A stretch of 64,000 bases of DNA from NCBI RefSeq assembly GCF_030499575.1, contig NZ_JASTLC010000002.1:1-64000 (forward strand), given 5' to 3'. The notes under the pieces are model-generated. The model was not told the DNA's origin. It saw nothing but the letters and a program-made list of their open reading frames with translations, and made no database searches. The stretch is from Streptomyces sp. DG2A-72 (GTDB lineage Bacteria; Actinomycetota; Actinomycetes; Streptomycetales; Streptomycetaceae). The stretch's first letter is position 1, and the number at the start of each line of letters is the position of its first letter. Positions 1 to 64,000 of the stretch are shown piece by piece. A program made the position numbers and the translations under genes.

Positions 1-128
1 CAGGTGCTGCGAGGAGGTTCACTGGGTAGTAAGTTAACCTTAGCAATACGTTGTTGTGCCTGCTACTTCGTTCAGTTACGTATTGCTAAGGTTAACTTAC
101 TACCCAGTGAACCTCCTCGCAGCACCTG
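1..128. other. Oxford Nanopore native-barcode adapter, inverted pair (artefact)
   Basis: Bases 1-51 and 78-128 are perfect reverse complements around a 26-base loop. Read left to right from 64 the sequence is the ligation adapter (TACTTCGTTCAGTTACG... to 87), the flank AAGGTTAA at 88-95, a 24-base barcode at 96-119 and the flank CAGCACCT at 120-127. The left arm is the same barcode construct reversed. From memory the barcode is native barcode 23 of the kit. This is untrimmed sequencing adapter at a contig end, not a telomere or hairpin of the organism. Confidence 0.95.
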
Positions 129-137
129 GCGCGTCTC

Positions 138-431
138 TCAGCCGTCGACCTTCTCGGCCTCTTCCTCGCTCTCCTCCTCGACTTCCGCCTCGAAGTGGAG
201 ATATCCCGATCGCACGATGCTGTCCGGGTCAACGGAGTTGAAGCGGGCGAGGTGGAACACGTTCGCGAGGAGGTCCCCGGCGATTTCGCCGAGGGCGTCC
301 TCGCCCATGCCGAGGGTTCCGTCGCTGTAGTTCTGACCGGTCTTCAGGCCGAATGCCTCAAGGGCAGCCAGGGCCCAAAAGGCGCGAGTCTTGTTCGCCT
401 CGGCCGGTCCGTCCGTGTAAAGGTCCGTCAT
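138..431 (-). CDS. small acidic hypothetical protein
   Basis: A 97-residue protein starting with ATG at 431. It is mostly helical in character and ends in an acidic tail rich in Glu (EVEEESEEEAEK). I see no catalytic motif, signal peptide or membrane segment. It is the last gene of the minus-strand transfer operon, 21 bp downstream of a zinc-ribbon protein, so it is probably expressed with the conjugation genes. Its function is unknown. The gene ends only 10 bp from the adapter artefact, but its stop codon is inside genuine sequence, so it appears complete. Confidence 0.7.
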   Translation of the reverse strand: MTDLYTDGPAEANKTRAFWALAALEAFGLKTGQNYSDGTLGMGEDALGEIAGDLLANVFHLARFNSVDPDSIVRSGYLHFEAEVEEESEEEAEKVDG

Positions 432-452
432 TTCCCTTGCTCCTTCCTCTGG

Positions 453-1172
453 TTACTTCTGGTAGGCGGTAATTCGGGCGCGGACCTTTTCGGCGTCGAG
501 GCATTCGGGGTGCCGGAAAGTCGAGGGCGGATTCCCGTTGCGGCCCCGGAGGTGGGACCAGTAGCGGGGGCCCTGCCAGCCGCACAGTCCGCACTTGAGG
601 GCCCACGGGTTATCCGCCCCGGGGTAGCCGTGGAGCGGCGTCCACAGGTGCTCGGTCAGTCCGGCCATGGCCGCGTGTGCCGCCTTGGTGTTGCGGGGCG
701 TGGCGGGCATTCGGGGGTGCAGCAGGGGGACGGGGCCGACGAGTTCGCGGGGGGCGGCGGTGCCGGTCTCGGTGTTCTTCTGCGGGGTGATGCGGCCCGC
801 GTCGAATTCCTCGGTGAGGTAGCGCGCGGCGGCTTCACTGCCGGTGCTTCCGGCGCCGACTCGGAATTCGTCGGACTGTCCAGCGGGGACGGCGTACCAA
901 GCGCCGTGCCACCGGTAGATGAGTCCGACGTTCTTTCCGTCGACGTTGACGGGGTATCGGCATTCCTGGTCGGCGTCGCCGAGCTGGAAGCGGGTAGTGT
1001 CCTGCATTTCCTGTGCCTCTCGTTCGTTCTCTTCACAGTCGGAGCACCCGCATTCGGCGGGGTCCATGTCGCCGAGGGAATGCACGTGACAGTCCGTGCA
1101 AATTCCGTCGTCGTGGACGGAGTCAACCCATTCGTTGCAGTAGTTACAGGTGACGGTTTCCTTGGGCCTCAT
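453..1172 (-). CDS. zinc-ribbon hypothetical protein
   Basis: A 239-residue protein. I chose the ATG at 1172 because it overlaps the stop of the upstream gene as ATGA, the pattern used across this operon. A longer frame reaches 1235 but would overlap that gene by 67 bp. The N-terminus holds paired cysteines in the order CNYC, CTDC, CGCSDC, and the C-terminus has a CGLCGW...HPEC pair, so two metal-binding knuckles are likely. The centre has no recognisable enzyme motif. It probably binds zinc and nucleic acid or protein, but the role is unknown. Confidence 0.72.
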   Translation of the reverse strand: MRPKETVTCNYCNEWVDSVHDDGICTDCHVHSLGDMDPAECGCSDCEENEREAQEMQDTTRFQLGDADQECRYPVNVDGKNVGLIYRWHGAWYAVPAGQSDEFRVGAGSTGSEAAARYLTEEFDAGRITPQKNTETGTAAPRELVGPVPLLHPRMPATPRNTKAAHAAMAGLTEHLWTPLHGYPGADNPWALKCGLCGWQGPRYWSHLRGRNGNPPSTFRHPECLDAEKVRARITAYQK

Positions 1173-1507
1173 TGCGTCGGCTCCGAGATTTTGAGCCCGG
1201 CGTCCATGGCGTCGAGGATGTCGGCGGCGGCCCATTCAAAGGAGTTGAGGAGGCTTGCCTCGAAATGGGAGTCGAGGGGTTCGTCGAGGTATTCGGCGAG
1301 GTACTCGTGCAGTCGCTCGCGCGCCTCGGTCGGGTCGTGCACCTTGCCGAGGGTGCCGGTCTCGTCGACCGCCCAGACCTCGAATCCGTCGAGGTCGATA
1401 TCGCGGCTGTCGAGGAGGTTTCCGCATTCGGGGCAGCCGAACAGGCCGTCGGGCCGAATACCGTAGGCCGATAGGCCGCCGCACTGCGGGCAGGTAATTG
1501 GGGTCAC
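1169..1507 (-). CDS. small zinc-ribbon protein
   Basis: A 112-residue protein beginning VTPITCPQCGG with a GTG at 1507, preceded by an AAAGG ribosome site. The open frame continues upstream to 1861, but that extension runs through the palindromic repeat region and reads as low-complexity Arg/Ala/Gly, so the short start is preferred. CPQC and CPEC pairs near residues 6-32 form one zinc ribbon. The rest is an acidic helical domain rich in Asp, Glu and Leu. It is translationally coupled to the next gene by ATGA. Function unknown. Confidence 0.7.
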   Translation of the reverse strand: MTPITCPQCGGLSAYGIRPDGLFGCPECGNLLDSRDIDLDGFEVWAVDETGTLGKVHDPTEARERLHEYLAEYLDEPLDSHFEASLLNSFEWAAADILDAMDAGLKISEPTQ

Positions 1508-1589
1508 GGAAATAGCGCCTTTCGCGTTGTGCTTCCGGGGCGTGACCCAGGAGGCCGCGCGGCGCGCCGCGTGCTTTTCGGCCCGGTGC

Positions 1590-1712
1590 GCGCCGAAGGC
1601 GCAGGGCCGAAAACCCTTTGCCGGTGAACGCGCCCGAAGGGCGCCCGGCAAAGGGCGGTCCGCGAAGCGGACCGAATCGGCGGTGAACGCGCCGAAGGCG
1701 CCCGCCGATTCG
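1590..1712. repeat. cluster of nested palindromes with GAA triloops
   Basis: Four hairpins follow one another. GCGCC-GAA-GGCGC is at 1590-1602. CCCTTTGCCGG (1614-1624) pairs with 1645-1655 and encloses GCGCCC-GAA-GGGCGC at 1630-1644. GGTCCGC-GAA-GCGGACC is at 1657-1673. CGAATCGGCGG (1673-1683) pairs with 1702-1712 and encloses GCGCC-GAA-GGCGC at 1689-1701. The second and fourth units share the layout stem, TGAAC, inner hairpin. The 405-bp gap 1508-1912 otherwise holds only the terminator at 1859-1896. Confidence 0.85.
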
Positions 1713-1858
1713 CCCGGAGGGGCCGCCAGGCCCCGCAGGGCGGTGCGCGGCGTGCCGTGTGGCACCCTGGGCCACGCCCCGGAAATAAGGGCCCGTGAGG
1801 GCGTTAAGCGGCTCGCTGCGCCTTTGCTGCTCCGTGCTGCGCCCGGGGGGCGGGAATG

Positions 1859-1896
1859 CAAAGGGCCCCTCTCCCGGATGGGAGAGGGGCCCTTTG
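1859..1896 (-). terminator. strong intrinsic terminator
   Basis: A perfect 16-bp stem, CAAAGGGCCCCTCTCC at 1859-1874 and its complement at 1881-1896, with a 6-base loop. It lies 17 bp downstream of the stop of the 1913-2866 gene and separates it from the zinc-ribbon genes to the left. Confidence 0.85.
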
Positions 1897-1912
1897 TGGG
1901 GTGGCTACGCCG

Positions 1913-2866
1913 TTATGCCGCTGCGCCGCTTTCGATCCAGTGGATTATGTCGCGGGCGCGCCGCGCGTTCGCCTCGGCGTGCGACGGGCTCGGGAACGCC
2001 ACCAGAAGGTTCAAGAGCGGCTCGGCGATTTCGCGGGCCGACTCGGCGTCCTGGTCCCGCAGCAACCGCCACGCCCCGTGTGCGTTGCGGAGGACGCGCG
2101 CGCTCTCCTCCTGGGGCGCCATGGCGTCGCGCTGACGCTGCGCGGTCTCGACGAGGAGCTCGGTCGTCTCGGCCCATTCGTGGGTGTGTGCGGTGCTGGC
2201 GAGAGTCAGCCATGCCCGCACGGTCAGCACGTTGACCGTGTGCGGGTGCAGCGGGCCGAACTGCTTGGTGAGGTCCGTTTCGAGCTGGTAGGCCGTGACG
2301 ATGGCCTCGGCGAGGGCTCCGGCGCGCTGGTGCGTGGCGAGCTGCTCCCACGGGGCGCGGTACTCCTCGGGGAGCGGGCTGTTCCACTCCTCGGGGACGG
2401 GGTGGCCCCATGCGTTGGTCTCGGCGGCCCGCGGCGCCGGCGTCTGTCCGGCCGTCGTCTGGTGCCCGTGGCCCATGAAGGCCGGGGGCGTCTCGCGGCG
2501 CATGGCGACGGTGAACTCGTCGGCGTCCGAGTACGGGTGCCGGCCGCTGCTGGGCGGCGGCGGGGCGGGCTGGGGCGCCGGGGGCGGCGGTACGGGGTGC
2601 GGGCGGTCGAGGGTGGTCACGGTGCCGTCGGTGGCCACGATCAGGGGCCACGCGGTGCCGTCGGCGTCCTTGGCGAGGACGCGCACGGGGCGGCCGTGTA
2701 GCGCGGCCTTGACGCGGACCTCACCGAGGGCCAGGAGGCGGGCCTCGTCGGGGTCGAGGCCGGGGCCTGTGACCTCCTGGCCGTTGACGGCGGCGGCGCC
2801 GTTCGCGTTGAGGGTGATGGTGTAGACGGGCGTAGCGGGGACGGTCTCGGGGTCGATGCTGGTCAT
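1913..2866 (-). CDS. hypothetical protein with helical-repeat C-terminus
   Basis: A 317-residue protein starting with ATG at 2866. Residues 1-90 are beta-rich (short Thr/Val strands and NGQEVTG turns). Residues 90-115 are a Pro-rich linker. Residues 160-317 are all-helical with spacing reminiscent of TPR-type repeats (WEQLATHQRAGALAEAIVTAY, LTVRAWLTLASTAHTHEW). There is no signal peptide or membrane segment, so it is cytosolic. It sits directly downstream of the cell-wall hydrolase gene of the transfer operon and ends at a strong terminator. A structural or regulatory accessory role in transfer is only inferred. Confidence 0.7.
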   Translation of the reverse strand: MTSIDPETVPATPVYTITLNANGAAAVNGQEVTGPGLDPDEARLLALGEVRVKAALHGRPVRVLAKDADGTAWPLIVATDGTVTTLDRPHPVPPPPAPQPAPPPPSSGRHPYSDADEFTVAMRRETPPAFMGHGHQTTAGQTPAPRAAETNAWGHPVPEEWNSPLPEEYRAPWEQLATHQRAGALAEAIVTAYQLETDLTKQFGPLHPHTVNVLTVRAWLTLASTAHTHEWAETTELLVETAQRQRDAMAPQEESARVLRNAHGAWRLLRDQDAESAREIAEPLLNLLVAFPSPSHAEANARRARDIIHWIESGAAA

Positions 2867-2884
2867 TGGTGCTGTCTCTCCGCT

Positions 2885-4057
2885 CTATCCACCCTTTGGG
2901 AAATACGGCGGCGCCCATCCGAGATAGGTTGCCTGCCAGTGCTTCTCAATGTACGTCGCCGGAACGATGTCGATATAACCAGGGCGAAGTACATCATTGC
3001 TCGCGATTTTCCCATCACCGATATAGATAGCGACGTGCCCCGCTCGTTTTCCGGTGTCCCAATACATGAGGGCGCCGGGCGGAGGCATCCGGTCGCCGTC
3101 GTGTTTCATACTCGCTGGCATTTCCTTGTAGTGGTCTATTGCGTAATTGACTCCGGAGAAATTCCAGCCGTAGGCGCGGGCGACAAAGGCCAGGCAAGCG
3201 CGGTACCAATCGCCGGTTCCGTTCGCGGCTTCGTTCTTGGCCCACGCGATGGCGTCGGCCGTCGAGCGCGGGTTCTTGACCGCTGCCGGCCAGTCGGCGG
3301 CGCCGTCGTGGAACGGGTCACCGGTCTTGCCACTGCCGCCGCCGTTGTCCTCGGGGTAGCACTCGCCGTCGTCGCTCTGGTCCGTGCTGGTGTCGTCGGC
3401 CTGGTCCCCGCCGGTCGAGCTGTCGCTCGTCGTTGCGCGTTCGAGGTCGATCCCGGCGTCTTTGGCTATGTCGCGGGCGGCGCTCTCCTGCCCCGCGTAG
3501 AGCTGCTCGTACTCCTCGGCCGGGTGCTGGACGGACGCGGCGGCCTTCCAGAGCGGCATGGTTTCCCAGCCCTTGACGTCGGTCAGGCCATGGATGCCGA
3601 CCGTGGACTTCGGGTCGGCGCCGAACAGAAACATCCGGGTGGCGTACTCGGGGTTCATGAGCTGCGTCACGGTTCCCCACCCTTGCGAGGGGCGTTGCTG
3701 GAAGAGCCCGACGCTATCGAGGTGGCCATGATCCAGATTGAGGAGGCTGGACTCCTGAAGCGCGGTCATGAGGGCGATAAGGGTTGCGCGTCCGGACAGG
3801 CCGCCGTCTGCGGCAACGGTGTCAATGATCTTGGCGTTGGCTATCTGGTTCTTCCGGACGTCGCCCGACGTGTTGTTCTGGGCTTGGTCGCCGTCGTCGT
3901 CGCCGTAGTCGACGCTCGGTTCTCCGCGGTCGCCGCACGAGTTGGCGAACGCCTGCCCTCCGCCGGCACCGGCCATGAAGCCGAGGATGCAGAGGAAGAG
4001 CACGAAGACGACGGCGCCGATGGCGTACGCCTTGAGCTTGACCGTGCCCTTCGTCAT
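2885..4057 (-). CDS. transglycosylase-like and NlpC/P60 cell-wall hydrolase of the transfer apparatus
   Basis: About 390 residues. An N-terminal membrane anchor (AIGAVVFVLFLCILGFMAGAGG) is followed by a lysozyme-like domain (TALQESSLLNLDHGHLDSVGLFQQRPSQGW, with the expected catalytic Glu). After an acidic Ser/Thr linker comes a C-terminal NlpC/P60 domain with the Cys of ACLAFVARAYGW and the His of GHVAIYIGDG. Such two-domain hydrolases open the peptidoglycan locally for Gram-positive type IV secretion. ATG 4057 is used here. A GTG at 4093 overlapping the upstream TAG by one base (TAGTG) is a plausible coupled alternative that adds 12 residues. Confidence 0.85.
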   Translation of the reverse strand: MTKGTVKLKAYAIGAVVFVLFLCILGFMAGAGGGQAFANSCGDRGEPSVDYGDDDGDQAQNNTSGDVRKNQIANAKIIDTVAADGGLSGRATLIALMTALQESSLLNLDHGHLDSVGLFQQRPSQGWGTVTQLMNPEYATRMFLFGADPKSTVGIHGLTDVKGWETMPLWKAAASVQHPAEEYEQLYAGQESAARDIAKDAGIDLERATTSDSSTGGDQADDTSTDQSDDGECYPEDNGGGSGKTGDPFHDGAADWPAAVKNPRSTADAIAWAKNEAANGTGDWYRACLAFVARAYGWNFSGVNYAIDHYKEMPASMKHDGDRMPPPGALMYWDTGKRAGHVAIYIGDGKIASNDVLRPGYIDIVPATYIEKHWQATYLGWAPPYFPKGG

Positions 4058-4092
4058 GGTCGACAGGGCGCGGGCTGCGTCGCGTCCTTCCA

Positions 4093-4875
4093 CTACAGGC
4101 CCACGATTCGGGACACGTGCCACCCGTTGCCGCTGTTGGTCAACTCGGCCTGTACGACGGTGTTTTCGCTGTAGTCGGTGTATCCCTCGACGTCGACCTT
4201 CGCCGTCACCTTCCGCCACACCCGGACGGGGGTGTCGACCGGGAGTTTGCTGTCTGCCGGCCCGGCCTTGACTGTGCTCACGGTGGCCACCCCGCCGCGG
4301 CTGACGAGCTTCTCCCACGACGGGTCATCCTGGCTGGCCAGGTTCTCGACGAGAGCGGGCGTCATGTAGGCGGCGGCCCGCAGGACGGAGGCCGAATGGT
4401 CGCCGTCCTGCGGGGGGTTGCGGGTCAGGTAGAGGCGCAGGGCCTCGACCGCGACGTGGTCCGGGTCGCTGAGGTCGACGGCCGCGGACGGGGACGAGCT
4501 CGGCGTCGCCGAGCTCGCGCTCGGAGAGGAGGCGGGCGCGCCGTCCTGGGCGCCGGGGGTCGGCGTCGCGGTGGCCGCCGTGCTGGGGGTCTGGTGGTCA
4601 CTGGCACCGAGGAGGCCGGGCCACAGGAAGCGGGCGCCGGCACCCGCGGCCAGGACCGCCACAACGACGATCAGGGCCGCGGCCGGGCGGATGGGCTCGC
4701 GGCGGCGTACGTCGCGGACCCATTCCTTCGAGTTGCGTCGGACCTCCTCGCGGTGCTCGCGCTTGGCCGCCCGCCGGTTGCGGCGCCCCTTCGTGCGCTT
4801 GACCTCGTCCGGGTACTGGAAGCTGGCGAGGATCTCCCGATAGTCCTGCGGGGTGCGCTCGTCCTTCTTGGCCAT
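4093..4875 (-). CDS. single-pass membrane protein of the transfer operon
   Basis: A 260-residue protein. Residues 1-60 are strongly basic and cytosolic. One membrane segment (AAALIVVVAVLAAGAGARFLWPGLL) lies near residue 65-90. A Ser/Thr/Pro/Ala linker follows, then an extracytoplasmic domain of about 130 residues (DHVAVEALRLYL...GNGWHVSRIVGL). Topology and position match VirB8/TcpC-like assembly factors or mating-channel accessory proteins, but the sequence alone does not prove this. The start ATG lies 3 bp after the stop of the VirB6-like gene. It is located between that gene and the cell-wall hydrolase. Confidence 0.75.
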   Translation of the reverse strand: MAKKDERTPQDYREILASFQYPDEVKRTKGRRNRRAAKREHREEVRRNSKEWVRDVRRREPIRPAAALIVVVAVLAAGAGARFLWPGLLGASDHQTPSTAATATPTPGAQDGAPASSPSASSATPSSSPSAAVDLSDPDHVAVEALRLYLTRNPPQDGDHSASVLRAAAYMTPALVENLASQDDPSWEKLVSRGGVATVSTVKAGPADSKLPVDTPVRVWRKVTAKVDVEGYTDYSENTVVQAELTNSGNGWHVSRIVGL

Positions 4876-4878
4876 GGC

Positions 4879-6894
4879 TCACCCCTTCTTGTTGGTGTTG
4901 GTCGTGTTCCTGGGGGCGGGCGGGAGCTCGCGACGGGCGGGGGCTGCGGCGCGCGGCGGCGGCTGCTGCCCGCTGCGGGCCGGGCGCTTGGGCGGCCCGT
5001 TGGGGGTCGAGCGGATCACCGTCGCCTGAATGAGCTTCGGCTCGCCGGGCGCGGCCGGTGGCGGGGCCTGCCGGAACGCGTAGTTGGGCGTCGTGCCGTT
5101 CTCCGGCCGCATGGTCGGAGTGGCGGGACGGCCGGTCGTGGTGCTACTTCCCGCCGGCAGGGCCCTCGGACCCTGTGGCTGCGGGGGCAGCGTGGCGCGG
5201 GCCTTGCCTTGTACGTCCGGGCGCGGCTCACGGTCGAGGGTGACCGTGGGGCCGCTGCTCGTACGGCCGCCGGGGATCGCCCGCCGCGGGTCGCCGGGCG
5301 GCAGGGCGGGACCGGCGCCGCCACCGGCCGGGGCCGGGAGGGGGCGCGGCGCAGGGGGCCGCTGTGGCGGTACGCGGGTGAGAGTGGCGTCGATGTCGTC
5401 GCCTCCGCCGCCACCACCGGGAAGCGCGGGGCCGTTGTTGCCTCCCCCTCCTCCCCCTCCTCCGCCAGGAGTACGGCGGCGGCGGGGAAGGGAGATCGGC
5501 GGGCGAGGAATACCGGAGCCTCCTCGGCCCCGGCCGCCGCCTCCGCCACGGCTGAGGAGCCTGGTCAGCATCGCGCCGGCAACCATGCCGTTGGTGGTGC
5601 CGCGGACGCCGAAGATCTGCGCAATCACTCCCCGGAAGTTGAAGCCGACGACGGCCGCGGCAATCGACAGGCCGGAGGAGGGCAGCCAACCGTACTGCTG
5701 GAACATCTGCATGGCGGCGACCTGCACCGTCAGGACCGCGCCGAGGACCATGGTCGCGATGGTCGACTCAAGGCAACGCGCGAGGACTTGATCGAACCAG
5801 GCCAGGCCCCACTGTCGCGGGCGGCCGGGGATCACCCAGAGGCACGCAAAAATGACGCCGGTCAACAGGAGCATCAAGGCGCCGAGGAGGCTCGCCAGGC
5901 TGGTGAAGGCGAGGACCAGGACGAGACCGGCGAACAGAATGATGGAGATCAGCGACGGGACGGTGACCATGATTCGCCCGACGGGGCTGTGTCCCTGACG
6001 CCAGGTCACGCTACCGCTTCCGACCGCCTCGTCTGTGACGTTCTCTTGCAGCCACTTTTTCCGCTTGTCCTTGTCCGCTCCCTGGTCGAGGAGATCTTTT
6101 CCGTACTTCTCACAGACCTCGAAACTTCCGAATTCCGCGACACACCAGGGAGTTGACACGTAAGCACGCCACACGGCGTCAGACGATTTGCGGAGCATAT
6201 CGTCTCGGCCGTTGCCGCTGAATTTCGGCTCGTGGTCGAGCTTGAACGGGAAATCTCCCGAGCCATCACCGATTCCCTTCGATGCGGCATTCAGGGTGAC
6301 GGATGCTCCGACTTGGCGCACCGAGTCGACACCGGAAATCCAAGTCGAGGGGCTGGTCAGCAGGGAGACCGCCACCACGCCGGAGATGCCCACCCAGGCG
6401 ATTTGCGACATGGCTCCGCCGCCGCCACCGCGCTTGTGCTGGACGAACGCGACGAGGCCGCCCACTGCAAGGGCGCTCGGAAGGAGGGTCTCCGTGAGTC
6501 CCTTCGCGGCTCCGCCGATGCTGTCGGCCATGGCGTTTTCGAGCGGAGGGATACGGGTCAGTTGGAAAACCCACGTGACGATGACGACGCACGCCTGACC
6601 GATCACGGCAATGAACGCCATGGTGATGTCAGCGACGAATTCGGCCATCGGATCGAGGACGTCCCACTTACCGAAATCTGAGTCGAGCATCCACAGGTTC
6701 GGGTTTTGGTAGGTCTCGTAAAGGGTCCCTTGCCCCTTGGGAATGCTGCTGTCGGGTGACGGCATGAGGTCGCCGATTCCGACGGGGTCAATGTCTGCGG
6801 CGCTTGCGTGTCCAGCGCACACCATCAAGGTGGTGAGCGCGAACAGAATCGGAATGACCACGTTCCGCAGGCGCGGAACCTGATAGACGAGCAC
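4879..6894 (-). CDS. VirB6/TrbL-like polytopic membrane protein
   Basis: About 671 residues from a GTG at 6894, preceded by GGGGGG and placed 2 bp after the stop of the lipoprotein gene. A signal-like segment (VVIPILFALTTLMVCAGHASAA) is followed by multiple hydrophobic helices (FVADITMAFIAVIGQACVVIVTWVF, ISIILFAGLVLVLAFTSLASLL, LGALMLLLTGVIFACLWVIPG, STIATMVLGAVLTVQVAAM). The last 200 residues are a Gly/Pro/Arg-rich, probably disordered cytoplasmic tail. Length and topology match the channel-forming VirB6/TrbL class of type IV secretion. Poly-Gly runs in the tail are homopolymer-prone and worth checking for sequence errors. Confidence 0.8.
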   Translation of the reverse strand: MLVYQVPRLRNVVIPILFALTTLMVCAGHASAADIDPVGIGDLMPSPDSSIPKGQGTLYETYQNPNLWMLDSDFGKWDVLDPMAEFVADITMAFIAVIGQACVVIVTWVFQLTRIPPLENAMADSIGGAAKGLTETLLPSALAVGGLVAFVQHKRGGGGGAMSQIAWVGISGVVAVSLLTSPSTWISGVDSVRQVGASVTLNAASKGIGDGSGDFPFKLDHEPKFSGNGRDDMLRKSSDAVWRAYVSTPWCVAEFGSFEVCEKYGKDLLDQGADKDKRKKWLQENVTDEAVGSGSVTWRQGHSPVGRIMVTVPSLISIILFAGLVLVLAFTSLASLLGALMLLLTGVIFACLWVIPGRPRQWGLAWFDQVLARCLESTIATMVLGAVLTVQVAAMQMFQQYGWLPSSGLSIAAAVVGFNFRGVIAQIFGVRGTTNGMVAGAMLTRLLSRGGGGGRGRGGSGIPRPPISLPRRRRTPGGGGGGGGGNNGPALPGGGGGGDDIDATLTRVPPQRPPAPRPLPAPAGGGAGPALPPGDPRRAIPGGRTSSGPTVTLDREPRPDVQGKARATLPPQPQGPRALPAGSSTTTGRPATPTMRPENGTTPNYAFRQAPPPAAPGEPKLIQATVIRSTPNGPPKRPARSGQQPPPRAAAPARRELPPAPRNTTNTNKKG

Positions 6895-6896
6895 TT

Positions 6897-7517
6897 TTAC
6901 CCCCCGGAAAGGGCAGTGCGGACCGGCGAGCCGTGCCCTTCGTCGCCCTCTTGAATGTCTTCGTGCTGGTCGACGAGCCACGCCCCGCCCTCGTCGACCA
7001 GGCGCAGCGCGCGGCGGGTCGTGGTCGACTCCTTGCCGGGCCACGTGACGGTGTAGGAGACGAGGACGCCGTACCCGGACGGGTGGGCGCCGCTGGCCGG
7101 GACCTCGACGAGGTCCGAGACCTTGACGGGGCCGGTGTCGGCGCGGTCGGGCCCGCTGGGCGTGCTGGACGCGATCGTGTTCGGCGTGGAGCCGTCGGCG
7201 TACGTCGGCGGCGAGTACGACGGCGAGGGGCTCGACGAGTCGGCGGCCGTCGGTGTCGAGTCCGGGGTGTTGCGCGCGGCGCACTCCTCGACCGTGCCGT
7301 CCCGCATGGCCTTGGTGCTCAGGCGGCAAGCGGCAGTCCAGTCAAGGGCGTTGGCGGCCTTCTGGTAGGCGCTGGCCGCCTTGAGGACGGCGTCCGTCGG
7401 GTCCTTCTGCCCGCTGCTGCCCTTGGTGTCGCCGTCGTCCGACGAGGACGAGCACCCGGCCACGGTCAGGATGCCGGCGGCGAGGATGCCCGCGGCCGTC
7501 GCCGTCTTGCGGTTCAT
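6897..7517 (-). CDS. predicted lipoprotein of the transfer operon
   Basis: A 206-residue protein. ATG 7517 overlaps the stop of the VirB4-like gene as ATGA. The N-terminus MNRKTATAAGILAAG leads to a lipobox, TVAGC, at about residue 20, so it should be lipidated and held on the outer face of the membrane. A Ser/Thr/Pro-rich region in the middle is followed by a beta-rich C-terminal domain (GYGVLVSYTVTWPGKES...GGAWLVDQHED). A role in stabilising the mating channel is inferred from its place between the ATPase and the polytopic channel gene. Confidence 0.8.
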   Translation of the reverse strand: MNRKTATAAGILAAGILTVAGCSSSSDDGDTKGSSGQKDPTDAVLKAASAYQKAANALDWTAACRLSTKAMRDGTVEECAARNTPDSTPTAADSSSPSPSYSPPTYADGSTPNTIASSTPSGPDRADTGPVKVSDLVEVPASGAHPSGYGVLVSYTVTWPGKESTTTRRALRLVDEGGAWLVDQHEDIQEGDEGHGSPVRTALSGG

Positions 7518-10057
7518 ACGTCCACCTTTTCCATGACGGGGCCGTTGCCGGGGAGCTGCGTCGCCTTCGGGCTGGTGTCGAGGAGGTCGAGGAGTTCGAG
7601 AGAGGGCACGTCCCACTGCACGGTGGCGCACCGGAAGCGGTGGTCCCGGATGACGCAGTGCCCGTGCCTGATCTCGCCGTCCGGCAACAGGCCCACCGAG
7701 TGGATGAGCGCCCTCGTGTGTGCGTCCTTGGGTAGGCCGAGGAGCTGCGCCAACGCGTCTTGTTGCTCCGGGGTGGTCAACTGGAATCCCGCAACCGTGC
7801 TGAGCTGTTCGAGGACGCCGACGAGACGAACGAGGCTCTCCGGGTCCTGCGTGTCGAGCAAGAGCGCGGTGTGCAGGGCCCTACCCACACGGGCGATGTA
7901 GTCGAGGAACTTCGCGCCCTGCTCGGTTTGGGTCAGGACGTGGACCTCCGGCACGGTCACGACCTTGCGCAGGCCGCGCAGGTCCCTGCGGCCCGCGGTG
8001 GTGATGCCGAAGGCGAGCATCGAGTGCATGAGGGCGACGCTCAGCCGCTCGGCGGGGTTCCACTCCTTGCGGGACGAGCCGGGCCCCGGCAGGGAGAGGC
8101 CCGGCATCTGCACGACCCAGATCCCCGGCTCGGGTGTGATCGGCGGGGCGCTGGTGGTCGGGCGGCCCATGAACGGGGCGCCCAAAGTGTTCTGCGCCAA
8201 CTCGTAGAGGGCCTCGCCGGTCTCGCGGCCGAGGTCGTCATCCATCCGCCGCAGGTGCTCAATCACCTTCCACGTGGCGGGCTGGCCCTCGTTGATGACC
8301 GCGTTCACCGCGCGCGTGATCGGGATCTCGGCGCCCCGCTCCCGCAGCCACTCGGGCGTGGCCATGCTGAGCTGTGTGGGCACTTCACCGCGGGCGACGT
8401 CGACACCCTCCTCGGCCAGGAGGGTGAACAGGTCCGCGGTGCCGGCGAATCGCTGCCCGGTCTCCACCAAGTGGGCATTGAGGCCGTAGCGGCGCGCGGC
8501 CGAGACGACGCCGCCCAAGTCCCCCTTGAAGTCCAACCCCAAGACGAACGCGCCGCGGTGTGCCGCGTCGAGCATGGCGAGCATGGCCGCCGTGGTCTTG
8601 CCGCGGCCACTTCGCCCGACGATCGCTGTTGTCGTCGCGTCGCCGCGGTCACTGCCGGCGGTGATGTCCAGCCGGAAGACACCGGGGGTGCTGCCTGTGA
8701 GGTAGCCAACGATGGGGCCCTCGTCGGCGCCGACCTTGGCGCCGCCCCACCACCAGGAGCCGGACAAGGCGGTGACGTCGCGGACGTGGCCGAGGTCGGG
8801 CACGCGGAGTTGGTCGCCGGGCTGGCACTCCAACCACATCTCACGCTGTTCGTCCTCGGCGACAACGACCTCGATCCCCATCCCACCGAAGTGGGTGACC
8901 ACGGCGTCGACCCGGGCCCGGAGGTCGTCGAGGGAGGTCTCGGACGTGACGATCAGCCGCGGGTGATCTTCTACAAGCGTGATGTCCTCGCGGGTCAGAT
9001 CCCGCTTGAGCCGGGACATGGCGCCCTCGGTCTCCTCGATGTCCTCGCCGGGGTCTTCGGCGCTGGCATTCGCGGCGCTGTGTCGCTGTTCCTTGGCCGA
9101 GCGCCTCACATCGTCGACCTTCTTCCGTGCCTCCCGCTTGGGCTGCACGCGGAATCTCACGCTCGCCTCGGGACTGACGGGAAGGATGAGGTCGGCCGCT
9201 TCGTCGAGCTCCTCCTCGTCGTCTATGTCTGGCACATAGTTGATTTCGGAGAGGACTCTCAACCACTCGCCGTTGCCGGGGGATTCGAGGTGCTCGGGGA
9301 AGCCGGGCATGGCGAGCACCGACACCCAGGCCGCCACATCGCCGTGGGCGTCGACCACCCGAAGGTGGTCCGGATACGGCAGGAGCCTGCCACGGGTCAG
9401 GGCGGCCACCTTGGCGCCGCTGATGACTCCGGCATTCGCGGCCGGGAGCGGCGCGGCGCGGTGCTGCTCGCGGGAGATCATCCACGCGAGCATTTCCACG
9501 CTCGCGGGCTGCGCCTTCCACGGGGAGGACTCAAGGCGGCGGTGAAGGCGGCGCATCTGCGCATCGAGGCGGGCGAGCTCGCGCGAGGTGACGTTCGAGG
9601 AGAGGCCGAGCCCTTCCTGAATGCCCTTGCGGCTGAGCTTGGCAGCCTGCCCGGCCCGGTCGGTCAGACGGACACCGAGCAGAAGGTGACGGGTCGGCAG
9701 GCTGATCTGTTCGAGACGGCGGATGCGCAGGCTTGCCCACTCGTCCCAGGCCCCCGAGTTGAAGAGCTCTTCAGCCTCGGCCGCGTAGTCCTCGGCGTGC
9801 AGCGGGGACCACAGAACCCGCAAGTGGCACTCGTAGCCGACCAGAATCCGCGCGAGCGCTGAATCGGCCTGGTCGAGCTCGGCGTCGCGGGCAGTCTCGC
9901 TCATCAAGTCGGTGTTGGACGAGGCGAGGACGAACCACGCCTCGGTGTGGTCGTCGGTGACCACGAGTCCATCACTCAGGGCGACGTACTGGGGGGCGGC
10001 GGCCGAGCGGTCGCTCCCCACGCCGACGAAACTCCCGAGCCTGCGAAGCACCTTCAC
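7514..10057 (-). CDS. VirB4-like conjugation ATPase
   Basis: An 847-residue protein with a GTG start (10057) overlapping the upstream stop as GTGA, and an AAAGGGGG ribosome site. Residues 1-320 are an N-terminal domain. The P-loop GRSGRGKTT is at about 481-489, followed by VLGLDFKGDLGG and a Walker-B-like strand VVTVPEVHVL. Residues 620-800 complete the ATPase fold. VirB4-type ATPases power assembly of type IV secretion channels at the membrane. A second, separate FtsK-like ATPase at 13225-15504 supplies the coupling function. No frameshift is seen. Confidence 0.88.
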   Translation of the reverse strand: MKVLRRLGSFVGVGSDRSAAAPQYVALSDGLVVTDDHTEAWFVLASSNTDLMSETARDAELDQADSALARILVGYECHLRVLWSPLHAEDYAAEAEELFNSGAWDEWASLRIRRLEQISLPTRHLLLGVRLTDRAGQAAKLSRKGIQEGLGLSSNVTSRELARLDAQMRRLHRRLESSPWKAQPASVEMLAWMISREQHRAAPLPAANAGVISGAKVAALTRGRLLPYPDHLRVVDAHGDVAAWVSVLAMPGFPEHLESPGNGEWLRVLSEINYVPDIDDEEELDEAADLILPVSPEASVRFRVQPKREARKKVDDVRRSAKEQRHSAANASAEDPGEDIEETEGAMSRLKRDLTREDITLVEDHPRLIVTSETSLDDLRARVDAVVTHFGGMGIEVVVAEDEQREMWLECQPGDQLRVPDLGHVRDVTALSGSWWWGGAKVGADEGPIVGYLTGSTPGVFRLDITAGSDRGDATTTAIVGRSGRGKTTAAMLAMLDAAHRGAFVLGLDFKGDLGGVVSAARRYGLNAHLVETGQRFAGTADLFTLLAEEGVDVARGEVPTQLSMATPEWLRERGAEIPITRAVNAVINEGQPATWKVIEHLRRMDDDLGRETGEALYELAQNTLGAPFMGRPTTSAPPITPEPGIWVVQMPGLSLPGPGSSRKEWNPAERLSVALMHSMLAFGITTAGRRDLRGLRKVVTVPEVHVLTQTEQGAKFLDYIARVGRALHTALLLDTQDPESLVRLVGVLEQLSTVAGFQLTTPEQQDALAQLLGLPKDAHTRALIHSVGLLPDGEIRHGHCVIRDHRFRCATVQWDVPSLELLDLLDTSPKATQLPGNGPVMEKVDV

Positions 10058-10614
10058 GACTTCCCCCTTTGTTTCATTGCCTTGCGTCCGTACGCCTTGA
10101 CCACGGCATCGGGCCCGAACAGGCGGGGACGGGCGGCGAGCCGGATCGGCGCGCCGGCACCCTGTGGGATGGACTCCTCGTCACCGAGCCACCGCTCGAT
10201 GGGCCCGCCGAGGGGCGAGTCGACGAGGAATTCGAGGCGGGTCCCCCACCGGGCACGGCGGTTCATCCACTCGCTTCGGGTGGCGGCGCGTCGGCCGCCG
10301 CTGACGATCGGCCGGTGGCCGAGGACGAGATAGCGGATGCCGATCGCCCATTGAGTGATCTTCCATCGCCGGTCGATGGATGCTCGCTGCGCGCCGTAGA
10401 CGGTGACGATCAGCGGCGGCAGGAAGTAGGCCGTAAACGAGGGCTTGCTCGGGGCGCCGAAGACCAACAGCATGACCGCCCACCACACGCCATTGAGGAC
10501 CAGGCCCATCACGAGCGGGCGGCGCGGCGCCCCTTCCCCCAGGTCGATACCGAGAATCTCGTGTTGCTTCGTCTCCAGCGCGAAATGTTGGGTGTACGTG
10601 TTGCCCACTCGCAT
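10054..10614 (-). CDS. TcpE/PrgI-like membrane protein
   Basis: A 186-residue protein. ATG 10614 shares a base with the upstream stop (TGATG), and its own stop overlaps the VirB4-like start. Two membrane helices are visible at about residues 33-48 (LVMGLVLNGVWWAVMLLVF) and 54-70 (FTAYFLPPLIVTVYG). A basic cytoplasmic domain of about 115 residues follows. Small two-helix proteins directly upstream of VirB4 are typical of Gram-positive Tcp and PrgI-type transfer systems, where they anchor the ATPase. The family call is from topology and context. Confidence 0.72.
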   Translation of the reverse strand: MRVGNTYTQHFALETKQHEILGIDLGEGAPRRPLVMGLVLNGVWWAVMLLVFGAPSKPSFTAYFLPPLIVTVYGAQRASIDRRWKITQWAIGIRYLVLGHRPIVSGGRRAATRSEWMNRRARWGTRLEFLVDSPLGGPIERWLGDEESIPQGAGAPIRLAARPRLFGPDAVVKAYGRKAMKQRGKS

Positions 10615-10976
10615 CAGGCGGACCCCGAGACCTTCCCCCAGATGCCCGTCAAGACGTCTTGGACGGTGTCGGGGGCCCAGACGTACGCGCCGACGAAGAC
10701 GGCCGCCACGCCCATGGTGACCATCTCGCCCCATTCCTTTTTCATGAAGTGGCCCACGCCGCGGACGGCGATGATCGCCGTCAGGATGTTCCCGGCGACG
10801 AGGAGAACCCAGTCCTTCAACTCGCCGCCGGTGGTGAGCCCTGCGGCGAGGACGACGCCGGTTGTGGCGTCGGCCCGGTAGGCGTGCGGACTGGTGGCGG
10901 TCGTGGCCCACAGGGCGAGTCGCGCTTTGACTGCGGACAGCGCGGCCGGGGCCGCGCGGCGGAGGTATGGCAACAC
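10614..10976 (-). CDS. small membrane protein of the transfer operon (pilin/TcpD-like position)
   Basis: About 120 residues from a GTG at 10976, preceded by AAGGGGGA eight bases upstream. The open frame extends to 11096 but the extension has no ribosome site. Three hydrophobic segments are visible: TGVVLAAGLTTGG, DWVLLVAGNILTAIIAVRG and MVTMGVAAVFVGAYVWAPD. It is the first gene of the VirB4 transcription unit and lies just downstream of the CTCAT/ATGAG box at 11031-11056. Small VirB2-like or TcpD-like proteins occupy this position in related systems, so a channel or pilin-like role is inferred. Confidence 0.72.
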   Translation of the reverse strand: MLPYLRRAAPAALSAVKARLALWATTATSPHAYRADATTGVVLAAGLTTGGELKDWVLLVAGNILTAIIAVRGVGHFMKKEWGEMVTMGVAAVFVGAYVWAPDTVQDVLTGIWGKVSGSA

Positions 10977-11030
10977 GGGTTCGGTTCCCCCTTGGTGAAG
11001 TGGTGCGCTGACCTGGGCGCATGACGGCGG

Positions 11031-11056
11031 CTCATGTTTTATGAGCTGGGGACATA
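11031..11056. promoter_or_regulatory. CTCAT-N5-ATGAG box, copy A
   Basis: An inverted repeat CTCAT-GTTTT-ATGAG followed by CTGGGGACATA. Near-identical copies are at 25422-25447 and 55719-55744. Here it lies 55 bp upstream of the start of the 10614-10976 gene, so it may be an operator for the transfer operon. Confidence 0.75.
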
Positions 11057-11059
11057 CGG

Positions 11060-12181
11060 TCACAGCGAGCCCCCGTGGACGTCGGCGACTTGCCACCGCG
11101 CGGCGTCGCTGGACGACACGCGCGTGAGGGTGACGCGGTAGGTCTGCTCGACGGTGGCTCCGCCGAGGGTCCAGGAGACGACCGCGGTCCCCGTGCGGTC
11201 GCTGCCGCTGCCGTCGTCGACCGACCAGGACGACAGATCCTTGTACGTGATGCCGGCGGGCAGGGCCGGGACGCTTGCGCCGGGGGCGGTGACGGTGTCC
11301 GTGTCGCCTGAGGCGTAGGCCCCGAAGAACTTCTCAACGACGCTTTGCGTCTGTGTGCTCAACTCCGTGTCGGCGTGCGCGGTCGACAGGTCGGGGGCCT
11401 TGGGGCCGCGCGCCGGGATGCCGACGAGGCCGGGGGTCCCGGTGACGATGACCCGGCCGGAGGTCTCGACAACGGGCACGTCGAGGCCGACCCATCGGGC
11501 GGCCTCCTCGGTGGTGGTCTTCTTCCCCTTGGTGGTGGTGACCGTCTCGGGACGGATCAGCACGTCGACCCGTACGCGGGCCTGTTCCTGTTTGCCGTGG
11601 GTCACGGTCCCCGGCTGGACGGCTAGCACGTCCTGGTTGCCGTGGCCGTCCCACCCCATGGTGGTGTCGGAGTCCGCCGGCAGGACGGAGGCGAGGAGCT
11701 GCGCCCGCTCGTCCGGCTGGTCCTCGTCGAACGTGAGGTACGCGCGGGCGAACCGGGCGGCCACGGCTTGCGCTTCCTCGTCCGGGTAGGCCGCGGCTTG
11801 GGTCGTGGTCGTCTTGGGGGTGGGCGCCGTCGTCTTCGCAGGGAAGAACCATTGCCGCACTCCGGTGATGGCCGCGAGCACGACGACGAACCACAGCAGA
11901 CCGCGGCCGAAGCGTCGGACGAACGCGGCGCCGGACTTCTCCTCTTGTGGCACCCAGGGCGTGACCGGCTTCGCAGCGCGCACGGGAGGGGGTGAGGGCG
12001 GAGCGGTCACGGTCGCGCCTGCCTGTTGTTGGCGCAGTCGGTTGCCTGCGGACTCCCACGGGTTCGCGGGCCCGGTGGCCGGTTCGCTCTGCTGAGGGAC
12101 ACCCGCCTTCGCGGGATCGCCGGTCTTCGCTGGTTCCGGCAGACCCGCAATCTTCCGCAGGACCCTTCCAAACGACGGCAC
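11060..12181 (-). CDS. TcpC-like conjugal transfer protein
   Basis: About 373 residues from a GTG at 12181 with an ideal GGGGGAGG ribosome site. Residues 1-85 are a Pro/Ala-rich cytoplasmic region. A single membrane helix (LLWFVVVLAAITGV) is at about 95-110. The long extracytoplasmic part appears to carry two similar alpha/beta domains (AVAARFARAYLTFDEDQP... and SVVEKFFGAYASGDTDTV...), the NTF2-like pair seen in TcpC and distantly in VirB8. TcpC-type proteins scaffold the mating channel. The gene is convergent on the VirB4 operon promoter region and divergent from the double-HTH gene. Confidence 0.82.
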   Translation of the reverse strand: MPSFGRVLRKIAGLPEPAKTGDPAKAGVPQQSEPATGPANPWESAGNRLRQQQAGATVTAPPSPPPVRAAKPVTPWVPQEEKSGAAFVRRFGRGLLWFVVVLAAITGVRQWFFPAKTTAPTPKTTTTQAAAYPDEEAQAVAARFARAYLTFDEDQPDERAQLLASVLPADSDTTMGWDGHGNQDVLAVQPGTVTHGKQEQARVRVDVLIRPETVTTTKGKKTTTEEAARWVGLDVPVVETSGRVIVTGTPGLVGIPARGPKAPDLSTAHADTELSTQTQSVVEKFFGAYASGDTDTVTAPGASVPALPAGITYKDLSSWSVDDGSGSDRTGTAVVSWTLGGATVEQTYRVTLTRVSSSDAARWQVADVHGGSL

Positions 12182-12377
12182 CGCGCAACCTCCCCCAGAT
12201 TCAACCAACTTTCCCCGCACGGGTGATCGACCCTATGCCGGGAGTGATCAAAGCGTCAAAGAAGTTCGTAACCAAGCCGCGCACGCTGTGCCCAACCTGT
12301 GACACGTGCCCAGCGGCGGTGATCAAGGGCCGCTAGAGTGCCGCCCCGAGCCGACAACGAACGGGGGACACAGAGGG

Positions 12378-12809
12378 GTGCGCATACGCCGGGGACGTCT
12401 GCGAAAGCTGCGACTTTCACGCGGCTGGACACAAGGTGAATTGGCCGTACAGGTGGGTTGTTCTCGCAGTGCCGTTTCCACTTGGGAGACGACCGGCCGT
12501 CCCCCTCGACCGAACCGGCTGCAACGCCTTGCCCGTGTTTTCGGGGTTCCGGTTGGGTACCTTATCGAGTCCGGCCATTCGTCGATTCTTCGTTGTCTGC
12601 GCACGTCGGCGGGTCTGCTGCAAAGGGACGTCGCGCGCCTATTGAAAGTGTGTGCTTCGACGTATTGCGACGTCGAGACTGGACGCCAGGATGTACCGGA
12701 AAGATGGGTTCCTATCCTGAGTGAGCGGTACGACGTCGCGCCGGAAATAATCCGGGGGTTACCGGTGAGGGATGCGAGCAACAACGGCGGCGGGGGTACG
12801 GGTTCGTGA
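12378..12809 (+). CDS. protein with two XRE-type helix-turn-helix domains
   Basis: A 143-residue protein from a GTG at 12378, nine bases after GGGGGA. Residues 5-50 form a classical XRE helix-turn-helix (RKLRLSRGWTQGELAVQVGCSRSAVSTWE). Residues 68-115 form a second, weaker copy (LRCLRTSAGLLQRDVARLLKVCASTYCDVE). It is the only plus-strand gene inside the minus-strand transfer region and is divergent from the TcpC-like gene across a 196-bp gap, so autoregulation and control of the transfer genes is likely. Tandem XRE domains in such a short protein could bind an operator without dimerising. Confidence 0.82.
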   Translation: MRIRRGRLRKLRLSRGWTQGELAVQVGCSRSAVSTWETTGRPPRPNRLQRLARVFGVPVGYLIESGHSSILRCLRTSAGLLQRDVARLLKVCASTYCDVETGRQDVPERWVPILSERYDVAPEIIRGLPVRDASNNGGGGTGS

Positions 12810-12825
12810 TCTGTACCCCCGCCGC
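12787..12825. terminator. bidirectional terminator between convergent genes
   Basis: GCGGCGGGGGTAC at 12787-12799 pairs perfectly with 12813-12825 around a 13-base loop, and TGTCTTT follows. It overlaps the end of the double-HTH gene and separates it from the convergent gene ending at 12843. Confidence 0.8.
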
Positions 12826-12842
12826 TGTCTTTCCAGACGTTC

Positions 12843-13232
12843 CTACTTCAGCCCCTCGTAATGCTCTTGCCAGAGATCGGCGCATCGCCGGTTGATGATG
12901 TCGACGGATGTTCCGGCGCCTCCGTACAGAATGACGCCGAGAGGTTCCTCGCGTACGGCCGACTTCCCGAAGAGGTTTGCCGCTGAATCGGCAACATCGT
13001 TCAGGAGTTGGTTTGCCCGGTCGTTGTCGATAGGCGGGATAGGCCATCTCATGTGCCAGCCCGAGCCGACGAGAGCGGGCGCGGTCTCGGCGTACTCGTC
13101 GCCGGAGTACGCGCGAATACGTCCGTGAACCAGATCAATGGAGAGGAACGCCCGACTCTCGCTTTCGAGGTCGTTCCCTCCTCGCGTCAGATAGTCGCGT
13201 GCGATCTCTTGCCCTGCGGCCTTTTCAGGCAC
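12843..13232 (-). CDS. hypothetical protein coupled to the FtsK-like gene
   Basis: A 129-residue protein from a GTG at 13232 that overlaps the end of the FtsK-like gene by 8 bp, indicating coupled translation. The sequence is acidic and mixed alpha/beta (SRAFLSIDLVHGRIRAYSGDEYAETAPALVG...) with no recognised motif, signal peptide or membrane span. Overlap with the coupling-protein gene suggests a linked role in transfer, but nothing in the protein proves it. Alternative upstream starts would extend it into the FtsK coding frame and have no ribosome site. Confidence 0.68.
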   Translation of the reverse strand: MPEKAAGQEIARDYLTRGGNDLESESRAFLSIDLVHGRIRAYSGDEYAETAPALVGSGWHMRWPIPPIDNDRANQLLNDVADSAANLFGKSAVREEPLGVILYGGAGTSVDIINRRCADLWQEHYEGLK

Positions 13233-15504
13233 TCGGCGCCCCCTCGTCTTCCTTGTCCCCTGCATTCTTGCGAGGGGTGGTGTTGTTCTTCTCCTGCCAT
13301 GCCACCCATTCCGCATGCCACGACTTGAGTTCCTCCTCGCTGTAATAGGAGGTCTGGCCGTCGCTCACGCCCTCGGGCGCCTTGATTCCGCGCGCTTCGC
13401 CGCGCTTGAAATAGGTTCGAGTGGTCGATGCCTTCCACGGGAGAATGCCGAGTTGGAACGCGTCGGCGAGGCTGTACGTCTCGGGGAGCTCCTCCTCCTG
13501 GTCCTCGGCCTTGGCGAGCTCCAGCCCGGCGCCGGCGCCTGTCGTGCCGCCTGTCGCGTCGGCTGTCGCGAGGGCCGCTGTCGTGCGCTGTGAGCTGGGC
13601 GTACTCCCCGTGATCCCCAGTGCTCCCGTGAGCACGACAGCGGGCAGGCTGGCCGGGCCGTACTTGCCGCCGGGCAGGAACGCGCCCGTGGCCGCGGTGG
13701 CGTTCACCTCGTCGAGAATCTCGGGCGTGATCCACGGCGCCAGTTGCCCCGCATCGAACCACTCCGGGGCGGGTGCGCATTGAGAAAGAAGTTCCCGAAC
13801 CTGCGGCGTGATGTACGAGGGTTGAATCTCGCGAACGTAAACGTGATCGGCATCGGGGTCTTTCCTCTGATCCGTGTAGGCGCCGCGTCCCGGAATGCTG
13901 GTGTCGTACGGGATAACGGGCGTGCTCTGCCCGAAAGCAACACCCCACGAAATGCGGTCCTGCTGCCCGACTGTCATTTTTGTTCCGATCTGCGCGCGCT
14001 CCATCGTGCCACCGAAAAACGTGTTGGCGAATTGCTGTGAACCGACCACGACACGGTGATCGGAGGAGCGTCCTTGCAGAAGGGTGATAGAGAGCCAGTC
14101 GAGGAAGGGAGGGGTTCCCTTTCCCTTGAGGCCGTAACGCCACCACGTATATGCGAGCTTGATCAATGTGGGGAGCTCGTCAACAACAAGGGTGCGCGGG
14201 ATGAGTTGGGTGCGAAGGGCCGGATCGGCTCCCCTTTCCGTGGCTGCCTCGGCGGCCATCATGGAAGTGAGGAACTCGGCGAATGCTGCGACGCATTCGC
14301 GCACCGTCTTATGAATCCGTACGCCCGAGAACCCTTCCGCCTCGGCGAGAGAGTTCCTCTTGGTGTCGAGGATGTCGATAAGCTCGCCGTGTTGCCGCCC
14401 GTGGACGACCGGAATATAGAGGACGGTCGACTTACCGGAGCCGGTTGCACCAGCCACACCCCAATGCGGTGTGGCGGTTTTCGTGTGCACTTCTACATCA
14501 ACGATTCTGTCACCGTCGATAGCAAGGCCGATGAACACACGGCGGGGGTCACCCGTCGACTTCCACGGGACGTAATCGGGGAGAACGGGCTTAGGCACGG
14601 GCTTGGGCTTGGGTGTCCACCGGACGTAATGCTCTTTGCCGGTCCGGTTCCACTCCGGCACCCATTCACCGGGTACGCGCTGCTCGATAACCCGCTCAAT
14701 TGCGGAAACACCTTCGGGTCCGCCCACCCAACTCACGGGGAGGCGGAGGACGATTTCGGCGCCGTCGGCGGTCATGTCGTCAGGGATCGAGAGCCATCTC
14801 GACCGGCGTTCCCTGTCCTCCATTCGGAGGACTTGCCGGACGGCCGCCCACACGCCGGGGCCGTAGATTTGTCTATCTGTCCACACCGGTTGTACGCGCC
14901 ACAACCCGAGCCCCGAGGGTCCGGTGAACGCTGCCAGATACGCCGTCACGGCGACTGCGATAAGGGCGAGTTGGGTCTCGTCGGGGTAGCGCCAAAGGCC
15001 CCACGCGATCGGCAGGGGCGCCAGGCGGACCGCTGCGCGCGCGGCGTACGGCCATCGGTGCCAGAGGTGCAGGACGCGCCACAAACCCGCCACGGCGCCG
15101 AACAGGGCCCGGACGGGGGCGAGTACGGCGCGGGCGGCACTGCGGGGCCGGTCGGGCTTGTCGAGGGAGACACCGAAGCTGTTGAGGCGGTCGTCTTTGC
15201 CGAGCTGGTCGACGGGCGTCTCGGTGGCCTGGTCGTCGGGCAGCGGGGCGCCGGCATGCCACCACGTGGCCTCGCTGCGCGGTACGGCGACGAGCTCGCG
15301 CCCGCCGACGTACCGGCCGATGCCCGCGGCCAGTGAGCCGAAGAACCGTTCAATGCTGCGGTTGAACTCCTTACGGTCCGCGGGCGTGCCCTGGTTGGCC
15401 AGGACCGCGACCACGACCAGGGCGCCGAGGGCGAGGCCGCCGAGGCTGAATCCGCCGCCCGGGAGACCGTCCACAAGGTCCGGGAGGTCCGGAAGGGCTT
15501 CCAC
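13225..15504 (-). CDS. FtsK/TcpA-like coupling protein
   Basis: A 759-residue protein from a GTG at 15504 with an AAAGGGGGAAC ribosome site. Membrane segments lie near residues 20-37 and 178-195. The motor domain has Walker A GATGSGKST (352-360) and Walker B LVVDE (439-443). After a Thr/Ala-rich linker at about 620-660 the C-terminus resembles a winged-helix DNA-binding domain (LADAFQLGILPWKASTTRTYFKRGEARGI). It probably recognises and pumps plasmid DNA to the type IV-like channel encoded to its left. The linker-coding DNA holds the first CTGTCGCG iteron block (13538-13640). Confidence 0.87.
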   Translation of the reverse strand: MEALPDLPDLVDGLPGGGFSLGGLALGALVVVAVLANQGTPADRKEFNRSIERFFGSLAAGIGRYVGGRELVAVPRSEATWWHAGAPLPDDQATETPVDQLGKDDRLNSFGVSLDKPDRPRSAARAVLAPVRALFGAVAGLWRVLHLWHRWPYAARAAVRLAPLPIAWGLWRYPDETQLALIAVAVTAYLAAFTGPSGLGLWRVQPVWTDRQIYGPGVWAAVRQVLRMEDRERRSRWLSIPDDMTADGAEIVLRLPVSWVGGPEGVSAIERVIEQRVPGEWVPEWNRTGKEHYVRWTPKPKPVPKPVLPDYVPWKSTGDPRRVFIGLAIDGDRIVDVEVHTKTATPHWGVAGATGSGKSTVLYIPVVHGRQHGELIDILDTKRNSLAEAEGFSGVRIHKTVRECVAAFAEFLTSMMAAEAATERGADPALRTQLIPRTLVVDELPTLIKLAYTWWRYGLKGKGTPPFLDWLSITLLQGRSSDHRVVVGSQQFANTFFGGTMERAQIGTKMTVGQQDRISWGVAFGQSTPVIPYDTSIPGRGAYTDQRKDPDADHVYVREIQPSYITPQVRELLSQCAPAPEWFDAGQLAPWITPEILDEVNATAATGAFLPGGKYGPASLPAVVLTGALGITGSTPSSQRTTAALATADATGGTTGAGAGLELAKAEDQEEELPETYSLADAFQLGILPWKASTTRTYFKRGEARGIKAPEGVSDGQTSYYSEEELKSWHAEWVAWQEKNNTTPRKNAGDKEDEGAPSA
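13538..13640. repeat. CTGTCG iteron block, copy 1
   Basis: Four CTGTCG-type repeats (CTGTCGTGC, CTGTCGCGT, CTGTCGCGA, CTGTCGTGC) are followed by CTGTGAGCTG, a C-rich stretch and the inverted copy GCACGACAG. The same arrangement occurs at 49684-49761 and 60644-60745. It lies inside the FtsK-like coding sequence, in the linker before the DNA-binding domain. Confidence 0.75.
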
Positions 15505-15603
15505 TGTTCCCCCTTTCTGTCCGCACGCCGCCGAGGGGTGCCCCTTGATCCTCGCGCACGGCTACGACAGACCGCGGCCGGGTTTCTCCCCCAGCAACAA
15601 CGG

Positions 15604-15630
15604 GCGCCCGACTCCTGGGGAGTCGGGCGC
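15604..15630 (-). terminator. intrinsic terminator
   Basis: GCGCCCGACTCC at 15604-15615 pairs perfectly with 15619-15630 around a TGG loop. It lies 74 bp downstream of the XRE-TPR regulator gene and separates it from the FtsK-like gene. Confidence 0.78.
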
Positions 15631-15703
15631 GGGCGGGCAGCGGTTCGGGGTGCCGCCGGGAGCGTCGAGGGCGGACTCCCGCGGGCTGAATAGGGCGGGC
15701 CGG

Positions 15704-17044
15704 TCACGTCCTCTGCGCGGCGGGGGCGAGGAGCCTTGCCCGCTCGCTGAGCGCGTGGGCGATCTTGTTCGTGGGGTGCTTGCGGACCGAGCGCCGGAGG
15801 GTGGCGAAATGATCGTCACAGCGTGCAGAGCTGACGTGCGGATAGTCGTCGAGGAAGCCGCTCCACGTCGCGCAGGCCGCTTCGAGGTGGCCGTACTCGA
15901 ACTGTCGCTCGGCGAGGAGGGCCGTCGAGCGGGCCCTCGCCCGGCGTTCGGTCTGCGGCCGGCACCGGTTGGACTCCTCCATTTCGGCGATCGAGCCGCC
16001 GAGGTCGCCGAGCTCGTACAGGACGTGACTGGTGTGGTAGTGCAGGGCGGCCGGGTGGTATCCGCCGACGGTCCCTGACCTCGATGTGGCCTTTTCGAGG
16101 GCGGCCTCGGCCTCCCGGAGTTGCCGTTTCGCGTCGTCCCTGGCACCGACGGCCGCCGAGGCGTGCGCCTGCTGCCCGACGAGGAAAGCCCGCAGGCGGG
16201 GCCCGGCGGCCGGGGCCGCCGCTGCCGCAGCGTCGGCGTACTTGAGTGCGGTCCGTCCGTGGCCGAGGCCGACGGCTTGCACGCTCATGCCACGAAGTGC
16301 GGTGCAGTAGGTGAGGTGGTCGGCGCCTTCTCCGGCCAGTCGTAGGGCCTGCATGTAGTACCGCTGTGCAAGGCCGTGCGCGTTGGCGTCCATCGCCATC
16401 CAGCCGGTGAGGTAGGCGAGATCTGCGGCGGCCGAACACATGGCCTTGCGGGTCTCCTCGGAAGCGTCGCACTTGAGGTACCGGGCGACGGTGTTCCCGA
16501 GGAACGCGGAGGCGAGCGGCCGGACGTGGCTCCCGCCGAACTCGTCGTCGAGGTCTGCGAGGCGGGCGGACATGGCGGTCACGGTGGCTACCTCGTTGGG
16601 GCCGATCCGTGTCCCGGGGGTGGTCTGGGCTCGCCGTGCGCGGTCGACGACGTCCGGCCACCCGGGAACGGCGAGGGTGACCGAGTAGAGGCCGACGGCA
16701 CCGAGCACCGCCCGGCGGGAGGGGTCCATATCTGCACTCCACAGGTCGATAAGGGCGGCCACGGGGTCGGCCTGGTCGGGCGTGGGGGCGTCGGGTCCGA
16801 ATCCGGCGGTCGAGCTGGTGATAGTCCTCCCCAGCCGCCGGGACAGACATTCGAGGATCGCCGCCTGTGTGGGGGGCCGGGGGACGGTGCCCTTCAGCCA
16901 GTGCGATACGGCCGTTGTGTCGTACCGGAGACCGAGGCGCATCTCGGTTCCCACGGCGTTGACCTGTCGGGCGAACTTCGCGTTCGTCCAACCGGTTTCA
17001 CGGATGAGGCAGAAGAGAGCGATGTTCCGTGTGCGGTCGGGCAT
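15704..17044 (-). CDS. XRE-family regulator with TPR-like C-terminus
   Basis: A 446-residue protein from ATG 17044 with a GGGGGAGGG ribosome site. Residues 8-80 hold a helix-turn-helix (ETGWTNAKFARQVNAVG...DTTAVSHWLKGTVP). Residues 120-440 are helical repeats of TPR type (AQRYYMQALRLAGEGADHLTYCTALRGMSVQAVGLGHGRTAL). Such large cytosolic regulators often control Streptomyces specialised-metabolite or peptide clusters. It is transcribed away from the oxygenase-precursor-YcaO operon across a 159-bp gap, so it is the likely switch of that cluster. AGGGTT-TC-AACCCT at 17068-17081 is a candidate autoregulatory operator. Confidence 0.85.
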   Translation of the reverse strand: MPDRTRNIALFCLIRETGWTNAKFARQVNAVGTEMRLGLRYDTTAVSHWLKGTVPRPPTQAAILECLSRRLGRTITSSTAGFGPDAPTPDQADPVAALIDLWSADMDPSRRAVLGAVGLYSVTLAVPGWPDVVDRARRAQTTPGTRIGPNEVATVTAMSARLADLDDEFGGSHVRPLASAFLGNTVARYLKCDASEETRKAMCSAAADLAYLTGWMAMDANAHGLAQRYYMQALRLAGEGADHLTYCTALRGMSVQAVGLGHGRTALKYADAAAAAAPAAGPRLRAFLVGQQAHASAAVGARDDAKRQLREAEAALEKATSRSGTVGGYHPAALHYHTSHVLYELGDLGGSIAEMEESNRCRPQTERRARARSTALLAERQFEYGHLEAACATWSGFLDDYPHVSSARCDDHFATLRRSVRKHPTNKIAHALSERARLLAPAAQRT

Positions 17045-17067
17045 GACGTCCCTCCCCCGGAAATTCA

Positions 17068-17081
17068 AGGGTTTCAACCCT
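17068..17081. promoter_or_regulatory. candidate operator of the RiPP-cluster regulator
   Basis: A perfect inverted repeat with 6-bp arms, AGGGTT-TC-AACCCT, 24 bp upstream of the XRE-TPR start codon in the divergent promoter region. Further right, TTGACT near 17117 could be a -35 element for the plus-strand operon. Confidence 0.5.
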
Positions 17082-17203
17082 AGCCCTCTCTCCGGCCCTA
17101 GAGGCGTTCCGCTACCGGGAGTTGACTCTGTGTCAGCCGCTCGGGGGCCGGGAACCGTGGCGCCGGGCGGCGGACACCAAACCGCCGAGACCCCGGAGGG
17201 ATC

Positions 17204-17842
17204 ATGGACACGAGCGCGCTCGCGGAACGGCTCCCGGCCCGCACCGCTTGGGAGGACACGGGCACGGTCGTACTGCCCGACGTGCTACCGCCGGACCGCT
17301 TCAAAGCCTTGGAGGAGGAGGCGCTCGAACGCCTCGACCTGGTCACGCCGCATGTGCACGACCACACCGCCGCCCACCGTGACGGTTCGTTCGCGACGCC
17401 GGTTCACTGCGGTTTCATCCCGCCGGGCCCGGTGCTCGAACAGCTCGCGTACGACAAGCCGCTACTGATGGCGCTACGGGAGGCGACCGGCATCCCGCGC
17501 CTGATCCCCCGGGGCGGGGCCGTCGTCCTCTACCGGCAGGGCGACTTTCAGGGGCTCCACACGGACTCGTCGAAGAGCACGGTCACGGTCGGTATCGCCC
17601 TGACGCCGGACCTCCCGCCGATGGGGTGGGCGCCGCATCTGCGCCACCCGGACGGCCGCCAACTCGCGGACGTCGTCGCCGAGTTCGGCATGTTCCCGGA
17701 GGGGCCGCAGTTCACGACGCTGCCCCACCCCTACAACGACGGCAGCGTGAGGGCCTTCGCCGGGTACCACTTCGCGCACTGGCGGCCTCCGCTGCCGGCG
17801 GAGGCGGGTCTCCTCGTCACCATGTCGTTCATGGACCTGTGA
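17204..17842 (+). CDS. 2OG/Fe(II)-type oxygenase-like protein, paralogue 1
   Basis: A 212-residue protein from ATG 17204 after GGAGGG. The double-stranded beta-helix signature is present: H119 and D121 in GLHTD, and a distal His in AHWRP (H192). The Arg expected about ten residues after the distal His, which binds 2-oxoglutarate, is not seen (Gly there), so cosubstrate use is uncertain. It shares a MGWxPxLR insert and overall layout with the next gene, so the two are diverged duplicates. It overlaps that gene as TGATG. A role in hydroxylating or otherwise oxidising the precursor peptide is inferred. Confidence 0.75.
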   Translation: MDTSALAERLPARTAWEDTGTVVLPDVLPPDRFKALEEEALERLDLVTPHVHDHTAAHRDGSFATPVHCGFIPPGPVLEQLAYDKPLLMALREATGIPRLIPRGGAVVLYRQGDFQGLHTDSSKSTVTVGIALTPDLPPMGWAPHLRHPDGRQLADVVAEFGMFPEGPQFTTLPHPYNDGSVRAFAGYHFAHWRPPLPAEAGLLVTMSFMDL

Positions 17843-18462
17843 TGGAGGCCGGAACCCTGCGGCGGACATGGCTCGCCCAGGGCCGGGCGGACGTGCCGGC
17901 CGACGCGATCGAGGCGGGCCTCTGGGAGGAGCTCGCCGAGGAGGCCGAGCGGCTGGAGCCGGTCGCGGCCGTCCGGCACAACCAGCGGCCGGGCCTCCTG
18001 GCGATGCGGGACGGGTCGATCACGAGTCCGCAGCGCTGCACTGTCCACCCCGGCGCGGCGGCGCTGCGGGCCCTCGCGCAGTCCAAGGCGCTCGCGGACG
18101 TGGCGGCCGAGGCGACCGGCGCCGCGAAGATGACGGCGATCCGCTTCGGATACAAGTTCTACAAGCCCGGCGACTACATGCACGTTCACCGCGACGACGG
18201 GAAGTGCGAGATCACGTTCAGCGCCGCCCTGACGCCCGGCCTCGGGTCCATGGGGTGGCTGCCGAACCTGCGATGGCTGACGACCGAGGAGGTTGTCGAG
18301 CGGCTCGCCGATACGCCGTACCCGAACGGCGACGCGTTTCCCGTGCAGTACCGGGCCCTGACCGGATTCGACGGGTCCCGGATTCCCCACTGGCGTACCC
18401 CGCTCGATGGCCAATCGCGCGAGGTGCTGGTCACCGTCTGCTTCACCGATCTGTCGGTGTAG
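17842..18462 (+). CDS. 2OG/Fe(II)-type oxygenase-like protein, paralogue 2
   Basis: A 206-residue protein whose ATG shares a base with the stop of paralogue 1. The facial triad is H116 and D118 (HVHRDD) with distal H183 (IPHWRTP). R193, ten residues later, fits the 2-oxoglutarate-binding Arg, so this copy looks fully active. The shared insert GSMGWLPNLRW matches paralogue 1. It lies 32 bp upstream of the precursor gene and in the same operon. Oxidation of a precursor side chain, for example of Asp, Pro, His or Val, is a reasonable guess, but the substrate cannot be read from the sequence. Confidence 0.78.
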   Translation: MEAGTLRRTWLAQGRADVPADAIEAGLWEELAEEAERLEPVAAVRHNQRPGLLAMRDGSITSPQRCTVHPGAAALRALAQSKALADVAAEATGAAKMTAIRFGYKFYKPGDYMHVHRDDGKCEITFSAALTPGLGSMGWLPNLRWLTTEEVVERLADTPYPNGDAFPVQYRALTGFDGSRIPHWRTPLDGQSREVLVTVCFTDLSV

Positions 18463-18494
18463 CAGCAACCGCTACGAGTTCCGAGGAGGAACCC

Positions 18495-18659
18495 ATGCCC
18501 GTGTCCCAGTCCGTGACCGCCGCCGTTCCGGCGGACCCGGCCGACTTCATCGGCGAACTGCACGCCGAGGGCGCCATGCCGCAGAACAGCGGCGGTGACC
18601 CGGCCGTCCCCGACTCGGCGTTCCCCGACGTCCACACCTACGTGGTGCCGGCCGCCTGA
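18495..18659 (+). CDS. candidate RiPP precursor peptide
   Basis: A 54-residue peptide with a strong GAGGAGGA ribosome site just before ATG 18495. The N-terminal part (SQSVTAAVPADPADFIGELHAEG) looks like a leader with one amphipathic helix. A Gly/Pro/Asn spacer follows, and the C-terminal SAFPDVHTYVVPAA is a likely core. It contains no Cys, so azoline, lanthionine or aminovinylcysteine chemistry is excluded except through Ser/Thr. A position between the oxygenases and YcaO-TfuA, and a strong hairpin just downstream, fit a precursor. I recognise no known family. The leader/core boundary is a guess. Confidence 0.72.
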   Translation: MPVSQSVTAAVPADPADFIGELHAEGAMPQNSGGDPAVPDSAFPDVHTYVVPAA

Positions 18660-18687
18660 CCGGCGGACCGGTAGTCGGTAGCTGATC

Positions 18688-18730
18688 GGCCCGGCCGCCC
18701 GGACGCCTCCCCGCGTCCGGCGGCCGGGCC
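18688..18730 (+). terminator. hairpin attenuator between precursor and YcaO genes
   Basis: A near-perfect 18-bp GC stem (left arm 18688-18706, loop CTCCCC, right arm 18713-18730, one bulged base) sits between the precursor stop and the YcaO ribosome site. There is no U-tract. Partial termination or 3-prime end protection would give more precursor than enzyme transcript. Confidence 0.7.
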
Positions 18731-18757
18731 TCGCCGTCCCCGAGAGGAGAGTCGTCC

Positions 18758-19960
18758 ATGCGAAAAGTGTTCTTCGACGGCGCCCACCGCACCCGCCATC
18801 CCGGCGAGACGTGGGCCGCGCTCCGGCCGCTGCTCGCGGTCTACGGCATCACCCGCGTTGCCGACGTGACCGGGCTCGATGACCTCGGTATCCCCGTCAC
18901 GATGGCCGTGCGGCCCCTGGCCCGGACGCTGAGCGTCGCGCAGGGCAAGGGGGCGACATTGGACGCCGCCCGGGTGTCCGGCGCGCTGGAGGCCGTCGAG
19001 GCGTGGCACGGTGAGCGCGCCGTGCCCTCGGTGGTCGAGCGGGCCCCGGCCGAAGCCCTGCGCCTGCCGTATCCGGTGGCCGCGTTGGAGACGCACCCCG
19101 GCTCTTTACTGACCCCTCGTACGGTGCTGGACTGGATCACCGCCCGCTCGGCGGTCGACGGCACCACCGTGCCGGTGCCGGCCGCGTGCGTGCGGCTCGG
19201 CCGGGAGACTCACGGCCGGTGGCGGCTGCACCTGCCGAGCGCGTCGACCAACGGCCTCGCCTCCGGCAACACGACGGCCGAGGCGGTCGCGCACGCGCTG
19301 TACGAGGTGATCGAGCGGGACGCGGTCAGCAACCTGACCAGCCCCGCCCCCGAGGGCCGCCCGCAGCGCATCGACCCGGGCAGCGTGAGCGATCCGCACT
19401 GCGCGAACCTGATCGAGCGCACCCAACAGGCGGGCGCATGGCTGGAGTTGTGGCACCTGCCGAGCCGCTTCGGCGTGCCGGTGATGAGCGCCTATCTGTG
19501 GCGCGAGGACCAGGCCGCGCTCCTGGTCTCCGGGTCAGGGGCGCACCTTGACCCGCGCATCGCCCTGTCCCGGGCGGTCACCGAGGCCGCACAGTCCCGG
19601 CTGACGGCGATCACCGGGAGCCGTGAGGACGTCCACCCGGCCACCTACCGGAACGGTGGGCACCAGGGCCCCGGCGGCGCGGCCGAGCCGGGCGCCGACT
19701 GGGGGCCGATCGCTTCCCGGTACGCCGCAGGGTTCGACACCCACGAGCGCGAGGTCGCGCACCTGGCCGCCCGCGTCGCGAGCGTGACCGGCGCGGCCCC
19801 GCTGGTCGTCGACCTGACGCACGGCCCGTACGAGACCGGCGGAGTGTTCTCGGTCGTCAAGGTCGTTGCGCCGCACCTGCGGTACGACTCCCGGCACGTC
19901 ATCCCCCGCCCGCGGCAGGAGCGCACCAGCGCCCGCCCGAGTCAGGAGGCCGCAGCGTGA
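18758..19960 (+). CDS. YcaO-domain protein (TfuA-associated)
   Basis: A 400-residue protein from ATG 18758 after GAGAGGAGA. The ATP-binding YcaO signatures are clear: SVAQGKGATLDAARVSGALEAVEAW (residues 59-83), TNGLASGNTTAEAVAHALYEVIERDA (about 166-191) and ALSRAVTEAAQSRL (about 262-275). YcaO enzymes activate backbone amides by phosphorylation. With a TfuA partner they introduce sulfur to make thioamides. It overlaps the tfuA gene as GTGA, which indicates a coupled pair. No E1-like or RRE domain is fused or adjacent, which argues against classical azoline synthesis. Confidence 0.9.
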   Translation: MRKVFFDGAHRTRHPGETWAALRPLLAVYGITRVADVTGLDDLGIPVTMAVRPLARTLSVAQGKGATLDAARVSGALEAVEAWHGERAVPSVVERAPAEALRLPYPVAALETHPGSLLTPRTVLDWITARSAVDGTTVPVPAACVRLGRETHGRWRLHLPSASTNGLASGNTTAEAVAHALYEVIERDAVSNLTSPAPEGRPQRIDPGSVSDPHCANLIERTQQAGAWLELWHLPSRFGVPVMSAYLWREDQAALLVSGSGAHLDPRIALSRAVTEAAQSRLTAITGSREDVHPATYRNGGHQGPGGAAEPGADWGPIASRYAAGFDTHEREVAHLAARVASVTGAAPLVVDLTHGPYETGGVFSVVKVVAPHLRYDSRHVIPRPRQERTSARPSQEAAA

Positions 19961-21345
19961 GCACCGTCCATGTCTTCTCCGGCCCGACCCTGCCGGCCGC
20001 CCGTGTCGGCGAGCTCCTGCCCGGCGCGGTGTGGCATCCGCCGCTCGCGCACGGGGACCTGTTACGGCTCGACACCGCACCCGGCGACACGGTCGTGATC
20101 ATTGACGGGGTGTGGCACCAGCGCGCGCCCGTGCGGCACAAAGAGATCTTGTTGTTGCTGGCCGAGGGGGTTCGGGTGGTCGGCGCGGCGAGCATGGGCG
20201 CGCTGCGGGCCGCCGAGCTCGCGCCGTACGGAATGACCGGCGTCGGGCGCGTCTTCGAGGACCTGGCGGCCGGGGTGCTGGACGCCGACGACGACGTCTC
20301 CGTACTGCACACTCCCGAGGGACAGCCGGTGTCCGAGGCCCTGGTGAACATCCGGGCCGCGCTCCTCCGGTGTGCGGCGGCCGGGCAGATCAGCGAGACC
20401 GACGCCGGCACGCTCGAAGCGCTCGCCCGCGCACTGCCCTACACCCGCCGCACATGGGCCGCGCTCGCCCACCGGGCCCGCGAGGAGGGAGCGGGCGCCG
20501 CGTTCGCCGCGGTCGACGGGTGGCGTCGGCGCAATCCGTACGACGTGAAGCGGGAGGACGCGGAGCGCGCCCTCGTCCTGGTCGGCGCGGGCGGCCCGCC
20601 GGAGCCCGAGGGCGCGGCGCGGGAGTGGGAGCGGGAGCCGTGGCGGACGTCGTTCGTGCGGTACTGGACGGCGGCACACCGCCCCGGCCCCGGTGGTGTG
20701 CCGTTCCTCGCGGTGCTCCAACACCAACAGCTCTACGACGCCGAATTCCCCGCCCGGTGGCGAACCCGGGTTCTGTCAGCTGTGGCCGGAGAGGACATCG
20801 GCCCGGACGGGGTCGAGGCCGCCGCGCTGCGTGCCACGGCGGCCGAGGGGGTCGACGTGAGCGCCCTGTCCCGGCAACAGCTCGGATACTGGCTCGCTCC
20901 GGTCGAGCTGCGGGCGCTTCCGCCGGGTGAGGCGCTGCTCCGGATCGTGGTCCGCTCGGCCCGGCTGGATGGCGCGTGGTCGGTGTGGCCGTCGAGCCGG
21001 GCCGAGGCCGGGGAGCTGGTCGACGACGCGTTGCCGACGGCGGAGGACGTCGCCGCGGCGTACGCCGTGAATGCGGCCGTCGAGGCGGCCGACCACCGCC
21101 ACACGATCGCCCGCCTGTCCGCCGACCGCATCGGCGGGCACCTCGCCGCCCGGTGGAACCTCCCGGCGTGCGCGGGGCGGCCGGTGCTGGACGCTGCGGC
21201 TCGCGACCGCGGATTCCGTGACTTCGGCGGGGCGGTCGAGGTCGCCCGCGCGTTCTACCTCGGCGCCCGTGCGGACACTCCGGCGGTCTCCGTCGGGACC
21301 GGCTCGTGTGCGGACTGCCCGGCCAGGGCCAAGGCCCGAACCTGA
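19957..21345 (+). CDS. TfuA-like protein
   Basis: A 462-residue protein with a GTG start overlapping the YcaO stop. The TfuA core is in the first 160 residues: TVVIIDGVWHQRAPVRHKEI and EGVRVVGAASMGALRAAEL. The remaining 300 residues are helical with no domain I recognise. They make the protein roughly twice the size of a minimal TfuA. TfuA partners deliver sulfur to, or allosterically support, YcaO in thioamide formation, as in methanogen McrA and thioamitide pathways. A CADCPAR motif at the C-terminus has two cysteines that might handle sulfur. The 3-prime end overlaps the convergent exporter gene by 91 bp. Confidence 0.87.
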   Translation: MSTVHVFSGPTLPAARVGELLPGAVWHPPLAHGDLLRLDTAPGDTVVIIDGVWHQRAPVRHKEILLLLAEGVRVVGAASMGALRAAELAPYGMTGVGRVFEDLAAGVLDADDDVSVLHTPEGQPVSEALVNIRAALLRCAAAGQISETDAGTLEALARALPYTRRTWAALAHRAREEGAGAAFAAVDGWRRRNPYDVKREDAERALVLVGAGGPPEPEGAAREWEREPWRTSFVRYWTAAHRPGPGGVPFLAVLQHQQLYDAEFPARWRTRVLSAVAGEDIGPDGVEAAALRATAAEGVDVSALSRQQLGYWLAPVELRALPPGEALLRIVVRSARLDGAWSVWPSSRAEAGELVDDALPTAEDVAAAYAVNAAVEAADHRHTIARLSADRIGGHLAARWNLPACAGRPVLDAAARDRGFRDFGGAVEVARAFYLGARADTPAVSVGTGSCADCPARAKART

Positions 21346-22667
21346 CGGATCAGCAGCGGCACCACCGCGGCAAGCACGATCACCAGGGCGCCGCCCGCGA
21401 GGGTCGCGCGGACTCCGACGGCGCGGGAAACCGGGCCCGCGAGGAGGTAGCCGAACGGTACGGGAACGAGCTGCCCGAGCGTCGAGTACGACAGTGCCCG
21501 GCTCAGCCGGTCGGCCGGGATGCGTTCCTGTACCAGCCCGGACCATACGGTCATACTGACGGCGAGACCGGTCCCGGCCGCCGCCGTCGCGGCGACGAGC
21601 ACCGGCAGCGGGGCGGCGGCGGCCATCGCAGCAAGCGGCAGCGCGAGCGACCCGGTACCCGCGCACACCACCCGGCCGACCAGCCGGGGCCGCCACATCA
21701 GCGCGACGGCGGCCCCGGCCACCAGCCCGGCCGTGAACCCGGAGACAACGAGGCCCCACAGTCCGGCGCCGCCAAGGAACCGCGCACCGTAGACCGGGCC
21801 GAGGAGTTGGTACCCGACCAGCCACACCGGCACGACGAGCGCGCCTTGTACGACCATCACCCACAGCCAGCGGCGGGAGCGGAAGTCGGTCCAGCCGTCG
21901 CGCAGATCGGCCAGGAACCCCGCCTTCACCTTCACCGCGCCCGGCTTGAGGTCAATCCGGGCGAACAGGACGGCGGAGGCCGCGAAAGTCAGCGCGTCCC
22001 ATCCGATGGCCCAGGCCGACCCGAACACAGCGACGAGGAGACCGCCGATGGCCGGGCCGCTGACCTTGACGAGGTTCTGCGCGATCTTCAGGAGGGCGTT
22101 CGCCGCGTGCCGGGCTTCGGCCGGCACCACTTCCTTGACGATGCCGCCCGCGGCCGGGGTGAAGAACGCCGAGGCCGCGCCGCAGATCCCGGACATGAGC
22201 ACCAGGTGCCACACCCGGGCCGTGCCGGACCACAGCAGCGCCGCGGCGAGGGCCTCGGCGAGCGCGCACACGATGTTGGACCACACCATGACCCGGTGGC
22301 GCGGGAGCCGGTCGGCGACGACTCCGCCCACCAGGAGTAGAAGGATCTGCGGGGCGACGCTCGCCGCGAGGACCAGGCCGAGCGCGCCCGCTCCCCCGCC
22401 GATGTGCAGTACCGCGAAGGCGAGGGCGATCGGCGAGACCGCCGATCCGGTCCACGACAGCACACGTGCGGTGAAGTGCAGCCGGTACGGGCGGACCGCG
22501 AGGGGCGCCCCCGCTTCCCGGACGCGCGCCGCCCAACCAATCCGGGGACCAGGCCCCGCCGTCCAGTTCAGCAGTCGCGCTTTCCGCAAGATCCAACTCC
22601 GCCCAGGAACAACGAAATCCCGGCGGCGAGGCGCCACCGGGAAGGCTGCCCCGACTCTAGGGCACAC
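21255..22667 (-). CDS. MFS exporter
   Basis: A 470-residue polytopic protein with about twelve hydrophobic helices and the MFS loop GGVVADRLPRHRVMVWSN between helices 2 and 3. It resembles the MFS_3 or enterobactin-exporter group (PAAGGIVKEVVPAEARHAANAL). It converges on tfuA with a 91-bp overlap of coding ends. Export of the modified peptide, or self-resistance, is inferred from position. The GTG at 22667 has no good ribosome site. The first 50 residues are Arg/Pro-rich and the true start may be further inside, near residue 55. Confidence 0.85.
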   Translation of the reverse strand: MCPRVGAAFPVAPRRRDFVVPGRSWILRKARLLNWTAGPGPRIGWAARVREAGAPLAVRPYRLHFTARVLSWTGSAVSPIALAFAVLHIGGGAGALGLVLAASVAPQILLLLVGGVVADRLPRHRVMVWSNIVCALAEALAAALLWSGTARVWHLVLMSGICGAASAFFTPAAGGIVKEVVPAEARHAANALLKIAQNLVKVSGPAIGGLLVAVFGSAWAIGWDALTFAASAVLFARIDLKPGAVKVKAGFLADLRDGWTDFRSRRWLWVMVVQGALVVPVWLVGYQLLGPVYGARFLGGAGLWGLVVSGFTAGLVAGAAVALMWRPRLVGRVVCAGTGSLALPLAAMAAAAPLPVLVAATAAAGTGLAVSMTVWSGLVQERIPADRLSRALSYSTLGQLVPVPFGYLLAGPVSRAVGVRATLAGGALVIVLAAVVPLLIRQVRALALAGQSAHEPVPTETAGVSARAPR

Positions 22668-22860
22668 GAAAGATCATCTGTCGCAGACGCAACAGCCTGC
22701 GCCCGGAGAACTCCAGTCCAGCCGGATACCGCCCCCAACGCGCAGCGTCAGCGGTCACAGATGACCGGCGGGGACACCGAAGGGGACAGCATCCGTCACG
22801 ACGGCCGGAGCTGTACGGGCGCGCCCGGCTCCTGGGGCCGGGCACGCGAGGGGCGGTGGG

Positions 22861-23415
22861 TCAGGATGCTGGCGGGAGTGCGTCGAGGGCGAGCTCCCAC
22901 GGGTAGGCGTCGAGGTTGCCGCGGCCGGGCGGGTGGGGGGCGTACCCGGGCCCGCTCTGGCCGTCGTCGAGGAGCACGGTCACGCCTGCCTCGCGCAGCT
23001 CGGCGACGCTGCGCCGGACGGCCGGGTGCCGGTCCTGGGCATCGTTCCAGTGCGGGAGGGCAACGATGTGCAGCCCCTTGCCGATGCCCTCGGTGATCAG
23101 GCCGAGGGCGAGCGTGTCACTGATGCCGGCGGCCCACTTGTTGAGCGAGTTCGAGGTGAGCGGGGCGACGAGGAGCGCATCCGGGGCGGGCAGGACATCA
23201 GGCTCCGAGGGGAGCTTGTAGGAGTGCCGGACGGGGTGGCCTGTCAGCTCGCGGAGTTCGTCGAGGTTGCCCCCGGGGTCCTCCGTCATCCATCGGTGGG
23301 CGTCCGGGGTGAGGATGAGGCAGACGTCCCAGCCCGATTTTTGCGCGGCGCGAATGGGGATGGTGAGGCGTCGGGCGGGCGGGGCGGCGCAGGCGATCAC
23401 GTACAGAGTTTTCAC
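22861..23415 (-). CDS. HFCD-fold flavoprotein
   Basis: A 184-residue protein of the flavin-dependent decarboxylase-like fold. The N-terminal strand LYVIACAAPPARR, an APLTSNSLNKWAAGISDTLAL motif (the PASANT region that binds FMN) and LPHWNDAQDRHPAVRRSV (where the family has PxMNxxMW) are visible. The clamp residues that grip a C-terminal Cys are replaced, so peptide-Cys decarboxylation is unlikely. It overlaps the upstream regulator gene as ATGA. It faces away from the RiPP operon and pairs with its own regulator, so it is probably an independent regulator-flavoprotein unit. Confidence 0.83.
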   Translation of the reverse strand: MKTLYVIACAAPPARRLTIPIRAAQKSGWDVCLILTPDAHRWMTEDPGGNLDELRELTGHPVRHSYKLPSEPDVLPAPDALLVAPLTSNSLNKWAAGISDTLALGLITEGIGKGLHIVALPHWNDAQDRHPAVRRSVAELREAGVTVLLDDGQSGPGYAPHPPGRGNLDAYPWELALDALPPAS

Positions 23416-24653
23416 GTGGGCAGTCCACAGCGTGCGGCGAGCGCCCGCAAGCGGCCCTCAGCCGAACCGGCCCCCAAGAGTCGTAAGTCGTCGACGAGTT
23501 GCCGGGTCCGGGGCCGACACCGGACCTCTTCCTCTGCCTCCCGCTCGGCGTCGAGGAGGGCGTCGACCGCCTCGACACGGCGTCCCGCCTGCGTGAGCCC
23601 GTGGGCGAGATCGGTAAGGAGGTGGGCGCGGCGCTCTTTGGGCAGCGCGGCGCGGCTCGGGTTGGGGATGGCGTGGGCGACTGCGACGGCGTCCGCGCCT
23701 GCGCTGAGCTGGACGTGTGCGGCGACGCGGTACAACTTCGCGTTGGTGGGCCCGAATGCGGTCCACAGGCTGTTGCCGTCGAACCCGAGCTCGTCGGCGT
23801 GCTGGTCGGCCTGGTCGAGGAGGTCGGGGACCGCGCGGGCCGCCGCGGCGGCCCGGGTGTCGTCGAGTGCGGCGGCCGTGGCCTGCGCCATGGCGGCTTT
23901 GAGGTACAGCATGCCCAACACTGAGGTGCCGTCCTCGCCGCGGGTGCGCAAGTGGGGTCCGAGGCGGGCGGCGGCGCTGATGGCGAACTCGGCGGCGGCG
24001 TGGGGTTGGCCGTGCATGGTCATGGCGTCGGCGAGGTGACGCGCGGCCGATGCCATGTTGACGGGGTCCTCGGACCGCTCGGCGGCGGCCACGGCGCGGT
24101 GTCCGGAGACGAGCGCGAGGTCGGTATCGCCGTACTTGATCGCCGCGCCCTCGATGAGTTCGAGGGTGAAGGAGAGGAGCCGGAAGGCTTCGAGCTGGTC
24201 CTCGTGCTGGTGGCGGGCGGCGGCGCGGTTGGTGTCGACGAGGAGCTCGGGGACGAGCCGCCCGAGAGACGCGAAATGCCCCGCTTGAAAGGCGGATCTG
24301 GCATGGTCGAGGCGGCCGTGTAGGACCGTGACGGGGAGCGGGTCGGTGCCGTCGTCGTCCACCGCTCCCGTGATCACGTCGTGCCGTTGCAGGGTCCGGC
24401 GAATCACGTTGAGCTCGAACGAGTCCAGGCATTTGACCGCCGGAGCGGTGGAGAGGAACACCCCGACGTCGACTTGCAGTACGCGGGCCGCGCGCTCGAC
24501 CACGGAGAGATTGGGGTCGCGCTGCCGTTCGCCTCGCTCGACGTCTTGGGCCCATCTGCGGGACTGTCCCATCAGGCGGCCGAAGACTTCTTGCGTCATG
24601 CGGCGGCGCTCTCGCCAGTAGGCGACACGACGCCCGAACTCCTGCGCGTCCAT
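23412..24653 (-). CDS. XRE-family regulator with helical-repeat domain
   Basis: About 413 residues. The helix-turn-helix is at residues 8-60 (EFGRRVAYWRERRRMTQEVFGRLMGQSRRWAQDVERGE). The rest is TPR-like helical repeat. ATG 24653 is chosen because GGAG lies eight bases upstream. An ATG two codons earlier leaves only two bases of spacing. The divergent promoter region contains GCACGCA-CTT-TGCGTGC at 24682-24698, a probable operator. The flavoprotein gene is translationally coupled to it. Confidence 0.83.
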   Translation of the reverse strand: MDAQEFGRRVAYWRERRRMTQEVFGRLMGQSRRWAQDVERGERQRDPNLSVVERAARVLQVDVGVFLSTAPAVKCLDSFELNVIRRTLQRHDVITGAVDDDGTDPLPVTVLHGRLDHARSAFQAGHFASLGRLVPELLVDTNRAAARHQHEDQLEAFRLLSFTLELIEGAAIKYGDTDLALVSGHRAVAAAERSEDPVNMASAARHLADAMTMHGQPHAAAEFAISAAARLGPHLRTRGEDGTSVLGMLYLKAAMAQATAAALDDTRAAAAARAVPDLLDQADQHADELGFDGNSLWTAFGPTNAKLYRVAAHVQLSAGADAVAVAHAIPNPSRAALPKERRAHLLTDLAHGLTQAGRRVEAVDALLDAEREAEEEVRCRPRTRQLVDDLRLLGAGSAEGRLRALAARCGLPT

Positions 24654-24681
24654 GGACATTGCTCCGGGCCGGAATCATGAT

Positions 24682-24698
24682 GCACGCACTTTGCGTGC
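24682..24698. promoter_or_regulatory. GCACGCA palindromic operator, copy 1
   Basis: An inverted repeat with 7-bp arms, GCACGCA-CTT-TGCGTGC, between the XRE regulator and the divergent gene starting at 24733. The same palindrome with 8-bp arms recurs at 25464-25482 before the next plus-strand operon. Both are followed, about 35-40 bases on, by TACCGTCC and an ATG with no clear ribosome site. Confidence 0.75.
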
Positions 24699-24732
24699 CT
24701 ACAGTCCGTTGTACGCCCTCTACCGTCCAGAT

Positions 24733-25197
24733 ATGGCCGAGTCCAAGGAAACCGCTTGTAAGTGGGCCGCGTTCGTCTCCCCAAACGACGCGACCGCCGT
24801 CGAGCTGCGCTTGGCCGAGAGCTCTGCAATGAGGTTCGCGCCCTGCGGCATTCAGTGGGATGCCGTCGTGATCGCTCCTCTTGAGCGCGGCCTCGCCGCC
24901 CTCGATGTTCTCGGCCTACCGCAGGACGAGGGGCATCCCGTGTTCGCCGACTACTACAAACAAGAGCTGATCGTGCAGGTTCGAGCCGGGACCGCGGCCG
25001 ATCAGTTCGAGGACGTCCAAGGCGTCCGCCCGCTCTCGCGCGGAGGGTGGGTCATGGTCCCCAACATGGGGGCCGGAACGACGCATGCCGCATGGATCAG
25101 CCGTCCAACTTCCTGGGAAGTGCGCTACGTTGACGCCACCGCGTTGCGCGAGGCACTCCTCATGGCCGACAGACTCGGCGTGCCTGCGCGCTGCTGA
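24733..25197 (+). CDS. hypothetical protein under GCACGCA operator
   Basis: A 154-residue protein from ATG 24733, which starts only 11-12 bases after a TACCGT -10-like sequence and has no ribosome site, suggesting a leaderless transcript. An upstream frame to 24652 would run through the operator. The sequence (RFAPCGIQWDAVVIAPLERGLAALDVLG, SRGGWVMVPNMGAGTTHAAWISR) has a layout faintly like the N-terminal part of bifunctional primase/polymerases, but the catalytic Asp pair is not evident. It is monocistronic and followed by two hairpins. Function unknown. Confidence 0.7.
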   Translation: MAESKETACKWAAFVSPNDATAVELRLAESSAMRFAPCGIQWDAVVIAPLERGLAALDVLGLPQDEGHPVFADYYKQELIVQVRAGTAADQFEDVQGVRPLSRGGWVMVPNMGAGTTHAAWISRPTSWEVRYVDATALREALLMADRLGVPARC

Positions 25198-25200
25198 ACC

Positions 25201-25277
25201 CCTCGGACAGCTCCCCCCGTGGCTGTCCGAGGTCCCCTCACCGCCCCCGGAGCCTCCGCGCCTTGGCTCCGGGGGCG
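25201..25277 (+). terminator. tandem terminator hairpins
   Basis: CCTCGGACAG (25201-25210) pairs with 25223-25232, and CGCCCCCGGAGCC (25242-25254) pairs with 25265-25277 before GCCCCTTTTCC. They directly follow the stop at 25197. A third hairpin, 25348-25362 with 25370-25384, lies further on. Together with the boxes at 25422 and 25464 these fill the 318-bp gap 25198-25515. Confidence 0.8.
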
Positions 25278-25421
25278 GCCCCTTTTCCAGCGGTGGCGGC
25301 CGTCCTGCAGAACGGTCGGCGCCCGGGAGAGGACGCCGTATCCTGGGGGCGGGCCTCCGGTGATTTGAGCACCGGGGGCCCGCCATCGTTCCCGGCCCCA
25401 TCAGCCCCGCCATTCGCTCGG

Positions 25422-25447
25422 CTCATCTTTTATGAGCTGGGGACATA
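25422..25447. promoter_or_regulatory. CTCAT-N5-ATGAG box, copy B
   Basis: CTCAT-CTTTT-ATGAG followed by CTGGGGACATA, as in copies A and C. It lies about 70 bp upstream of the gene at 25516 and just before the second GCACGCA palindrome. Confidence 0.75.
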
Positions 25448-25463
25448 TGGAGTAGACCGACAA

Positions 25464-25482
25464 GGCACGCACATTGCGTGCC
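25464..25482. promoter_or_regulatory. GCACGCA palindromic operator, copy 2
   Basis: A perfect inverted repeat with 8-bp arms, GGCACGCA-CAT-TGCGTGCC. It matches the site at 24682-24698 and probably binds the same XRE regulator, putting the 25516-26371 operon in its regulon. Confidence 0.75.
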
Positions 25483-25515
25483 ATCCTCGGGTCCGACTGC
25501 CCTTACCGTCCCGTC

Positions 25516-25968
25516 ATGGCGCATGTACCCAACGGCACGCCGCACCCCGAAGGGGGCGGTTCCGTGCATCTTCCAGTCGTACGCGGCTCCACCGAGTCCG
25601 CGGTCAAGTCGCCCCGAATCGGCGGCAGGCCGCCCCTGTTCGCTACGGATCTCGTTCGCACCCTCGACGTGGCCCGAGACGTCGTGAGCGGGCTCGGCGA
25701 CGAGGAGACGAGCGACGTCTCGGTGTCCGCCCTTACCGCCCTGGTGTGCACGGGCGCGACTCCGGCCGACGCGCTCCAAGCGGCGGCCGATGCCGCTCGG
25801 CGCGCCCCCACTCTTGAGCCCCACGGCCTCTCGCTCGCCCGCACACCCGGGCCGGTCGAGGACATGTGGGAGTACACGCTCACCATGACCGTCAGCACGC
25901 GCGACCCGCTGACCGGCGAGTGCGGCGGCCACACCCACCACGGCGACCAGCCGAGGAGCAAGCCGTGA
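25516..25968 (+). CDS. hypothetical protein, first gene of a three-gene operon
   Basis: A 150-residue protein from ATG 25516, again 11 bases after TACCGTCCCG with no ribosome site, so probably leaderless. The C-terminal part (SVSALTALVCTGATPADALQAAADAARRAPTLEPHG) is helical, and the last residues are His/Gly-rich (CGGHTHHGDQ). No signal peptide or catalytic motif is seen. It overlaps the next gene as GTGA. It shares its promoter architecture with the 24733 gene. Function unknown. Confidence 0.68.
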   Translation: MAHVPNGTPHPEGGGSVHLPVVRGSTESAVKSPRIGGRPPLFATDLVRTLDVARDVVSGLGDEETSDVSVSALTALVCTGATPADALQAAADAARRAPTLEPHGLSLARTPGPVEDMWEYTLTMTVSTRDPLTGECGGHTHHGDQPRSKP

Positions 25969-26231
25969 GTTCGACGGCCCGCACGTATCGGCTCCGGGAA
26001 TTCGACGTCACCACTCAACCCGGCGTCAACGCAGACGAGTTGGCCTACCCCGAGTTTCAGGCGGTGTGCATCACGGGGGACGATGACGCGTGCGGCCAGA
26101 CGTCCGGCATGGTCGAGGGCGTCGCCGAGGTCACCGAATGGATGGCGAGGCACACGCGGGACACCGGACATCAGCAGTTCCGGCACGCGTATTGGGTGTA
26201 CGTCACAGTCGAGCCGGGGGCGTGGAAGTGA
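25965..26231 (+). CDS. small conserved-type protein (DUF7848-like)
   Basis: An 88-residue protein from a GTG overlapping the previous stop (GTGA). The sequence YRLREFDVTTQPGVNADELAYPEFQAVCITGDDDACGQTSG followed by a WMARHTRDTGHQQFRHAYW stretch resembles small Streptomyces plasmid and accessory proteins I associate with DUF7848. Two Cys and two His could bind a metal. It ends with TGATG overlap into the next gene. The family name is from memory and low certainty; a function is not known to me. Confidence 0.65.
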   Translation: MSSTARTYRLREFDVTTQPGVNADELAYPEFQAVCITGDDDACGQTSGMVEGVAEVTEWMARHTRDTGHQQFRHAYWVYVTVEPGAWK

Positions 26232-26371
26232 TGGTGACCGACGAGCGGCGGGCGAAGCTGTGGAAGCGCGCCGAGCGAATACGGATGGGGTTCGACGCGG
26301 TCCGCCTGACGCGCGAGGCCCTCGCCCGAGAGCGCGAGCAGCAGCTCGCAGCGAGCGCGCCCCCCAGGTAG
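26231..26371 (+). CDS. very small basic protein
   Basis: A 46-residue, strongly basic helical peptide (DERRAKLWKRAERIRMGFDAVRLTREALAREREQQLAAS). Its ATG shares a base with the stop of the preceding gene (TGATG), which supports real, coupled translation. The length and charge suggest a protein or nucleic acid binding helix. It is followed 20 bp later by a terminator, so it is the last gene of the operon. Function unknown. Confidence 0.6.
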   Translation: MVTDERRAKLWKRAERIRMGFDAVRLTREALAREREQQLAASAPPR

Positions 26372-26390
26372 CCCGCCCCACCACATGCCG

Positions 26391-26428
26391 GCGCCCGGCT
26401 CCCTATCGACGGTCAGGGAGTCGGGCGC
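26391..26428 (+). terminator. intrinsic terminator
   Basis: GCGCCCGGCTCCCT at 26391-26404 pairs with 26415-26428 (one G-U pair) around a 10-base loop, followed by CTTTGTCTGT. It separates the plus-strand operon from the convergent genes to the right. Confidence 0.8.
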
Positions 26429-26447
26429 CTTTGTCTGTGCGGGCGGG

Positions 26448-26789
26448 TCAGTCTCCGCCGCCTCGGCCGTCGTCCGTCTCAGACCGGTCGGCGCTCTTAC
26501 CGAGTCGGACACCGGCGAGCCCAAGGCCCCCTTGCAGAAGGGCCGTTACGAGGATCGCTACGGCCCAACCGCCGAAGAACAGGCCGCACAGAAGGCCGCC
26601 GAGGGTGAGGACGACGAGGAGGGCGGCGAGGACCGAGGCGTACGACGGTGCGGAGTGCCAGCCGCGTAGCGCGACCATGCCGCCGCTCCCGACGATCACG
26701 GCCAGCACACACAAGGCGGTGCGGAGCAATGCGAATCGAAGTGCTGTCCAGGCGTCCCGTACGGTGCGCCCGTCCCCCCGTGTGGTCAT
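26448..26789 (-). CDS. small membrane protein
   Basis: A 113-residue protein with three hydrophobic helices (LCVLAVIVGSGGMVAL, VLAALLVVLTLGGLLCGLFFG and WAVAILVTALLQGGLGLAGV) and an acidic, Gly-rich tail. ATG 26789. Short cytoplasmic ends argue against an enzyme. It is followed at 26391-26428 by the shared terminator and lies downstream of another small membrane protein in the same direction. A role in surface exclusion or spread would be typical for plasmid proteins of this kind, but is only a guess. Confidence 0.65.
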   Translation of the reverse strand: MTTRGDGRTVRDAWTALRFALLRTALCVLAVIVGSGGMVALRGWHSAPSYASVLAALLVVLTLGGLLCGLFFGGWAVAILVTALLQGGLGLAGVRLGKSADRSETDDGRGGGD

Positions 26790-26854
26790 GTCAGAGCCTC
26801 CCTGTTCCGCCGCAAGCCTAGATCGGCTCCGCTTGGCGCTGCGGTCGGGAGCGG

Positions 26855-27400
26855 CTAGTCCTGCTCGACCGCGGGGCGGACTTCGCGGAGTGGCCGCTCC
26901 CGGTCCGGATAGAGCGGGGTCTCGTCGGCGAGCTCGGGGAACTCGTCAAGCGGGCTGATCTCGCACCGCTTGCCGTACAGCTCGGCCCACCGGATGGCGT
27001 CCCGCAATGACCACTCACGGCGGAGGAGGAGCCGCTCCTCGACGATCCACACAACCCAGTCGCCGCGCCCGTTGCGGCGGCGGTACCAAAGGAGCGCCAG
27101 GACCAGGGCGACGGCGCCCTCGAACACAGCCCAAGGCAGCAGAGCGAATCGGGAGACCGGCAGCGCCCAGGCCAGGAGGAGGGCGAGGACCGCCCCGGTT
27201 GCCCAGGCGATCCAATGGGCGTACGGCCGCGGGGGGACGGTGCGCCGGTACGCCATGAGGGCGCCGCCAAGCATCCCGGCCGCGAACCACACGGGCGCGG
27301 TGCTGCCGGTGCCGGCGGCGAGCACCACGCACACCGTGGCGCCGCCGAGGAGTCCGCCCGCTATCCGTCGATCTTGGCCGCGGTCGGTGTCCTGCGTCAT
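26855..27400 (-). CDS. membrane protein with acidic cytoplasmic domain
   Basis: A 181-residue protein with about four membrane helices in residues 13-108 (GGLLGGATVCVVLAAG, PVWFAAGMLGGALMAY, WIAWATGAVLALLLAWALPV, LLPWAVFEGAVALVLALLW). An acidic cytoplasmic tail of about 70 residues follows (LLLRREWSLRDAIRWAELYGKRCEISPLDEFPELADE). No known domain is recognised. It is transcribed with the smaller membrane protein to its left. Confidence 0.65.
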   Translation of the reverse strand: MTQDTDRGQDRRIAGGLLGGATVCVVLAAGTGSTAPVWFAAGMLGGALMAYRRTVPPRPYAHWIAWATGAVLALLLAWALPVSRFALLPWAVFEGAVALVLALLWYRRRNGRGDWVVWIVEERLLLRREWSLRDAIRWAELYGKRCEISPLDEFPELADETPLYPDRERPLREVRPAVEQD

Positions 27401-27452
27401 CTACTGGTCCCCCTCTGGGATCGTCAGCGGTAAGGGTGCCATGTCACGGCGG

Positions 27453-27480
27453 AGCGCCCGCCCCATGCAGGGCGGGCGCT
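27453..27480 (-). terminator. intrinsic terminator
   Basis: AGCGCCCGCCC at 27453-27463 pairs perfectly with 27470-27480. It lies 20 bp downstream of the stop of the zinc-binding protein gene at 27501. Confidence 0.8.
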
Positions 27481-27500
27481 CGAACGTCCGGACGCGCGGG

Positions 27501-28442
27501 TCAGTCACGGTCGGCGGACGGCGTTCCGTGGCCGTCGACCACCCAGGCCGCTTGATCCCACACCGGCTCGGTGCCGTCGGCGATCCGGTGGAGGAGCTCG
27601 ACCAGGCCGCGGCCGTCGTCGTCGGCTGCGGTCGACCGGGACCACGGGAGGGTGCCGTCCCACGGCATATCGGGGTGGCCCGAGGTGGGGTGGCTGGTCC
27701 ACGCGTACCAGGCGCGCCACAGGTTGGAGACGTAGACGGTTCCCACTGCGGCCCACGGGTGCACGCGGAGGAGCTCCTCGGGTACGGCGGTGAAGTGCGG
27801 CGGCTGGTCGGCCGGGTCCAAGAGCCGGGTGGGGTACCGGTTGACCGGGGCGCGGTCGCTCTCCCGTACGACGGCCGCGCCGGTCGTCAGTGCGTCGAGC
27901 TGGTCGAGGACGGCGGCGCGCTCGGCGCTGCCCGCGGTCCCGGCCGGGGCCGCGTACAACACGTGCCGGTCGTGGAGCCGGACAACGGCCACCGATGCCG
28001 GCGGGGCGTCGTGGTCGGCTTCGGCGGCCACGACGACCAGCACGGCCGAGGGGTTCGCGATGAGCTCGCGGGCGGCGCGCTGCGCGGTGTCGTGCTCGGT
28101 CCACAGGCGTACGGCGAGGCGGCAGGGGTCGCAGTGTCGGCCGCGGCCGAGCGGCTCCTCCTCGCGGGTGTCGCAGCGTCGGCAGATGTGTTGCAGCTCG
28201 CGGGCGCGGTCGAGGGCGGCCCGCTGCGCCGGGGTGGCCTTGCGCTTGGGGACGGCGTCGGCCCTCACATACAAGGGCGCGTAACTGTTGCCGTGGTAGA
28301 GGACTTGGGCGACCGGTTCACCACCGGGCTTAAGCGGCGGGTCCATCTCGGCGAGTTGGGTCTTTGTGGCGAGCGTGTCCGGTACCTGGTCCCATCGGGT
28401 GTAGCGCTGGAGATCCGGCAGGGCTGGAATGGCGGCGGGCAA
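27501..28442 (-). CDS. RRQRL-motif-like zinc-binding protein
   Basis: A 313-residue protein from a TTG at 28442 with a textbook AGGAGG ribosome site. The N-terminus RYTRWDQVPDTLATKTQLAEM and PVAQVLYH...LYVRADAVPKRKATPAQRAALDRAREL matches the small Streptomyces family annotated as RRQRL motif zinc-binding proteins. It is followed by a zinc ribbon, CRRCDTREEEPLGRGRHCDPC. Residues 110-313 are an extra alpha/beta domain (VLVVVAAEADHDAPPASVAVVRLHDRHVLYAAPAG). The zinc ribbon suggests nucleic acid binding. Its biological role is not known. Confidence 0.75.
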   Translation of the reverse strand: MPAAIPALPDLQRYTRWDQVPDTLATKTQLAEMDPPLKPGGEPVAQVLYHGNSYAPLYVRADAVPKRKATPAQRAALDRARELQHICRRCDTREEEPLGRGRHCDPCRLAVRLWTEHDTAQRAARELIANPSAVLVVVAAEADHDAPPASVAVVRLHDRHVLYAAPAGTAGSAERAAVLDQLDALTTGAAVVRESDRAPVNRYPTRLLDPADQPPHFTAVPEELLRVHPWAAVGTVYVSNLWRAWYAWTSHPTSGHPDMPWDGTLPWSRSTAADDDGRGLVELLHRIADGTEPVWDQAAWVVDGHGTPSADRD

Positions 28443-28514
28443 GTGAGTGTCCTCCTGTCGGCGAGTCTGGGCTCGCGTGGGGTGTAACGAGTTCGGCGTA
28501 CGCGCCGAACCGCG

Positions 28515-28552
28515 GAGCCCCCCGCCCCCATGATGAGCGGGGCGGGGGGCTC
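28515..28552 (-). terminator. intrinsic terminator
   Basis: GAGCCCCCCGCCCC at 28515-28528 pairs perfectly with 28539-28552. It lies 27 bp downstream of the stop of the RapZ-domain gene. Confidence 0.82.
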
Positions 28553-28578
28553 GGTCTGGGAATTGAGGCAGGCGTCTT

Positions 28579-29310
28579 CTACCGCTCGACGACGGGCTTT
28601 TCGATGTCGCGGTCTTCGCTCACGATCTTGACCTCGTCCCTTTCCTCGTGGTGCTGCATCACGAGCCACCGGACCATTGCGGCCGAGCGGTGACGGCCTC
28701 CCGCACAACCGACGGCGACGCGGACCGGACCGGCGAGCGGGTTCGAGCGGTAGGCGTCCACGGCGGCGCGGATGGCGAGACCGAGCTCGCGGACGCCGGG
28801 GGTGTTGAACACGGCGCGCATGACGAGTTCGTGAGTCGCGGTGAGGTCCCGAAGGCTCGGGTCGAGGTGCGGGTCTTTGAAGGGCCGCATGTCGAATACG
28901 AGGTCGGCCTCGGGTACCGGGCCGTGAAGGTAGCCGAACGACTCATAGGTGACGTCGGCCGGTGCCGCGCGGAAAGCCTCGCTGTACTGCAACTCTGCCT
29001 TGCCGAGCTCCTCGCCGAATTCCTCGGCCCCGAACTCGTCGGTGAGCTCGCGCAGAACGGCCCGCTTCTCGCGGTAGTAGCCGAGGAGCTCCTCCCCGGT
29101 CACGTGGGGCGGCTCCTCCTCGAACTCCGCGAGGGCGGCCTTTGTGCTGGCTTCTGATTCGGTGTCGTTGAACTCGGTGGCCGTCCCGTGATCGTGCTGG
29201 AGCTGGTCGTACCTCGCGCGGGTCGTCGTCGCCAGAAGGAGAGCATCCCCCCGGTTCTGGAGTGCGACGACGCGGCGCAGGGCGGCGCGGCTGGAGTTCG
29301 AGTCGGTCAC
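28579..29310 (-). CDS. RapZ C-terminal domain protein
   Basis: About 243 residues from a GTG at 29310 with GAAGGGAAAG upstream. Residues 1-125 are a helical N-terminal region. The C-terminal part has the RapZ signatures: DMRPFKDPHLDPSLRDLTATHELVM and VRVAVGCAGGRHRSAAMVRWLV, the GCxGGxHRS anion-binding loop. RapZ binds RNA and metabolites of amino-sugar metabolism in enterics through this domain. Here the usual N-terminal P-loop kinase domain is absent, so this is a stand-alone C-domain with a new partner. It overlaps the upstream gene as GTGA. Confidence 0.82.
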   Translation of the reverse strand: MTDSNSSRAALRRVVALQNRGDALLLATTTRARYDQLQHDHGTATEFNDTESEASTKAALAEFEEEPPHVTGEELLGYYREKRAVLRELTDEFGAEEFGEELGKAELQYSEAFRAAPADVTYESFGYLHGPVPEADLVFDMRPFKDPHLDPSLRDLTATHELVMRAVFNTPGVRELGLAIRAAVDAYRSNPLAGPVRVAVGCAGGRHRSAAMVRWLVMQHHEERDEVKIVSEDRDIEKPVVER

Positions 29311-29606
29311 GGTGTCTTTCCCTTCGTGGGCGTGGTGCCGGCGCGTGCGGCGGCTCGGCCCTGGTCGGTGATACGGAAGACGTGCGGGTGTGTCCGGTGC
29401 TCGCCGTCGGGGTCGGGGGTGCCTTGGATGTGGCCGCAGTCGTCGAGGGAGTCGGCGAGGCCGAGCTCTTCGAGGGCGGTCTCGTCCGCGGGCGTCAGCC
29501 ACGCTGTCCCGCCCGAGGGCAGTTCGACGCGGGGCAGGATGCTGCCCTTGGGGTGCTCGGCCGCGGCCAGGAGGAAGGCGAGCCGCTTCGGGGTGAGGCG
29601 CGGCAC
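29307..29606 (-). CDS. small hypothetical protein
   Basis: A 99-residue protein (MPRLTPKRLAFLLAAAEHPKGSILPRVELPSGGTAWLTPADETALEELGL...FRITDQGRAAA). The pattern of helices and the terminal ITDQGRAAA strand-turn resemble a winged-helix DNA-binding domain, so it may be a small regulator. Its stop overlaps the RapZ-domain start as GTGA, indicating coupled synthesis. It begins 4 bp after the stop of the upstream membrane-protein gene. Confidence 0.68.
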   Translation of the reverse strand: MPRLTPKRLAFLLAAAEHPKGSILPRVELPSGGTAWLTPADETALEELGLADSLDDCGHIQGTPDPDGEHRTHPHVFRITDQGRAAARAGTTPTKGKTP

Positions 29607-29610
29607 GGGG

Positions 29611-30195
29611 TCAGTCCCGGGTGCTGAGCCAGGTCATCACCGCGGCGGCTCCGGCTCCGATCGCCAGGTGTAGAGCGGCGTCGAGTTCCATCCATGCCGT
29701 GCCGGGCCCGTTGATCTCCTTCGTAAGGGTGCCGTCGTCCTTCATCCGTACGGCCTGGCAGTGGTCGACGTATCCGCGCTTGCGGGTCTTGTCGGCGAGC
29801 CAGAGGAACGCGGCTCCTCGGTCAATGACTACGTGCGTCAGGCCGTTGATCGCAGCGCCCGCAAGCAGGGCGGACACGGGGACACGGCGGCCGAACGCTC
29901 GGGTGAGGGCGGCAGCCGCGCCCGTCTGGATGCCCGTATAAGAGGCGACGTGAACCGCGACGGCGCGGCGGCCTCGCGCGTTCGCCGTCATGGTCGGCTC
30001 GTCGCTGCGGTCGTGCTCCTCGTCCCCGACGGCCACGCCGTCCCGGTAGACATGGTGGGAGCCGTACAGGCGCTTACACCGGGCCGTCTCGGACCCTTGG
30101 GCCCAGTGGTCACAGAGGGGGTGGAGCGCCTCGAAGGTGCTCAGAAGTGCGGCGAACAGGGCGAGGCGTTCGACGCCGGAGGCGGCGGACTTCAT
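29611..30195 (-). CDS. DUF3307-like membrane protein
   Basis: A 194-residue protein. Hydrophobic segments include RLALFAALLSTFEALHPLC, AVAVHVASYTGIQTGAAAALT, VPVSALLAGAAINGLTHVVIDRG and LDAALHLAIGAGAAAVMTWL. Conserved-looking His and Asp residues (HPLCDHW, HVASY, HVVIDR, LDAALHL) match the pattern of DUF3307-type proteins common on Streptomyces mobile elements. The biochemical role of the group is not known to me. It is the first gene of the three-gene unit ending with the RapZ-domain protein. Confidence 0.68.
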   Translation of the reverse strand: MKSAASGVERLALFAALLSTFEALHPLCDHWAQGSETARCKRLYGSHHVYRDGVAVGDEEHDRSDEPTMTANARGRRAVAVHVASYTGIQTGAAAALTRAFGRRVPVSALLAGAAINGLTHVVIDRGAAFLWLADKTRKRGYVDHCQAVRMKDDGTLTKEINGPGTAWMELDAALHLAIGAGAAAVMTWLSTRD

Positions 30196-30224
30196 GTCGG
30201 GTTGGTCCTCTCGGTCCGGTCGGT

Positions 30225-30246
30225 GCCGGGGCCTGGTGGCCCCGGC
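30225..30246 (-). terminator. intrinsic terminator
   Basis: GCCGGGGCC at 30225-30233 pairs with 30238-30246 around a TGGT loop, 22 bp downstream of the stop of the 30268-30633 gene. Confidence 0.65.
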
Positions 30247-30267
30247 CGGGGTGCGCTGTGGCTGGAG

Positions 30268-30633
30268 CTACTGACCGGACGGGCGTCCGCCGAGGTGGAC
30301 ATCGCCGTACACCACACCACCGCTCACGCCGTGGACGTCGCCGAGGACGACACCCCCGCCGATCACGGGCGCGCTGCCGCCGAAGGTGAACCCGGACGGC
30401 AGGGAGGCGAGGACGTCCTCGGCGGGCGCGGTCTCCTCGGCGGGGAAGTCGGGCAGCGTCGCCGCGCGGGACTTCAGGGCACGGGTAGCGGCTTCGTCGA
30501 ACCTGATCCACGAGCGGCCGATCTTGCCGTTGTCGTCCTCGGTGTAGACGACGAGGACGGCGCCCTTGGAGTCGCCTTCGAGGTTGAAGCGCGTGGCGGT
30601 ACCGGTGATCTCGGTTTCGGGGGTGGGCTTCAT
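30268..30633 (-). CDS. hypothetical protein
   Basis: A 121-residue protein. Residues 1-60 are beta-rich (TEITGTATRFNLEGDSKGAVLVVYTEDDNGKIGRSWIRFDE). The C-terminus is a Gly/Val repeat (APVIGGGVVLGDVHGVSGGVVYGDVHLGG) with a beta-helix-like GDVH repeat. No signal peptide. It has its own terminator. Function unknown. Confidence 0.65.
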   Translation of the reverse strand: MKPTPETEITGTATRFNLEGDSKGAVLVVYTEDDNGKIGRSWIRFDEAATRALKSRAATLPDFPAEETAPAEDVLASLPSGFTFGGSAPVIGGGVVLGDVHGVSGGVVYGDVHLGGRPSGQ

Positions 30634-30766
30634 GTGCGGTGTTCCTCCGGGGTGTTGGGGTCGTGGGCGGTGCTGTGGGATGGCCCGAGTTGACCCGGCG
30701 CCGGCACGTGCGGGACATGCCGGACCGCGACGACTCGACGCGTCGCACGGCGGGTACTGCGGGAGG

Positions 30767-31243
30767 TCAGGTCAGCCCGGCGAGGAGGGCGAGGACCAGG
30801 AGGACGATTGCCACGCCCGTGATGTCGATTGCGAGACGCAGCGCGGCGTACTTGCGGACGGCGAGCCTCGACAGGGTGACGATCCTCTCGGGGCGCCGGT
30901 CGACCGCGACGTCCGCGACGACGTCCTCGGCGGTGCAGGTAGCCCAATACAGGTAGGAGCCGCGGGGGCGCTTGGTGCGCGCGGGTCGGACGGCGAGGAG
31001 GACGACGAGGATTGCGGCCACCAGGCCGACGGCGCCGAGGCCGACCAGGACGGCCGCGGCCTGGTTGAGGTGGCGGCCGGGGAGGGTGGCCACCAGGACG
31101 GCGAGGGGCAGGCCGAACGCGGTCAGCAGGGCGGCGGCCTTGGTGTCCGTGCGGACAATCTCGCTGATCACGTCGGTTCGGGCCTGGTTGAGCCCCTCGT
31201 CTGCGGGGTGGGCGGCGGCACGCTCGGGGGCGTTCGCGGTCAC
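30767..31243 (-). CDS. Pycsar-effector-like (PycTM) membrane protein
   Basis: A 158-residue protein from a GTG at 31243. An N-terminal helix, LNQARTDVISEIVRTDTKAAALLTAFGLPLAVLVAT, leads into two adjacent membrane helices. A third membrane helix is at the C-terminus (IDITGVAIVLLVLALLAGLT), with a cytoplasmic stretch between. The (D/R)TDTKAxxLLxxxG signature fits the PycTM family, whose members damage the membrane when activated by cyclic nucleotides in Pycsar anti-phage systems. No nucleotide cyclase gene is next to it, so function in immunity is unproven. Many plasmids carry orphan PycTM-like proteins. Confidence 0.68.
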   Translation of the reverse strand: MTANAPERAAAHPADEGLNQARTDVISEIVRTDTKAAALLTAFGLPLAVLVATLPGRHLNQAAAVLVGLGAVGLVAAILVVLLAVRPARTKRPRGSYLYWATCTAEDVVADVAVDRRPERIVTLSRLAVRKYAALRLAIDITGVAIVLLVLALLAGLT

Positions 31244-31268
31244 GGGGATGGTTCCCTTCGGCAGGGGC

Positions 31269-31291
31269 CGGGGCCTCTGTGCGAGGCCCCG
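31269..31291 (-). terminator. intrinsic terminator
   Basis: CGGGGCCTC at 31269-31277 pairs perfectly with 31283-31291. It lies 13 bp downstream of the stop of the gene at 31305. Confidence 0.72.
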
Positions 31292-31304
31292 ACGGTGCGT
31301 GCGG

Positions 31305-31571
31305 TCAGGAGGTCGGGCCGAGCTCGGCGGCCGGGACGGAGCCGGACGGGGCGCCGACGAGCTCGACGTCGGCGGCGGCCGTGCCGTCCTCCCGGCGGTA
31401 GACCGACTGCACGAAGCCGACGGCGGTCTTCCCGGTCTCGGGGTCGGTCCGGGTGACGAACCGCCCGGGGCGCATGTGCTCGCCGTGCTCGGCGGCGATC
31501 TCGGTCTCGGCGGTGAGGAGCTGCGCGGCGAGTTCGGTCACGTAGGCGGCCTGCGCGTCGGTGGGCTTCAA
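31305..31571 (-). CDS. small hypothetical protein under the AACTTGTAGTT promoter element
   Basis: An 88-residue protein from a TTG at 31571, six bases after GGAGAGA. An in-frame ATG at about 31610 is part of the conserved promoter element and is less likely. The sequence has a helical N-terminus (DAQAAYVTELAAQLLTAETEIAAEHGEHM) and a beta-rich C-terminus (GRFVTRTDPETGKTAVGFVQSVYRREDG). It is monocistronic, with promoter element 31617-31663 upstream and a terminator downstream. Function unknown. Confidence 0.65.
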   Translation of the reverse strand: MKPTDAQAAYVTELAAQLLTAETEIAAEHGEHMRPGRFVTRTDPETGKTAVGFVQSVYRREDGTAAADVELVGAPSGSVPAAELGPTS

Positions 31572-31616
31572 AGCGGTCTCTCCTTCGGTTCGGTGTTGCG
31601 GGTCCACCATGACACG

Positions 31617-31663
31617 AGTTTCAGCACAACTACAAGTTGAACTGACAGCTTGACTGAAAGTTG
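31617..31663. promoter_or_regulatory. AGTTTCAGC/AACTTGTAGTT promoter element 1
   Basis: AGTTTCAGCACAACT followed by ACAAGTTGAACT and GCTTGACTGAAAGTTG. Read on the minus strand it gives AGTTCAACTTGTAGTT then, 15 bases on, TGTCATGGTGGA, the same order as element 4 at 55758. It is directly upstream of the gene starting at 31571. Related elements are at 43157, 47777 and 55758. Confidence 0.75.
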
Positions 31664-31692
31664 CCCTGCGGGTCGAGGAGAGGCCGGAACGC

Positions 31693-31745
31693 GACGGGCG
31701 CCCCCGTCGGGAGCCGATTTGAGCGGCTCCTCGGGGGCGCCCGTC
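31693..31745 (-). terminator. long nested terminator hairpin
   Basis: GACGGGCGCCCCCG at 31693-31706 pairs perfectly with 31732-31745, and an inner GGAGCCG/CGGCTCC stem closes the loop. It lies 10 bp from the stop of the gene at 31756. Confidence 0.8.
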
Positions 31746-31755
31746 GTACGGCGGA

Positions 31756-32406
31756 TCAGTCCTCGTCGCCCCCGCCTGCGGGGGCGGCCATCTTGCGTTC
31801 GTGGCGGCGCTCGCCGTAGGCCCCGGCCTCGCGGATGCCGTCGCGCACCGCGCCGACGCCCTCGCGGCCGAGGTCGGCGACCGAACCGACGGCGGAGGCC
31901 CCGGCGGTGGCGACCTGTCCGGCCGCGGCGGCGGTCTGGCCGACGGCACCGGCCACCGCGGCGACAGCGCCGAACGCGGCAGCCATGGCGCCGCCCGTGG
32001 ACCGTCCCGCCGGCATGGCAGGCCCGGCCTTGGTCGAACCGCCGCCCTTGGCGTTCGCGGCGGCGGAGGCTTGGGCAGCGACGGAACCGCCGCCCTGCCC
32101 GACCGAGACGAGGACGCCCTCGATCTTCTTGTCACCCGCGAGACGAATCCGGAACGGGCGGCCCGCGTCGACCTGGGCAATCGTGGCGAGCTGCGATGCG
32201 GCGAGGCCGTCGACCTGAAAGAAGCACTGCGGGCGGCGGCCGATCTGCCGCTCGCCGCGGGGGGCCTTGTGGCGCTGCCCGCATGTGGCGTTCACGGCGG
32301 CGCCGGAGGGGATGAGTGTCACCTCGCGGGGGACGCCTTCCCCGTCGGGGCATTTCACCGCCGTGCCGTCGATGTGGAGTTTCCGGATCTTGAGCGTCTG
32401 TGCCAT
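31756..32406 (-). CDS. hypothetical plasmid protein
   Basis: A 216-residue protein. The N-terminal 105 residues are beta-rich with Cys/His positions (VKCPDGEGVPREVTLIP, ATCGQRHKAPRGERQIGRRPQCFFQVDG) that may bind a metal. Residues 110-216 are Ala/Gly-rich and low complexity (AAAFGAVAAVAGAVGQTAAAAGQ), possibly membrane-interacting. It starts 12 bp after the stop of the membrane protein to its right and belongs to the transfer-spread module. Function unknown. Confidence 0.62.
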   Translation of the reverse strand: MAQTLKIRKLHIDGTAVKCPDGEGVPREVTLIPSGAAVNATCGQRHKAPRGERQIGRRPQCFFQVDGLAASQLATIAQVDAGRPFRIRLAGDKKIEGVLVSVGQGGGSVAAQASAAANAKGGGSTKAGPAMPAGRSTGGAMAAAFGAVAAVAGAVGQTAAAAGQVATAGASAVGSVADLGREGVGAVRDGIREAGAYGERRHERKMAAPAGGGDED

Positions 32407-32418
32407 CGGGCGGTTCTC

Positions 32419-32943
32419 CTATCCGTTGTTGATCGTGGCGGTAGCGACGGCCTTTGCCCGGCCGAAGAGCCCGGCCGTGGCGGTCGCGGTGGCGGTCGCG
32501 GTCTGGCCGCCGCCCCGTCGGCGCTTAGCGACGACGGCGACGGCCAGGGCGAAGACGAAGGCCAGGACGACGGCGACCTTCGCGAGCAGCAGCAGCGCGG
32601 CGACGAGCGCGGTAGCGGCCTCGGCGAACACCTTTGCGGCGTACGCGGCCATGACGAGGGAGGCGGAGGCGCTCACCAGGAGGAGGGCGGTCGTCTTGGC
32701 CCACGCCGGGACGGCGTTCGAGGCCGGGGCGGGGTTCGCGGGCTCGGCGGCCGGAACGGCGGCGTACTGGTAGATCGTGCGGCCGTCGAGGGTGCGGACC
32801 TCGACCACGTCCGCTATCGGGGCAGATACCGCCTCGGCGGTCGTCTTGATCACGATCGGGCGGTATGCGGCCGGGTGGCCGGACATCGGCTCGGGGTGGT
32901 GGACGAGGGCGGCCTCGGCGTAGCTGTGGGTGGTGCTTTCCAT
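32419..32943 (-). CDS. Spd-like membrane protein
   Basis: A 174-residue protein from ATG 32943. Residues 1-85 are cytoplasmic (SYAEAALVHHPEPMSGHPAAYRPIVIKTTAEAVS...VRTLDGRTIYQYAAV). Two long hydrophobic stretches follow (AKTTALLLVSASASLVMAAYAAKVFAEAATALVAALLLLAKVAVVLAFVFALAVAVVA, split by a short polar turn). The last 25 residues are a basic/Thr-Ala tail. Such proteins next to TraB-type translocases are often spread (Spd) proteins, which help plasmid movement between hyphal compartments. The assignment rests on context and topology. Confidence 0.65.
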   Translation of the reverse strand: MESTTHSYAEAALVHHPEPMSGHPAAYRPIVIKTTAEAVSAPIADVVEVRTLDGRTIYQYAAVPAAEPANPAPASNAVPAWAKTTALLLVSASASLVMAAYAAKVFAEAATALVAALLLLAKVAVVLAFVFALAVAVVAKRRRGGGQTATATATATAGLFGRAKAVATATINNG

Positions 32944-33107
32944 GATCGTCAGCGCTCCTCGGCGTGGTTCGCGTGCGTGGGTTCTGGGGTGTCGGGACGG
33001 TGTCCGGGGGGTGCGGTTCGCCATCATTTGTGCAGGTCTGGGGGGTGTCACGGGGGGTGTCGGGCGGGGGGCGGGGGTGTCGTTCACGGACACCCCCGCT
33101 ACGGGGC

Positions 33108-33171
33108 GGACACGTCCGGGACACGTCCTCACCTGCGGTTTTGCAGTGAGGACACCTCCCCGGACACGTCC
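33108..33171. promoter_or_regulatory. GGACACGTCC operator cluster with hairpin
   Basis: Three identical GGACACGTCC sequences lie at 33108-33117, 33119-33128 and 33162-33171. Between the second and third, GTCCTCACCTGC pairs with GCAGTGAGGAC around GGTTTT (33125-33153). More GTGTC words lie to the left (33000-33090). The region is the promoter of the gene at 32943 and follows the end of the TraB-type gene, so it may combine a terminator with an operator. Confidence 0.68.
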
Positions 33172-33181
33172 TTTCATCCCG

Positions 33182-35398
33182 TTATGCGCCAAGTACGAGG
33201 TTCAGGTCTTCGCGGCGGAATCCGCGGCCCTCGGTGCCCGCAAGGGTCGTGACCTTGACCCGGTCGAGCGTCCGGCCGGAGCCGTCGAGGGCCTCCTCGA
33301 TCTCGCGGCCGAGACGGGCGCCGACCCGCGAGGACCAAGCGCGGTCGCTCTCGCCCTCGCGCTGCCCCCAGTCGGCGGCCGGGTCCTGGTCGTGCAGGAG
33401 GCGGGCGATGTCCGCGCTACCGAGCTCGTCGACCCCGGCCCGGTCGAACGCGGCGCGGATCTCGGCGAGGATGCCGACGACGGACAGCAGACCCGACGCG
33501 GCGTATCCGGTGAGGGTGCCGGCGGCGATGCGCAGGGCGCGGCCACGGGCGCAGATGTCCGTGAAGTGCTGCGGGCTGATCCAGTCCGTCATGATCTTCT
33601 CGGAGCCGGATTCCTCGGCGAGGATGCCGACGCCGATCTGACCGAGCCCGGCCGCGGTGTGGCCGCGCTTGGCCTGCCCGTCGCCGAGGATCATGTCGGA
33701 CGACGTGTCGTCCACGGTGTGCACCGAGTAGCGCTTGAGGATGACGTCGCGGAAGTCGGTCGGGACGCTGCGGGCGCTCGGGCGCTGCGCGGCGGCAATG
33801 ATGATCAGGCCGCAGGCCCGGCCGCGACGGATCAGCCGGGCGAGCTTCTCGACGAGAGCCGCGAATTCCTTCAGTCCGTCCTTACGGGCCAGGACGACGC
33901 CGAAAGCCTCCTGAATCTCGTCAATGAGCAGCATCAACACGGGCATGTCGTGGGTCTCGGCCATTTCGGGCGTGAGCCGCATGTCCGGCCGCTGTGCCTT
34001 GGGCATGCGCCGGATCTTGGCGAAACGGTCGTCCATTTCCTCAATGAGTTCGTCGATGAGCTCGATGAACTCCTCGACGCTCGCGGGGTCGGCGCCGATG
34101 ATCACGCGGTGGGCGATCTCTTCGAGCTCCTCCCAGTCCGCGCCGCCCTTGAAGTCGGCAAGCAGCATGCGGCAGTGAGGATCGAGGGCCCCGGCCGCGG
34201 CCGGCAGGCGCATTGCCGACGTCTTGCCGTAGCCCTGGGCACCGCCGAACAGCAGCGAGGACCACAGGACTTGGAGAACCTTCCGCACACCCTTGCGGTT
34301 GCCGCCGAAGGGAACGCCGTTCCAGATGTCCCACTGCTTGGCCGTGACCAGGGGCGAGATCGGGGCCTCGCCGGAGAACGGGACGGTGGCGGCCACCCAG
34401 AGGATGACGTCGTTCGGGGTCTCCCCCTGCTCGATGTCGAGCCGCTCGACCGGCAGGCCGAGGGCGCCCGCGAACTGTTCGGCCTTGTTCTTGATCGCCT
34501 TGCAGACCAGGCCCGCCGGGGTCTTGAACTCGACCGTGGTGTTGCCGAGTTCGTCGCGGGTGGCCAGACCCGAGGGCTTGATCTCCTGCTCGGCCGACAT
34601 GAGCTTGATGTCCCGCAGGGCCCGCGTGATCCGCTCGTCCGTGACCGGCCCGTCGGTGGCCATCTCGGCGGCGTTGTCGAGGACGGCGAACGGGAGGTCG
34701 GGGGAACGGCGGATCATCTCGCGGCGGCCGAGGAAGTACAGGACACCGAAGACGGGGATCAGGGCGGGGGCGGCCAGGATCATGCCCCAGGTCTGCCCGA
34801 GGGCGAGGAGCGCGGCCGTGTAGGTGGTGAACCCCGTCATGGCGTAGACGGTGACGGCCTCGCGCCGCCGCTCCCGGGCCTCCTTGCGCCGGTCGGCGCG
34901 CAGGTCGGCGATGTGGTGGGGGTCGGCCTTGACGCGGCGGACCTTGTCGGCGATCTCGCCGAACTCGGTTGCGAACAGGTACGACCAGGCGTCCCGGACA
35001 CCGACGCGGGCGCCGATCCCGACGAGGGACACGGCCCGCCACAGGTAGACGGGGCTGCGGACGGTGTGGAAGGCGGCGCGGTTGGCGAGGACGGCGCGGC
35101 GCTGCCGCCATACGCCCGGGTCGGTGAGGGACTCGGGGATGATCGGCCGCAGGCCCCATGCCGCGCGCTCGTCCTCGTCGACCGGCTCCTCGTCGAGGTA
35201 CTCGACGACGGCGCCGCCGTCCTCGGGAGTCTTGTCGAGGCTGACGCTTCCGGTGAACTGGTCGGCGACACCGGCCGGGGTGGCGTGGACGGCGTCGCGG
35301 GCGTCCTCGGCGAGCTGGTCGCGCTTCTCGTCGTCGAACCGGGGCGCGTGGTCGACGATGCCCGCCTCGATCTCGTCGCGCTCGATGCTGGTGGTCAT
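33182..35398 (-). CDS. TraB/TraSA-type septal DNA translocase
   Basis: A 738-residue protein from ATG 35398 with GGAAGGAA upstream. Two membrane helices lie at about 185-205 and 208-224 (YTAALLALGQTWGMILAAPALIPVFGVLYFL). The FtsK-like motor has Walker A GGAQGYGKT (385-393), ADFKGG and Walker B LMLLIDEI. The last 90 residues are a probable winged-helix DNA-recognition domain (LGSADIARLLHDQDPAADWGQREGESDRAWSSRVGARL). Single-protein translocases of this kind move double-stranded plasmid DNA between Streptomyces hyphae. It heads a chain of Spd-like genes and is independent of the type IV-like system in region 1. Confidence 0.87.
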   Translation of the reverse strand: MTTSIERDEIEAGIVDHAPRFDDEKRDQLAEDARDAVHATPAGVADQFTGSVSLDKTPEDGGAVVEYLDEEPVDEDERAAWGLRPIIPESLTDPGVWRQRRAVLANRAAFHTVRSPVYLWRAVSLVGIGARVGVRDAWSYLFATEFGEIADKVRRVKADPHHIADLRADRRKEARERRREAVTVYAMTGFTTYTAALLALGQTWGMILAAPALIPVFGVLYFLGRREMIRRSPDLPFAVLDNAAEMATDGPVTDERITRALRDIKLMSAEQEIKPSGLATRDELGNTTVEFKTPAGLVCKAIKNKAEQFAGALGLPVERLDIEQGETPNDVILWVAATVPFSGEAPISPLVTAKQWDIWNGVPFGGNRKGVRKVLQVLWSSLLFGGAQGYGKTSAMRLPAAAGALDPHCRMLLADFKGGADWEELEEIAHRVIIGADPASVEEFIELIDELIEEMDDRFAKIRRMPKAQRPDMRLTPEMAETHDMPVLMLLIDEIQEAFGVVLARKDGLKEFAALVEKLARLIRRGRACGLIIIAAAQRPSARSVPTDFRDVILKRYSVHTVDDTSSDMILGDGQAKRGHTAAGLGQIGVGILAEESGSEKIMTDWISPQHFTDICARGRALRIAAGTLTGYAASGLLSVVGILAEIRAAFDRAGVDELGSADIARLLHDQDPAADWGQREGESDRAWSSRVGARLGREIEEALDGSGRTLDRVKVTTLAGTEGRGFRREDLNLVLGA

Positions 35399-35424
35399 TG
35401 CGGGGTGTTCCTTCCGGTGCGGGG

Positions 35425-35453
35425 GCCCGGCCGCCGGGGGAGGTCGGCCGGGC
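35425..35453 (-). terminator. hairpin in the gap before the TraB-type gene
   Basis: GCCCGGCCG at 35425-35433 pairs with 35445-35453. It lies in the 76-bp gap between the Spd-like chain and the TraB-type start and may reduce read-through. Confidence 0.55.
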
Positions 35454-35474
35454 GTGGTGCTGGGGTGAGGCGGG

Positions 35475-35786
35475 TCAGTCGGTGGTGCCGGCGGCCTGGT
35501 CGAGCTGGGCAAGGGCGAGGTGGAGACGGGCGCGGACGACGTCGACCGAGGCGCCGGTCGCGGTCCCTTCCATCAGCTCCATGCGGGCGGACTCGGCCGC
35601 GCACCATGCCTTGGTCACGCGGGGGTTGTCCGAGTCGGCGTTCTCGAACTCCAGGTAGACGAGGCCGAGTTCGGCGTGTGTGCGGGCGAGCTGCGGGTGC
35701 CGGTTCTCCGCTTCGGCGTCTGCGAAGTCGGCCTGTTCCGCGGCGATGATCCGGAAGACGTTCAGGGGGGCCGTCGTGTGCGTCAC
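35475..35786 (-). CDS. small helical protein of the transfer-spread operon
   Basis: A 103-residue protein from a GTG at 35786 overlapping the previous stop as GTGA. All-helical and acidic (VFRIIAAEQADFADAEAENRHPQLARTHAELGLVYLEFENADS...VVRARLHLALAQLDQAAG), resembling one TPR pair. No membrane segment. Its place directly upstream of the TraB-type gene suggests an accessory role in transfer. Confidence 0.65.
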   Translation of the reverse strand: MTHTTAPLNVFRIIAAEQADFADAEAENRHPQLARTHAELGLVYLEFENADSDNPRVTKAWCAAESARMELMEGTATGASVDVVRARLHLALAQLDQAAGTTD

Positions 35787-36028
35787 TTGGCCGCCTCCTT
35801 CTCCTTCTCGGCGGCCTTCTTCTGCTTCGTGGCGTTGCGAACGGCGAGGGCCTTCGAGGCGGCGTTGATCGCCTTCGGCCCCCAGAGGATGAACATCGCG
35901 AGAAGGGCGCCGACGATGGCGGCGGGCCCCCACCCGTTCTCGGGGACGATGCGGATCATCACGTACGTCCCGGCGGGCACGGCGACGATCAGCATGCGCG
36001 GCGGCTGGTGTCCCTTGGCGGTGCTCAT
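35783..36028 (-). CDS. small Spd-like membrane protein
   Basis: An 81-residue protein with two membrane helices (MLIVAVPAGTYVMIRIV and GPAAIVGALLAMFILWGPKAI) and a strongly charged Lys/Glu tail (KQKKAAEKEKEAAK). It overlaps its neighbours at both ends (ATGA and GTGA). The form is typical of the small membrane proteins that accompany TraB in Streptomyces plasmids. Confidence 0.7.
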   Translation of the reverse strand: MSTAKGHQPPRMLIVAVPAGTYVMIRIVPENGWGPAAIVGALLAMFILWGPKAINAASKALAVRNATKQKKAAEKEKEAAK

Positions 36029-37272
36029 CGAGTGGTCCCCTTCTCCTTGTTCTCGTGCTGGACGTGGTCGCGAAGCCGCTTCAGGTAGTCGGTCGAGCCG
36101 CCGTGAATCGCCTTGCCGACGCTCGCGACGGACAGGTTGTGTGCGCCGCCGAGGGCGTCGGCGAGGGCGCGGACCTTGTCGAGGTCAGCCGAATCGAGGG
36201 GCCTGTTCGGGGTCTTGGGAGCGGTGCGGCCGGAGGTACGCCGAACCGGCGCCTTCCCTTTTCGCCCAAGGGTTCGGAGGGATCGGCCGCCCTTGCTCGG
36301 GCCCCCGCTCGGGCCGCGGCCGGCAGGCTTCGCGAGCGGTCCCTCGGGGCCTCCGTCGCCGCCGAGAATGTCGTCGATCAGACGCTCGACGGCGATTGCC
36401 TCGGCGGACATGCCGGCGGCCTCGGCAAGTTCGACGTCAGCCTCGACCCGGCGGGCGAGGACGTCCGCGGTGATACTCAGCGCGGCCCCGTGGCGGTCGC
36501 GCCACGCGAGCGCCCACGCCTTCTCTCGGTCGACGGTGCCGAACGGGTACGCGGCGACGATGTCCTCGTACCGCTCGTACACGTCCTTGAAGCGACGGCG
36601 CCGGCGCCGGTCGTGCTTGTTACGGAGGCGGGTCTCCCGGCGCTGCGCCTTGGTGCGCGTCGCCTTGCCGTGACGGCCCCAGCCGCGGACCTCCCAGAAG
36701 AACACCCCGCCGTAGGAGGTGGCGGCGAGCACCCAACCGAGCCACTCCGGGCCGGGCGCGTGCGAGTAGTTGATCAGCGCAGCGAAGGAGGCGCAGGCCC
36801 ACATGACGATGCGGAAGCGCAGGGTCGGACGGCCCTCCCGCTTGGCGCGCTCGCCTGCGACGGTCGCGACCCACGCGCCGGACTCCAGCATCACGGCCAG
36901 GCACAGGCTGATGATGACGGGGAGGTTCGCGGTGTCCAGCGCCCGAAGCTGGAAGTAGAGGGCCGGGAGGATCGAGCAGAACATCGCGACGAGCGCGCCG
37001 CCCGTGTCTCCTGCGCCGCGGGCCTTGGCGACGAGTTCGGCGCGGCGCGCCCGGCGCTCGGCGCGGTGGGCCTTGGCCTTGCGCTCCTTCTCCTGGCGGA
37101 GGCGGCGCTCCTCCTCGCGGTCCTCGGCCTTGTCCTTGCGGTTCTGCTCGCGCTCGGTCAGCCGGTCCTGTCGGTCCTGCTCGCGCTGGTCGGCCCGGTC
37201 GTGCCGGTCCTGCTCGCGCTCGGCGGCGGTTGTCTTCCGCTTCTCCTCGTAGAAGTTGGCGAGGTCGCTCAC
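36025..37272 (-). CDS. SpdB-like, DUF2637-type spread protein
   Basis: A 415-residue protein from a GTG at 37272 (GTGA overlap). Residues 5-85 are a highly charged coiled coil (DRHDRADQREQDRQDRLTEREQ). Four membrane helices follow between residues 90 and 190 (LVAMFCSILPALYFQL, VIISLCLAVMLESGAWVATVAG, IVMWACASFAALINYS, GWVLAATSYGGVFFWEV), the DUF2637 layout. The C-terminal 60 residues look like a helix-turn-helix (ALADALGGAHNLSVASVGKAIHGGSTDYLKRLRDHV). Spd proteins of this type support intramycelial spread and interact with TraB. Confidence 0.78.
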   Translation of the reverse strand: MSDLANFYEEKRKTTAAEREQDRHDRADQREQDRQDRLTEREQNRKDKAEDREEERRLRQEKERKAKAHRAERRARRAELVAKARGAGDTGGALVAMFCSILPALYFQLRALDTANLPVIISLCLAVMLESGAWVATVAGERAKREGRPTLRFRIVMWACASFAALINYSHAPGPEWLGWVLAATSYGGVFFWEVRGWGRHGKATRTKAQRRETRLRNKHDRRRRRRFKDVYERYEDIVAAYPFGTVDREKAWALAWRDRHGAALSITADVLARRVEADVELAEAAGMSAEAIAVERLIDDILGGDGGPEGPLAKPAGRGPSGGPSKGGRSLRTLGRKGKAPVRRTSGRTAPKTPNRPLDSADLDKVRALADALGGAHNLSVASVGKAIHGGSTDYLKRLRDHVQHENKEKGTTR

Positions 37273-37541
37273 TTGGTGTGCTCCTTACGGGTGCCGCGGC
37301 GCGGGCGGGCGCACAGGGGGCAGGCGGCGTATCGGGGGCGGGACTCGGCTCGCACGGCGACGATGACGACGAGCGCGGCGGCGGCCAGGGCCAGGGCGAA
37401 CAGCGTCCGGTGACCGGCGGCGAGCGCGAGGAGTGAGCCGATGACGAGGCCGGTAAGGACGGTCCGCGACACGATCAGGTGGTGAATCGCGGCCGCGAGT
37501 CCGGCGAGGGCGCGGCGCGGCCTGCGGCGGACGGCGGTCAT
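37269..37541 (-). CDS. small membrane protein with CPLC motif
   Basis: A 90-residue protein from ATG 37541 (ATGA overlap with the upstream gene). Two hydrophobic segments (IVSRTVLTGLVIGSLLALAAG and LFALALAAAALVVIVAV) are followed by a short basic tail holding CPLCARPRRG. Part of the chain of overlapping small genes upstream of the TraB-type translocase. Function unknown. Confidence 0.66.
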   Translation of the reverse strand: MTAVRRRPRRALAGLAAAIHHLIVSRTVLTGLVIGSLLALAAGHRTLFALALAAAALVVIVAVRAESRPRYAACPLCARPRRGTRKEHTK

Positions 37542-37708
37542 CGGGCGGACTCCGGGTCGGCGTAGGAGTCGAGCACGGTCCGGGCGGTTCGGCGGGTGGC
37601 CTGCGTGGCGCGGAGAACGGCGCACTTCGCGGCCTTCTCAGTGGCGGTCCGGCGGCTGCGGAGCGTGTCGGGGGCGACGGTCCGCGCGGCGGTGGACGGG
37701 GTGCTCAT
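37538..37708 (-). CDS. very small basic protein
   Basis: A 56-residue protein (TLRSRRTATEKAAKCAVLRATQATRRTARTVLDSYADPE). It is basic and helical, with ATGA overlaps at both ends, which strongly supports real translation despite its size. No membrane segment or known motif. Confidence 0.62.
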   Translation of the reverse strand: MSTPSTAARTVAPDTLRSRRTATEKAAKCAVLRATQATRRTARTVLDSYADPESAR

Positions 37709-37989
37709 GCGGTGGGGGTGGTGGTCGGGGCGGCCGGGGACGCCGGGCGGCGGAACTCCGCCGCCGCCTTCACGGCGAGACGGGCCAGGGTGGCGGCCCC
37801 TGCGAGGAACACCGCGGCCTTGACCGCGGTCACGATCGCCGTGAACAGGGCGACCAGGAAGGGGGCGGCGGCGTAGGCGAGGCCAACGAGGACCAGGACC
37901 AGGACCAGGAGGGCGCCGCGGTGGAGCCGGTCGGCCAGGTCCAGAACGGTGCGCAGGGCGCGGGCGGTGGTGCGGCGGTTGATGATCAC
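37705..37989 (-). CDS. small membrane protein of the spread operon
   Basis: About 94 residues from a GTG at 37989, chosen because it overlaps the upstream stop as GTGA; a GTG at 37998 is the alternative. One long hydrophobic region (GALLVLVLVLVGLAYAAAPFLVALFTAIVTAVKAAVFLAGAATLARLAV) makes two helices. Ends in a Pro/Thr tail. Spd-like by context. Confidence 0.65.
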   Translation of the reverse strand: MIINRRTTARALRTVLDLADRLHRGALLVLVLVLVGLAYAAAPFLVALFTAIVTAVKAAVFLAGAATLARLAVKAAAEFRRPASPAAPTTTPTA

Positions 37990-38354
37990 GCGGCCCACCC
38001 CCCGACGAGCTCCTCATCGGTGTCGGCCTCGAACCCGTCGGCGTCGTCAGCCTGCGTCAGCTCGTCCGCGAGGACGAGGAGGCGGCCGTACGAGCGGGGC
38101 AGGTCGATGTACCCGGCTTCGATCATGTCGACCAGGGCGCCGGTACGGGTCATCTCGTCGGTGAACGCGGCGAACAGGGCCGCGCGGTGGTCCTCGTCGC
38201 TCAGGCCCTCGGGGATCTCGTACTCGTAACCGAGGACGAGGTCGACGTCGAGGCCGATCACGGCGGAGAGGTCGAGGCGGGCCTCGGCGTCGAGGCCGCG
38301 GGCCGACGCGGCGATTCGCCGGACGACCGAGGTTTCGGGCATGGTGGTGCTCAC
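37986..38354 (-). CDS. acidic hypothetical protein, first gene of the spread operon
   Basis: A 122-residue acidic, soluble protein from a GTG at 38354 (MSTTMPETSVVRRIAASARGLDAEARLDLSAVIGLDVDLVLGYEYE...). It heads the chain of overlapping genes running to the TraB-type translocase and faces the GntR gene across a 254-bp regulatory region with a 12-bp-arm operator. No recognised domain. Confidence 0.65.
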   Translation of the reverse strand: MSTTMPETSVVRRIAASARGLDAEARLDLSAVIGLDVDLVLGYEYEIPEGLSDEDHRAALFAAFTDEMTRTGALVDMIEAGYIDLPRSYGRLLVLADELTQADDADGFEADTDEELVGGWAA

Positions 38355-38518
38355 GCGGAATCACTCCTCTTCGGGTTTGAGGAGTCCGCCGAACGGCCCC
38401 GGTGTGCGTGGACTAGACGCCCCGGGGCCGTGCCTTTTCAGGCACGGCGGACCATGCAAGCTCTGGCCCTAGGGCCTTCGCTCGGTGCCGTTGATCGGCA
38501 CGCCATGAGTGAATCATC

Positions 38519-38554
38519 GAATGGAATCCATTGCAATAGTCTTGGATTCCATTC
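38519..38554. promoter_or_regulatory. operator palindrome of the GntR/spread divergent promoter
   Basis: GAATGGAATCCA at 38519-38530 and its perfect inverse TGGATTCCATTC at 38543-38554 with a 12-base spacer. It lies 55 bp before the GntR start and between divergent transcription units, the position of a KorSA-type operator. A hairpin formed by CCGTGCC/GGCACGG near 38428-38448 is also present. Confidence 0.8.
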
Positions 38555-38608
38555 ATGCTGTGTCGCAAGCCGAACCCGACCGGATGGGTTGCAGATAGGG
38601 TGGGATGC

Positions 38609-39388
38609 ATGACAGACGGAGAGCCGCGCCGAGCGACGTTTCGCGCAGTCGCCGACGAGGTGCGCGCACGCATCAACGGGGGGACCTATCCCCCTGGCTC
38701 CAAGCTCCCCACCGAGGAGGAGCTCGCCGACCAGATCGGCACCAATCGGGGGACTGCCGCACAGGCTTTGCGCCTGCTCTTCTCCGAGGGACTGATCACC
38801 AAGGGCCGCCGGGGCAGTTTCGTGCACCGGATCGTCAAGAAGATCGTTCGCGATTCGACGTCGCGCTACGTCCGGGCACGGCGGGAGGAAGGGCAGGCGC
38901 GGGGCGCGTTCGAGGCCGAGATCCGCGGCCTCGGCATGACCCCGTCGTCCGTCACCGCCACGCACCACGTGCAGCCGCCGGCATGGGTGGCGGACGTCCT
39001 CGGGGTCGACGTGAACAGCGTGTCGACCCTGGCCCGGGTGCGGCGGATGCTCGCCGACGACGTCCCGGTACAGCTCGCGACGTCGTACCTCCCGCTAGAG
39101 ATCGCCGGGGGGACGAGGCTCGAAGAGATCGACACCGGGCCGGGCGGGTCGAAGTCTCGGCTTGCCGAGCTCGGCCACGCGCAGGCCCACATCACGGAAG
39201 ACATCGAGGTACGCAGGCCGACGCCCGAGGAGGTCGAGGCCCTCGACATGGCGGAGGATCAGCGCGTTTTCGAGATCGCCCACATCGGGCGCACCGAGGA
39301 CGGCCGCGCGGTCGAGGTCACGATTCACGTACTGCCCTCGCACCTGTGGCGCCTGTCGTACTCCTGGCCACTCGGCCCCACTCACTGA
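38609..39388 (+). CDS. GntR-family regulator (KorSA-like)
   Basis: A 259-residue protein from ATG 38609. Residues 8-75 hold the GntR winged helix (FRAVADEVRARINGGTYPPGSKLPTEEELADQIGTNRGTAAQALRLLFSEGLITKGRRGSFV). Residues 100-258 are a UTRA effector domain. In pSAM2-type plasmids, GntR-type KorSA proteins repress transfer genes and themselves. The divergent layout and the nearby perfect palindrome fit that role here. The UTRA domain is duplicated as a separate gene immediately downstream. Confidence 0.85.
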   Translation: MTDGEPRRATFRAVADEVRARINGGTYPPGSKLPTEEELADQIGTNRGTAAQALRLLFSEGLITKGRRGSFVHRIVKKIVRDSTSRYVRARREEGQARGAFEAEIRGLGMTPSSVTATHHVQPPAWVADVLGVDVNSVSTLARVRRMLADDVPVQLATSYLPLEIAGGTRLEEIDTGPGGSKSRLAELGHAQAHITEDIEVRRPTPEEVEALDMAEDQRVFEIAHIGRTEDGRAVEVTIHVLPSHLWRLSYSWPLGPTH

Positions 39389-39419
39389 TCACACCCACAC
39401 GGAAGGGACTCCACCGAAC

Positions 39420-39980
39420 ATGGCACAGAACACGATCGGCTCGAACGGCAGCATCACCCGCGATGCCCGGAGCCGGTACCGCACCGATCTGCGCGAGGCC
39501 AACGGCGCACACGGCGCGTTCGAGAGCGAGACCCGCCGCGGCGGGGGAACGCCGCGGGCTGAGGTGACCGTGAGCCGCACGGAGGCCCCGGCCGACGTCG
39601 CCGAGCTCCTCGGCACCGAGGGGCCGGTCGTCGTCCGCGCCCGCCGCATGTTCGACGGTGAGCGCCTGGTCCAGCTCGCCGACACGTGGATTCCGGTCGA
39701 CGTCGCCACCGCGGCCGGTATCGAGCAGGTCGACACGGGGGCGGGCGGGATCATCTCCCGCATGCGCGAGGCCGGGTTCGACCAGGGCGCCGAGGCCGTC
39801 GAGGACGTCGACCAGCGGCCCGCGACGGCGGACCAGGCCGAGGCCCTCGGCGTCGAGGAGGGCGAGCTCCTCCTCACCGTGACGCACGTCGGCCGGACTA
39901 CCGAGGGCCGGGTCGTCGAGGTCACCCGGCATACCCTCGGCCGCGGCTGGACGCTGCGGTACGCCGCGCCGCTCAACTGA
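39420..39980 (+). CDS. UTRA-domain-only protein, paralogue of the GntR regulator
   Basis: A 186-residue protein from ATG 39420 with GGAAGGGAC upstream. It aligns along its whole length with the C-terminal part of the adjacent GntR protein (SRYRTDLREANGAHGAFESETR against SRYVRARREEGQARGAFEAEIR) but has no winged-helix domain. It may act as an effector sensor or heterodimer partner that titrates the regulator. The gene starts 31 bp after the regulator and ends in a terminator, so the two are co-transcribed. Confidence 0.8.
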   Translation: MAQNTIGSNGSITRDARSRYRTDLREANGAHGAFESETRRGGGTPRAEVTVSRTEAPADVAELLGTEGPVVVRARRMFDGERLVQLADTWIPVDVATAAGIEQVDTGAGGIISRMREAGFDQGAEAVEDVDQRPATADQAEALGVEEGELLLTVTHVGRTTEGRVVEVTRHTLGRGWTLRYAAPLN

Positions 39981-39997
39981 CGAACCCCAGAATGCAG

Positions 39998-40025
39998 AGC
40001 GCCCGCCCCTTCCGGGGCGGGCGCT
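39998..40025. terminator. bidirectional terminator
   Basis: AGCGCCCGCCCC at 39998-40009 pairs perfectly with 40014-40025 around TTCC, followed by CGTTCTTTCT. It separates the UTRA gene from the convergent gene ending at 40054. Confidence 0.85.
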
Positions 40026-40053
40026 CGTTCTTTCTCCCACTGCGGTGCCGGCG

Positions 40054-40656
40054 CTAGTCCGCATCACCCGGTGCATCCTTGGCGAACTTCTCGTGTGCGC
40101 TCTGCTTGCTCATCCCGAGCGGACCGGCGATCTCCTCCCAGGAGAAGCCCCCCGCTCGGGCCACACGTACGGCGTCCCTCTGCCACGACTCGATGTCCCG
40201 CTGCAATGTGGCCGACGCGTGGGCGGCGAGAAGAGGGCGGGCAGGCTCGCGCTCCGGGAGGTCTCGGCCGTTCAACTGGTCGAACACTTCGGCAAGATCG
40301 TCAAGGAGCCGCCGAAGGCGTCGCGTCGGCTCGCGGGACATGCTGATCTCGCAGTGGCGTTCCCACTCTTGCCTGAGCTGCGTGTCGCACGAGTCGGGAT
40401 CGGTGAAGTCTGCCGGGCGACGGGCCCCCTTCCACCCGCAGTAGCAGACAACCCGCAGGCCCTGAGCCTTCCGTCGCCCCTCCTTGCCGTCGTACTTGAA
40501 TGACCATGCCCAGCTCAGGCCCCGCTTTTCGCTCTCCTCGTTGTCCTCCCACACGTCTTTGGCCCCGTCTTCTCCGTCCGACAGGACGGCCACGACGTGC
40601 CCCTCGTGGTTGTCGTCTTCGCTTGCGTTGTCGCCTTCCGCGTACAGCCAGCCCAT
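40054..40656 (-). CDS. hypothetical protein with C-terminal helix-turn-helix
   Basis: About 200 residues from ATG 40656, six bases after GAGGAG; the frame extends to 40716 through the operator region. Residues 1-110 are mixed with a VCYCGWKGARRPADF knuckle. The C-terminus (RDAVRVARAGGFSWEEIAGPLGMSKQSAHEKFAKD) is a clear helix-turn-helix of the sigma-region-4-like type common in Streptomyces. Two overlapping palindromes just upstream (40686-40735) suggest strict regulation. It is monocistronic. Confidence 0.72.
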   Translation of the reverse strand: MGWLYAEGDNASEDDNHEGHVVAVLSDGEDGAKDVWEDNEESEKRGLSWAWSFKYDGKEGRRKAQGLRVVCYCGWKGARRPADFTDPDSCDTQLRQEWERHCEISMSREPTRRLRRLLDDLAEVFDQLNGRDLPEREPARPLLAAHASATLQRDIESWQRDAVRVARAGGFSWEEIAGPLGMSKQSAHEKFAKDAPGDAD

Positions 40657-40685
40657 GAGGCGCTCCTCGACTCGATCACGGCGCA

Positions 40686-40735
40686 ATATCGTCAGGAATG
40701 CCTGACGATATCGCAACCGTCAGGAGCTCCTGACG
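40686..40735. promoter_or_regulatory. two adjacent operator palindromes sharing CGTCAGGA
   Basis: ATATCGTCAGG (40686-40696) pairs with CCTGACGATAT (40701-40711), and CGTCAGGAGCTCCTGACG (40718-40735) is a perfect 18-bp palindrome. The four CGTCAGG half-sites lie just upstream of the gene at 40656, as expected for cooperative binding of a dimeric repressor. Confidence 0.8.
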
Positions 40736-40753
40736 ACTTTCAGGGAATGAGTG

Positions 40754-40784
40754 GGGCCCGCGCCGTCTACGCCGGCACGGGCCC
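40754..40784 (-). terminator. terminator-like hairpin
   Basis: GGGCCCGCGCCG pairs imperfectly with GCCGGCACGGGCCC around 40766-40770. It lies 15 bp downstream of the stop of the gene at 40799. Confidence 0.55.
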
Positions 40785-40798
40785 AGAGTTGCCGTGTG

Positions 40799-41182
40799 TC
40801 AGTCGTCGTCGGGGGCGCTGCCGACCCACGCGACGGGCTGTCCTTCGGCCGTGATCCCCCAGTGCAGTTCGACCGACTCATGTCCTGCGGCCAACACACA
40901 GATGCGCCCCCACCGGCCATGTTTGCCGTGACAGGTGCGGGTGAGAGCGTCGATGTTGCCCTCGCGTACCGCGCGGTCGTACTGGTCTTGCAAGGGTTGG
41001 AGACGGGGACGCAGTTCCAGCCCGAGGCGGGTCTCCTCCTGCCGGACCTCCTCCCCCAGGCGCCGGACTTCCGGGTCGGACATGATGGCCGTGATGGCAG
41101 TCTCGGCCTCCCACCATGCGCGCCATCGGGCGTTGCGCTGGACGGCCGCCGCGACGCGGGCCTCGGTCGAGCTCTCCCCCAC
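40799..41182 (-). CDS. hypothetical protein
   Basis: A 127-residue protein from a GTG at 41182. The N-terminal two thirds are helical and charged (WRAWWEAETAITAIMSDPEVRRLGEEVRQEETRLGLELRPRLQPLQDQYDRAV). The C-terminal part is beta-rich with RTCHGKHGRWGRICVLAAGHESVELHWG. No known domain. It is the last gene of the unit starting at 43134. Confidence 0.64.
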   Translation of the reverse strand: MGESSTEARVAAAVQRNARWRAWWEAETAITAIMSDPEVRRLGEEVRQEETRLGLELRPRLQPLQDQYDRAVREGNIDALTRTCHGKHGRWGRICVLAAGHESVELHWGITAEGQPVAWVGSAPDDD

Positions 41183-41200
41183 AGGCTTGTTCTCCTCGGA

Positions 41201-41476
41201 TCAGGGGCCGGACACGATGGCCACGATCAGCACCTCGCGCCGGGTCTCGTCGACCCGGTACAGGACGCTGGTCCAGGCGAGGCGGCCCGCGACGGTAAGC
41301 AGCGCGGTGTAGAGGCCGCCGACGCGGTCCGGGTACAACTCGCCCCGGGTGTAGGGGTCTTGGGCGAGTTCCTTCTCGAACGCGAGGACGGCGGCCCGCT
41401 CCTCGGTGGTGGCCGTGGCGAGCCCGGCGCGGCCGGTCTCGCTGTAGACGACGGACCACATCGCGCCTTGGGTCAC
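41201..41476 (-). CDS. RelE/ParE-like toxin candidate
   Basis: A 91-residue protein from a GTG overlapping the upstream stop (GTGA). The order of elements (MWSVVYSETGRAGL, helix EERAAVLAFEKELAQDP, GGLYTALLTVAGRLAWTSVLYRVDETRREVLIVAIV) fits the compact alpha/beta fold of RelE/ParE toxins. Its partner upstream is a DUF6247-like protein, a frequent neighbour of such genes in actinomycetes. The active-site residues of mRNA interferases cannot be assigned from this sequence, so the toxin call is tentative. Confidence 0.62.
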   Translation of the reverse strand: MTQGAMWSVVYSETGRAGLATATTEERAAVLAFEKELAQDPYTRGELYPDRVGGLYTALLTVAGRLAWTSVLYRVDETRREVLIVAIVSGP

Positions 41477-41784
41477 CGGCCCGCCTCCCGGCCGCCGAGG
41501 ATCTCCTCGGACGTGTAGCGCGGGGCGGTGGGGTCGGCGCTCGCGGCGACAGCGGCGAGGATCGCCGGATTCGTACGCATGACAAGGCGGTGCCGCCACA
41601 CGCGAATGAGGGTCACGAACTCCTCGGTGCTGCTGAGTTCGAGCTCGCCGAGCTGCTGCTCGAACTCCTCACGGTCCGCGGGTGAGGCCGCGGACAGTGC
41701 GGCTCGTAGCTGCGTGAGGGTGCGCGGGCCGCTGTGTTCGTCTGTGCGGTACGGGTCGGGCCTCTCGGCCGGGGCTGCGGTCAC
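41473..41784 (-). CDS. DUF6247-like antitoxin candidate
   Basis: A 103-residue protein from a GTG at 41784 (GTGA overlap). The segment RTLTQLRAALSAASPADREEFEQQLGELELSSTEEFVTLIRVWRHRLVMRTNPAILAAVAA matches the DUF6247 pattern I know from actinomycete RelE-linked genes. All-helical and soluble. Tight coupling with the RelE-like gene downstream supports a toxin-antitoxin pair, although no DNA-binding motif is apparent. Confidence 0.65.
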   Translation of the reverse strand: MTAAPAERPDPYRTDEHSGPRTLTQLRAALSAASPADREEFEQQLGELELSSTEEFVTLIRVWRHRLVMRTNPAILAAVAASADPTAPRYTSEEILGGREAGR

Positions 41785-42617
41785 GTCCGGGGGCTCCTCT
41801 CGGGTACGGGGTGGTCGGCTTTGGTGAGGGCGAGACGACGGCGGCCTTCGAGTTCAGCGGCGGCCTGCCGAGGGATGACGAGGACACCGTCGAGGAGCTC
41901 GCGCGCCTTGGCGTGGGCGGCGCGGCGTTCGTGTTCGCTGCCGCGCTGGTCGAGGGCCTTCTCGAAGAGGGCGCGCGCCCTACCGATGGCGGTCCGCTCG
42001 CGCTCCGGCAAGTGGCGGGTGCCGGTTTTACGGGCGTGTTCGTCGGCCGCACGCCATGCGGTCTTGAGTTCGCTCACGGCCTGGCGGTAGGCGTCGAGGT
42101 CGTCGCCCCGGCTGGCATGGTCGGCGGCGTCCATGGCGTGCAGGAAGGCCGCGGTTTGCGTGACTTGGACGTCGTCGAGGGCGGGCCGGTCGAGCACGGC
42201 GAGGATGTCGCAGACGTAGGCCGCGTACGCGTCGCGCACTTCGTTGTGATCGGCCTCGATAGCCCCGCGGCGGTCGGCCCGGTGCCGGCGGCGCTGGAAG
42301 AGCCTCGCCGCGTAGGCCGCAACAGCGGCGGACGCGATGACCCCGAGCGCGGGCCAGAGGAGCCAAGTCGGGAAGCTCAGCCCGTCGGCTTCACCGTCAC
42401 CGCCGGGAGTTGCGGGGGGCGGGGTGTTCGTCTCGCCGAGGAGTTCGCGGGACACGAAGTCGTTGAAGTTCCCGGAGACGACGGCGTATCCGACTCCGGC
42501 GCAGATGAAGGCTGTCACGACCTTCGCGGGCTGCTGCTTGTAGAAGCCGTTCAGCAACAGGACGGCCGCAGCCAGGAAGACGAGATTCCCGGCGATCGTG
42601 TCGAACCACTGAATCAC
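41781..42617 (-). CDS. membrane protein with cytoplasmic helical domain
   Basis: A 278-residue protein from a GTG at 42617 (GTGA overlap). Three membrane helices lie in the first 105 residues (IAGNLVFLAAAVLLLNGFY, VVTAFICAGVGYAVVSG and FPTWLLWPALGVIASAAVAAYAARLF). A charged, helical cytoplasmic domain of 170 residues follows. The N-terminus resembles the short membrane proteins at the start of type IV-like transfer modules. It is in an operon with the transfer-spread genes. Exact role unknown. Confidence 0.66.
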   Translation of the reverse strand: MIQWFDTIAGNLVFLAAAVLLLNGFYKQQPAKVVTAFICAGVGYAVVSGNFNDFVSRELLGETNTPPPATPGGDGEADGLSFPTWLLWPALGVIASAAVAAYAARLFQRRRHRADRRGAIEADHNEVRDAYAAYVCDILAVLDRPALDDVQVTQTAAFLHAMDAADHASRGDDLDAYRQAVSELKTAWRAADEHARKTGTRHLPERERTAIGRARALFEKALDQRGSEHERRAAHAKARELLDGVLVIPRQAAAELEGRRRLALTKADHPVPERSPRT

Positions 42618-42817
42618 CGCGTGGCCTCCGGATCGGGCCGCCCCACGATGAACCAGACGCGTTCCCGGCCGAGTTCGTCGGTGTCCTCGACCTCGGTATA
42701 CGGGGTGCCGTTGACCTCGAACAGGTTTCGCGCGACGGCGACGGCCGACGTCTTGCCGCGTCCCAGCTCACCGAATACCGGTCCGTCCCCGCCGGCACGG
42801 CCGCGCCCGCTGTCCAC
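42614..42817 (-). CDS. 67-residue protein with P-loop-like motif
   Basis: It uses a GTG at 42817 that shares a base with the upstream TAG (TAGTG) and ends in a GTGA overlap, so translation is well supported. Residues 17-24 read GELGRGKT, which satisfies the GxxGxGK(S/T) nucleotide-binding pattern, yet the protein is far too short for an ATPase. The rest (VAVARNLFEVNGTPYTEVEDTDELGRERVWFIVGRP) is alpha/beta. It could be a small DNA-binding or excisionase-like protein; the motif may be coincidental. Confidence 0.6.
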   Translation of the reverse strand: MDSGRGRAGGDGPVFGELGRGKTSAVAVARNLFEVNGTPYTEVEDTDELGRERVWFIVGRPDPEATR

Positions 42818-43134
42818 TAGGCCGCCCTCGCGGTCTTCCTGCCCCTGGGCGTCGCCGCCTTCGCGGCCTTGCGCTCCTCGGCGGCCCGGTCGAGCCAACC
42901 GGGGTGGTCCTTCTCGATGAGGTCGCGGAGGTACTGAGAGGCGATGTCGGCCTCTCGGGCTACGGCGCTGAGGTGGCCGTACTTGGTGGACGCCATGGCG
43001 TCCTTGACCGCTCGTTCGAGGAGGGCGGCTTTTGCTTTCCTCGCCGCGTCCTCGGCCGCCTCGGACGCCTGCCTCAGCTCCGCGAGCGTCCTCTCTTCGG
43101 TGCTGGCGTCGGTGTCGGTGTCTTTGGTAGTCAT
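42817..43134 (-). CDS. small helical protein, first gene of the operon
   Basis: About 105 residues from ATG 43134. A charged helix (TEERTLAELRQASEAAEDAARKAKAALLERAVKDAMAS) is followed by KYGHLSAVAREADIASQYLRDLIEKDHPGWL, which resembles a helix-turn-helix, and a basic tail. Promoter element 2 (43157-43196) lies immediately upstream. It is likely a regulator or nucleic-acid-binding protein. Confidence 0.68.
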   Translation of the reverse strand: MTTKDTDTDASTEERTLAELRQASEAAEDAARKAKAALLERAVKDAMASTKYGHLSAVAREADIASQYLRDLIEKDHPGWLDRAAEERKAAKAATPRGRKTARAA

Positions 43135-43156
43135 GCCCCGAGGATGACACGAACGC

Positions 43157-43196
43157 AGGTGCACTACAAGCGAGACTTGTAGTTGTGCTGCAACCG
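43157..43196. promoter_or_regulatory. AGTTTCAGC/AACTTGTAGTT promoter element 2
   Basis: On the minus strand it reads GGTTGCAGCACAACTACAAG, then CTTGTAGTGCACC and, 14 bases on, GTGTCAT. It stands between the divergent genes at 43134 and 43285 and matches the elements at 31617, 47777 and 55758. Confidence 0.7.
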
Positions 43197-43284
43197 TGCA
43201 AGAGTGTGCGGTGATCGGCGCGGAACCGAGCGGACCGGTCTAGCAGTCGTTATGAGTCCAGCTCACAAACGGTGAGGTCAAAGC

Positions 43285-43593
43285 ATGGGGAAGTTGGGGA
43301 ACGCGGCCAGCACGAGCGAGGCCACGCTCAGGATTACCGTCGCCGCTCTGATGAAGGCGTGCGGCGAGAATCAGACCAAGCTCGCCCGGGGATTGCGCAT
43401 CACTCAGGGGCAGGTCAGCCGGAAGCAGAACGGCAAGGCGGTGTGGTCGATGGGGGACATCGACAAGCTGTCGGCGCACTACGGCGTCCCGGTCCCCGAC
43501 CTTCTTTGCGGCCCGTCGCACGCCGTGAGCAAGCTCTCGCCTCGCCGGTTGGCGGACATGATCGGCGGTTCGCAGGAGGTCATCACGGTTTAG
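43285..43593 (+). CDS. small XRE-family regulator
   Basis: A 102-residue protein from ATG 43285. The helix-turn-helix is at residues 15-65 (RITVAALMKACGENQTKLARGLRITQGQVSRKQNGKAVWSMGDIDKLSAHYGV). It has no effector domain. Divergent from the 43134 gene and directly upstream of the terminal-protein locus, it may control copy number or telomere-replication genes. Confidence 0.8.
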   Translation: MGKLGNAASTSEATLRITVAALMKACGENQTKLARGLRITQGQVSRKQNGKAVWSMGDIDKLSAHYGVPVPDLLCGPSHAVSKLSPRRLADMIGGSQEVITV

Positions 43594-43790
43594 CCGGTGA
43601 TCACAGACCGTGCGCCAATCCCCCTGCGAATTACCCATTGAATTGCAAAAGCCCCGCCGGGGATCTACCGGGAGTTACCAGCTCCCGCCCGTCGAGGCTC
43701 TCGCGCCGACCCTGCTCTAGGTCTAGTGCGGAGTGTACCCAGCCCCCCGGGGACCCCACACCGCAGTGGCCAGAAAGGCCGAATGTAATC

Positions 43791-44741
43791 GTGGCACCAC
43801 ACCGGGCTATCAGCCCTGATGAATGCGATCCCTGCATCAGAATTTTCGGGGCTCTCGGAGATCACCAATTGGCCGACCCTGAGACATGGCTCACAACGGT
43901 AGAGCTCGGGAAAGTGGTCGGCCTGAAGAAGAGGGCGACTCAGTACCACCTTGCCCACCTGTACGAACACGGCCGTATCGACGAGGACCAGCGCACTCCC
44001 CTGACGGGCGGGATCGGTCAGCCGCTCTTGCCGGGTGCGCAGGAGTGGGCCCGTAACGTCATCGCCCCCGACCCCACGTGCGCAAAGTGCCTGATCGCTC
44101 TTGCCGGTATCGGGTGGGAAGGGCAGGTCAGCCAAGAGGAGTTGGCCAAGCTCGCGGGGGTCAGCCTGCGGACGATCGAGCGTCACCGGCCGCACCTGGT
44201 GGCCGCGGACCTCGTCACCTTCCGCCCGGTGACCATGCGGGCCTCGGGGACGTCCGGGTACGTCACCGGCCGCCGCCCCGACCGTTTCACCCTGATGTCC
44301 GGGCTCACCGCCGCGCGGCTCGAAGGCGCGGCGTGGGACGAGGCGCCGGCACGTGCTGAGGCCGTGATCAACCGTGTTCGGTGGTTCGTCGGCACGACTC
44401 CCGAGGAGCGGGACAACGGCATCAAGTCGGTGACGTGGTGCCTGCGCAACGGGTGGCCGGAGGAGGCCCTCCTCCGCGCGCTGGACTCGTCGGAGAACCG
44501 GCAGGCGTACCGGCCGGGCGGCTATCTGTCCAAGCTGCTGCGGAAGTTGCCGGTGTCGTACGTCGTCCCGGCGCAGCAGTCGCACCGCGGGGAGTTCCCG
44601 GAGCGGCGGCTCGACTGCCCCGTCTGTGACACGCCGTTCAAGACCCGCTTGCCCGGCAACGTGCTGTGCGGCGGCGCCATCTGCCTTACGCCGGAGAAGG
44701 CCGTGATCCCGCCCAGCTCGACCGTTTACAAGATCGCCTGA
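43791..44741 (+). CDS. helix-turn-helix protein upstream of tpg, candidate replication initiator or regulator
   Basis: A 316-residue protein from a GTG at 43791 with AAAGG upstream at a rather long spacing. Two winged-helix-like segments are visible (VVGLKKRATQYHLAHLYEHGRID near 45-65 and VSQEELAKLAGVSLRTIERHRPHLVAADLV near 118-146). The C-terminus has a zinc-knuckle-like CPVCDTPFKTRLPGNVLCGGAIC. It sits 13 bp before tpg, probably in one operon with tpg and the Tap-like gene. This placement suggests a role in plasmid replication, but no replicase motif is visible. Confidence 0.72.
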   Translation: MAPHRAISPDECDPCIRIFGALGDHQLADPETWLTTVELGKVVGLKKRATQYHLAHLYEHGRIDEDQRTPLTGGIGQPLLPGAQEWARNVIAPDPTCAKCLIALAGIGWEGQVSQEELAKLAGVSLRTIERHRPHLVAADLVTFRPVTMRASGTSGYVTGRRPDRFTLMSGLTAARLEGAAWDEAPARAEAVINRVRWFVGTTPEERDNGIKSVTWCLRNGWPEEALLRALDSSENRQAYRPGGYLSKLLRKLPVSYVVPAQQSHRGEFPERRLDCPVCDTPFKTRLPGNVLCGGAICLTPEKAVIPPSSTVYKIA

Positions 44742-44754
44742 GAGGAGCCGGACC

Positions 44755-45300
44755 ATGGGCAAGGTTGTTGATGCACTGCGGGCCCGGATTCAGACTCGGG
44801 ATCTACCGAAGACCCCGAAGGGTCTGTTCAACGCCCTGATGCGGCGGGAGAAGGGGAACACACAGCGGGTGGCCGATCGTCTCGGCATCTCGCGGCGACA
44901 GGTTCAGCGGATCGTCAAGGGTGACCGGGACATCCGCAAGAGCAAGGCGGAGACGCTCGACGCCCTCCGCCGTGAGGTGTCGAAGGACCACCAGCCGCGC
45001 GTCACCGCGAAGGGGATCAAGGACGCCAAGAGCCGCGGCCTGACGATCGAGACACGCGCGAGCTTCGGTTTCCACGCTGCGGCGGGGTCGACGGATGACG
45101 CGCGGATGAGGCGTCTCACCGAGGACGTCCCCGAGGAGCTCCTCGACGACCTGTTCGAGGCCCTGCGCAACGGCGACGAGGAGAAGGCGCAGGAGATCGC
45201 GGGCGAGGCCCTCGCTATGGAGTATTTCCGCGACGGCGGGACCCGGGCGGACGGGCTCGACGTGACGTTCTCCGACATTGATTACATCGACTTCCACTGA
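44755..45300 (+). CDS. tpg: telomere-protecting terminal protein Tpg
   Basis: A 181-residue protein from ATG 44755 after GAGAGGAGCCGG, close to the 184-185 residues usual for the family. The family features are present: MGKVVDALRARI start, REKGNTQRVADRLGISRRQVQRIVKGDRDIRKSKAETLDALRREV (helix-turn-helix), QPRVTAKGIKDAKSRGLTIETRASFGFHAAAGSTDDARMRRLTEDVP and LAMEYFRDGG. Tpg is covalently attached to the 5-prime ends of Streptomyces linear replicons and primes end patching. Its presence is the strongest evidence that the replicon is linear. It is followed 9 bp later by the Tap-like gene. Confidence 0.92.
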   Translation: MGKVVDALRARIQTRDLPKTPKGLFNALMRREKGNTQRVADRLGISRRQVQRIVKGDRDIRKSKAETLDALRREVSKDHQPRVTAKGIKDAKSRGLTIETRASFGFHAAAGSTDDARMRRLTEDVPEELLDDLFEALRNGDEEKAQEIAGEALAMEYFRDGGTRADGLDVTFSDIDYIDFH

Positions 45301-45309
45301 GAGGACGCC

Positions 45310-47010
45310 ATGACTGAGGTCTCGTACACCGCGCCCCTGGCCGTCCTCGAAGCGGTCGGCAGCGAACTGCGCGCCCACCTTCCCAACGGACAGACCGCCG
45401 ACGTGCCGGCGGACGTCACCGACCTTGCCACAGCCGCCGAGTGGGCCCTCGCGTACGGCCTGGGCGCCCCGGGTCTGTCCAAGTACGACGAGCCCTCCGG
45501 CCCGCTCCTGGTGCTGGACGAGTCGGCGGCCGGGGCCCTCGGCCTGCCGCTCCAGCTCGACGACCGCCGGAACCTTCGGGTGACCGAGGATCACCCCGCG
45601 GTCAAGGCCGTGGACGCGGCCGGGTGGACCCTGAGCCGTGCCGGACTCGGAGCCTGGTCCTTCCTGTTCAAGGACCGCGTCGAGGTGCGCGTCGCCGTCA
45701 TCCCGTGGGGCGCCTTCTCTGATCATCTGCGATGGGGCGGGCTCGCCGAGGTGGCCACCAACCCGGGCGCACTCGCGTACGCCCTCGGCGTGTACGCCGA
45801 GCGGGTCATCAGCCCGACCGGCTCCACCGCCGGTTGCGGTATCGCCCTGATGACCGCGCTCCGGCCCCCGACTCGCGTGCAGTTCGACCGGGGCACCGGG
45901 AAGATGCGGCGGGTACCGGTCGAGGGCTCCCTCTCCAAGCCGGTCGACCCGGCCCCGCCGGAGGCTCCGGACGAGCATCCCCTCGCCGCCGAGCGGACGA
46001 GGGACCAGCGCACCCCGGAACACGTCATCTTCGAGGAGGCCCTCACCTGGTACCGCAAGCCGACCGAGGCCGAGGCCGCCTTGCCGTACGTCGTGGGGCT
46101 CGACATCAACACCGCGTTTCTTGCCGCGTCGAGTCGGCTCCTCGTCGGCCTCGGCGAGGCCGTCTACACCGACGGCCCGCGCTTCGACAAAAAGGTCCCG
46201 GGGACGTGGCTGGTCGACCTGTCCGGCGCTGCGCTGCGGACGAAGCACCCGGTCACGAAGGAGTGGGTCGAGCTGCCGGCGGGAATGCCGTCGCCGTTCA
46301 CGCCGAACGGGCAGGCGCCGACCGGCCCGGCCTGGTACACGACGCAGACCCTCGCGTACGCGGTCGAGCTCGGGGTCGAGGTGCGGCCCCTCGCGGCGTG
46401 GCTGCGGCAGGAGCCGGGCGGCTACTTCGATCTCTGGTACGGCCGTCTCCGTGACGCCTACATGGCCACGCTCGCCGACCTGGGCGTCACCGAGGACATG
46501 GACGAGGAGTCGTTCCTCCGGGCCATGGCGACGATCAAGGAGCGTGACCCGGAGGCCGTCGCCGTCCTTGCTGCGATCAAGCAGACGGCCAAGGGCGGCG
46601 TGGGCAAGATGCGCGAGAAGCCGCAGGGCAAGCGCTCCGGCCGTAATGCCCCGTGGGCGGCGCTGAAAAGGCCGACGTGGCGGCCGGACATGCGGGCGGC
46701 GGTGATCGCTGCGGCTCGTGTCGGCGGGCATCGGAAGATGGTGAAGACATGGGTCACGACGGGAGCCGTGCCGCTCGCAGTGCTGTCGGACTGCGTCGTC
46801 TACGCCTCGGCCCATCCGACGGCCCGCGCGGTGGTGCCGCGTAAGCCGGACGGCTCCCCGATGCCGGGGGGTTTCCGGCTCGGCCCGAATCCCGGCTACT
46901 GCAAGGAGGAGGGCGTACAGACGATGTCGTGGTACCTCGAAACGGGAGGCGCCGGGGACAATCCCGCGCGGTTCATCAAGGGTGGCGACGCCGTCCGCGA
47001 GGGCGAGTGA
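45310..47010 (+). CDS. Tap-like telomere-associated protein with polymerase-like motifs
   Basis: A 566-residue protein from ATG 45310 after GAGAGGAC. It is coupled to tpg, the standard partner arrangement, although canonical Tap is about 730-745 residues. Three motifs in the right order recall family B DNA polymerases: GLDINTAF at 263-270 (motif A, metal Asp 265), KQTAKGGVGKM at 424-434 (motif B) and VLSDCVVYA at 491-499 (motif C, Asp 494). This agrees with reports, recalled from memory, that Tap/Tac proteins add nucleotides to the terminal protein. Residues 1-240 are a separate N-terminal region. Confidence 0.8.
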   Translation: MTEVSYTAPLAVLEAVGSELRAHLPNGQTADVPADVTDLATAAEWALAYGLGAPGLSKYDEPSGPLLVLDESAAGALGLPLQLDDRRNLRVTEDHPAVKAVDAAGWTLSRAGLGAWSFLFKDRVEVRVAVIPWGAFSDHLRWGGLAEVATNPGALAYALGVYAERVISPTGSTAGCGIALMTALRPPTRVQFDRGTGKMRRVPVEGSLSKPVDPAPPEAPDEHPLAAERTRDQRTPEHVIFEEALTWYRKPTEAEAALPYVVGLDINTAFLAASSRLLVGLGEAVYTDGPRFDKKVPGTWLVDLSGAALRTKHPVTKEWVELPAGMPSPFTPNGQAPTGPAWYTTQTLAYAVELGVEVRPLAAWLRQEPGGYFDLWYGRLRDAYMATLADLGVTEDMDEESFLRAMATIKERDPEAVAVLAAIKQTAKGGVGKMREKPQGKRSGRNAPWAALKRPTWRPDMRAAVIAAARVGGHRKMVKTWVTTGAVPLAVLSDCVVYASAHPTARAVVPRKPDGSPMPGGFRLGPNPGYCKEEGVQTMSWYLETGGAGDNPARFIKGGDAVREGE

Positions 47011-47030
47011 GCCCGAGCGGAGCGACTCAA

Positions 47031-47060
47031 GAGGGGCCCCGGCTGATGCCGGGGCCCCTC
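47031..47060 (+). terminator. intrinsic terminator
   Basis: GAGGGGCCCCGGC at 47031-47043 pairs perfectly with 47048-47060 around TGAT. It lies 20 bp downstream of the Tap-like gene and ends the tpg operon. The 173 bp from here to 47233 show nothing further. Confidence 0.85.
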
Positions 47061-47233
47061 TCGTTTGCCGCCGTGCGCCACGGTGGACGCGCGGGCCCGG
47101 TCGCGCTGCGCTTCCGGGCCCCGGTGGTTCAAAGCTTTCTGCGGAGCGTCTCGCCGGGCGGCGCGGGTGTCCATCCCTCACACGAGCGACTGTGGCTGAG
47201 TACCCGAGTTGGCGAGCCGAGCGGCCTCGCCTT

Positions 47234-47641
47234 TCATCCCCCCGCAGACGGAGGCCGGTCCTTCCACACTTCGCGGTGGACCTCCCTCAACTTCAGGACA
47301 GAGACATACCCAAGGGCCATGCCAAGGTCTGCCTGTGCCCGTTCAACGGGAGGCAGGAGGCCCGATTTACGCTGCCCAACGGCCTCGTAGAGCAGGTGTA
47401 CGGCGGCGTTGGTCGCGTAGAAAGCCGCTTCCACGCGTGCCCCGCCCGGCGGGTCTGCCGAGTTAGCCGAAGGGAGTCCAGGCACTCGCTCGTCATGTTC
47501 GGTCGGCCCTCGCTCGTTGAGCAGACCGAGCGCCGACCGTGCTTCCTGAAGTTTGCCGATGGCGTGCTCGTACAAGGTCATGGCGTGCTCGTCATCCGGA
47601 GGGAACCCCTGGTCGGCTGAGCCGTCGTGATCGTAAGCCAT
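47234..47641 (-). CDS. hypothetical helical protein
   Basis: A 135-residue protein from ATG 47641. It is helical (MTLYEHAIGKLQEARSALGLLNERG, FYATNAAVHLLYEAVGQRKSGLLPPVERAQADLGMALGYVSVL) with no cysteine pair, membrane helix or known domain. Monocistronic, convergent on the tpg operon. It is divergent from the 47869 gene with promoter element 3 between them. Confidence 0.62.
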   Translation of the reverse strand: MAYDHDGSADQGFPPDDEHAMTLYEHAIGKLQEARSALGLLNERGPTEHDERVPGLPSANSADPPGGARVEAAFYATNAAVHLLYEAVGQRKSGLLPPVERAQADLGMALGYVSVLKLREVHREVWKDRPPSAGG

Positions 47642-47776
47642 CGCATCTCCCCTGATCGGCTGTCTTCCATGGTGGTTTGCCCGAGGCGGTGTTGCTGCTG
47701 AACGGCGGAACTTCCCCCGTGTGGAGCCCGGTTGTGCTCAGCTCCCTAACTCGGATGACCAGTCACAGCCACTCCA

Positions 47777-47821
47777 AGTTTCAGCACAACTCACAGTTGA
47801 ACTTGCAGTTGACTTACAGCC
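47777..47821. promoter_or_regulatory. AGTTTCAGC/AACTTGTAGTT promoter element 3
   Basis: AGTTTCAGCACAACT, then CAGTTGAACTTGCAGTTGACT, 48 bp upstream of the start at 47869. It shares its first 15 bases exactly with element 1 at 31617. Confidence 0.75.
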
Positions 47822-47868
47822 GTGGGAAGGTGGGCGGGCAGCACCCCACCGAGACAGGAAGAGCGCCG

Positions 47869-49911
47869 ATGCCCACGGAGTACGTCACCCGGACCCGGAT
47901 CGCCGTCGACCACCACGGCCGCGGTGAGGCCGCCCTCGAATTCGCCGCCTCGGCCGGGAAGGGGAAGGCTCGCGCCTCTGCCGTCTGGCGGCTCGCCGTC
48001 ATCTACAAGGTGAGTGCTCACCACCCCCGGCGGGTCCGGCACTACAACCCGGCCGGTCTGGACGCTCCTCTCCCGACGGCTGACGAGCTGCGCCTCGAAC
48101 TGTCTGGTGACCCCGAGCGCATCGCCCGACTGCTGTCCGCGGCCCCGCGCTACCTCGCCCGCGTCGAGGCCCTCGCGACCAAGGCGGCCCGGATCTACGG
48201 CCGTTGGACGCGCAGCGCGGCCGGGGAGCAGGCCCTCGAATACGTCGATGCCAGCGGGCACCGTGCGTATGCCGCCCGCTTCCGCGCCTCCGCATTCGAG
48301 GCGGCGGCCGACTTCTTCGGCATCTCGGCCCTGCCCCGCTACGTCGACCCGGCCGCCCCCATGTGGGACCAGGCCGCCCGCGTCGCCTGGGACCTCGTCA
48401 AGGCCGAGGGACCGGTGAAGCTCGCCGAGCTACACGACGAGGCCGAGGCTGAGGAGATCCTCGCCGCCGCGGACCGCACCCCGAACCCGTACGCCGAGGC
48501 GCACGACCGCGAGGCCGCCGAGCTCGCCGCCGCCGAACTGCGCCGCACCACCCGCCTGTTCGCCGCCCTCGACGGCGAAGAGCTCCCGGCCGACGAGGAG
48601 CCGGTCGACGTCGCCGAGGCGGCGGCCGTCGAGGACGTCGACCAGACACCCGCCGTCACCGAACCCGAGCTGTGGGACGGGAAACCGGGGATCACGGCCG
48701 GGCCGGGCGTCGTCAAGCCGGGGATACATGTCGAGTACCTGCCCGCCTTCCGGCCCGGCCCGCGCACTCGACACTGCCACAGCGGCGTAATCGTCTCCGT
48801 CGGCCCAAAGTGCGTCCGGTGGCGCCCCTCCAAGTGGCACGAGGACGTACGCACCCCGCTGGGTGAGATGCGCATCAACCCGGTGATGCACGTCAACCAC
48901 GCGGAGGACGTGAAGCGGAACATCACCGCCCTCAACGCAGGCAAACCGCTCCCGGGGTGGCCGGAGTGGTGCAAGTGGAGCTTGGCCCGGCACCTGGAGC
49001 ACGCGGAGGAACAGCGCTCCGCCCGCGTCGTGATCGTGGCGTGTGGGGGCCGCAAGAAAACGCACACCAAGGGGACGCGCAAGGGTCAGCCGGTGGCCGG
49101 GGCGCCCGCTGGTGAGCTGTACGTGGGGAGCTATCACCGGGCGATGCGGCAGGCGGCCGACGTCCTCACCCGGGACTCCGGGCGGGTACTGATCCTGTCG
49201 GCTAAGTACGGGCTCGTCGAATTGTCGCGGTACTTGCCGACCTACAACCTCAAGGCGGGTGCCCCGGGAACGGTCGGCGGCGAGACGCTGCGTCGGCAGG
49301 CACACGAGCTGGGGATCGCGGGCGCGGCCGTGACGGTACTCGGCGGCCGGGCGTATGTGTCTCTGGCCGGGGAGGTCTGGTCGGGGCTCGACGCGCCCCT
49401 CGACGGGTCGCGCGGCATCGGTGAACAGCTCGCGCGTCTCGCCGACATCTACGACCCCGCCCGCCGTACGGTCGAGGAGCTCGTCGAGGACCAGGCGGCC
49501 GAGGAACTCGCGGCTGTCGAGGAGCCGGTCGAGGTGGCCCCGGCCGAGGACGCCATCGAGGACCAGGCGGCGGCCGAGGGTCTCATCGAGCCGGGCCTCG
49601 GGGTGCCGGCGGCGGTCCGGGCGGCCGAGCTCGGCGCCGTCCGGTCCGGGCGTCGGGGCTGTGGCGGACAGCGGTTGCGCGGGTTGTCGCGTGGCTCCCT
49701 GTCGCGTGGTGTGACCTGCGGAGACTCCCCCACTCCCCCGGTGCTGCGGCGGACGCGACAGCACCCGGCGACGCCGTACCCGTACCGTCGGACTACCGCG
49801 CGGCAGGGCGCCGGACTCCCGGTGATCGGGCGCCGTGAGCGCATGCGCCGCCCCTTGATCTCCGTCACCGTCGCTGCCCGCCCCGTGATCACGGGCGGGG
49901 CCGTCAGGTGA
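47869..49911 (+). CDS. large plasmid protein with DUF6884-like domain
   Basis: A 680-residue protein from ATG 47869, six bases after AGGAAGAG. Residues 1-240 are helical (RIARLLSAAPRYLARVEALATKAARIYGRW). An acidic linker (250-275) follows. Residues 390-500 hold ARVVIVACGGRKK, AGELYVGSYHRAMRQAADVLTRDSGRVLILSAKYGLVELSRYLPTYNLKAG, which fits the DUF6884 pattern (CGxxK, ELYxGxxF, ILSAKYGLL). The last 70 residues are low-complexity because they read through the iteron block at 49684-49761. Such proteins are common on Streptomyces mobile elements; their enzymatic role is unknown. Confidence 0.75.
   Translation: MPTEYVTRTRIAVDHHGRGEAALEFAASAGKGKARASAVWRLAVIYKVSAHHPRRVRHYNPAGLDAPLPTADELRLELSGDPERIARLLSAAPRYLARVEALATKAARIYGRWTRSAAGEQALEYVDASGHRAYAARFRASAFEAAADFFGISALPRYVDPAAPMWDQAARVAWDLVKAEGPVKLAELHDEAEAEEILAAADRTPNPYAEAHDREAAELAAAELRRTTRLFAALDGEELPADEEPVDVAEAAAVEDVDQTPAVTEPELWDGKPGITAGPGVVKPGIHVEYLPAFRPGPRTRHCHSGVIVSVGPKCVRWRPSKWHEDVRTPLGEMRINPVMHVNHAEDVKRNITALNAGKPLPGWPEWCKWSLARHLEHAEEQRSARVVIVACGGRKKTHTKGTRKGQPVAGAPAGELYVGSYHRAMRQAADVLTRDSGRVLILSAKYGLVELSRYLPTYNLKAGAPGTVGGETLRRQAHELGIAGAAVTVLGGRAYVSLAGEVWSGLDAPLDGSRGIGEQLARLADIYDPARRTVEELVEDQAAEELAAVEEPVEVAPAEDAIEDQAAAEGLIEPGLGVPAAVRAAELGAVRSGRRGCGGQRLRGLSRGSLSRGVTCGDSPTPPVLRRTRQHPATPYPYRRTTARQGAGLPVIGRRERMRRPLISVTVAARPVITGGAVR
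49684..49761. repeat. CTGTCG iteron block, copy 2
   Basis: TTGTCGCGTGGCTCC and CTGTCGCGTGGT repeats are followed by GTGTGACCTGCG, a C-rich stretch and the inverse ACGCGACAG. The block matches 60644-60745 closely and 13538-13640 in outline, and it lies at the 3-prime end of the DUF6884-like gene. Confidence 0.78.
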
Positions 49912-50039
49912 TCGGCCCGGATACGACCGTGCCCGGCCGCCGGCATCGTCCGGATACGACATGCGCGCGGTGTGCCACGGCGCAGGGACTCACCAACCCG
50001 TCGCTCGTCGAACTGCGCCGCAGCGCCTACGGGCGATAG
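49908..50039 (+). CDS. 43-residue protein overlapping the DUF6884-like gene
   Basis: A short frame from a GTG that overlaps the previous stop as GTGA and ends at TAG 50037-50039, just before a terminator. The peptide (RHRPDTTCARCATAQGLTNPSLVELRRSAYGR) is basic, with a CARC pair. Coupling by GTGA and its position before the terminator support translation. No family is recognised. Confidence 0.5.
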   Translation: MIGPDTTVPGRRHRPDTTCARCATAQGLTNPSLVELRRSAYGR

Positions 50040-50053
50040 CGTCGGAACAGACG

Positions 50054-50090
50054 CGGCCGGGCCCCCGCGCTGGATGCGGGGGCCCGGCCG
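50054..50090. terminator. bidirectional terminator
   Basis: CGGCCGGGCCCCCGC at 50054-50068 pairs perfectly with 50076-50090 around a 7-base loop. It separates the plus-strand gene pair from the convergent partition gene ending at 50098. Confidence 0.87.
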
Positions 50091-50097
50091 TGTTGCG

Positions 50098-51237
50098 TCA
50101 GTCGTGGACGAGCTCGGCGTCGACCACTTCGGCCGGAACTTTGACCTTCGTGTTCAGCCACCGGCCCGCGGCGCGGATAGCTTTCGCGTCCCGTTCCGCG
50201 GCTGCATGGTCAAGCGGCGGCGTGCTGTCCATGTCGAGCTTGTCCAGAGCGGTGATGAGTTTCTCGGCCGCGGCGGCAGCGTCAGTGAGGGTCTTGTTCA
50301 CGGCCTCACGCCGCTCCCGCTCGGAGGGTGCGAGGTTGTCTGTGCCTTGCTTGCCCTTGTCTTTGACCTCGCTCTTGCGGGCTGAGCCCGAGTCCTTGAC
50401 GACTTCACGCACGAGCCCGGCCGTCAGTTTGCGCCCGTTCTGCTGCGCCTTCTGCTGAGCCTCGGCGAGCTTGGCGAGGGCGGCCTCCTCGCCCTCTTCT
50501 CGCCACGTGGGGACGAGTTCGAGCGCCACAGACTTGGACAGCTCGGCCTTGACGAGAGCAGGGACAGGGGGCGTCTCCGGGGCCTCGCCCGCCTGTTGCT
50601 CGGTGCCGTCGGCCTCGGTGCCGGCGGGGGCTGATTCGAGGGCGGGGCGGGGTGCCGGGGGCGCCAATGCCTTGCGGCGCTTGGTGTCCGGATTTCCGGA
50701 CACCACCCTGCCGGAAGCCGCGGCGAGCCGGATTGCGGCGGTGTCCATCAGCTCGTACAGCGTCGACCGCTTGTATCCCCACCGCTGTTCGCCGTAGTTC
50801 TCGATGCTGCCGTACTTGGCGAGGTGCAACTCTTCTTCACGGATGGCGTCGAGGACGAACCCGATCTCGATCTCTGCGCGGAACTTGGCCTTCGTGACGG
50901 TGTGGGCCAGGGTGCCCTGCGCGGTCTCGATGGCGGCCTCGTATACCGCGAGCCTCTCCTCGGGTGCGCTGGGGAGCTTGGTCCGGTCGATGAGTTGAGG
51001 TTCGAGCGGGTCGACGACGGCGGGGCGCCCGCCGCCAAGGTTGCTGAGGAGGTCGTCCTCCTGGTCCTCGCGCACGGCGGGCACGCCGGGGGAGGGAACG
51101 GTGGTCTCTGCGGGCGTGTCGGCGGAGGCTTCGGCGCTGTCCGCGGCGGGCGTCTCGCTCGTCGCGGTTTCCTCGTCGGGGGCCGCGTCTCGTTCCTTGG
51201 TGGTGATACCGAGCCGTCGGCGCTTGGAAGGGCTCAT
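50098..51237 (-). CDS. partition-locus protein downstream of ParA
   Basis: A 379-residue protein whose start overlaps the ParA stop as ATGA. Residues 1-75 are disordered and acidic. Residues 95-195 form a helical domain (AHTVTKAKFRAEIEIGFVLDAIREEELHLAKYGSIENYGEQRWGYKRSTLYELMDTAAIRLAA) with a helix-turn-helix (NYGEQRWGYKRSTLYELM). The C-terminal half is helical, charged and probably oligomeric. It may be the DNA-binding adaptor of the partition complex. Its own coding sequence holds one copy of the 35-bp palindromic repeat (50670-50704). Confidence 0.75.
   Translation of the reverse strand: MSPSKRRRLGITTKERDAAPDEETATSETPAADSAEASADTPAETTVPSPGVPAVREDQEDDLLSNLGGGRPAVVDPLEPQLIDRTKLPSAPEERLAVYEAAIETAQGTLAHTVTKAKFRAEIEIGFVLDAIREEELHLAKYGSIENYGEQRWGYKRSTLYELMDTAAIRLAAASGRVVSGNPDTKRRKALAPPAPRPALESAPAGTEADGTEQQAGEAPETPPVPALVKAELSKSVALELVPTWREEGEEAALAKLAEAQQKAQQNGRKLTAGLVREVVKDSGSARKSEVKDKGKQGTDNLAPSERERREAVNKTLTDAAAAAEKLITALDKLDMDSTPPLDHAAAERDAKAIRAAGRWLNTKVKVPAEVVDAELVHD
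50670..50704. repeat. parS-like 35-bp repeat, copy 1
   Basis: Identical over 35 bases to 52273-52307. The core is an inverted repeat with 10-bp arms, GGTGTCCGGA, TT, TCCGGACACC, at 50683-50704, preceded by CCTTGCGGCGCTT. It lies inside the coding sequence of the partition-locus protein, about 1.6 kb from copy 2. Confidence 0.85.
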
Positions 51238-52187
51238 GCGGCGCTCACCGGGTGGAGCAGGAGGCGGGCAATCTGCCCGTAGTCGGCGACGGCGGTAGCG
51301 CGGGGGGCGTGAATCCGGGTCGGGCTGTGGGTTGCCGGCGCCTCGGCGATGGACACCGTCTTACGGACGGGGGACACGATCGCGTCGGGGTAGTCCTCGG
51401 CGGCCGACTCCTCGACCTCGCGGGCAAGGTTGGACTTCTCCCACATGGTGGTGAGGATGGCAGCAACGCGGAGCTTGGGGTTCTGGCGGCGCTGAATCTT
51501 GGCGATGACCTTGTTAATGCTCACGGAGCCTTGCGCGTCGAGGACTCCGGGCTTGATGGGGATGATCGCGTCATCGGCGGCGATCAGGCATGCCAGGGTG
51601 ACGAGGCTCATCGTGCGCGAGGCGTCGATCACGGTCACGTCGAAGGGTTCCTGCGATTCGGCGATGGCGTACCGGAGTGCGTCGTCTGTGCCGCCTGAGC
51701 GCTCGTATTCGACCCGGGTCAAGGTGTCGTCACACGGGACCACGTACAGGTTCTTGAAGGCGGTGGGGTAGGTGGCCTGGTCGAGGGAGACGTCTTCGAC
51801 GGGTGCGTTCGGGTTGTTGGGGTCCTTGTCGGTTCCGAGGAAGACGTGACGGAGGTTGTACCGCTCCGCGACCGGCAGTCCTTCGGGGTAGACGACGCCG
51901 AGCCAAAACGAGATGGCGGCGTTCTGGGGGTCACCGTCGATCAGGCGCACGCGCAGGCCCATCGAGGCCCAGGCCGCGGCGAGTTCAACGGCGGTCGTGG
52001 TCTTGCCCACGCCTCCCTTGTTGTTGGTGACTACGAAGACGCGGGACGGGGTGGCGGGCCGGAAAGTCGCCGGAACCAGGGTGGACGGAATCCACTGCTG
52101 ATAGGGCGTCTCGGGGTCCCACTGGCTGACGATCGAGAGGAACTCTAGATCGTCCGCAAGTGGCGGAATGGGGGTGAGTGTCGTCAT
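51234..52187 (-). CDS. parA: ParA-family partition ATPase
   Basis: A 317-residue protein from ATG 52187. The deviant Walker A of ParA, NNKGGVGKTTTAVELA, is at about residues 54-69. LIDGDPQNAAISFWLG (Walker A-prime) and DVTVIDASRTMSLVTLA (Walker B) follow. ParA ATPases position plasmid copies by a moving gradient on the nucleoid. The first 45 residues (PPLADDLEFLSIVSQWDPETPYQQW) may form an N-terminal regulatory segment. It is coupled to the 50098 gene and divergent from the ParB-like gene, with a palindromic site (52286-52307) in its promoter. Confidence 0.9.
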   Translation of the reverse strand: MTTLTPIPPLADDLEFLSIVSQWDPETPYQQWIPSTLVPATFRPATPSRVFVVTNNKGGVGKTTTAVELAAAWASMGLRVRLIDGDPQNAAISFWLGVVYPEGLPVAERYNLRHVFLGTDKDPNNPNAPVEDVSLDQATYPTAFKNLYVVPCDDTLTRVEYERSGGTDDALRYAIAESQEPFDVTVIDASRTMSLVTLACLIAADDAIIPIKPGVLDAQGSVSINKVIAKIQRRQNPKLRVAAILTTMWEKSNLAREVEESAAEDYPDAIVSPVRKTVSIAEAPATHSPTRIHAPRATAVADYGQIARLLLHPVSAA

Positions 52188-52272
52188 GGCGTAGACGGTA
52201 GCGATGCTCTGTGTCCGGAGGCGACGGACCCGGCGATATGCCGCCCGAAAGCGGGGCGGAGGGGCCGACAAC

Positions 52273-52307
52273 CCTTGCGGCGCTTGGTGTCCGGATTTCC
52301 GGACACC
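52273..52307. repeat. parS-like 35-bp repeat, copy 2
   Basis: Same 35 bases as 50670-50704, with the GGTGTCCGGA-TT-inverse palindrome at 52286-52307, 86 bp upstream of the parA start in the parA/parB-like divergent promoter. It is a likely partition site and autoregulatory operator. Confidence 0.85.
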
Positions 52308-52446
52308 GCCATGGGCGGCCCTCGTGATCACCCTCACGGGTGATCGACGGATACTTGCCTGATGACACGAGGCAAGGAAGACGGACGGGCCACAGGGCCC
52401 GGGAAGATGCGTTCCGTTCGCCCCTTCGTGGTTACGGGGGTTTCTG

Positions 52447-53916
52447 ATGACTGATGGCCGCGCGCCCACTGTCGACTTGGCCGAGCGCATGGACCAGGAG
52501 GAGGCGGCACCCGAGGGCCGTTGGATGCCTCTCGCCGAGTGCGCCCTCAACCCCCGCAACCCTCGGGACAACGGCCTCCCCGACGATCTGTCCGACCTCG
52601 AAGGCATCAAGGAGCGGCAGCTCCAAAGCTGCCTCGCCATCACGGTTGCGGCGTACTTGCGTCTGTGGCCAGCGGACCGGCAGCGCTTCGAATCCGAGGT
52701 CAAAGTCGTGATCATCAACGGCAACCGGCGCCGCCGCTCGGCCGAGAAGTACGGGCGTGGTGACCTGTTCGTCGTCACTGACGACACGATCGCGACGAGT
52801 CGGGCGGACGTGATGCGGGCGGCGTACGACGAGAACACGAAGAGGCGGGATTTCGACCCGATCGAGGAAGCCGTCGCCGTGGTGGGGATCGTGGCGGAGT
52901 ACGAGACCGCCAAGGAGGCCGCGGAGGCTGAGGGCTGGTCCCCGTCGTGGATCTCGCACCGTAAGAACCTGTTGAAGCTCCACCCCGAGCTACAGGAGGA
53001 GGTACGGGCCAGGGCTCGGGGCGAGGAAGGTCTCTCGATCAACGTTGCCCGGCGCCTTGGGGCCGTGAAGGGCATCAGCGACATGGACCTCGGCGAGCAG
53101 CGCCAGGCCCTCGCCGAGCTCCTACGCGCCGACGGCGAGGCGAGCAAGGAGCGGAAGGCCGCCCGGCGCAGGGCCCGCGAGGAGCGTGCAGCGCCCGCAC
53201 CCGTCCCGGCCCCGGAGCCTTCCCCGACGCCGGTTCCGCGGCCTGCCGAGCCGACGGAGCACCCGGAGGCGCCCGCCTCGGCCGGTGGCTCCTCGTCGGC
53301 GGGCCCGGAATTTTCCGCGGAAAACTCGAACGGGGTGGTGGTGCCCGAGCAGCGGGCCGCCGCCGTCGAGGCGGCGCCGGCACCCGCGGAGGCCGAGGAG
53401 GAAACCGCGGGCGAGGAGGCGGCGGACGTCGAGCAGCGCGAGGCCGAGGTGTCGCCTCCCGCGGGCGTACCGATCACGACCCATGTCCCGGCCCCGGTGG
53501 CGGCCGTCTTCAAACAGGTGGCCGATCACCTCTCGCACGGCCACCGCGTGCCGGTCACGGTGGCGGACGTCGTCGGCCTGGTCTTGGAGTACGCGGCGCG
53601 CAACGGCGTGCCCCCTCTCCCGGTTCTGTCCGGCCGGGTCGAGGGCCGCCACGGCGAACAGCTCGGCAACGGGGGCGCACGGTTCACGTGGCGCCCCGCC
53701 GGAGCGGGGAGCGTCCGGACGGCCGAGCGGCAGCTCAAGGGACACCCGTCATCCGGTCTCGTCAATCCGCTATGCGCGGCGCCGATCCGCGCGAACAGCC
53801 AGCCGTGCGACAGGCCCGTGATCTGGAAGATTCAGGACCCCGAGCGCGGAACCTTCTACTACTGCGACGCCGACCTTCCCGCCGAGGACGTTCCACCCGG
53901 CGTCTGGCGCGGCTAG
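52447..53916 (+). CDS. ParB/KorB-like DNA-binding protein
   Basis: A 489-residue protein from ATG 52447. Residues 15-130 show the ParB N-terminal layout (WMPLAECALNPRNPRDNGLPDDLSDLEGIKERQLQSCLAI, VIINGNRRRRSAEKYG). A helix-turn-helix is near residues 150-185 (YETAKEAAEAEGWSPSWISHRKNLLKLHPELQEEV). Residues 235-340 are a Pro/Ala/Glu-rich linker. The C-terminal 140 residues include a helical part (FKQVADHLSHGHRVPVTVADVVGLVLEYAARNGV) and a Cys/Trp-rich end. It probably binds the palindromic repeats flanking parA. Confidence 0.83.
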   Translation: MTDGRAPTVDLAERMDQEEAAPEGRWMPLAECALNPRNPRDNGLPDDLSDLEGIKERQLQSCLAITVAAYLRLWPADRQRFESEVKVVIINGNRRRRSAEKYGRGDLFVVTDDTIATSRADVMRAAYDENTKRRDFDPIEEAVAVVGIVAEYETAKEAAEAEGWSPSWISHRKNLLKLHPELQEEVRARARGEEGLSINVARRLGAVKGISDMDLGEQRQALAELLRADGEASKERKAARRRAREERAAPAPVPAPEPSPTPVPRPAEPTEHPEAPASAGGSSSAGPEFSAENSNGVVVPEQRAAAVEAAPAPAEAEEETAGEEAADVEQREAEVSPPAGVPITTHVPAPVAAVFKQVADHLSHGHRVPVTVADVVGLVLEYAARNGVPPLPVLSGRVEGRHGEQLGNGGARFTWRPAGAGSVRTAERQLKGHPSSGLVNPLCAAPIRANSQPCDRPVIWKIQDPERGTFYYCDADLPAEDVPPGVWRG

Positions 53917-53934
53917 CGTCTCGCATCGACAACC

Positions 53935-53964
53935 GGCCCCGGAACCCTTGGGAGTTCCGGGGCC
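53935..53964 (+). terminator. intrinsic terminator
   Basis: GGCCCCGGAAC at 53935-53945 pairs perfectly with 53954-53964, 19 bp after the ParB-like stop. Confidence 0.78.
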
Positions 53965-53991
53965 GCGGCATGCGGTCGCTCGTCGAGGTGA

Positions 53992-54321
53992 TCACGTCGG
54001 GCGGCGCGTGACTCGCTGGTCCGACTCGCTTCCGCTCCTGGGGGCGTTGTACGCAACGCGCAAGCCGGGCTGTGGCCACTGGTACATGCGGCACGAGACG
54101 AGAGTGTCCCCGCGTAGGTCGACCTCGACCTGATAGAACACCCGGCCGTCCGCCCAGTCCTGGCGGGCCATGACGGGAGCGGTCCGCCACGCCCCGGCCG
54201 ACCAGACGGCCAACGCGGGGCGGCGGCCGGGGGGCCAGGTGGTCACCTTCGGCCGGGGGCCGTCCTCGCGTCGCCACGGGCGGGCGGTGACGGGTTCGGG
54301 GATCTCCTCGGCGGTGCTCAC
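53992..54321 (-). CDS. small hypothetical protein
   Basis: A 109-residue protein from a GTG at 54321. Beta-rich with many Trp and Arg residues (VTTWPPGRRPALAVWSAGAWRTAPVMARQDWADGRVFYQVEVDLRGDTLVSCRMYQWPQPGLRV). No known domain. It lies 38 bp downstream of the 54360-54896 gene and is probably co-transcribed with it. Confidence 0.62.
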   Translation of the reverse strand: MSTAEEIPEPVTARPWRREDGPRPKVTTWPPGRRPALAVWSAGAWRTAPVMARQDWADGRVFYQVEVDLRGDTLVSCRMYQWPQPGLRVAYNAPRSGSESDQRVTRRPT

Positions 54322-54359
54322 GAGTCGAGCCTACGCAGGGGCCACCGGACGGTGCGCGG

Positions 54360-54896
54360 TCAGCCGTCGGCGGGAACGGGGCGGCCGACGTCGGCGAGGA
54401 GTTCGGCCGGGATGCCGTCGCGGGCCCACTCGATGGCGAGGCGGGAGGCGTGCCCCTCGGCGGAGTACAGAAGGGGGCTACCCTGCGCGCCCATGATCCG
54501 GGTGGCCTCCTCGGCGTGCACGGGGATACCCAGGTACGCGCGTCCGGGGCGGCGCCACGTCAGGTCACGCGCGGTGCCGTCTGCTGTGCCGCACCAGGCG
54601 TGTTCCATGGGGAACGCGAGATCCCATGCCATGCCCTCGACGTAGACGAGCTCGCCCTCGGATGCCCACGCCCACGAAACGGATTCGGTGTAGCAGCGGC
54701 CGGGGTCGCCCGGCGGGTCTCCGCCGTCCGGCCACGGCGCCGGGGTGAACAGGCGGCCGTACGTGAGGAGGAGCCCGGCCACTCCACCGGCATGCCGGAA
54801 GCCGGGGAGCTCGCCGCGCATCTGCACATCCCGGCGGAGCTGGTCGACGAGCCACCCCTCGAAGTCGGCGGTCGTGGCGGTGTCGAGACTGGTCAT
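54360..54896 (-). CDS. hypothetical protein
   Basis: A 178-residue protein from ATG 54896. The N-terminus (DFEGWLVDQLRRDVQMRGELPGF) is helical and the centre is beta-rich (RLFTPAPWPDGGDPPGDPGRCYTESVSWAWASEGELVYVEGMAWDLAFPMEHAWC), with a C-terminal helical part. It resembles Streptomyces accessory-region proteins but I know no function. A degenerate ACCGAACCCGCC repeat (54977-55000) lies upstream. Confidence 0.62.
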   Translation of the reverse strand: MTSLDTATTADFEGWLVDQLRRDVQMRGELPGFRHAGGVAGLLLTYGRLFTPAPWPDGGDPPGDPGRCYTESVSWAWASEGELVYVEGMAWDLAFPMEHAWCGTADGTARDLTWRRPGRAYLGIPVHAEEATRIMGAQGSPLLYSAEGHASRLAIEWARDGIPAELLADVGRPVPADG

Positions 54897-55024
54897 TGGT
54901 GGGCGTCCTCCTGGTGGTGAGCGTGCACCGGTCGAGTCTCCTCCCTGCCGTGCACCCGGTGGAAGTCGGTTGGAAGCCGAACCCGCCAGGGGTGCGCGGT
55001 CCTGGTGACGCTGTCGGCCGGAGG

Positions 55025-55306
55025 CTACGGAAGCGGCGAGCGGGTTGCCGCCCTCTCGGCGCGGCTCTTCGCAACGACGATCCAGACCGTAACGTCCGCG
55101 GCGATGGTCCAGCCCATGAACACCCAGTCCATCCAGGCTGTGAACCAGCCGCCGTCAGGGCCCAGCAGGAGTCCACCGGTAAAACCCATCAGGGCGAGCA
55201 CATTCCCAAGTACGAGGTTGAACACCTTGCGCAGCATCAAGCCGTTCAGCACAAAAAGAGCCCCGGCGAGGAGAGTCAGCTCGAATAGCGGGCTGATGAC
55301 GTTCAC
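55025..55306 (-). CDS. small membrane protein
   Basis: A 93-residue protein from a GTG at 55306, preceded by GGGAGGGGAACG. Three hydrophobic segments: LFELTLLAGALFVLNGLM, VFNLVLGNVLALMGFTGGLLLG and WMDWVFMGWTIAADVTVWIVVA. The frame continues upstream through the repeat array as an unlikely Cys/Gly/Arg-rich extension. Similar to the N-terminal part of the 41781-42617 membrane protein in layout. Function unknown. Confidence 0.65.
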   Translation of the reverse strand: MNVISPLFELTLLAGALFVLNGLMLRKVFNLVLGNVLALMGFTGGLLLGPDGGWFTAWMDWVFMGWTIAADVTVWIVVAKSRAERAATRSPLP

Positions 55307-55454
55307 TCCGTTCCCCTCCCGGGGGTAGTTGGCGGCTTTAAGCGGGGACGGCCCCCGGTTACCCATTCTGTTGCCTCGGGCAGGGTTTGCGCAGCGGCCT
55401 TGGCCGTCGTCCTCCGCAAGAGGGAAGCGGGGCGGAGGCATGCCGCGCACCCCG

Positions 55455-55688
55455 ACCGAACCCGCCAAGGGTGCACGGTCCCGCCGGCACCCGGGACGGG
55501 ACGGCTCGCGGGAAGTCCGCAGGTCGGACCGAACCCGCCAAGTGGTGCACCCCTCTGCCACCGAACCCGCCAAACCGTGCACCCCCCTGCGGTGCACGGC
55601 GGCGGTGGTCGAGTCTGCACGCCTGCGACCTGCGCCGACAGCCGGGCCACCCCCGCGGACGCTGGACCGAACCCGCCAAACGGTGCAC
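55455..55688. repeat. iteron-like array of ACCGAACCCGCCAA-N3-GTGCAC
   Basis: Four direct repeats at 55455-55478, 55528-55550, 55560-55582 and 55666-55688 share ACCGAACCCGCCAA, three variable bases and GTGCAC. A degenerate fifth is at 54977-55000, and an extra GTGCACGG lies near 55593. All face the same way. They occupy most of the 544-bp gene-free gap 55307-55850, whose right end holds the two promoter boxes at 55719 and 55758. Confidence 0.85.
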
Positions 55689-55718
55689 CCCCCGATTTAC
55701 CTGGGCTTACGCTGATCT

Positions 55719-55744
55719 CTCATGATTTATGAGCTGGGGACATA
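55719..55744. promoter_or_regulatory. CTCAT-N5-ATGAG box, copy C
   Basis: CTCAT-GATTT-ATGAG followed by CTGGGGACATA, as in copies A and B. It lies 13 bp before promoter element 4 and about 107 bp upstream of the start at 55851. Confidence 0.75.
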
Positions 55745-55757
55745 CCCGAAGGGGGGG

Positions 55758-55805
55758 AGTTTCAGCTCACCTCACAGTTCAACTTGTAGTTCAACTGCAA
55801 CTTAT
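55758..55805 (+). promoter_or_regulatory. AGTTTCAGC/AACTTGTAGTT promoter element 4
   Basis: AGTTTCAGCTCACCT, then CAGTTCAACTTGTAGTTC and, 14 bases on, TGTCATGGTGGA. The last part matches the minus strand of element 1 base for base over most of its length. TTGTAG with CATGGT 18 bases later could be -35 and -10 boxes for the gene at 55851. Confidence 0.75.
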
Positions 55806-55850
55806 GTCATGGTGGAGGCCCACAGCAGCCACGAAGGGAACGGCAACGAC

Positions 55851-57505
55851 ATGCAGGGTTGGGCCAACACCGACAGCAACGACAGCTTGTTTCACGCGTT
55901 CACCGGGGAGGACGGGGCCAGCCTGCGGGCCGTGTGCAACGGGCGCATCCGTCCCGCCGAGCGGCACCGCCGCCGCGACTGCGGACTCTTGACCGCCGAG
56001 GCGGCCCGCGCGCTGCCCTTCACCACGCACTTGTGCGAGCGGTGCGCGGCCAAGGCGGACGCCCCCGCCAAGTCGACGGCCGACGTGATCGCCGACGGTG
56101 CACCCCTCTACAAGCGGGCCGGACTGCGGCACGCGGCCGTGGGCCGCGGCCGTCGCGTGCACTACTCGCGGGGCAACGACGACACCTTGTGCGGCCGGGC
56201 GCTGACGGCGTACCTCGACCTCGACGAGGCCGCGGCCCGGTACGCGCGGGGCGACGAGCTGTGCACCCGGTGCATGCGCGCGGCCGAGGAGCTCGCTTAC
56301 GCCAAGTCCCTTGCCGCGGCCTCGCCCGTCACCCGGGCCGCCGCCGAGCTCGCCGAGATCGTCGCCGACACGGACGAGGCCAACCGCCGGTTCCGTGACG
56401 CCATGGACAGCATCACCCGCACGAACAACACGACTTCGTTGTCCGAGCTCGCGCGGTGGACGTCGTCGCTGTGGCCGCACGTCGAGCAGGACGGCGCCCC
56501 GCGAGAGTTCCACTTCCTCATGATGTGGGCCGCCCGTACGACCCACCTCCTCACCCTCGCCGGGATCGCCCGCCGCGCCGGTCATCTGTGGGAGAACGCC
56601 GAGGACGCCATCGAGGGGCGCGTGTTCCTGGTCGACGCCGAGACCCGGGCCCTGTTCGCGGACACGGCTCCGGCCACGCGGCCCGAGTTCGGCGAGGTGT
56701 TGGCGATCGTCCGCGCCGACGAGGTCCGGCCGGGCGACACCGTCCTCGGTGCCATGCGCGAGGGCGCGACCGTCGAGAGCGCCACCCCGGCGGACGTCGT
56801 CGCTCACCCGGACCCGTACACCGCGGACCCCCGCCCGTACAACCGGGCGTGCGGCTGCGGAGGGTGCCAGCAGGCCGAAGCGTGGACGGGCCCCGTGATC
56901 ACGCTCGCCGTCGAGACGCCGTGGGATGCGTGCGACCCGCTCCCCGCCGCCGTGCCGGTCCTGATCCGTGTGGGCCGCCGTACGTCCGCCGAGGAGGTCA
57001 AGGCACCGCAGGCCCCGGCGTCCACGGACAAGCGCGTCGTATGCGGCGACGGCCGCGAACGTGTCGTCGTCGGCACCACCAACCGGCCCGGCGAGCCTGC
57101 CCGCGTCGTCGTCGAGGGGGGGCCGAGTGGATCGCCGCCGAGTGCCGTCCGGTCCGCCGTCCGGCCATCCCGGGCAGCGCACCCGCGGACGCCGAACACC
57201 CGGACACCCTCGCCGCCCTCGACGTCCTCGCCGGGACGCAGCTCGCCACCATCACCGACGAACACGACTTCACCGGAAGCGACGACTACGACAGGACCGC
57301 GCACGGCGCCCTCGTCGAGCCGCGCGGCTACGGGCGCGTTGCGGTGTACTGGCTCGTCGAGGGCCTCTACGTGACGCCGGACGACCGAGAGCCGCACCGC
57401 GCCGAGCTGCGCCTCCTCGCCGCCAAGTTCCGCGCGGCCGGGTGGGAGATCGAGCCGTCTTCCGTCCGGTCCGTGTTCGCGTGGCGGCCGTCCGCCTCGG
57501 CGTAA
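55851..57505 (+). pseudogene. cysteine-pair protein interrupted by a probable sequencing frameshift
   Basis: From ATG 55851 (AAGGGAACGG upstream) the frame is open to 57374, but after VVVEGG at about 57122 it becomes Ser/Pro/Thr low complexity. In another frame the real continuation AEWIAAECRPVRRPAIPG... runs to TAA 57505. The switch is at a run of seven G at 57116-57122. One more G restores a single protein of about 551 residues. The N-terminus has CNGR...CGLL...CERC and LCGRA...CTRCM cysteine pairs; the middle is helical. Given the nanopore adapter, a base-calling deletion is likelier than a true mutation. Function unknown. Confidence 0.8.
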
Positions 57506-57514
57506 CAGCACAAC

Positions 57515-57585
57515 GCCCGGCCCCCTTCGCTAGGGGAGCCGGGCGCCGGTCGAGGGCCTCGCCGCACACCGCGGCGAGGCCCTCG
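57515..57585. terminator. two successive terminator hairpins
   Basis: CGCCCGGC...GCCGGGCG forms a hairpin around 57515-57545, and CGAGGGCCTCGCCGC at 57551-57565 pairs perfectly with 57571-57585 around ACACC. They separate the plus-strand gene from the convergent gene ending at 57608. Confidence 0.83.
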
Positions 57586-57607
57586 GCGTTCCGTCGGGGC
57601 TGCGGTT

Positions 57608-58075
57608 CTACAGCAGGGCTACGGGCTCAATCCAGCGTGCAGAGGCCATCCACCCGGACCGGGATTTGAGCGCCGCTTTCATCTCATCAGTGGTCGGGTG
57701 GCGGACGTCCGACAGCCAGACCACGGCCATCTGTGCGCGCTGACGGGCAAGGTTCCACCACAGAGGCGGGGGGTCGGCGAGTTCCATCACGACGTGCACC
57801 TCTCCCTCAGCGCCCGGCTTGTTGAGGGCCAGGAGAACCGGGCCGGTGGGGTCTTGCCAGAAGTGCCACGGTCCCCCGTCGGCCGGTGCCTCCTGGTCAA
57901 GCGGAGTGAGTGAGGCGTACGCGGGGAACCGCTCGATCTCTGCGCGTCCAGCGCCGCCGTAGGGCGAGAGCACGACCGCCGCCATCATCGCCCCGCCGAC
58001 AGGGAACGCGGTCGGCTGGGCGATCAACTGCGGCACGTTCCGTTGACGCTGCTCGTGTCCCTGAATGTTCACCAT
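57608..58075 (-). CDS. hypothetical protein
   Basis: A 155-residue protein from ATG 58075 (or GTG 58072), overlapping the end of the upstream gene by 7 bp. Mixed alpha/beta with several Trp residues (FPAYASLTPLDQEAPADGGPWHFWQDPTGPVLLALNKPG, VVMELADPPPLWWNLARQRAQMAVVWLSDVRHPTTDEMKAALKSRS). No known domain. Coupled to the 58069 gene. Confidence 0.63.
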   Translation of the reverse strand: MVNIQGHEQRQRNVPQLIAQPTAFPVGGAMMAAVVLSPYGGAGRAEIERFPAYASLTPLDQEAPADGGPWHFWQDPTGPVLLALNKPGAEGEVHVVMELADPPPLWWNLARQRAQMAVVWLSDVRHPTTDEMKAALKSRSGWMASARWIEPVALL

Positions 58076-58986
58076 GACCGCGGCTCCATCAGGGACCAGT
58101 CGTCGGCCGTGGACTGCGGGTCGAGGTCGACGGCCGGCACCCGCGAGGGCGGGCCGAGCTCGTTCTCGTCGGGGCCGTCGTCGTAGTCCTCGGGGGGCTC
58201 GATCGGGTCGACGTCGTCCCGCGGTTCGTCGTCGAGGCCGTCCTCCTGGTGCTCCTCGGCGAGCGGCTCCTCGTCGGCCTGGTCCACGGCGGCGTTCCAT
58301 TCCTCCTCTGGGGTGGGGTGGGTGTCGGGGTCGGGGTCGAGCTCGTCGCCGTCGTCCTCCTCGGGCGTGCTGTCGGGGAAGTTGGGATGCCTGATGCCGT
58401 CGAACAGGACGATCACGCGGTCATCGGTCCCGGTGCTGAGGGTTCGCTCCGTCCCGTCGAGCTGTGCGCGGGTCCGGACTTCGCCCCATGGGATCTCGGT
58501 CAGTGTCACCGTGGTCTCGAAGGTCTCGCGGCAGCCCTCGCACCCGTATGTGTCGTACCAGGCGGTGAGTTCGAACATGCTGCCCGGGTGCCGGTCGACG
58601 TGGATAAGGCGCCCGTCGCACTGCCCGTCGGAGAACTCGACTTCGCACCTCTCGCCGTGATGGCACCGGATGCCCGAGCACCGGCACGGCGCCGCGGGGT
58701 CCTCGTTCGGGCGCCACACCGCCTCGGCGTGCGCGCGCTGCGCAGGGGTGGCGGTTTCGGGGAGTGCGCGGATGCCGAGCTCTTCGGCGCGGATGCCGAG
58801 CTCGGTCTCGGCGGCGGTGGGCTGGAGTACGTACACGACGGCGGCCGGGGCGGATGCCGGCGCGTCGGTGGTGGCGGATTCGGCGGCGGCCTCGGCCCGT
58901 ACGCGCCGCAGCGCCTCTTGGTAGTCGAGGCCCTCGGTCTCCTTGAGAGCCCAAGCCGCCTTTTGCTCGGCGTTCCTCTTCGGCAT
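58069..58986 (-). CDS. acidic hypothetical protein with cysteine cluster
   Basis: A 305-residue protein from ATG 58986. Residues 1-40 are helical (NAEQKAAWALKETEGLDYQEALRRVRAEAA). Residues 90-160 carry a cysteine/histidine cluster (CRCSGIRCHHGERCEVEFSDGQC, YGCEGCRETF), a probable zinc site. Residues 200-305 are extremely acidic and disordered (TPEEDDGDELDPDPDTHPTPEEEW). DNA mimicry by the acidic tail is conceivable but not shown. No frame disruption. Function unknown. Confidence 0.65.
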   Translation of the reverse strand: MPKRNAEQKAAWALKETEGLDYQEALRRVRAEAAAESATTDAPASAPAAVVYVLQPTAAETELGIRAEELGIRALPETATPAQRAHAEAVWRPNEDPAAPCRCSGIRCHHGERCEVEFSDGQCDGRLIHVDRHPGSMFELTAWYDTYGCEGCRETFETTVTLTEIPWGEVRTRAQLDGTERTLSTGTDDRVIVLFDGIRHPNFPDSTPEEDDGDELDPDPDTHPTPEEEWNAAVDQADEEPLAEEHQEDGLDDEPRDDVDPIEPPEDYDDGPDENELGPPSRVPAVDLDPQSTADDWSLMEPRSW

Positions 58987-59139
58987 GCGATGCCCTCCCG
59001 GCTCCGGGCGTCGGCTCCCACGCGGCCCGCCCGGACAGGACGGATCGTCAGATCTGGAACGACCGGCATCCCGTGGGACCTTCGTACCGTCGGCGCCCGT
59101 GCACGGCGTGGGCGTGCGGGCAGCGGTAGGGGCGTAGTC

Positions 59140-59171
59140 GCGCCCTCCGCGAAGAGCGTAGCGGAGGGCGC
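59140..59171 (-). terminator. intrinsic terminator
   Basis: GCGCCCTCCGC at 59140-59150 pairs perfectly with 59161-59171 around a 10-base loop, 19 bp downstream of the TniQ-like gene. Confidence 0.8.
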
Positions 59172-59189
59172 GGACAGCCGGACGACGAT

Positions 59190-60284
59190 CTACTTCGGCA
59201 GGCCGGTGCACTTGGCGTACGGCACCCATCGGCAGCTCGGCGCGCGCCCGTTGCAGCGCTCGCACACGGCCGTGGTCGACGTCAGGGGCAGTCCGTAGAC
59301 CCACATGAGGCAGGACGGGGCCCGGTGAAGGCCGTGGTCGTCGGGGCGTTCGTGGAGGGCGGGGAGCCGGTTCCACCTTCGCTCGGTGGCCGTACGGCCG
59401 CGCGGCTTGGCTGCGGCCTCGGCCTGGTGCTGTTCGAGCCAGTAGTTCAGCGGCTCGCGCTCGCGCCGGGTGAAGGTGCCGGCGGCGGCGAGCTCGGCGA
59501 CGGACTCGACCCACTCCTCGGCCGAGGCGCGCGGTTTGCGGCGGCGCTCCTCCCACGTCCACATGCGCTCGGCGAGGGCGACGGCCAGGGGATAGACGAC
59601 GACCGGCGCGGCTCGGCGGCGGTGGCGGGAGAGGCCGAGGGCGTCCTCGTCCGCCTGCCACTGTTCGGCGGCCACCTGGCCGTGGACCCACCACCACAGG
59701 GCCACTTGATGGGCGTCGGCGAGGAGGGCGTCACCGACGGGGCCGAGGCGGTGAACGAGCTCACGGTGTCCGCGCAGGGCACGGGCGAGGTCGGGGACGG
59801 GCCCGGTATCGACGAGGTAACCGGCGTCGTCTCCGGCCATCCATCGGCGCCCGCACCCGCACGGCCGCCATCGGTGCCCCTCGGCGGCCAGCCACGCGCC
59901 GGGCTCCATGCACAGCGGGCAGGCCGGCAGCGGTGAGGAGCCGAACCCATCGGGCCACACGTCGAGTTGGACGGCCTCGGCGAGCCGGTCGGGGTGGGCG
60001 CCGGGGAGTGCGCGGGCGAGCTGCTCGGGCTCGCGCTCCACCAGGGCGGCGAGCCGGTCGAGGGCTGCGGGGGAGAGGCGGACCTCGTCGCGCTGCGGAG
60101 AGGGGCCGTCGTCGGGGAGTTCGAGGGCGCGACCGGCGAGGGTGTCGAGGAGCGGGCCGACGCCAAGGCCGTTGGCCGTCGCGGTGCGCAGGAGGTACGA
60201 CAGGTTCGTTTCGCCGTGGATCAGGGGGACGCGGAGCGGGAGCTCGGCCGCGGTGAGCGGGACGGGCGTCGGGGCGGTGGTCAT
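59190..60284 (-). CDS. TniQ-family protein (orphan)
   Basis: A 364-residue protein from ATG 60284. The N-terminus LPLRVPLIHGETNLSYLLRTATANGLG is the TniQ signature (PxxxxESxxSYLxRxAxxNG). A zinc ribbon follows at about 122-144 (CPLCMEPGAWLAAEGHRWRPCGCG), and a second Cys set is at the C-terminus (CERCNGRAPSC). TniQ proteins choose the target for Tn7/Tn5053-like transposition. No TnsA, TnsB or TnsC gene is near, so this is a stand-alone plasmid version with an unknown partner. A 17-bp palindrome at 60370-60386 lies in its promoter region. Confidence 0.82.
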   Translation of the reverse strand: MTTAPTPVPLTAAELPLRVPLIHGETNLSYLLRTATANGLGVGPLLDTLAGRALELPDDGPSPQRDEVRLSPAALDRLAALVEREPEQLARALPGAHPDRLAEAVQLDVWPDGFGSSPLPACPLCMEPGAWLAAEGHRWRPCGCGRRWMAGDDAGYLVDTGPVPDLARALRGHRELVHRLGPVGDALLADAHQVALWWWVHGQVAAEQWQADEDALGLSRHRRRAAPVVVYPLAVALAERMWTWEERRRKPRASAEEWVESVAELAAAGTFTRREREPLNYWLEQHQAEAAAKPRGRTATERRWNRLPALHERPDDHGLHRAPSCLMWVYGLPLTSTTAVCERCNGRAPSCRWVPYAKCTGLPK

Positions 60285-60369
60285 GGCGGCACGCTCCCAC
60301 ACGGCGCCGACAGCGGGTGCACCGTTCGGGTGATGCCGTTTGCAGGCGTCGAACGCGCGAGGGGGTCGT

Positions 60370-60386
60370 GATCACACTGTGTGATC
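60370..60386. promoter_or_regulatory. operator palindrome upstream of the TniQ gene
   Basis: A perfect palindrome, GATCACAC-T-GTGTGATC, 86 bp before the TniQ start in a 197-bp gap. It is a candidate repressor site. Confidence 0.68.
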
Positions 60387-60481
60387 TTCGGGCGGGCCCC
60401 GTGGCGCTCGCCTGTCGGGTCCTGGTCGCGGGTCACATCCGGGGTGGGGTGCCGGATTCGAGCCCTATTGAGGTGGACGCG

Positions 60482-63400
60482 TCAAGTTCCCGGGAAGGGC
60501 GGCACCTTCGATGCCACCCGGCCAAGATGATGTGCTCCTGTCAAATTTGGCGGAAGTCGGCACCGCCCGGGGCCGGGGCGGGCGGGGGAGGGCGGCCCCC
60601 GCTCCCCGCCCTTCGGCAGATGCCCCGCCCACCCGCCGGGAGGCTGTCGCGTGGCCTGTCGCGTGGCCTGTCGCGTGGCCCCCTGTCGTGTGCTGTGACC
60701 TGCGCGAACACCCCCAACCCCCCGGGTCTCCGCCCGGCGCGACAGGGAGCCGCCGGCAGGGGCCGCCGAGGCGGCCGGGCGCGGCTCGCGCCGCCCCGCT
60801 CCCCGCGCCGCGGGGGCCGTCTCCGGGCCCGCCGCGGGGGCCGTGGCAGGCGTCGCACCGACCGGTGCGAGCGGGCGGTGCGGCCGGGGACGGGCCGCCA
60901 TCGTACGACCGGCGCGGCCGTCGGGAGCGCCGCACTCGCCCGGCTCACGTGAGGCGGGAACGGCGGCCGTCCTCGGTGCCGGAACTTGCAGCCGGACGGG
61001 ACCGCGCTCCAACATCAGCCGGACCGGCGCCGCGGGCAGCATCGGGGGAGTCTGCACCGTGGGCATGTTCACGTCTGCGACTCGCTGAGCGTCCGCCGCT
61101 TCGAGCTGGTCCTCGACGGCGGCCCGCTGCTCGGTGGTCCACAGGTTCACGGCGTACGCGTACAGGGCCCGCTGATAGGCCAGCGCCCGCCGGTACCAGA
61201 TACGCCGGGCCCGGGAGAGGACGGCGCCGGTCACGGCCATGCCCATGAACGGCGACACCGCGTCCGCCGCCTGCTGCGCCTTGTTGCGAATGCCCTCCCC
61301 GCGCCCTACGTGCTGCCAGGGGTAATCCCAGCGGAAGCCGACGAGCGCGCCGAGCTCGGCTTGCGTGAACGCCCGGCCGCCGGACGCGCACCCCTGGGGT
61401 TCGTCCGCACGGCGCCGGGTGGCGCCGTACCACGTGGCGGTGACGCACTGCGCCACCTTGTCCGCGCTGAACGAACCGCCGCCCTTAGCCCGGCCGGTGA
61501 CGGGGTCGACCGGCCGCGCGCCCCGGGTGTCGACCCACAGCCCGGATTCCCACCCGAGCGCCTGAGCCACGGTGAGGGAGGGGAGCGGCGCACGGCCGCC
61601 CAGCAGGTCAACACGCGTGGTCAGGTCCGGGCGGGTGGTGGGGAGGGGGCGCCGTGTGCCGTCGCCCCACATGGCCCGCTCGGCGGCGGCGACGTCATCG
61701 GCACGGACCATGGACCGCGCCCCGTCGGGCTCGCCGTCTCGTACGGCGATCATCCACGTGCGGACACGGTGGGAGGCGGCGCCGTAGGTGGCCGCGTCCT
61801 CGACCTGGAAGGACACCCAGTCGAATTGCAGGGACTCGCGCAACTCGGTCTGAATCGCCGCGCACAGCGGGGCGGCGGCCTTCAGCAGGTTGTCTGACTG
61901 CTCCATGGTGACGGACGCGAGGATGCCGCCCGACTTCATCATGACCATGGGCCACAGCAGGACTTCAGCCATCAGCGCCGTGCGCTCGTCCGCGCACGCG
62001 TCCATGGCCAGCCGCCGGAACTCGTCCGGGGTGCACCCGGGCGCGGCCGTCCCTTCCATGCAGTGCTGCGTCTGAATGTGGTGGTGGCACCCGTCGCAGT
62101 CGGCCGTGTCGTCGTGCTCTTCGCACCAGGCTTCCCACTCACCGTCATAGCCGGACGGGTCCCATGCGGCCTCGCCGTCGTTCTCGGCGTCGGACTGGTA
62201 GGCGTACTCGTGGGGGCCGCCGTAGTCCTGGCAGACGTCTTCCACCTCAAGGTGACCGAGGTACTCCGAGGCATGAAACAGCAGGTCCATGAACTTCTCG
62301 ACCTCGGCCGGTTGCACACCGGAGCGCTTCCCGCCGGTCGAAATCGTCGGGCACGGCGTAGACAGGTGCAGCCGCTTGACCGACGTCAGCACGGGGTGCC
62401 GAGGGTCCAGCGTGCGGACGTCGGCACAAATGATCGTGTACCCGGCGGCGCGTGCGGTCGCGGCGGCGCCCTCGTTGATCTCGATCCCCACCGCGTCCAC
62501 GTCGGCCGAGTCGTCGCCCCCCAGGGCGAGGCGCTGCCCCTCCGACATGCCGCCGGGACCGTGGCACACGTGGACCATGCGTTCCGGGCCGTCGTGGGCC
62601 GGGCGCCGCGCCCACCGCGCCGGGTAGGGGTGCGCGAACTCCGTGCAGGTGGGGCAGTCGGCGCACTCGCGGCCGTCGGCGCACGTCGCGCAATCGGTGT
62701 CGCACCACCAGGAGGCCGCACGCATGGCGTCTTCGTTTCCGTGCGCGGCAATGAACGCATCTCGCAGAGCTGCGCCGTCCAGCTCAATTGACGCGTTCGC
62801 GTCAAGTTCCCGGGAAAACCCCCCTTCCCCACCGGGGGCCGAGTCCTCTTTTGAAGCGTCCGCGCCAAGTTCCCGGAGTTCCGCCACCGGCCGAGGAGCG
62901 GCGACTCCCGGCACCGTGCCGCCGTCGCCCTCCCACGCCTCCTCGGTCCCGGGGTCGGACACACCGGCCGGAGCCGGAGCGCTCACCGTCGCCGCCGGCG
63001 CGACCGCGGCGAGCTCCCCCGCCTCGGCCGCGTGCCCGAGGGTGCCCAGGATGCTCGGGGCCTGCCGACCCCGCTCCTTCGGCCGCCACAGCGGCGCCCC
63101 GCCCCGGTACCGCTCGCCGTTCACCCACACCCCGGACCGGCCCTCACACCATGCGCCGTCGCCCCACACCGCGCGCAGTTCGTAGGCCACCGGTTCGCCC
63201 CGCCGCTCCGCCGTACCCGCCGCCCGCACGATCACGGTCCGGCCGTCGTCCTCGCGCTGCATGGCGACCGTCCACCCGTTGCCGAGCGCCGTCTCCGCGA
63301 GCTGCACCGCGGCCATCGGCAGCCACACCCCCGGGGCCGCCTCGGTCTCGGAGATCACGTCACCGGCCATGTCCCACGCGCTCAGGGTCTCGGCGTCAAG

Positions 63401-63991
63401 CGGCTTGCCCTCGGCCGGAATCCGGGGCGCCGTCCACGGTTCCACCAGGGACCGGCCCGATGTCGCCACGGCCGCGCGGAAGTCCGCGCCGGGCCCGCGC
63501 CCGGTCTTCACCTTGCTGGGGACGTCCGTCGTCTTGAGCTTGCGGCCCGCGTCCCGCGCCGCCACGGCGTCCGCGAGCATCCCCACAAAGGCGCCGTCCT
63601 TGTCGGCCGCCGGGTTGTCGGCCGACTCCCACGCCAGGGGGAACGTCACCACGGCCCCGCCGTCCGCCGACAGCCACGCCCCACGACCGGCCGGAACCTC
63701 ACCCGACAGCAGCCGACCCGCCGACGCGCGCGCCCGCTCCACATCCGCGCGGGTCTGCTCAACTTCCTTCTTCAGCCGGTCGGCGTCGTAGCGCGCGTGC
63801 CACGCTCGCCGGTCCATCCGGTACCAACGGGAGTGCACGGCGTCCGCTGCCGCCACCGCCCGGACGTCTCCCGCGGGGGCGCAGTCGGCCACGCGAGCCG
63901 CCTCGGCCGCCAGTTCGGCAAGCACACCGGCCGCCGCCTCCGCGGCGTCCGCCGCCGCTTCCGCCGCATGGACCATGTCGGCGCGGCTCAC
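60482..63991 (-). CDS. very large C5 cytosine DNA methyltransferase-like protein
   Basis: At least 1169 residues; the GTG at 63991 has no visible ribosome site and the frame is open to the window edge, so the 5-prime end may be missing. Residues 1-300 are an unrecognised, helical N-terminal region. Residues 430-450 are Cys-rich (CDTDCATCADGRECADCPTC). The methyltransferase part has VHVCHGPGGMSEGQRLAL (motif I region), VGIEIN, LSTPCPTIST with catalytic Cys 547 (motif IV), VTMEQSDN in place of the usual ENV motif, and ASHRVRTWMIA (motif VIII). The C-terminal 150 residues are low complexity and contain iteron block 3. It could protect plasmid DNA from restriction. Confidence 0.78.
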   Translation of the reverse strand: MSRADMVHAAEAAADAAEAAAGVLAELAAEAARVADCAPAGDVRAVAAADAVHSRWYRMDRRAWHARYDADRLKKEVEQTRADVERARASAGRLLSGEVPAGRGAWLSADGGAVVTFPLAWESADNPAADKDGAFVGMLADAVAARDAGRKLKTTDVPSKVKTGRGPGADFRAAVATSGRSLVEPWTAPRIPAEGKPLDAETLSAWDMAGDVISETEAAPGVWLPMAAVQLAETALGNGWTVAMQREDDGRTVIVRAAGTAERRGEPVAYELRAVWGDGAWCEGRSGVWVNGERYRGGAPLWRPKERGRQAPSILGTLGHAAEAGELAAVAPAATVSAPAPAGVSDPGTEEAWEGDGGTVPGVAAPRPVAELRELGADASKEDSAPGGEGGFSRELDANASIELDGAALRDAFIAAHGNEDAMRAASWWCDTDCATCADGRECADCPTCTEFAHPYPARWARRPAHDGPERMVHVCHGPGGMSEGQRLALGGDDSADVDAVGIEINEGAAATARAAGYTIICADVRTLDPRHPVLTSVKRLHLSTPCPTISTGGKRSGVQPAEVEKFMDLLFHASEYLGHLEVEDVCQDYGGPHEYAYQSDAENDGEAAWDPSGYDGEWEAWCEEHDDTADCDGCHHHIQTQHCMEGTAAPGCTPDEFRRLAMDACADERTALMAEVLLWPMVMMKSGGILASVTMEQSDNLLKAAAPLCAAIQTELRESLQFDWVSFQVEDAATYGAASHRVRTWMIAVRDGEPDGARSMVRADDVAAAERAMWGDGTRRPLPTTRPDLTTRVDLLGGRAPLPSLTVAQALGWESGLWVDTRGARPVDPVTGRAKGGGSFSADKVAQCVTATWYGATRRRADEPQGCASGGRAFTQAELGALVGFRWDYPWQHVGRGEGIRNKAQQAADAVSPFMGMAVTGAVLSRARRIWYRRALAYQRALYAYAVNLWTTEQRAAVEDQLEAADAQRVADVNMPTVQTPPMLPAAPVRLMLERGPVRLQVPAPRTAAVPASREPGECGAPDGRAGRTMAARPRPHRPLAPVGATPATAPAAGPETAPAARGAGRREPRPAASAAPAGGSLSRRAETRGVGGVRAGHSTRQGATRQATRQATRQPPGGWAGHLPKGGERGPPSPARPGPGRCRLPPNLTGAHHLGRVASKVPPFPGT
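60644..60745. repeat. CTGTCG iteron block, copy 3
   Basis: Three perfect tandem copies of CTGTCGCGTGGC (60644-60679) and a fourth CTGTCGTG precede GCTGTGACCTGCG, a C-rich stretch and the inverse GCGCGACAG at 60737-60745. It is the longest of three related blocks and lies in the 3-prime end of the methyltransferase-like gene, on the non-coding orientation relative to copy 2. Confidence 0.85.
62797..62872. repeat. repeated TTCCCGGGAACTTGACGCG sequence
   Basis: On the minus strand TTCCCGGGAACTTGACGCG occurs near 62797-62816 and again at 60478-60498, at the very end of the gene. A degenerate copy, CCGGGAACTTGGCGCGGACGC, is at 62850-62870. The two internal copies encode the peptide repeats SRELDANAS and LRELGADAS. 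Confidence 0.6.
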
Positions 63992-64000
63992 AACCCGCGG

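Follow-up and report, generated by a model that had tools for sequence, protein, structure and literature searches.

A compact five-gene operon on a plasmid-like contig of a Streptomyces genome probably (probability about 0.7) makes a thioamidated and oxidised RiPP of an uncharacterised family. From the genes, their motifs, synteny and conservation, and from the predicted fold of OxyA, we infer the reactions and where they take place, the borders of the core, export of the product and its activity. The cluster occupies positions 15704-22667 of the window, by which we mean the whole 64,000-nucleotide stretch of DNA analysed. The gene order is oxyA-oxyB-precursor-ycaO-tfuA, about 4.1 kb in all, with a convergent gene for a predicted MFS exporter and a divergent gene for an NsdA-family regulator (Table 1). 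The open reading frames and positions given in a preliminary description of this DNA were correct, as was the plasmid location it proposed, since the contig of 67,295 bp also encodes proteins resembling a conjugation ATPase and ParA. No sigma-70-type promoter was found at 16900-22900, and, with regard to a phage origin, YcaO had no match in phages.

Table 1. Features of the cluster, with positions in the window.
Feature	Position	Strand	Remarks
NsdA-family TPR regulator	15704..17077	-	divergent from operon; NF053720 E 1.2e-124
oxyA, predicted Fe(II)/2-oxoglutarate oxygenase	17204..17842	+	H119-x-D121...H192; AF2 fold and alignment
oxyB, oxyA paralogue	17842..18462	+	one-base overlap with oxyA; HxD..H by alignment
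Precursor peptide, 54 aa	18495..18659	+	variable N-end, leader-like DPADFIGELHAEG, core-like MPQNSGGDPAVPD, variable C-end
GC stem-loop, 18 bp	18688..18730	+	gap between precursor and ycaO; folding and covariation
YcaO	18758..19960	+	PF02624 E 3.9e-64; ATP-dependent backbone-activating enzyme family
TfuA, 462 aa	19957..21345	+	PF07812 E 3.6e-41; GTGA overlap with ycaO
MFS exporter (predicted)	21255..22667	-	PF05977 (MFS_3) E 1.5e-27; overlaps tfuA by 91 bp

The gene set recurs in other genomes. The preliminary description would have been contradicted by an absence of precursor homologues beside YcaO-TfuA; instead, the precursor gene lies with ycaO, tfuA and both oxygenase genes, in the same order, in all 16 distinct loci examined (window included). 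Three of these (L041, L083 and L073) were found without the oxygenases as query. The precursor family has at least 58 members among the matches listed (the window's own and 57 others). These were gathered by word-sharing protein searches, the second of them over 7,992 candidates at most, so part of the motif conservation described below reflects how they were selected. Relatives occur as far apart as Streptomyces plasmids and an Actinomadura-type genome, and copies of the operon lie on plasmids, close to chromosome ends or in chromosome interiors. Outside the genus, 396 genomes drawn from the phylum yielded no precursor beyond the window's own. Within family f89, a first search gave a precursor in 0 of 140 genomes and a fuller search a match in 2 of 341. 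One of these two, in genome G1256, was taken as chance because YcaO and TfuA matches were absent from the 19 kb of sequence read there. One relative of the precursor is carried as a hypothetical protein in the S. davaonensis annotation.

According to published work, thioamides in RiPPs are put in place by YcaO-TfuA pairs (PMC6511847; PMC13174530). The adjacent ycaO and tfuA genes, with the GTGA overlap and intact motifs described earlier, match PF02624 and PF07812, and YcaO residues S74, E78, E81, E183, E186, R187, E276, Q279 and R281 are kept in 16/16 rows of alignment A9. Adjacent ycaO and tfuA genes with kept residues, and a precursor gene conserved beside the pair in the 16 loci, are as expected of thioamidated RiPP clusters of this type. 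By sequence, the nearest solved relatives of both proteins are the methanogen enzymes that act on an McrA glycine: MJ1094 for YcaO (E 1.8e-41), and 6xp8 for TfuA (E 1.4e-45, profile positions 4-208). However, the methanogen pair modifies a large protein, and the window's YcaO and TfuA fall below the cut-offs of both McrA-type equivalogs (188.8 vs 365 bits for YcaO against TIGR03266). Furthermore, 6xp8 has 217 residues and lacks the extension of about 250 residues seen in the window's TfuA. An RRE was considered for this C-terminal part, which had no family match; the model is poor there (mean pLDDT 63.7), and the sole significant match, 6xp8, covers the other end. In two other genomes, a TfuA-OxyA-like fusion is encoded beside YcaO together with a different candidate precursor, which may hint that the oxygenase pair works physically with TfuA.

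At E 0.01, neither OxyA nor OxyB had a hit in Pfam or NCBIfam. The AF2 model of OxyA (pLDDT 94.4) has a 2OG-oxygenase fold, and its fold matches (Foldseek/VIA) include BesD/HalB, P4H and PHD2, the nearest being BesD-type enzymes and prolyl hydroxylases, at only 11-18% identity to these BesD-type halogenases/hydroxylases, P4H and PHD2. The HxD..H motif and R194 are present in 62/62 aligned homologues (alignment A7). OxyB is 33-35% identical to OxyA, has the same HxD..H and adjoins it in 16/16 loci, in agreement with the earlier proposal of two paralogous HxD oxygenases preceding the precursor. A double-stranded beta-helix with HxD...H is therefore indicated for OxyA by its model and for OxyB by alignment, and both are expected, on this basis, to be Fe(II)/2-oxoglutarate oxygenases. 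From the OxyA fold and the invariant motif, hydroxylation (or desaturation) is the expected chemistry. As a point against this, R194 comes two residues past H192, the distal His, a position that differs from that of the 2OG-binding Arg in PhyH-type enzymes. Ordinary membership of PhyH was rejected, as only 6 of the 62 homologues touch PhyH at E <=1 (best E 0.0069), and so was ordinary membership of AlkB, for which the sequence match was weak (E >=0.058); any relation to PhyH or AlkB appears to be kinship at the level of the fold only.

It is rather unlikely that one or both oxygenases do something other than hydroxylate, such as desaturation or an oxidative backbone cleavage that frees the product. 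In favour of such a reading, the fold family is broad, since the OxyA matches include the SnoN epimerase, the SnoK carbocyclase and the BesD halogenase, and no protease was seen among the ten proteins scanned at 15704-25197. Halogenases carry HxG instead of HxD, and this HxG was not found in any of the 62 rows of A7, all of which have D121; the kept Asp thus speaks against halogenation. The BesD/Hal structures listed also differ in that they act on free amino acids, whereas OxyA and OxyB keep HxD. Backbone cleavage by 2OG-dependent enzymes has been reported in RiPP pathways (PMC12636437), but the enzymes concerned have HEXXH and not the HxD..H found here in 62/62 homologues.

The precursor gene encodes 54 residues and has its own ribosome-binding site, GAGGAGG, upstream of the ATG. 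Since this ORF is nested in a longer open frame of 263 codons in a GC-rich window, its length alone proves nothing, but the 57 related proteins and the synteny described above indicate more than chance. In 10 of the 15 other loci, the start is bounded by a stop <=75 residues upstream. The pN/pS of a 27-codon block is 0.47 (120 pairs, 16 sequences), which is only moderate. There was no family match in Pfam or NCBIfam scans, and no repeat is visible by eye. It is very improbable that this ORF is not the substrate (a regulator, for example) and that the true target of the enzymes is some other peptide or protein. Archaeal homologues of YcaO-TfuA do thioamidate a protein, methyl-coenzyme M reductase (PMC6511847), but the ORF is within the operon in 16/16 loci, has its own ribosome-binding site without belonging to a known family, and looks like a leader followed by a conserved motif.

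Two parts of the precursor are near-invariant, a leader-like DPADF..ELH.EG and the motif PQNxGGDPAVPD. When the 58 listed precursors are anchored on the GG columns, D35, P36, V38, P39 and D40 are kept in 57 and A37 in 51. We take the first part as leader and the second as a putative core, with borders suggested by conservation; in the window, the core would fall on PQNSGGDPAVPD. The std pathway offers a precedent, as its modified core lay in its most conserved C-terminal motif (PMC13174530). The preliminary description had rightly reported a Cys-free 54-residue precursor (none of the 58 has Cys). The C-terminus that it emphasised, SAFPDVHTYVVPAA, is however the variable part of the peptide, and is wholly different in the Actinomadura-type rows.

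A strongly conserved motif could, however, be a recognition sequence and not a core. RiPP leaders are as a rule better conserved than cores, and the tail residues H47 and Y49 are frequent (40/58 and 45/58 listed precursors). In thioamitides, moreover, a His is hydroxylated by the 2OG oxygenase TsaJ (PMC8153245). The same pathway might thus act on a core formed by the tail SAFPDVHTYVVPAA, with GGDPAVPD as part of the recognition sequence. We consider this unlikely, because the Actinomadura-type cluster has both oxygenases, YcaO and TfuA, yet a different tail without the His motif, and the window-type tail sequence is therefore not needed by the shared enzymes. The idea that Actinomadura/Actinoallomurus clusters have OxyB alone, with the tail as OxyA substrate, was refuted for the one such locus reached, the Actinomadura-type one, which has both oxygenases.

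The flanking genes are less constant. The regulator described earlier as XRE-TPR is indeed a TPR protein flanking the operon, but it belongs to the NsdA family and has a strong orthologue (84-95% identical) in only 4/15 other loci (L002, L003, L034 and L042). L035 and L041 gave weak 30% matches, and there was no match at E 1e-4 in 9/15. This NsdA-family protein is, from sequence, a possible cluster regulator and not a universal one. Its place holds an annotated transcriptional regulator in L043 and a hypothetical protein in L044. The flanking exporter was confirmed as a convergent MFS gene, with a counterpart beside the cluster in 14/16 loci (split in two pieces in L002) and no match in the other 2. 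Past the exporter lies a flavoprotein gene (PF02441) shared with only 1/15 other loci. The proteins scanned around the operon included no leader peptidase.

The hairpin between the precursor gene and ycaO has a folding z of -3.29, and a long GC stem was present in this gap in 16/16 loci folded. Covariation was modest, one measure being no better than shuffles, and Rfam gave nothing at gathering cut-offs. The hairpin may be a read-through attenuator or mRNA stabiliser; a narrow literature search found no paper on hairpin attenuators.

In the proposed pathway, the precursor would be recognised through the DPADFxxELHxEG segment. YcaO, with ATP, would activate a backbone amide within PQNxGGDPAVPD, and TfuA would supply sulfur for one thioamide, perhaps more, most plausibly at or next to Gly-Gly. 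OxyA and OxyB would act on two of the conserved Pro, Asp and Asn residues, hydroxylating them or, less likely, desaturating them. A host protease would then remove the leader, and perhaps also the variable C-terminal tail, and the MFS protein would export the product. The GC hairpin 3' of the precursor gene may determine how much precursor is made relative to the maturation enzymes.

The cluster resembles the thiovarsolin cluster (varAYTO) in its YcaO-TfuA pair, small precursor, MFS gene and oxidising enzyme, but VarO is heme-oxygenase-like whereas the window has two 2OG-type oxygenases (PMC6511847). No heme-oxygenase-like domain was found among the ten proteins scanned at 15704-25197. Thiovarsolin precursors mostly have repeating cores (one does not), in contrast to the single motif here. 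Thioamitides such as thioviridamide and thiostreptamide S4 share YcaO-TfuA thioamidation, and their TsaJ, the His hydroxylase, is a pfam05721 enzyme (PMC8153245). Two further classes were represented by none of the ten scanned proteins: there was no split LanB dehydratase or cycloaddition enzyme of thioamidated thiopeptides (the rest of the 67-kb contig was sampled), and no lanthipeptide synthetase of thioamidated chimeric lanthipeptides, whose core Cys is also absent from all 58 listed precursors. The AviMeCys ring of thioamitides requires Cys, so this absence excludes a thioamitide-type ring as well. The chimeric lanthipeptides are named as a class in PMC13174530, which describes the std cluster (StdA-I) of S. 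thermodiastaticus. That cluster shares YcaO-TfuA, an MFS protein, oxidative hydroxylation and a short motif far more conserved than the remainder; its own features, an MNIO with a partner protein, a carbamoyltransferase-peptidase and the motif SNKEWQE, were not found in the scanned proteins or the precursor.

No product of this precursor family was found described in the main texts of open-licence papers. The locus is not a singleton but one member of a recurring family. There is an even chance that the family is already among the peptide networks of the RiPPER TfuA surveys, which took 229 actinobacterial TfuA proteins to 74 networks and later listed 797 clusters of possible precursors; in favour too, the S. 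davaonensis relative is annotated as hypothetical. However, the main text of PMC6511847 does not contain 'davaonensis', 'dioxygenase', '2OG' or 'hydroxyl', that of PMC8120280 lacks 'davaonensis' and '2-oxoglutarate', and its sole phytanoyl-CoA dioxygenase is in a figure legend and not tied there to this precursor.

Four characterised YcaO-TfuA RiPP classes preceded the one in PMC13174530, while surveys in print put the predicted TfuA-linked precursor families in the hundreds (PMC6511847, PMC8120280), one of them counting 797 clusters of possible precursors. With five genes, a motif hinting at the core, widely spread relatives and two oxygenases, the cluster is unusually tractable; the most conserved stretch of the precursor points to where the chemistry should be sought, and the TfuA-oxygenase fusion offers a way to examine a possible physical coupling of thioamidation and oxidation. 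Tentatively, and with odds well short of even, the family could be a new class of thioamidated RiPP with a near-invariant core, PQNxGGDPAVPD, which would undergo thioamidation and two oxidations, the latter by a dedicated oxygenase pair working physically with TfuA, the product staying constant while its genes move between plasmid and chromosome. A near-invariant core on mobile DNA poses the question of the product's purpose. If true, such constancy would be expected of a signal, a cofactor-like or a metal-binding molecule, and not of a diversifying antibiotic.

The open reading frames claimed in the preliminary description were borne out, with identical coordinates on re-reading. The nearest solved relative of YcaO is MJ1094 (E 1.8e-41), and all 16 rows of the YcaO alignment retain the Glu, Gln and Arg positions that we take to form the ATP/Mg site in this protein family. 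For TfuA, Methanosarcina TfuA 6xp8 is both the nearest solved relative (E 1.4e-45, profile positions 4–208) and the sole significant fold match of the model; neither YcaO nor TfuA reaches the cut-off of its McrA-type equivalog model. The ~250 C-terminal residues of TfuA (210–462; window 19957–21345) are an extension conserved in the family, to which family and fold searches gave no assignment and for which the predicted model is poor.

Features of the window locus, its surroundings and the TfuA–OxyA fusions
Feature	Location	Strand	Family match or remark
NsdA-family TPR regulator	window 15704–17077	-	NCBIfam match
oxyA	window 17204–17842	+	no match in Pfam or NCBIfam scans
oxyB	window 17842–18462	+	no match in Pfam or NCBIfam scans
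precursor (54-codon ORF)	window 18495–18659	+	no match in Pfam or NCBIfam scans
ycaO	window 18758–19960	+	Pfam match
tfuA	window 19957–21345	+	Pfam match; GTGA overlap with ycaO
MFS gene	window 21255–22667	- (convergent)	Pfam match; 3' end overlaps tfuA by 91 bp
TcpF-like conjugation ATPase	window 7514–10057		
ParA-like partition gene	window 51234–53513		
TniQ-like gene	window 59190–60302		
TfuA–OxyA fusion beside YcaO	L038:6784–10279		OxyA-like domain ~53–55% identical to OxyA
TfuA–OxyA fusion beside YcaO	L039:10232–13735	-	OxyA-like domain ~53–55% identical to OxyA

The small ORF is a gene. Its length is uninformative, because the frame is open for 263 codons in the GC-rich window DNA. A single-sequence search found 26 matching proteins and a profile search, in which 7,992 candidates were scored, at least 58 among the matches listed, the window's own included in each; of the 33 that carry names, 26 are from Streptomyces, 3 from Actinoallomurus and 1 each from Kitasatospora, Streptomycetaceae, Actinomadura and a Sporichthyaceae MAG. 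The start is limited in 10 of the 15 other loci, since a stop lies no more than 75 residues upstream of the C-terminus. Across 16 sequences (120 pairs), a 27-codon block has a pN/pS of 0.47, showing moderate purifying selection.

Residues were counted in the 58 listed precursors, gathered by a word-based retrieval that favours shared motifs and aligned on the GG anchor, so that the invariance of G33 and G34 is by construction. On the predicted leader side, D14 and F18 occur in all 58, with P15 in 55, L22 in 57, H23 in 53 and G26 in 57. Further on, P29 is found in 57/58, Q30 in 47, N31 in 48, A37 in 51, and D35, P36, V38, P39 and D40 in 57 each. Conservation drops past D40 (H47, 40/58; Y49, 45/58), and in Actinomadura/Actinoallomurus-type rows SAFPDTHTYP... 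is replaced by tails such as DSLGSDPARWAAEY.... None of the 58 listed precursors contains Cys.

Sixteen distinct loci with the precursor were read (the window, L002, L003, L004, L005, L006, L007, L034, L035, L037, L041, L042, L043, L044, L073 and L083; L002 shares a contig with L036, and L003 with L040, each pair being counted once). The order oxyA-oxyB-precursor-ycaO-tfuA is kept at all 16, and a repeat search on the 15 non-window loci together recovered all five genes in each. This co-occurrence is partly by design, because a query with oxyA, oxyB or the precursor retrieved most of the loci. L041 and L083, found by the precursor alone, and L073, found through TfuA, each have the full gene set. 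A further locus reached from TfuA, L074, is a contig of 4,851 bp that contains just TfuA and MFS. The precursor and OxyB of L083 are identical to proteins listed for Actinomadura rupiterrae.

The flanking genes vary. A strong orthologue of the NsdA regulator is present at 4 of the 15 other loci. The MFS gene is present at 14 of the 16, without a match in L035 and L041, where convergent ORFs take its place (L035:6281–7369; L041:13074–14138, minus strand); that of L041 encodes an APH-family phosphotransferase, possibly for tailoring or self-protection. In L002 (13429–15606) the MFS match is split into two pieces ~790 bases apart, as if the gene were interrupted by an insertion. Adjoining the window exporter (22861–24659) are a flavoprotein gene (PF02441, weakly CoaBC-like) and an XRE regulator gene; among the 15 other loci, the NBC_01136 plasmid alone matches both in full, and the flavoprotein beyond the exporter is common to 1 of the 15. 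PF02441 also includes peptide-cysteine decarboxylases, but the precursor is without Cys.

In two genomes (G290, locus L038, and G230, locus L039), the YcaO gene is followed by a single open frame with a TfuA domain and a terminal OxyA-like domain; a Pfam scan and separate translation covered the L038 copy. The 20 kb read around each fusion revealed neither a separate OxyB nor a GGDPAVPD precursor. The fusion is evidence for OxyA-type enzymes working together with YcaO–TfuA, and suggests that such enzymes also act on another substrate. The ORFs ahead of ycaO (33 codons in L038; 32 in L039, where the frame is open further upstream) share the end GTFVACSAE and are a second candidate precursor, of a separate putative thioamidated RiPP. 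At L075:11280–11942 (minus strand) there is a YcaO–TfuA pair (53% and 43% identical) with no oxygenase match; the ORF ahead of it has two imperfect DALF...YS repeats and is perhaps another repeat-type precursor.

A long GC stem occurs in all 16 precursor-ycaO gaps, with whole-region energies of -44.3 to -74.2 kcal/mol. Shuffling was applied to the window gap: its 98 bases fold at -60.6 kcal/mol (z -3.29), and 0 of 200 shuffles were as good. Covariation was assessed in 15 of the 16 regions, L083 being excluded as too different. The 14 consensus pairs are 96.1% paired, compared with 90.5% after shuffling and no more than 60.7% after sliding; the slid control is biased in favour of the structure, which was derived from the same alignment. 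Thirteen cells changed on both sides (0/500 shuffles reach 13), but only 4 pairs did so (36/500 reach that), and further pair types were no better than shuffled (283/500). The stem is therefore conserved with modest covariation. No plus-strand terminator was found. The hairpin may balance the precursor against the enzymes.

The window's cluster lies in a mobile-element setting, with TniQ-like, ParA-like and TcpF-like genes on the same contig. OxyA matches occur in 7/295 genomes of the genus (5 with the cluster, 2 with the fusion), and TfuA matches in 25/394 of the class. The precursor matches 7/392 genomes of the genus, 2/341 of one family searched (f89; one of the two is likely chance) and 1/396 of the phylum, the window's own. 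The window's contig (67,295 bases; genome 10.58 Mb in three contigs) has a direct repeat of 50 identical bases common to both ends (window 1–130 versus the far contig end, L024), as would a circular replicon; window bases 78–130 also match the opposite end in inverted orientation. Annotation places the same cluster on plasmids of Streptomyces sp. NBC_01136 (88.1% identity across the 7.2-kb query), 14R-10 (pZL1, classed as conjugative) and S. phaeochromogenes NBC_01183; a match alone places it on plasmids of S. anulatus and NBC_00708. Genome G159 has the cluster at 66.5 kb and, in diverged form, ~16 kb in from either end of a 9.64-Mb contig, and G1112 has it at 5.33 Mb within a 7.65-Mb contig.

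A literature search of open-licence papers found no described product of this precursor family. Passages of PMC6511847 and PMC8120280 put forward a great many predicted precursor families linked to TfuA. Searching the main texts of both by term did not turn up the present family; the peptide may already be listed in their supplements. In the std cluster (StdA-I) of S. thermodiastaticus, as described in passages of PMC13174530, a short near-invariant motif held the modified residues, and part of that motif proved to be follower; the present family is a close parallel. We take DPADFxxELHxEG as the leader, the core as lying around PQNxGGDPAVPD, and the cluster as an uncharacterised family of predicted thioamidated, oxidised RiPPs.
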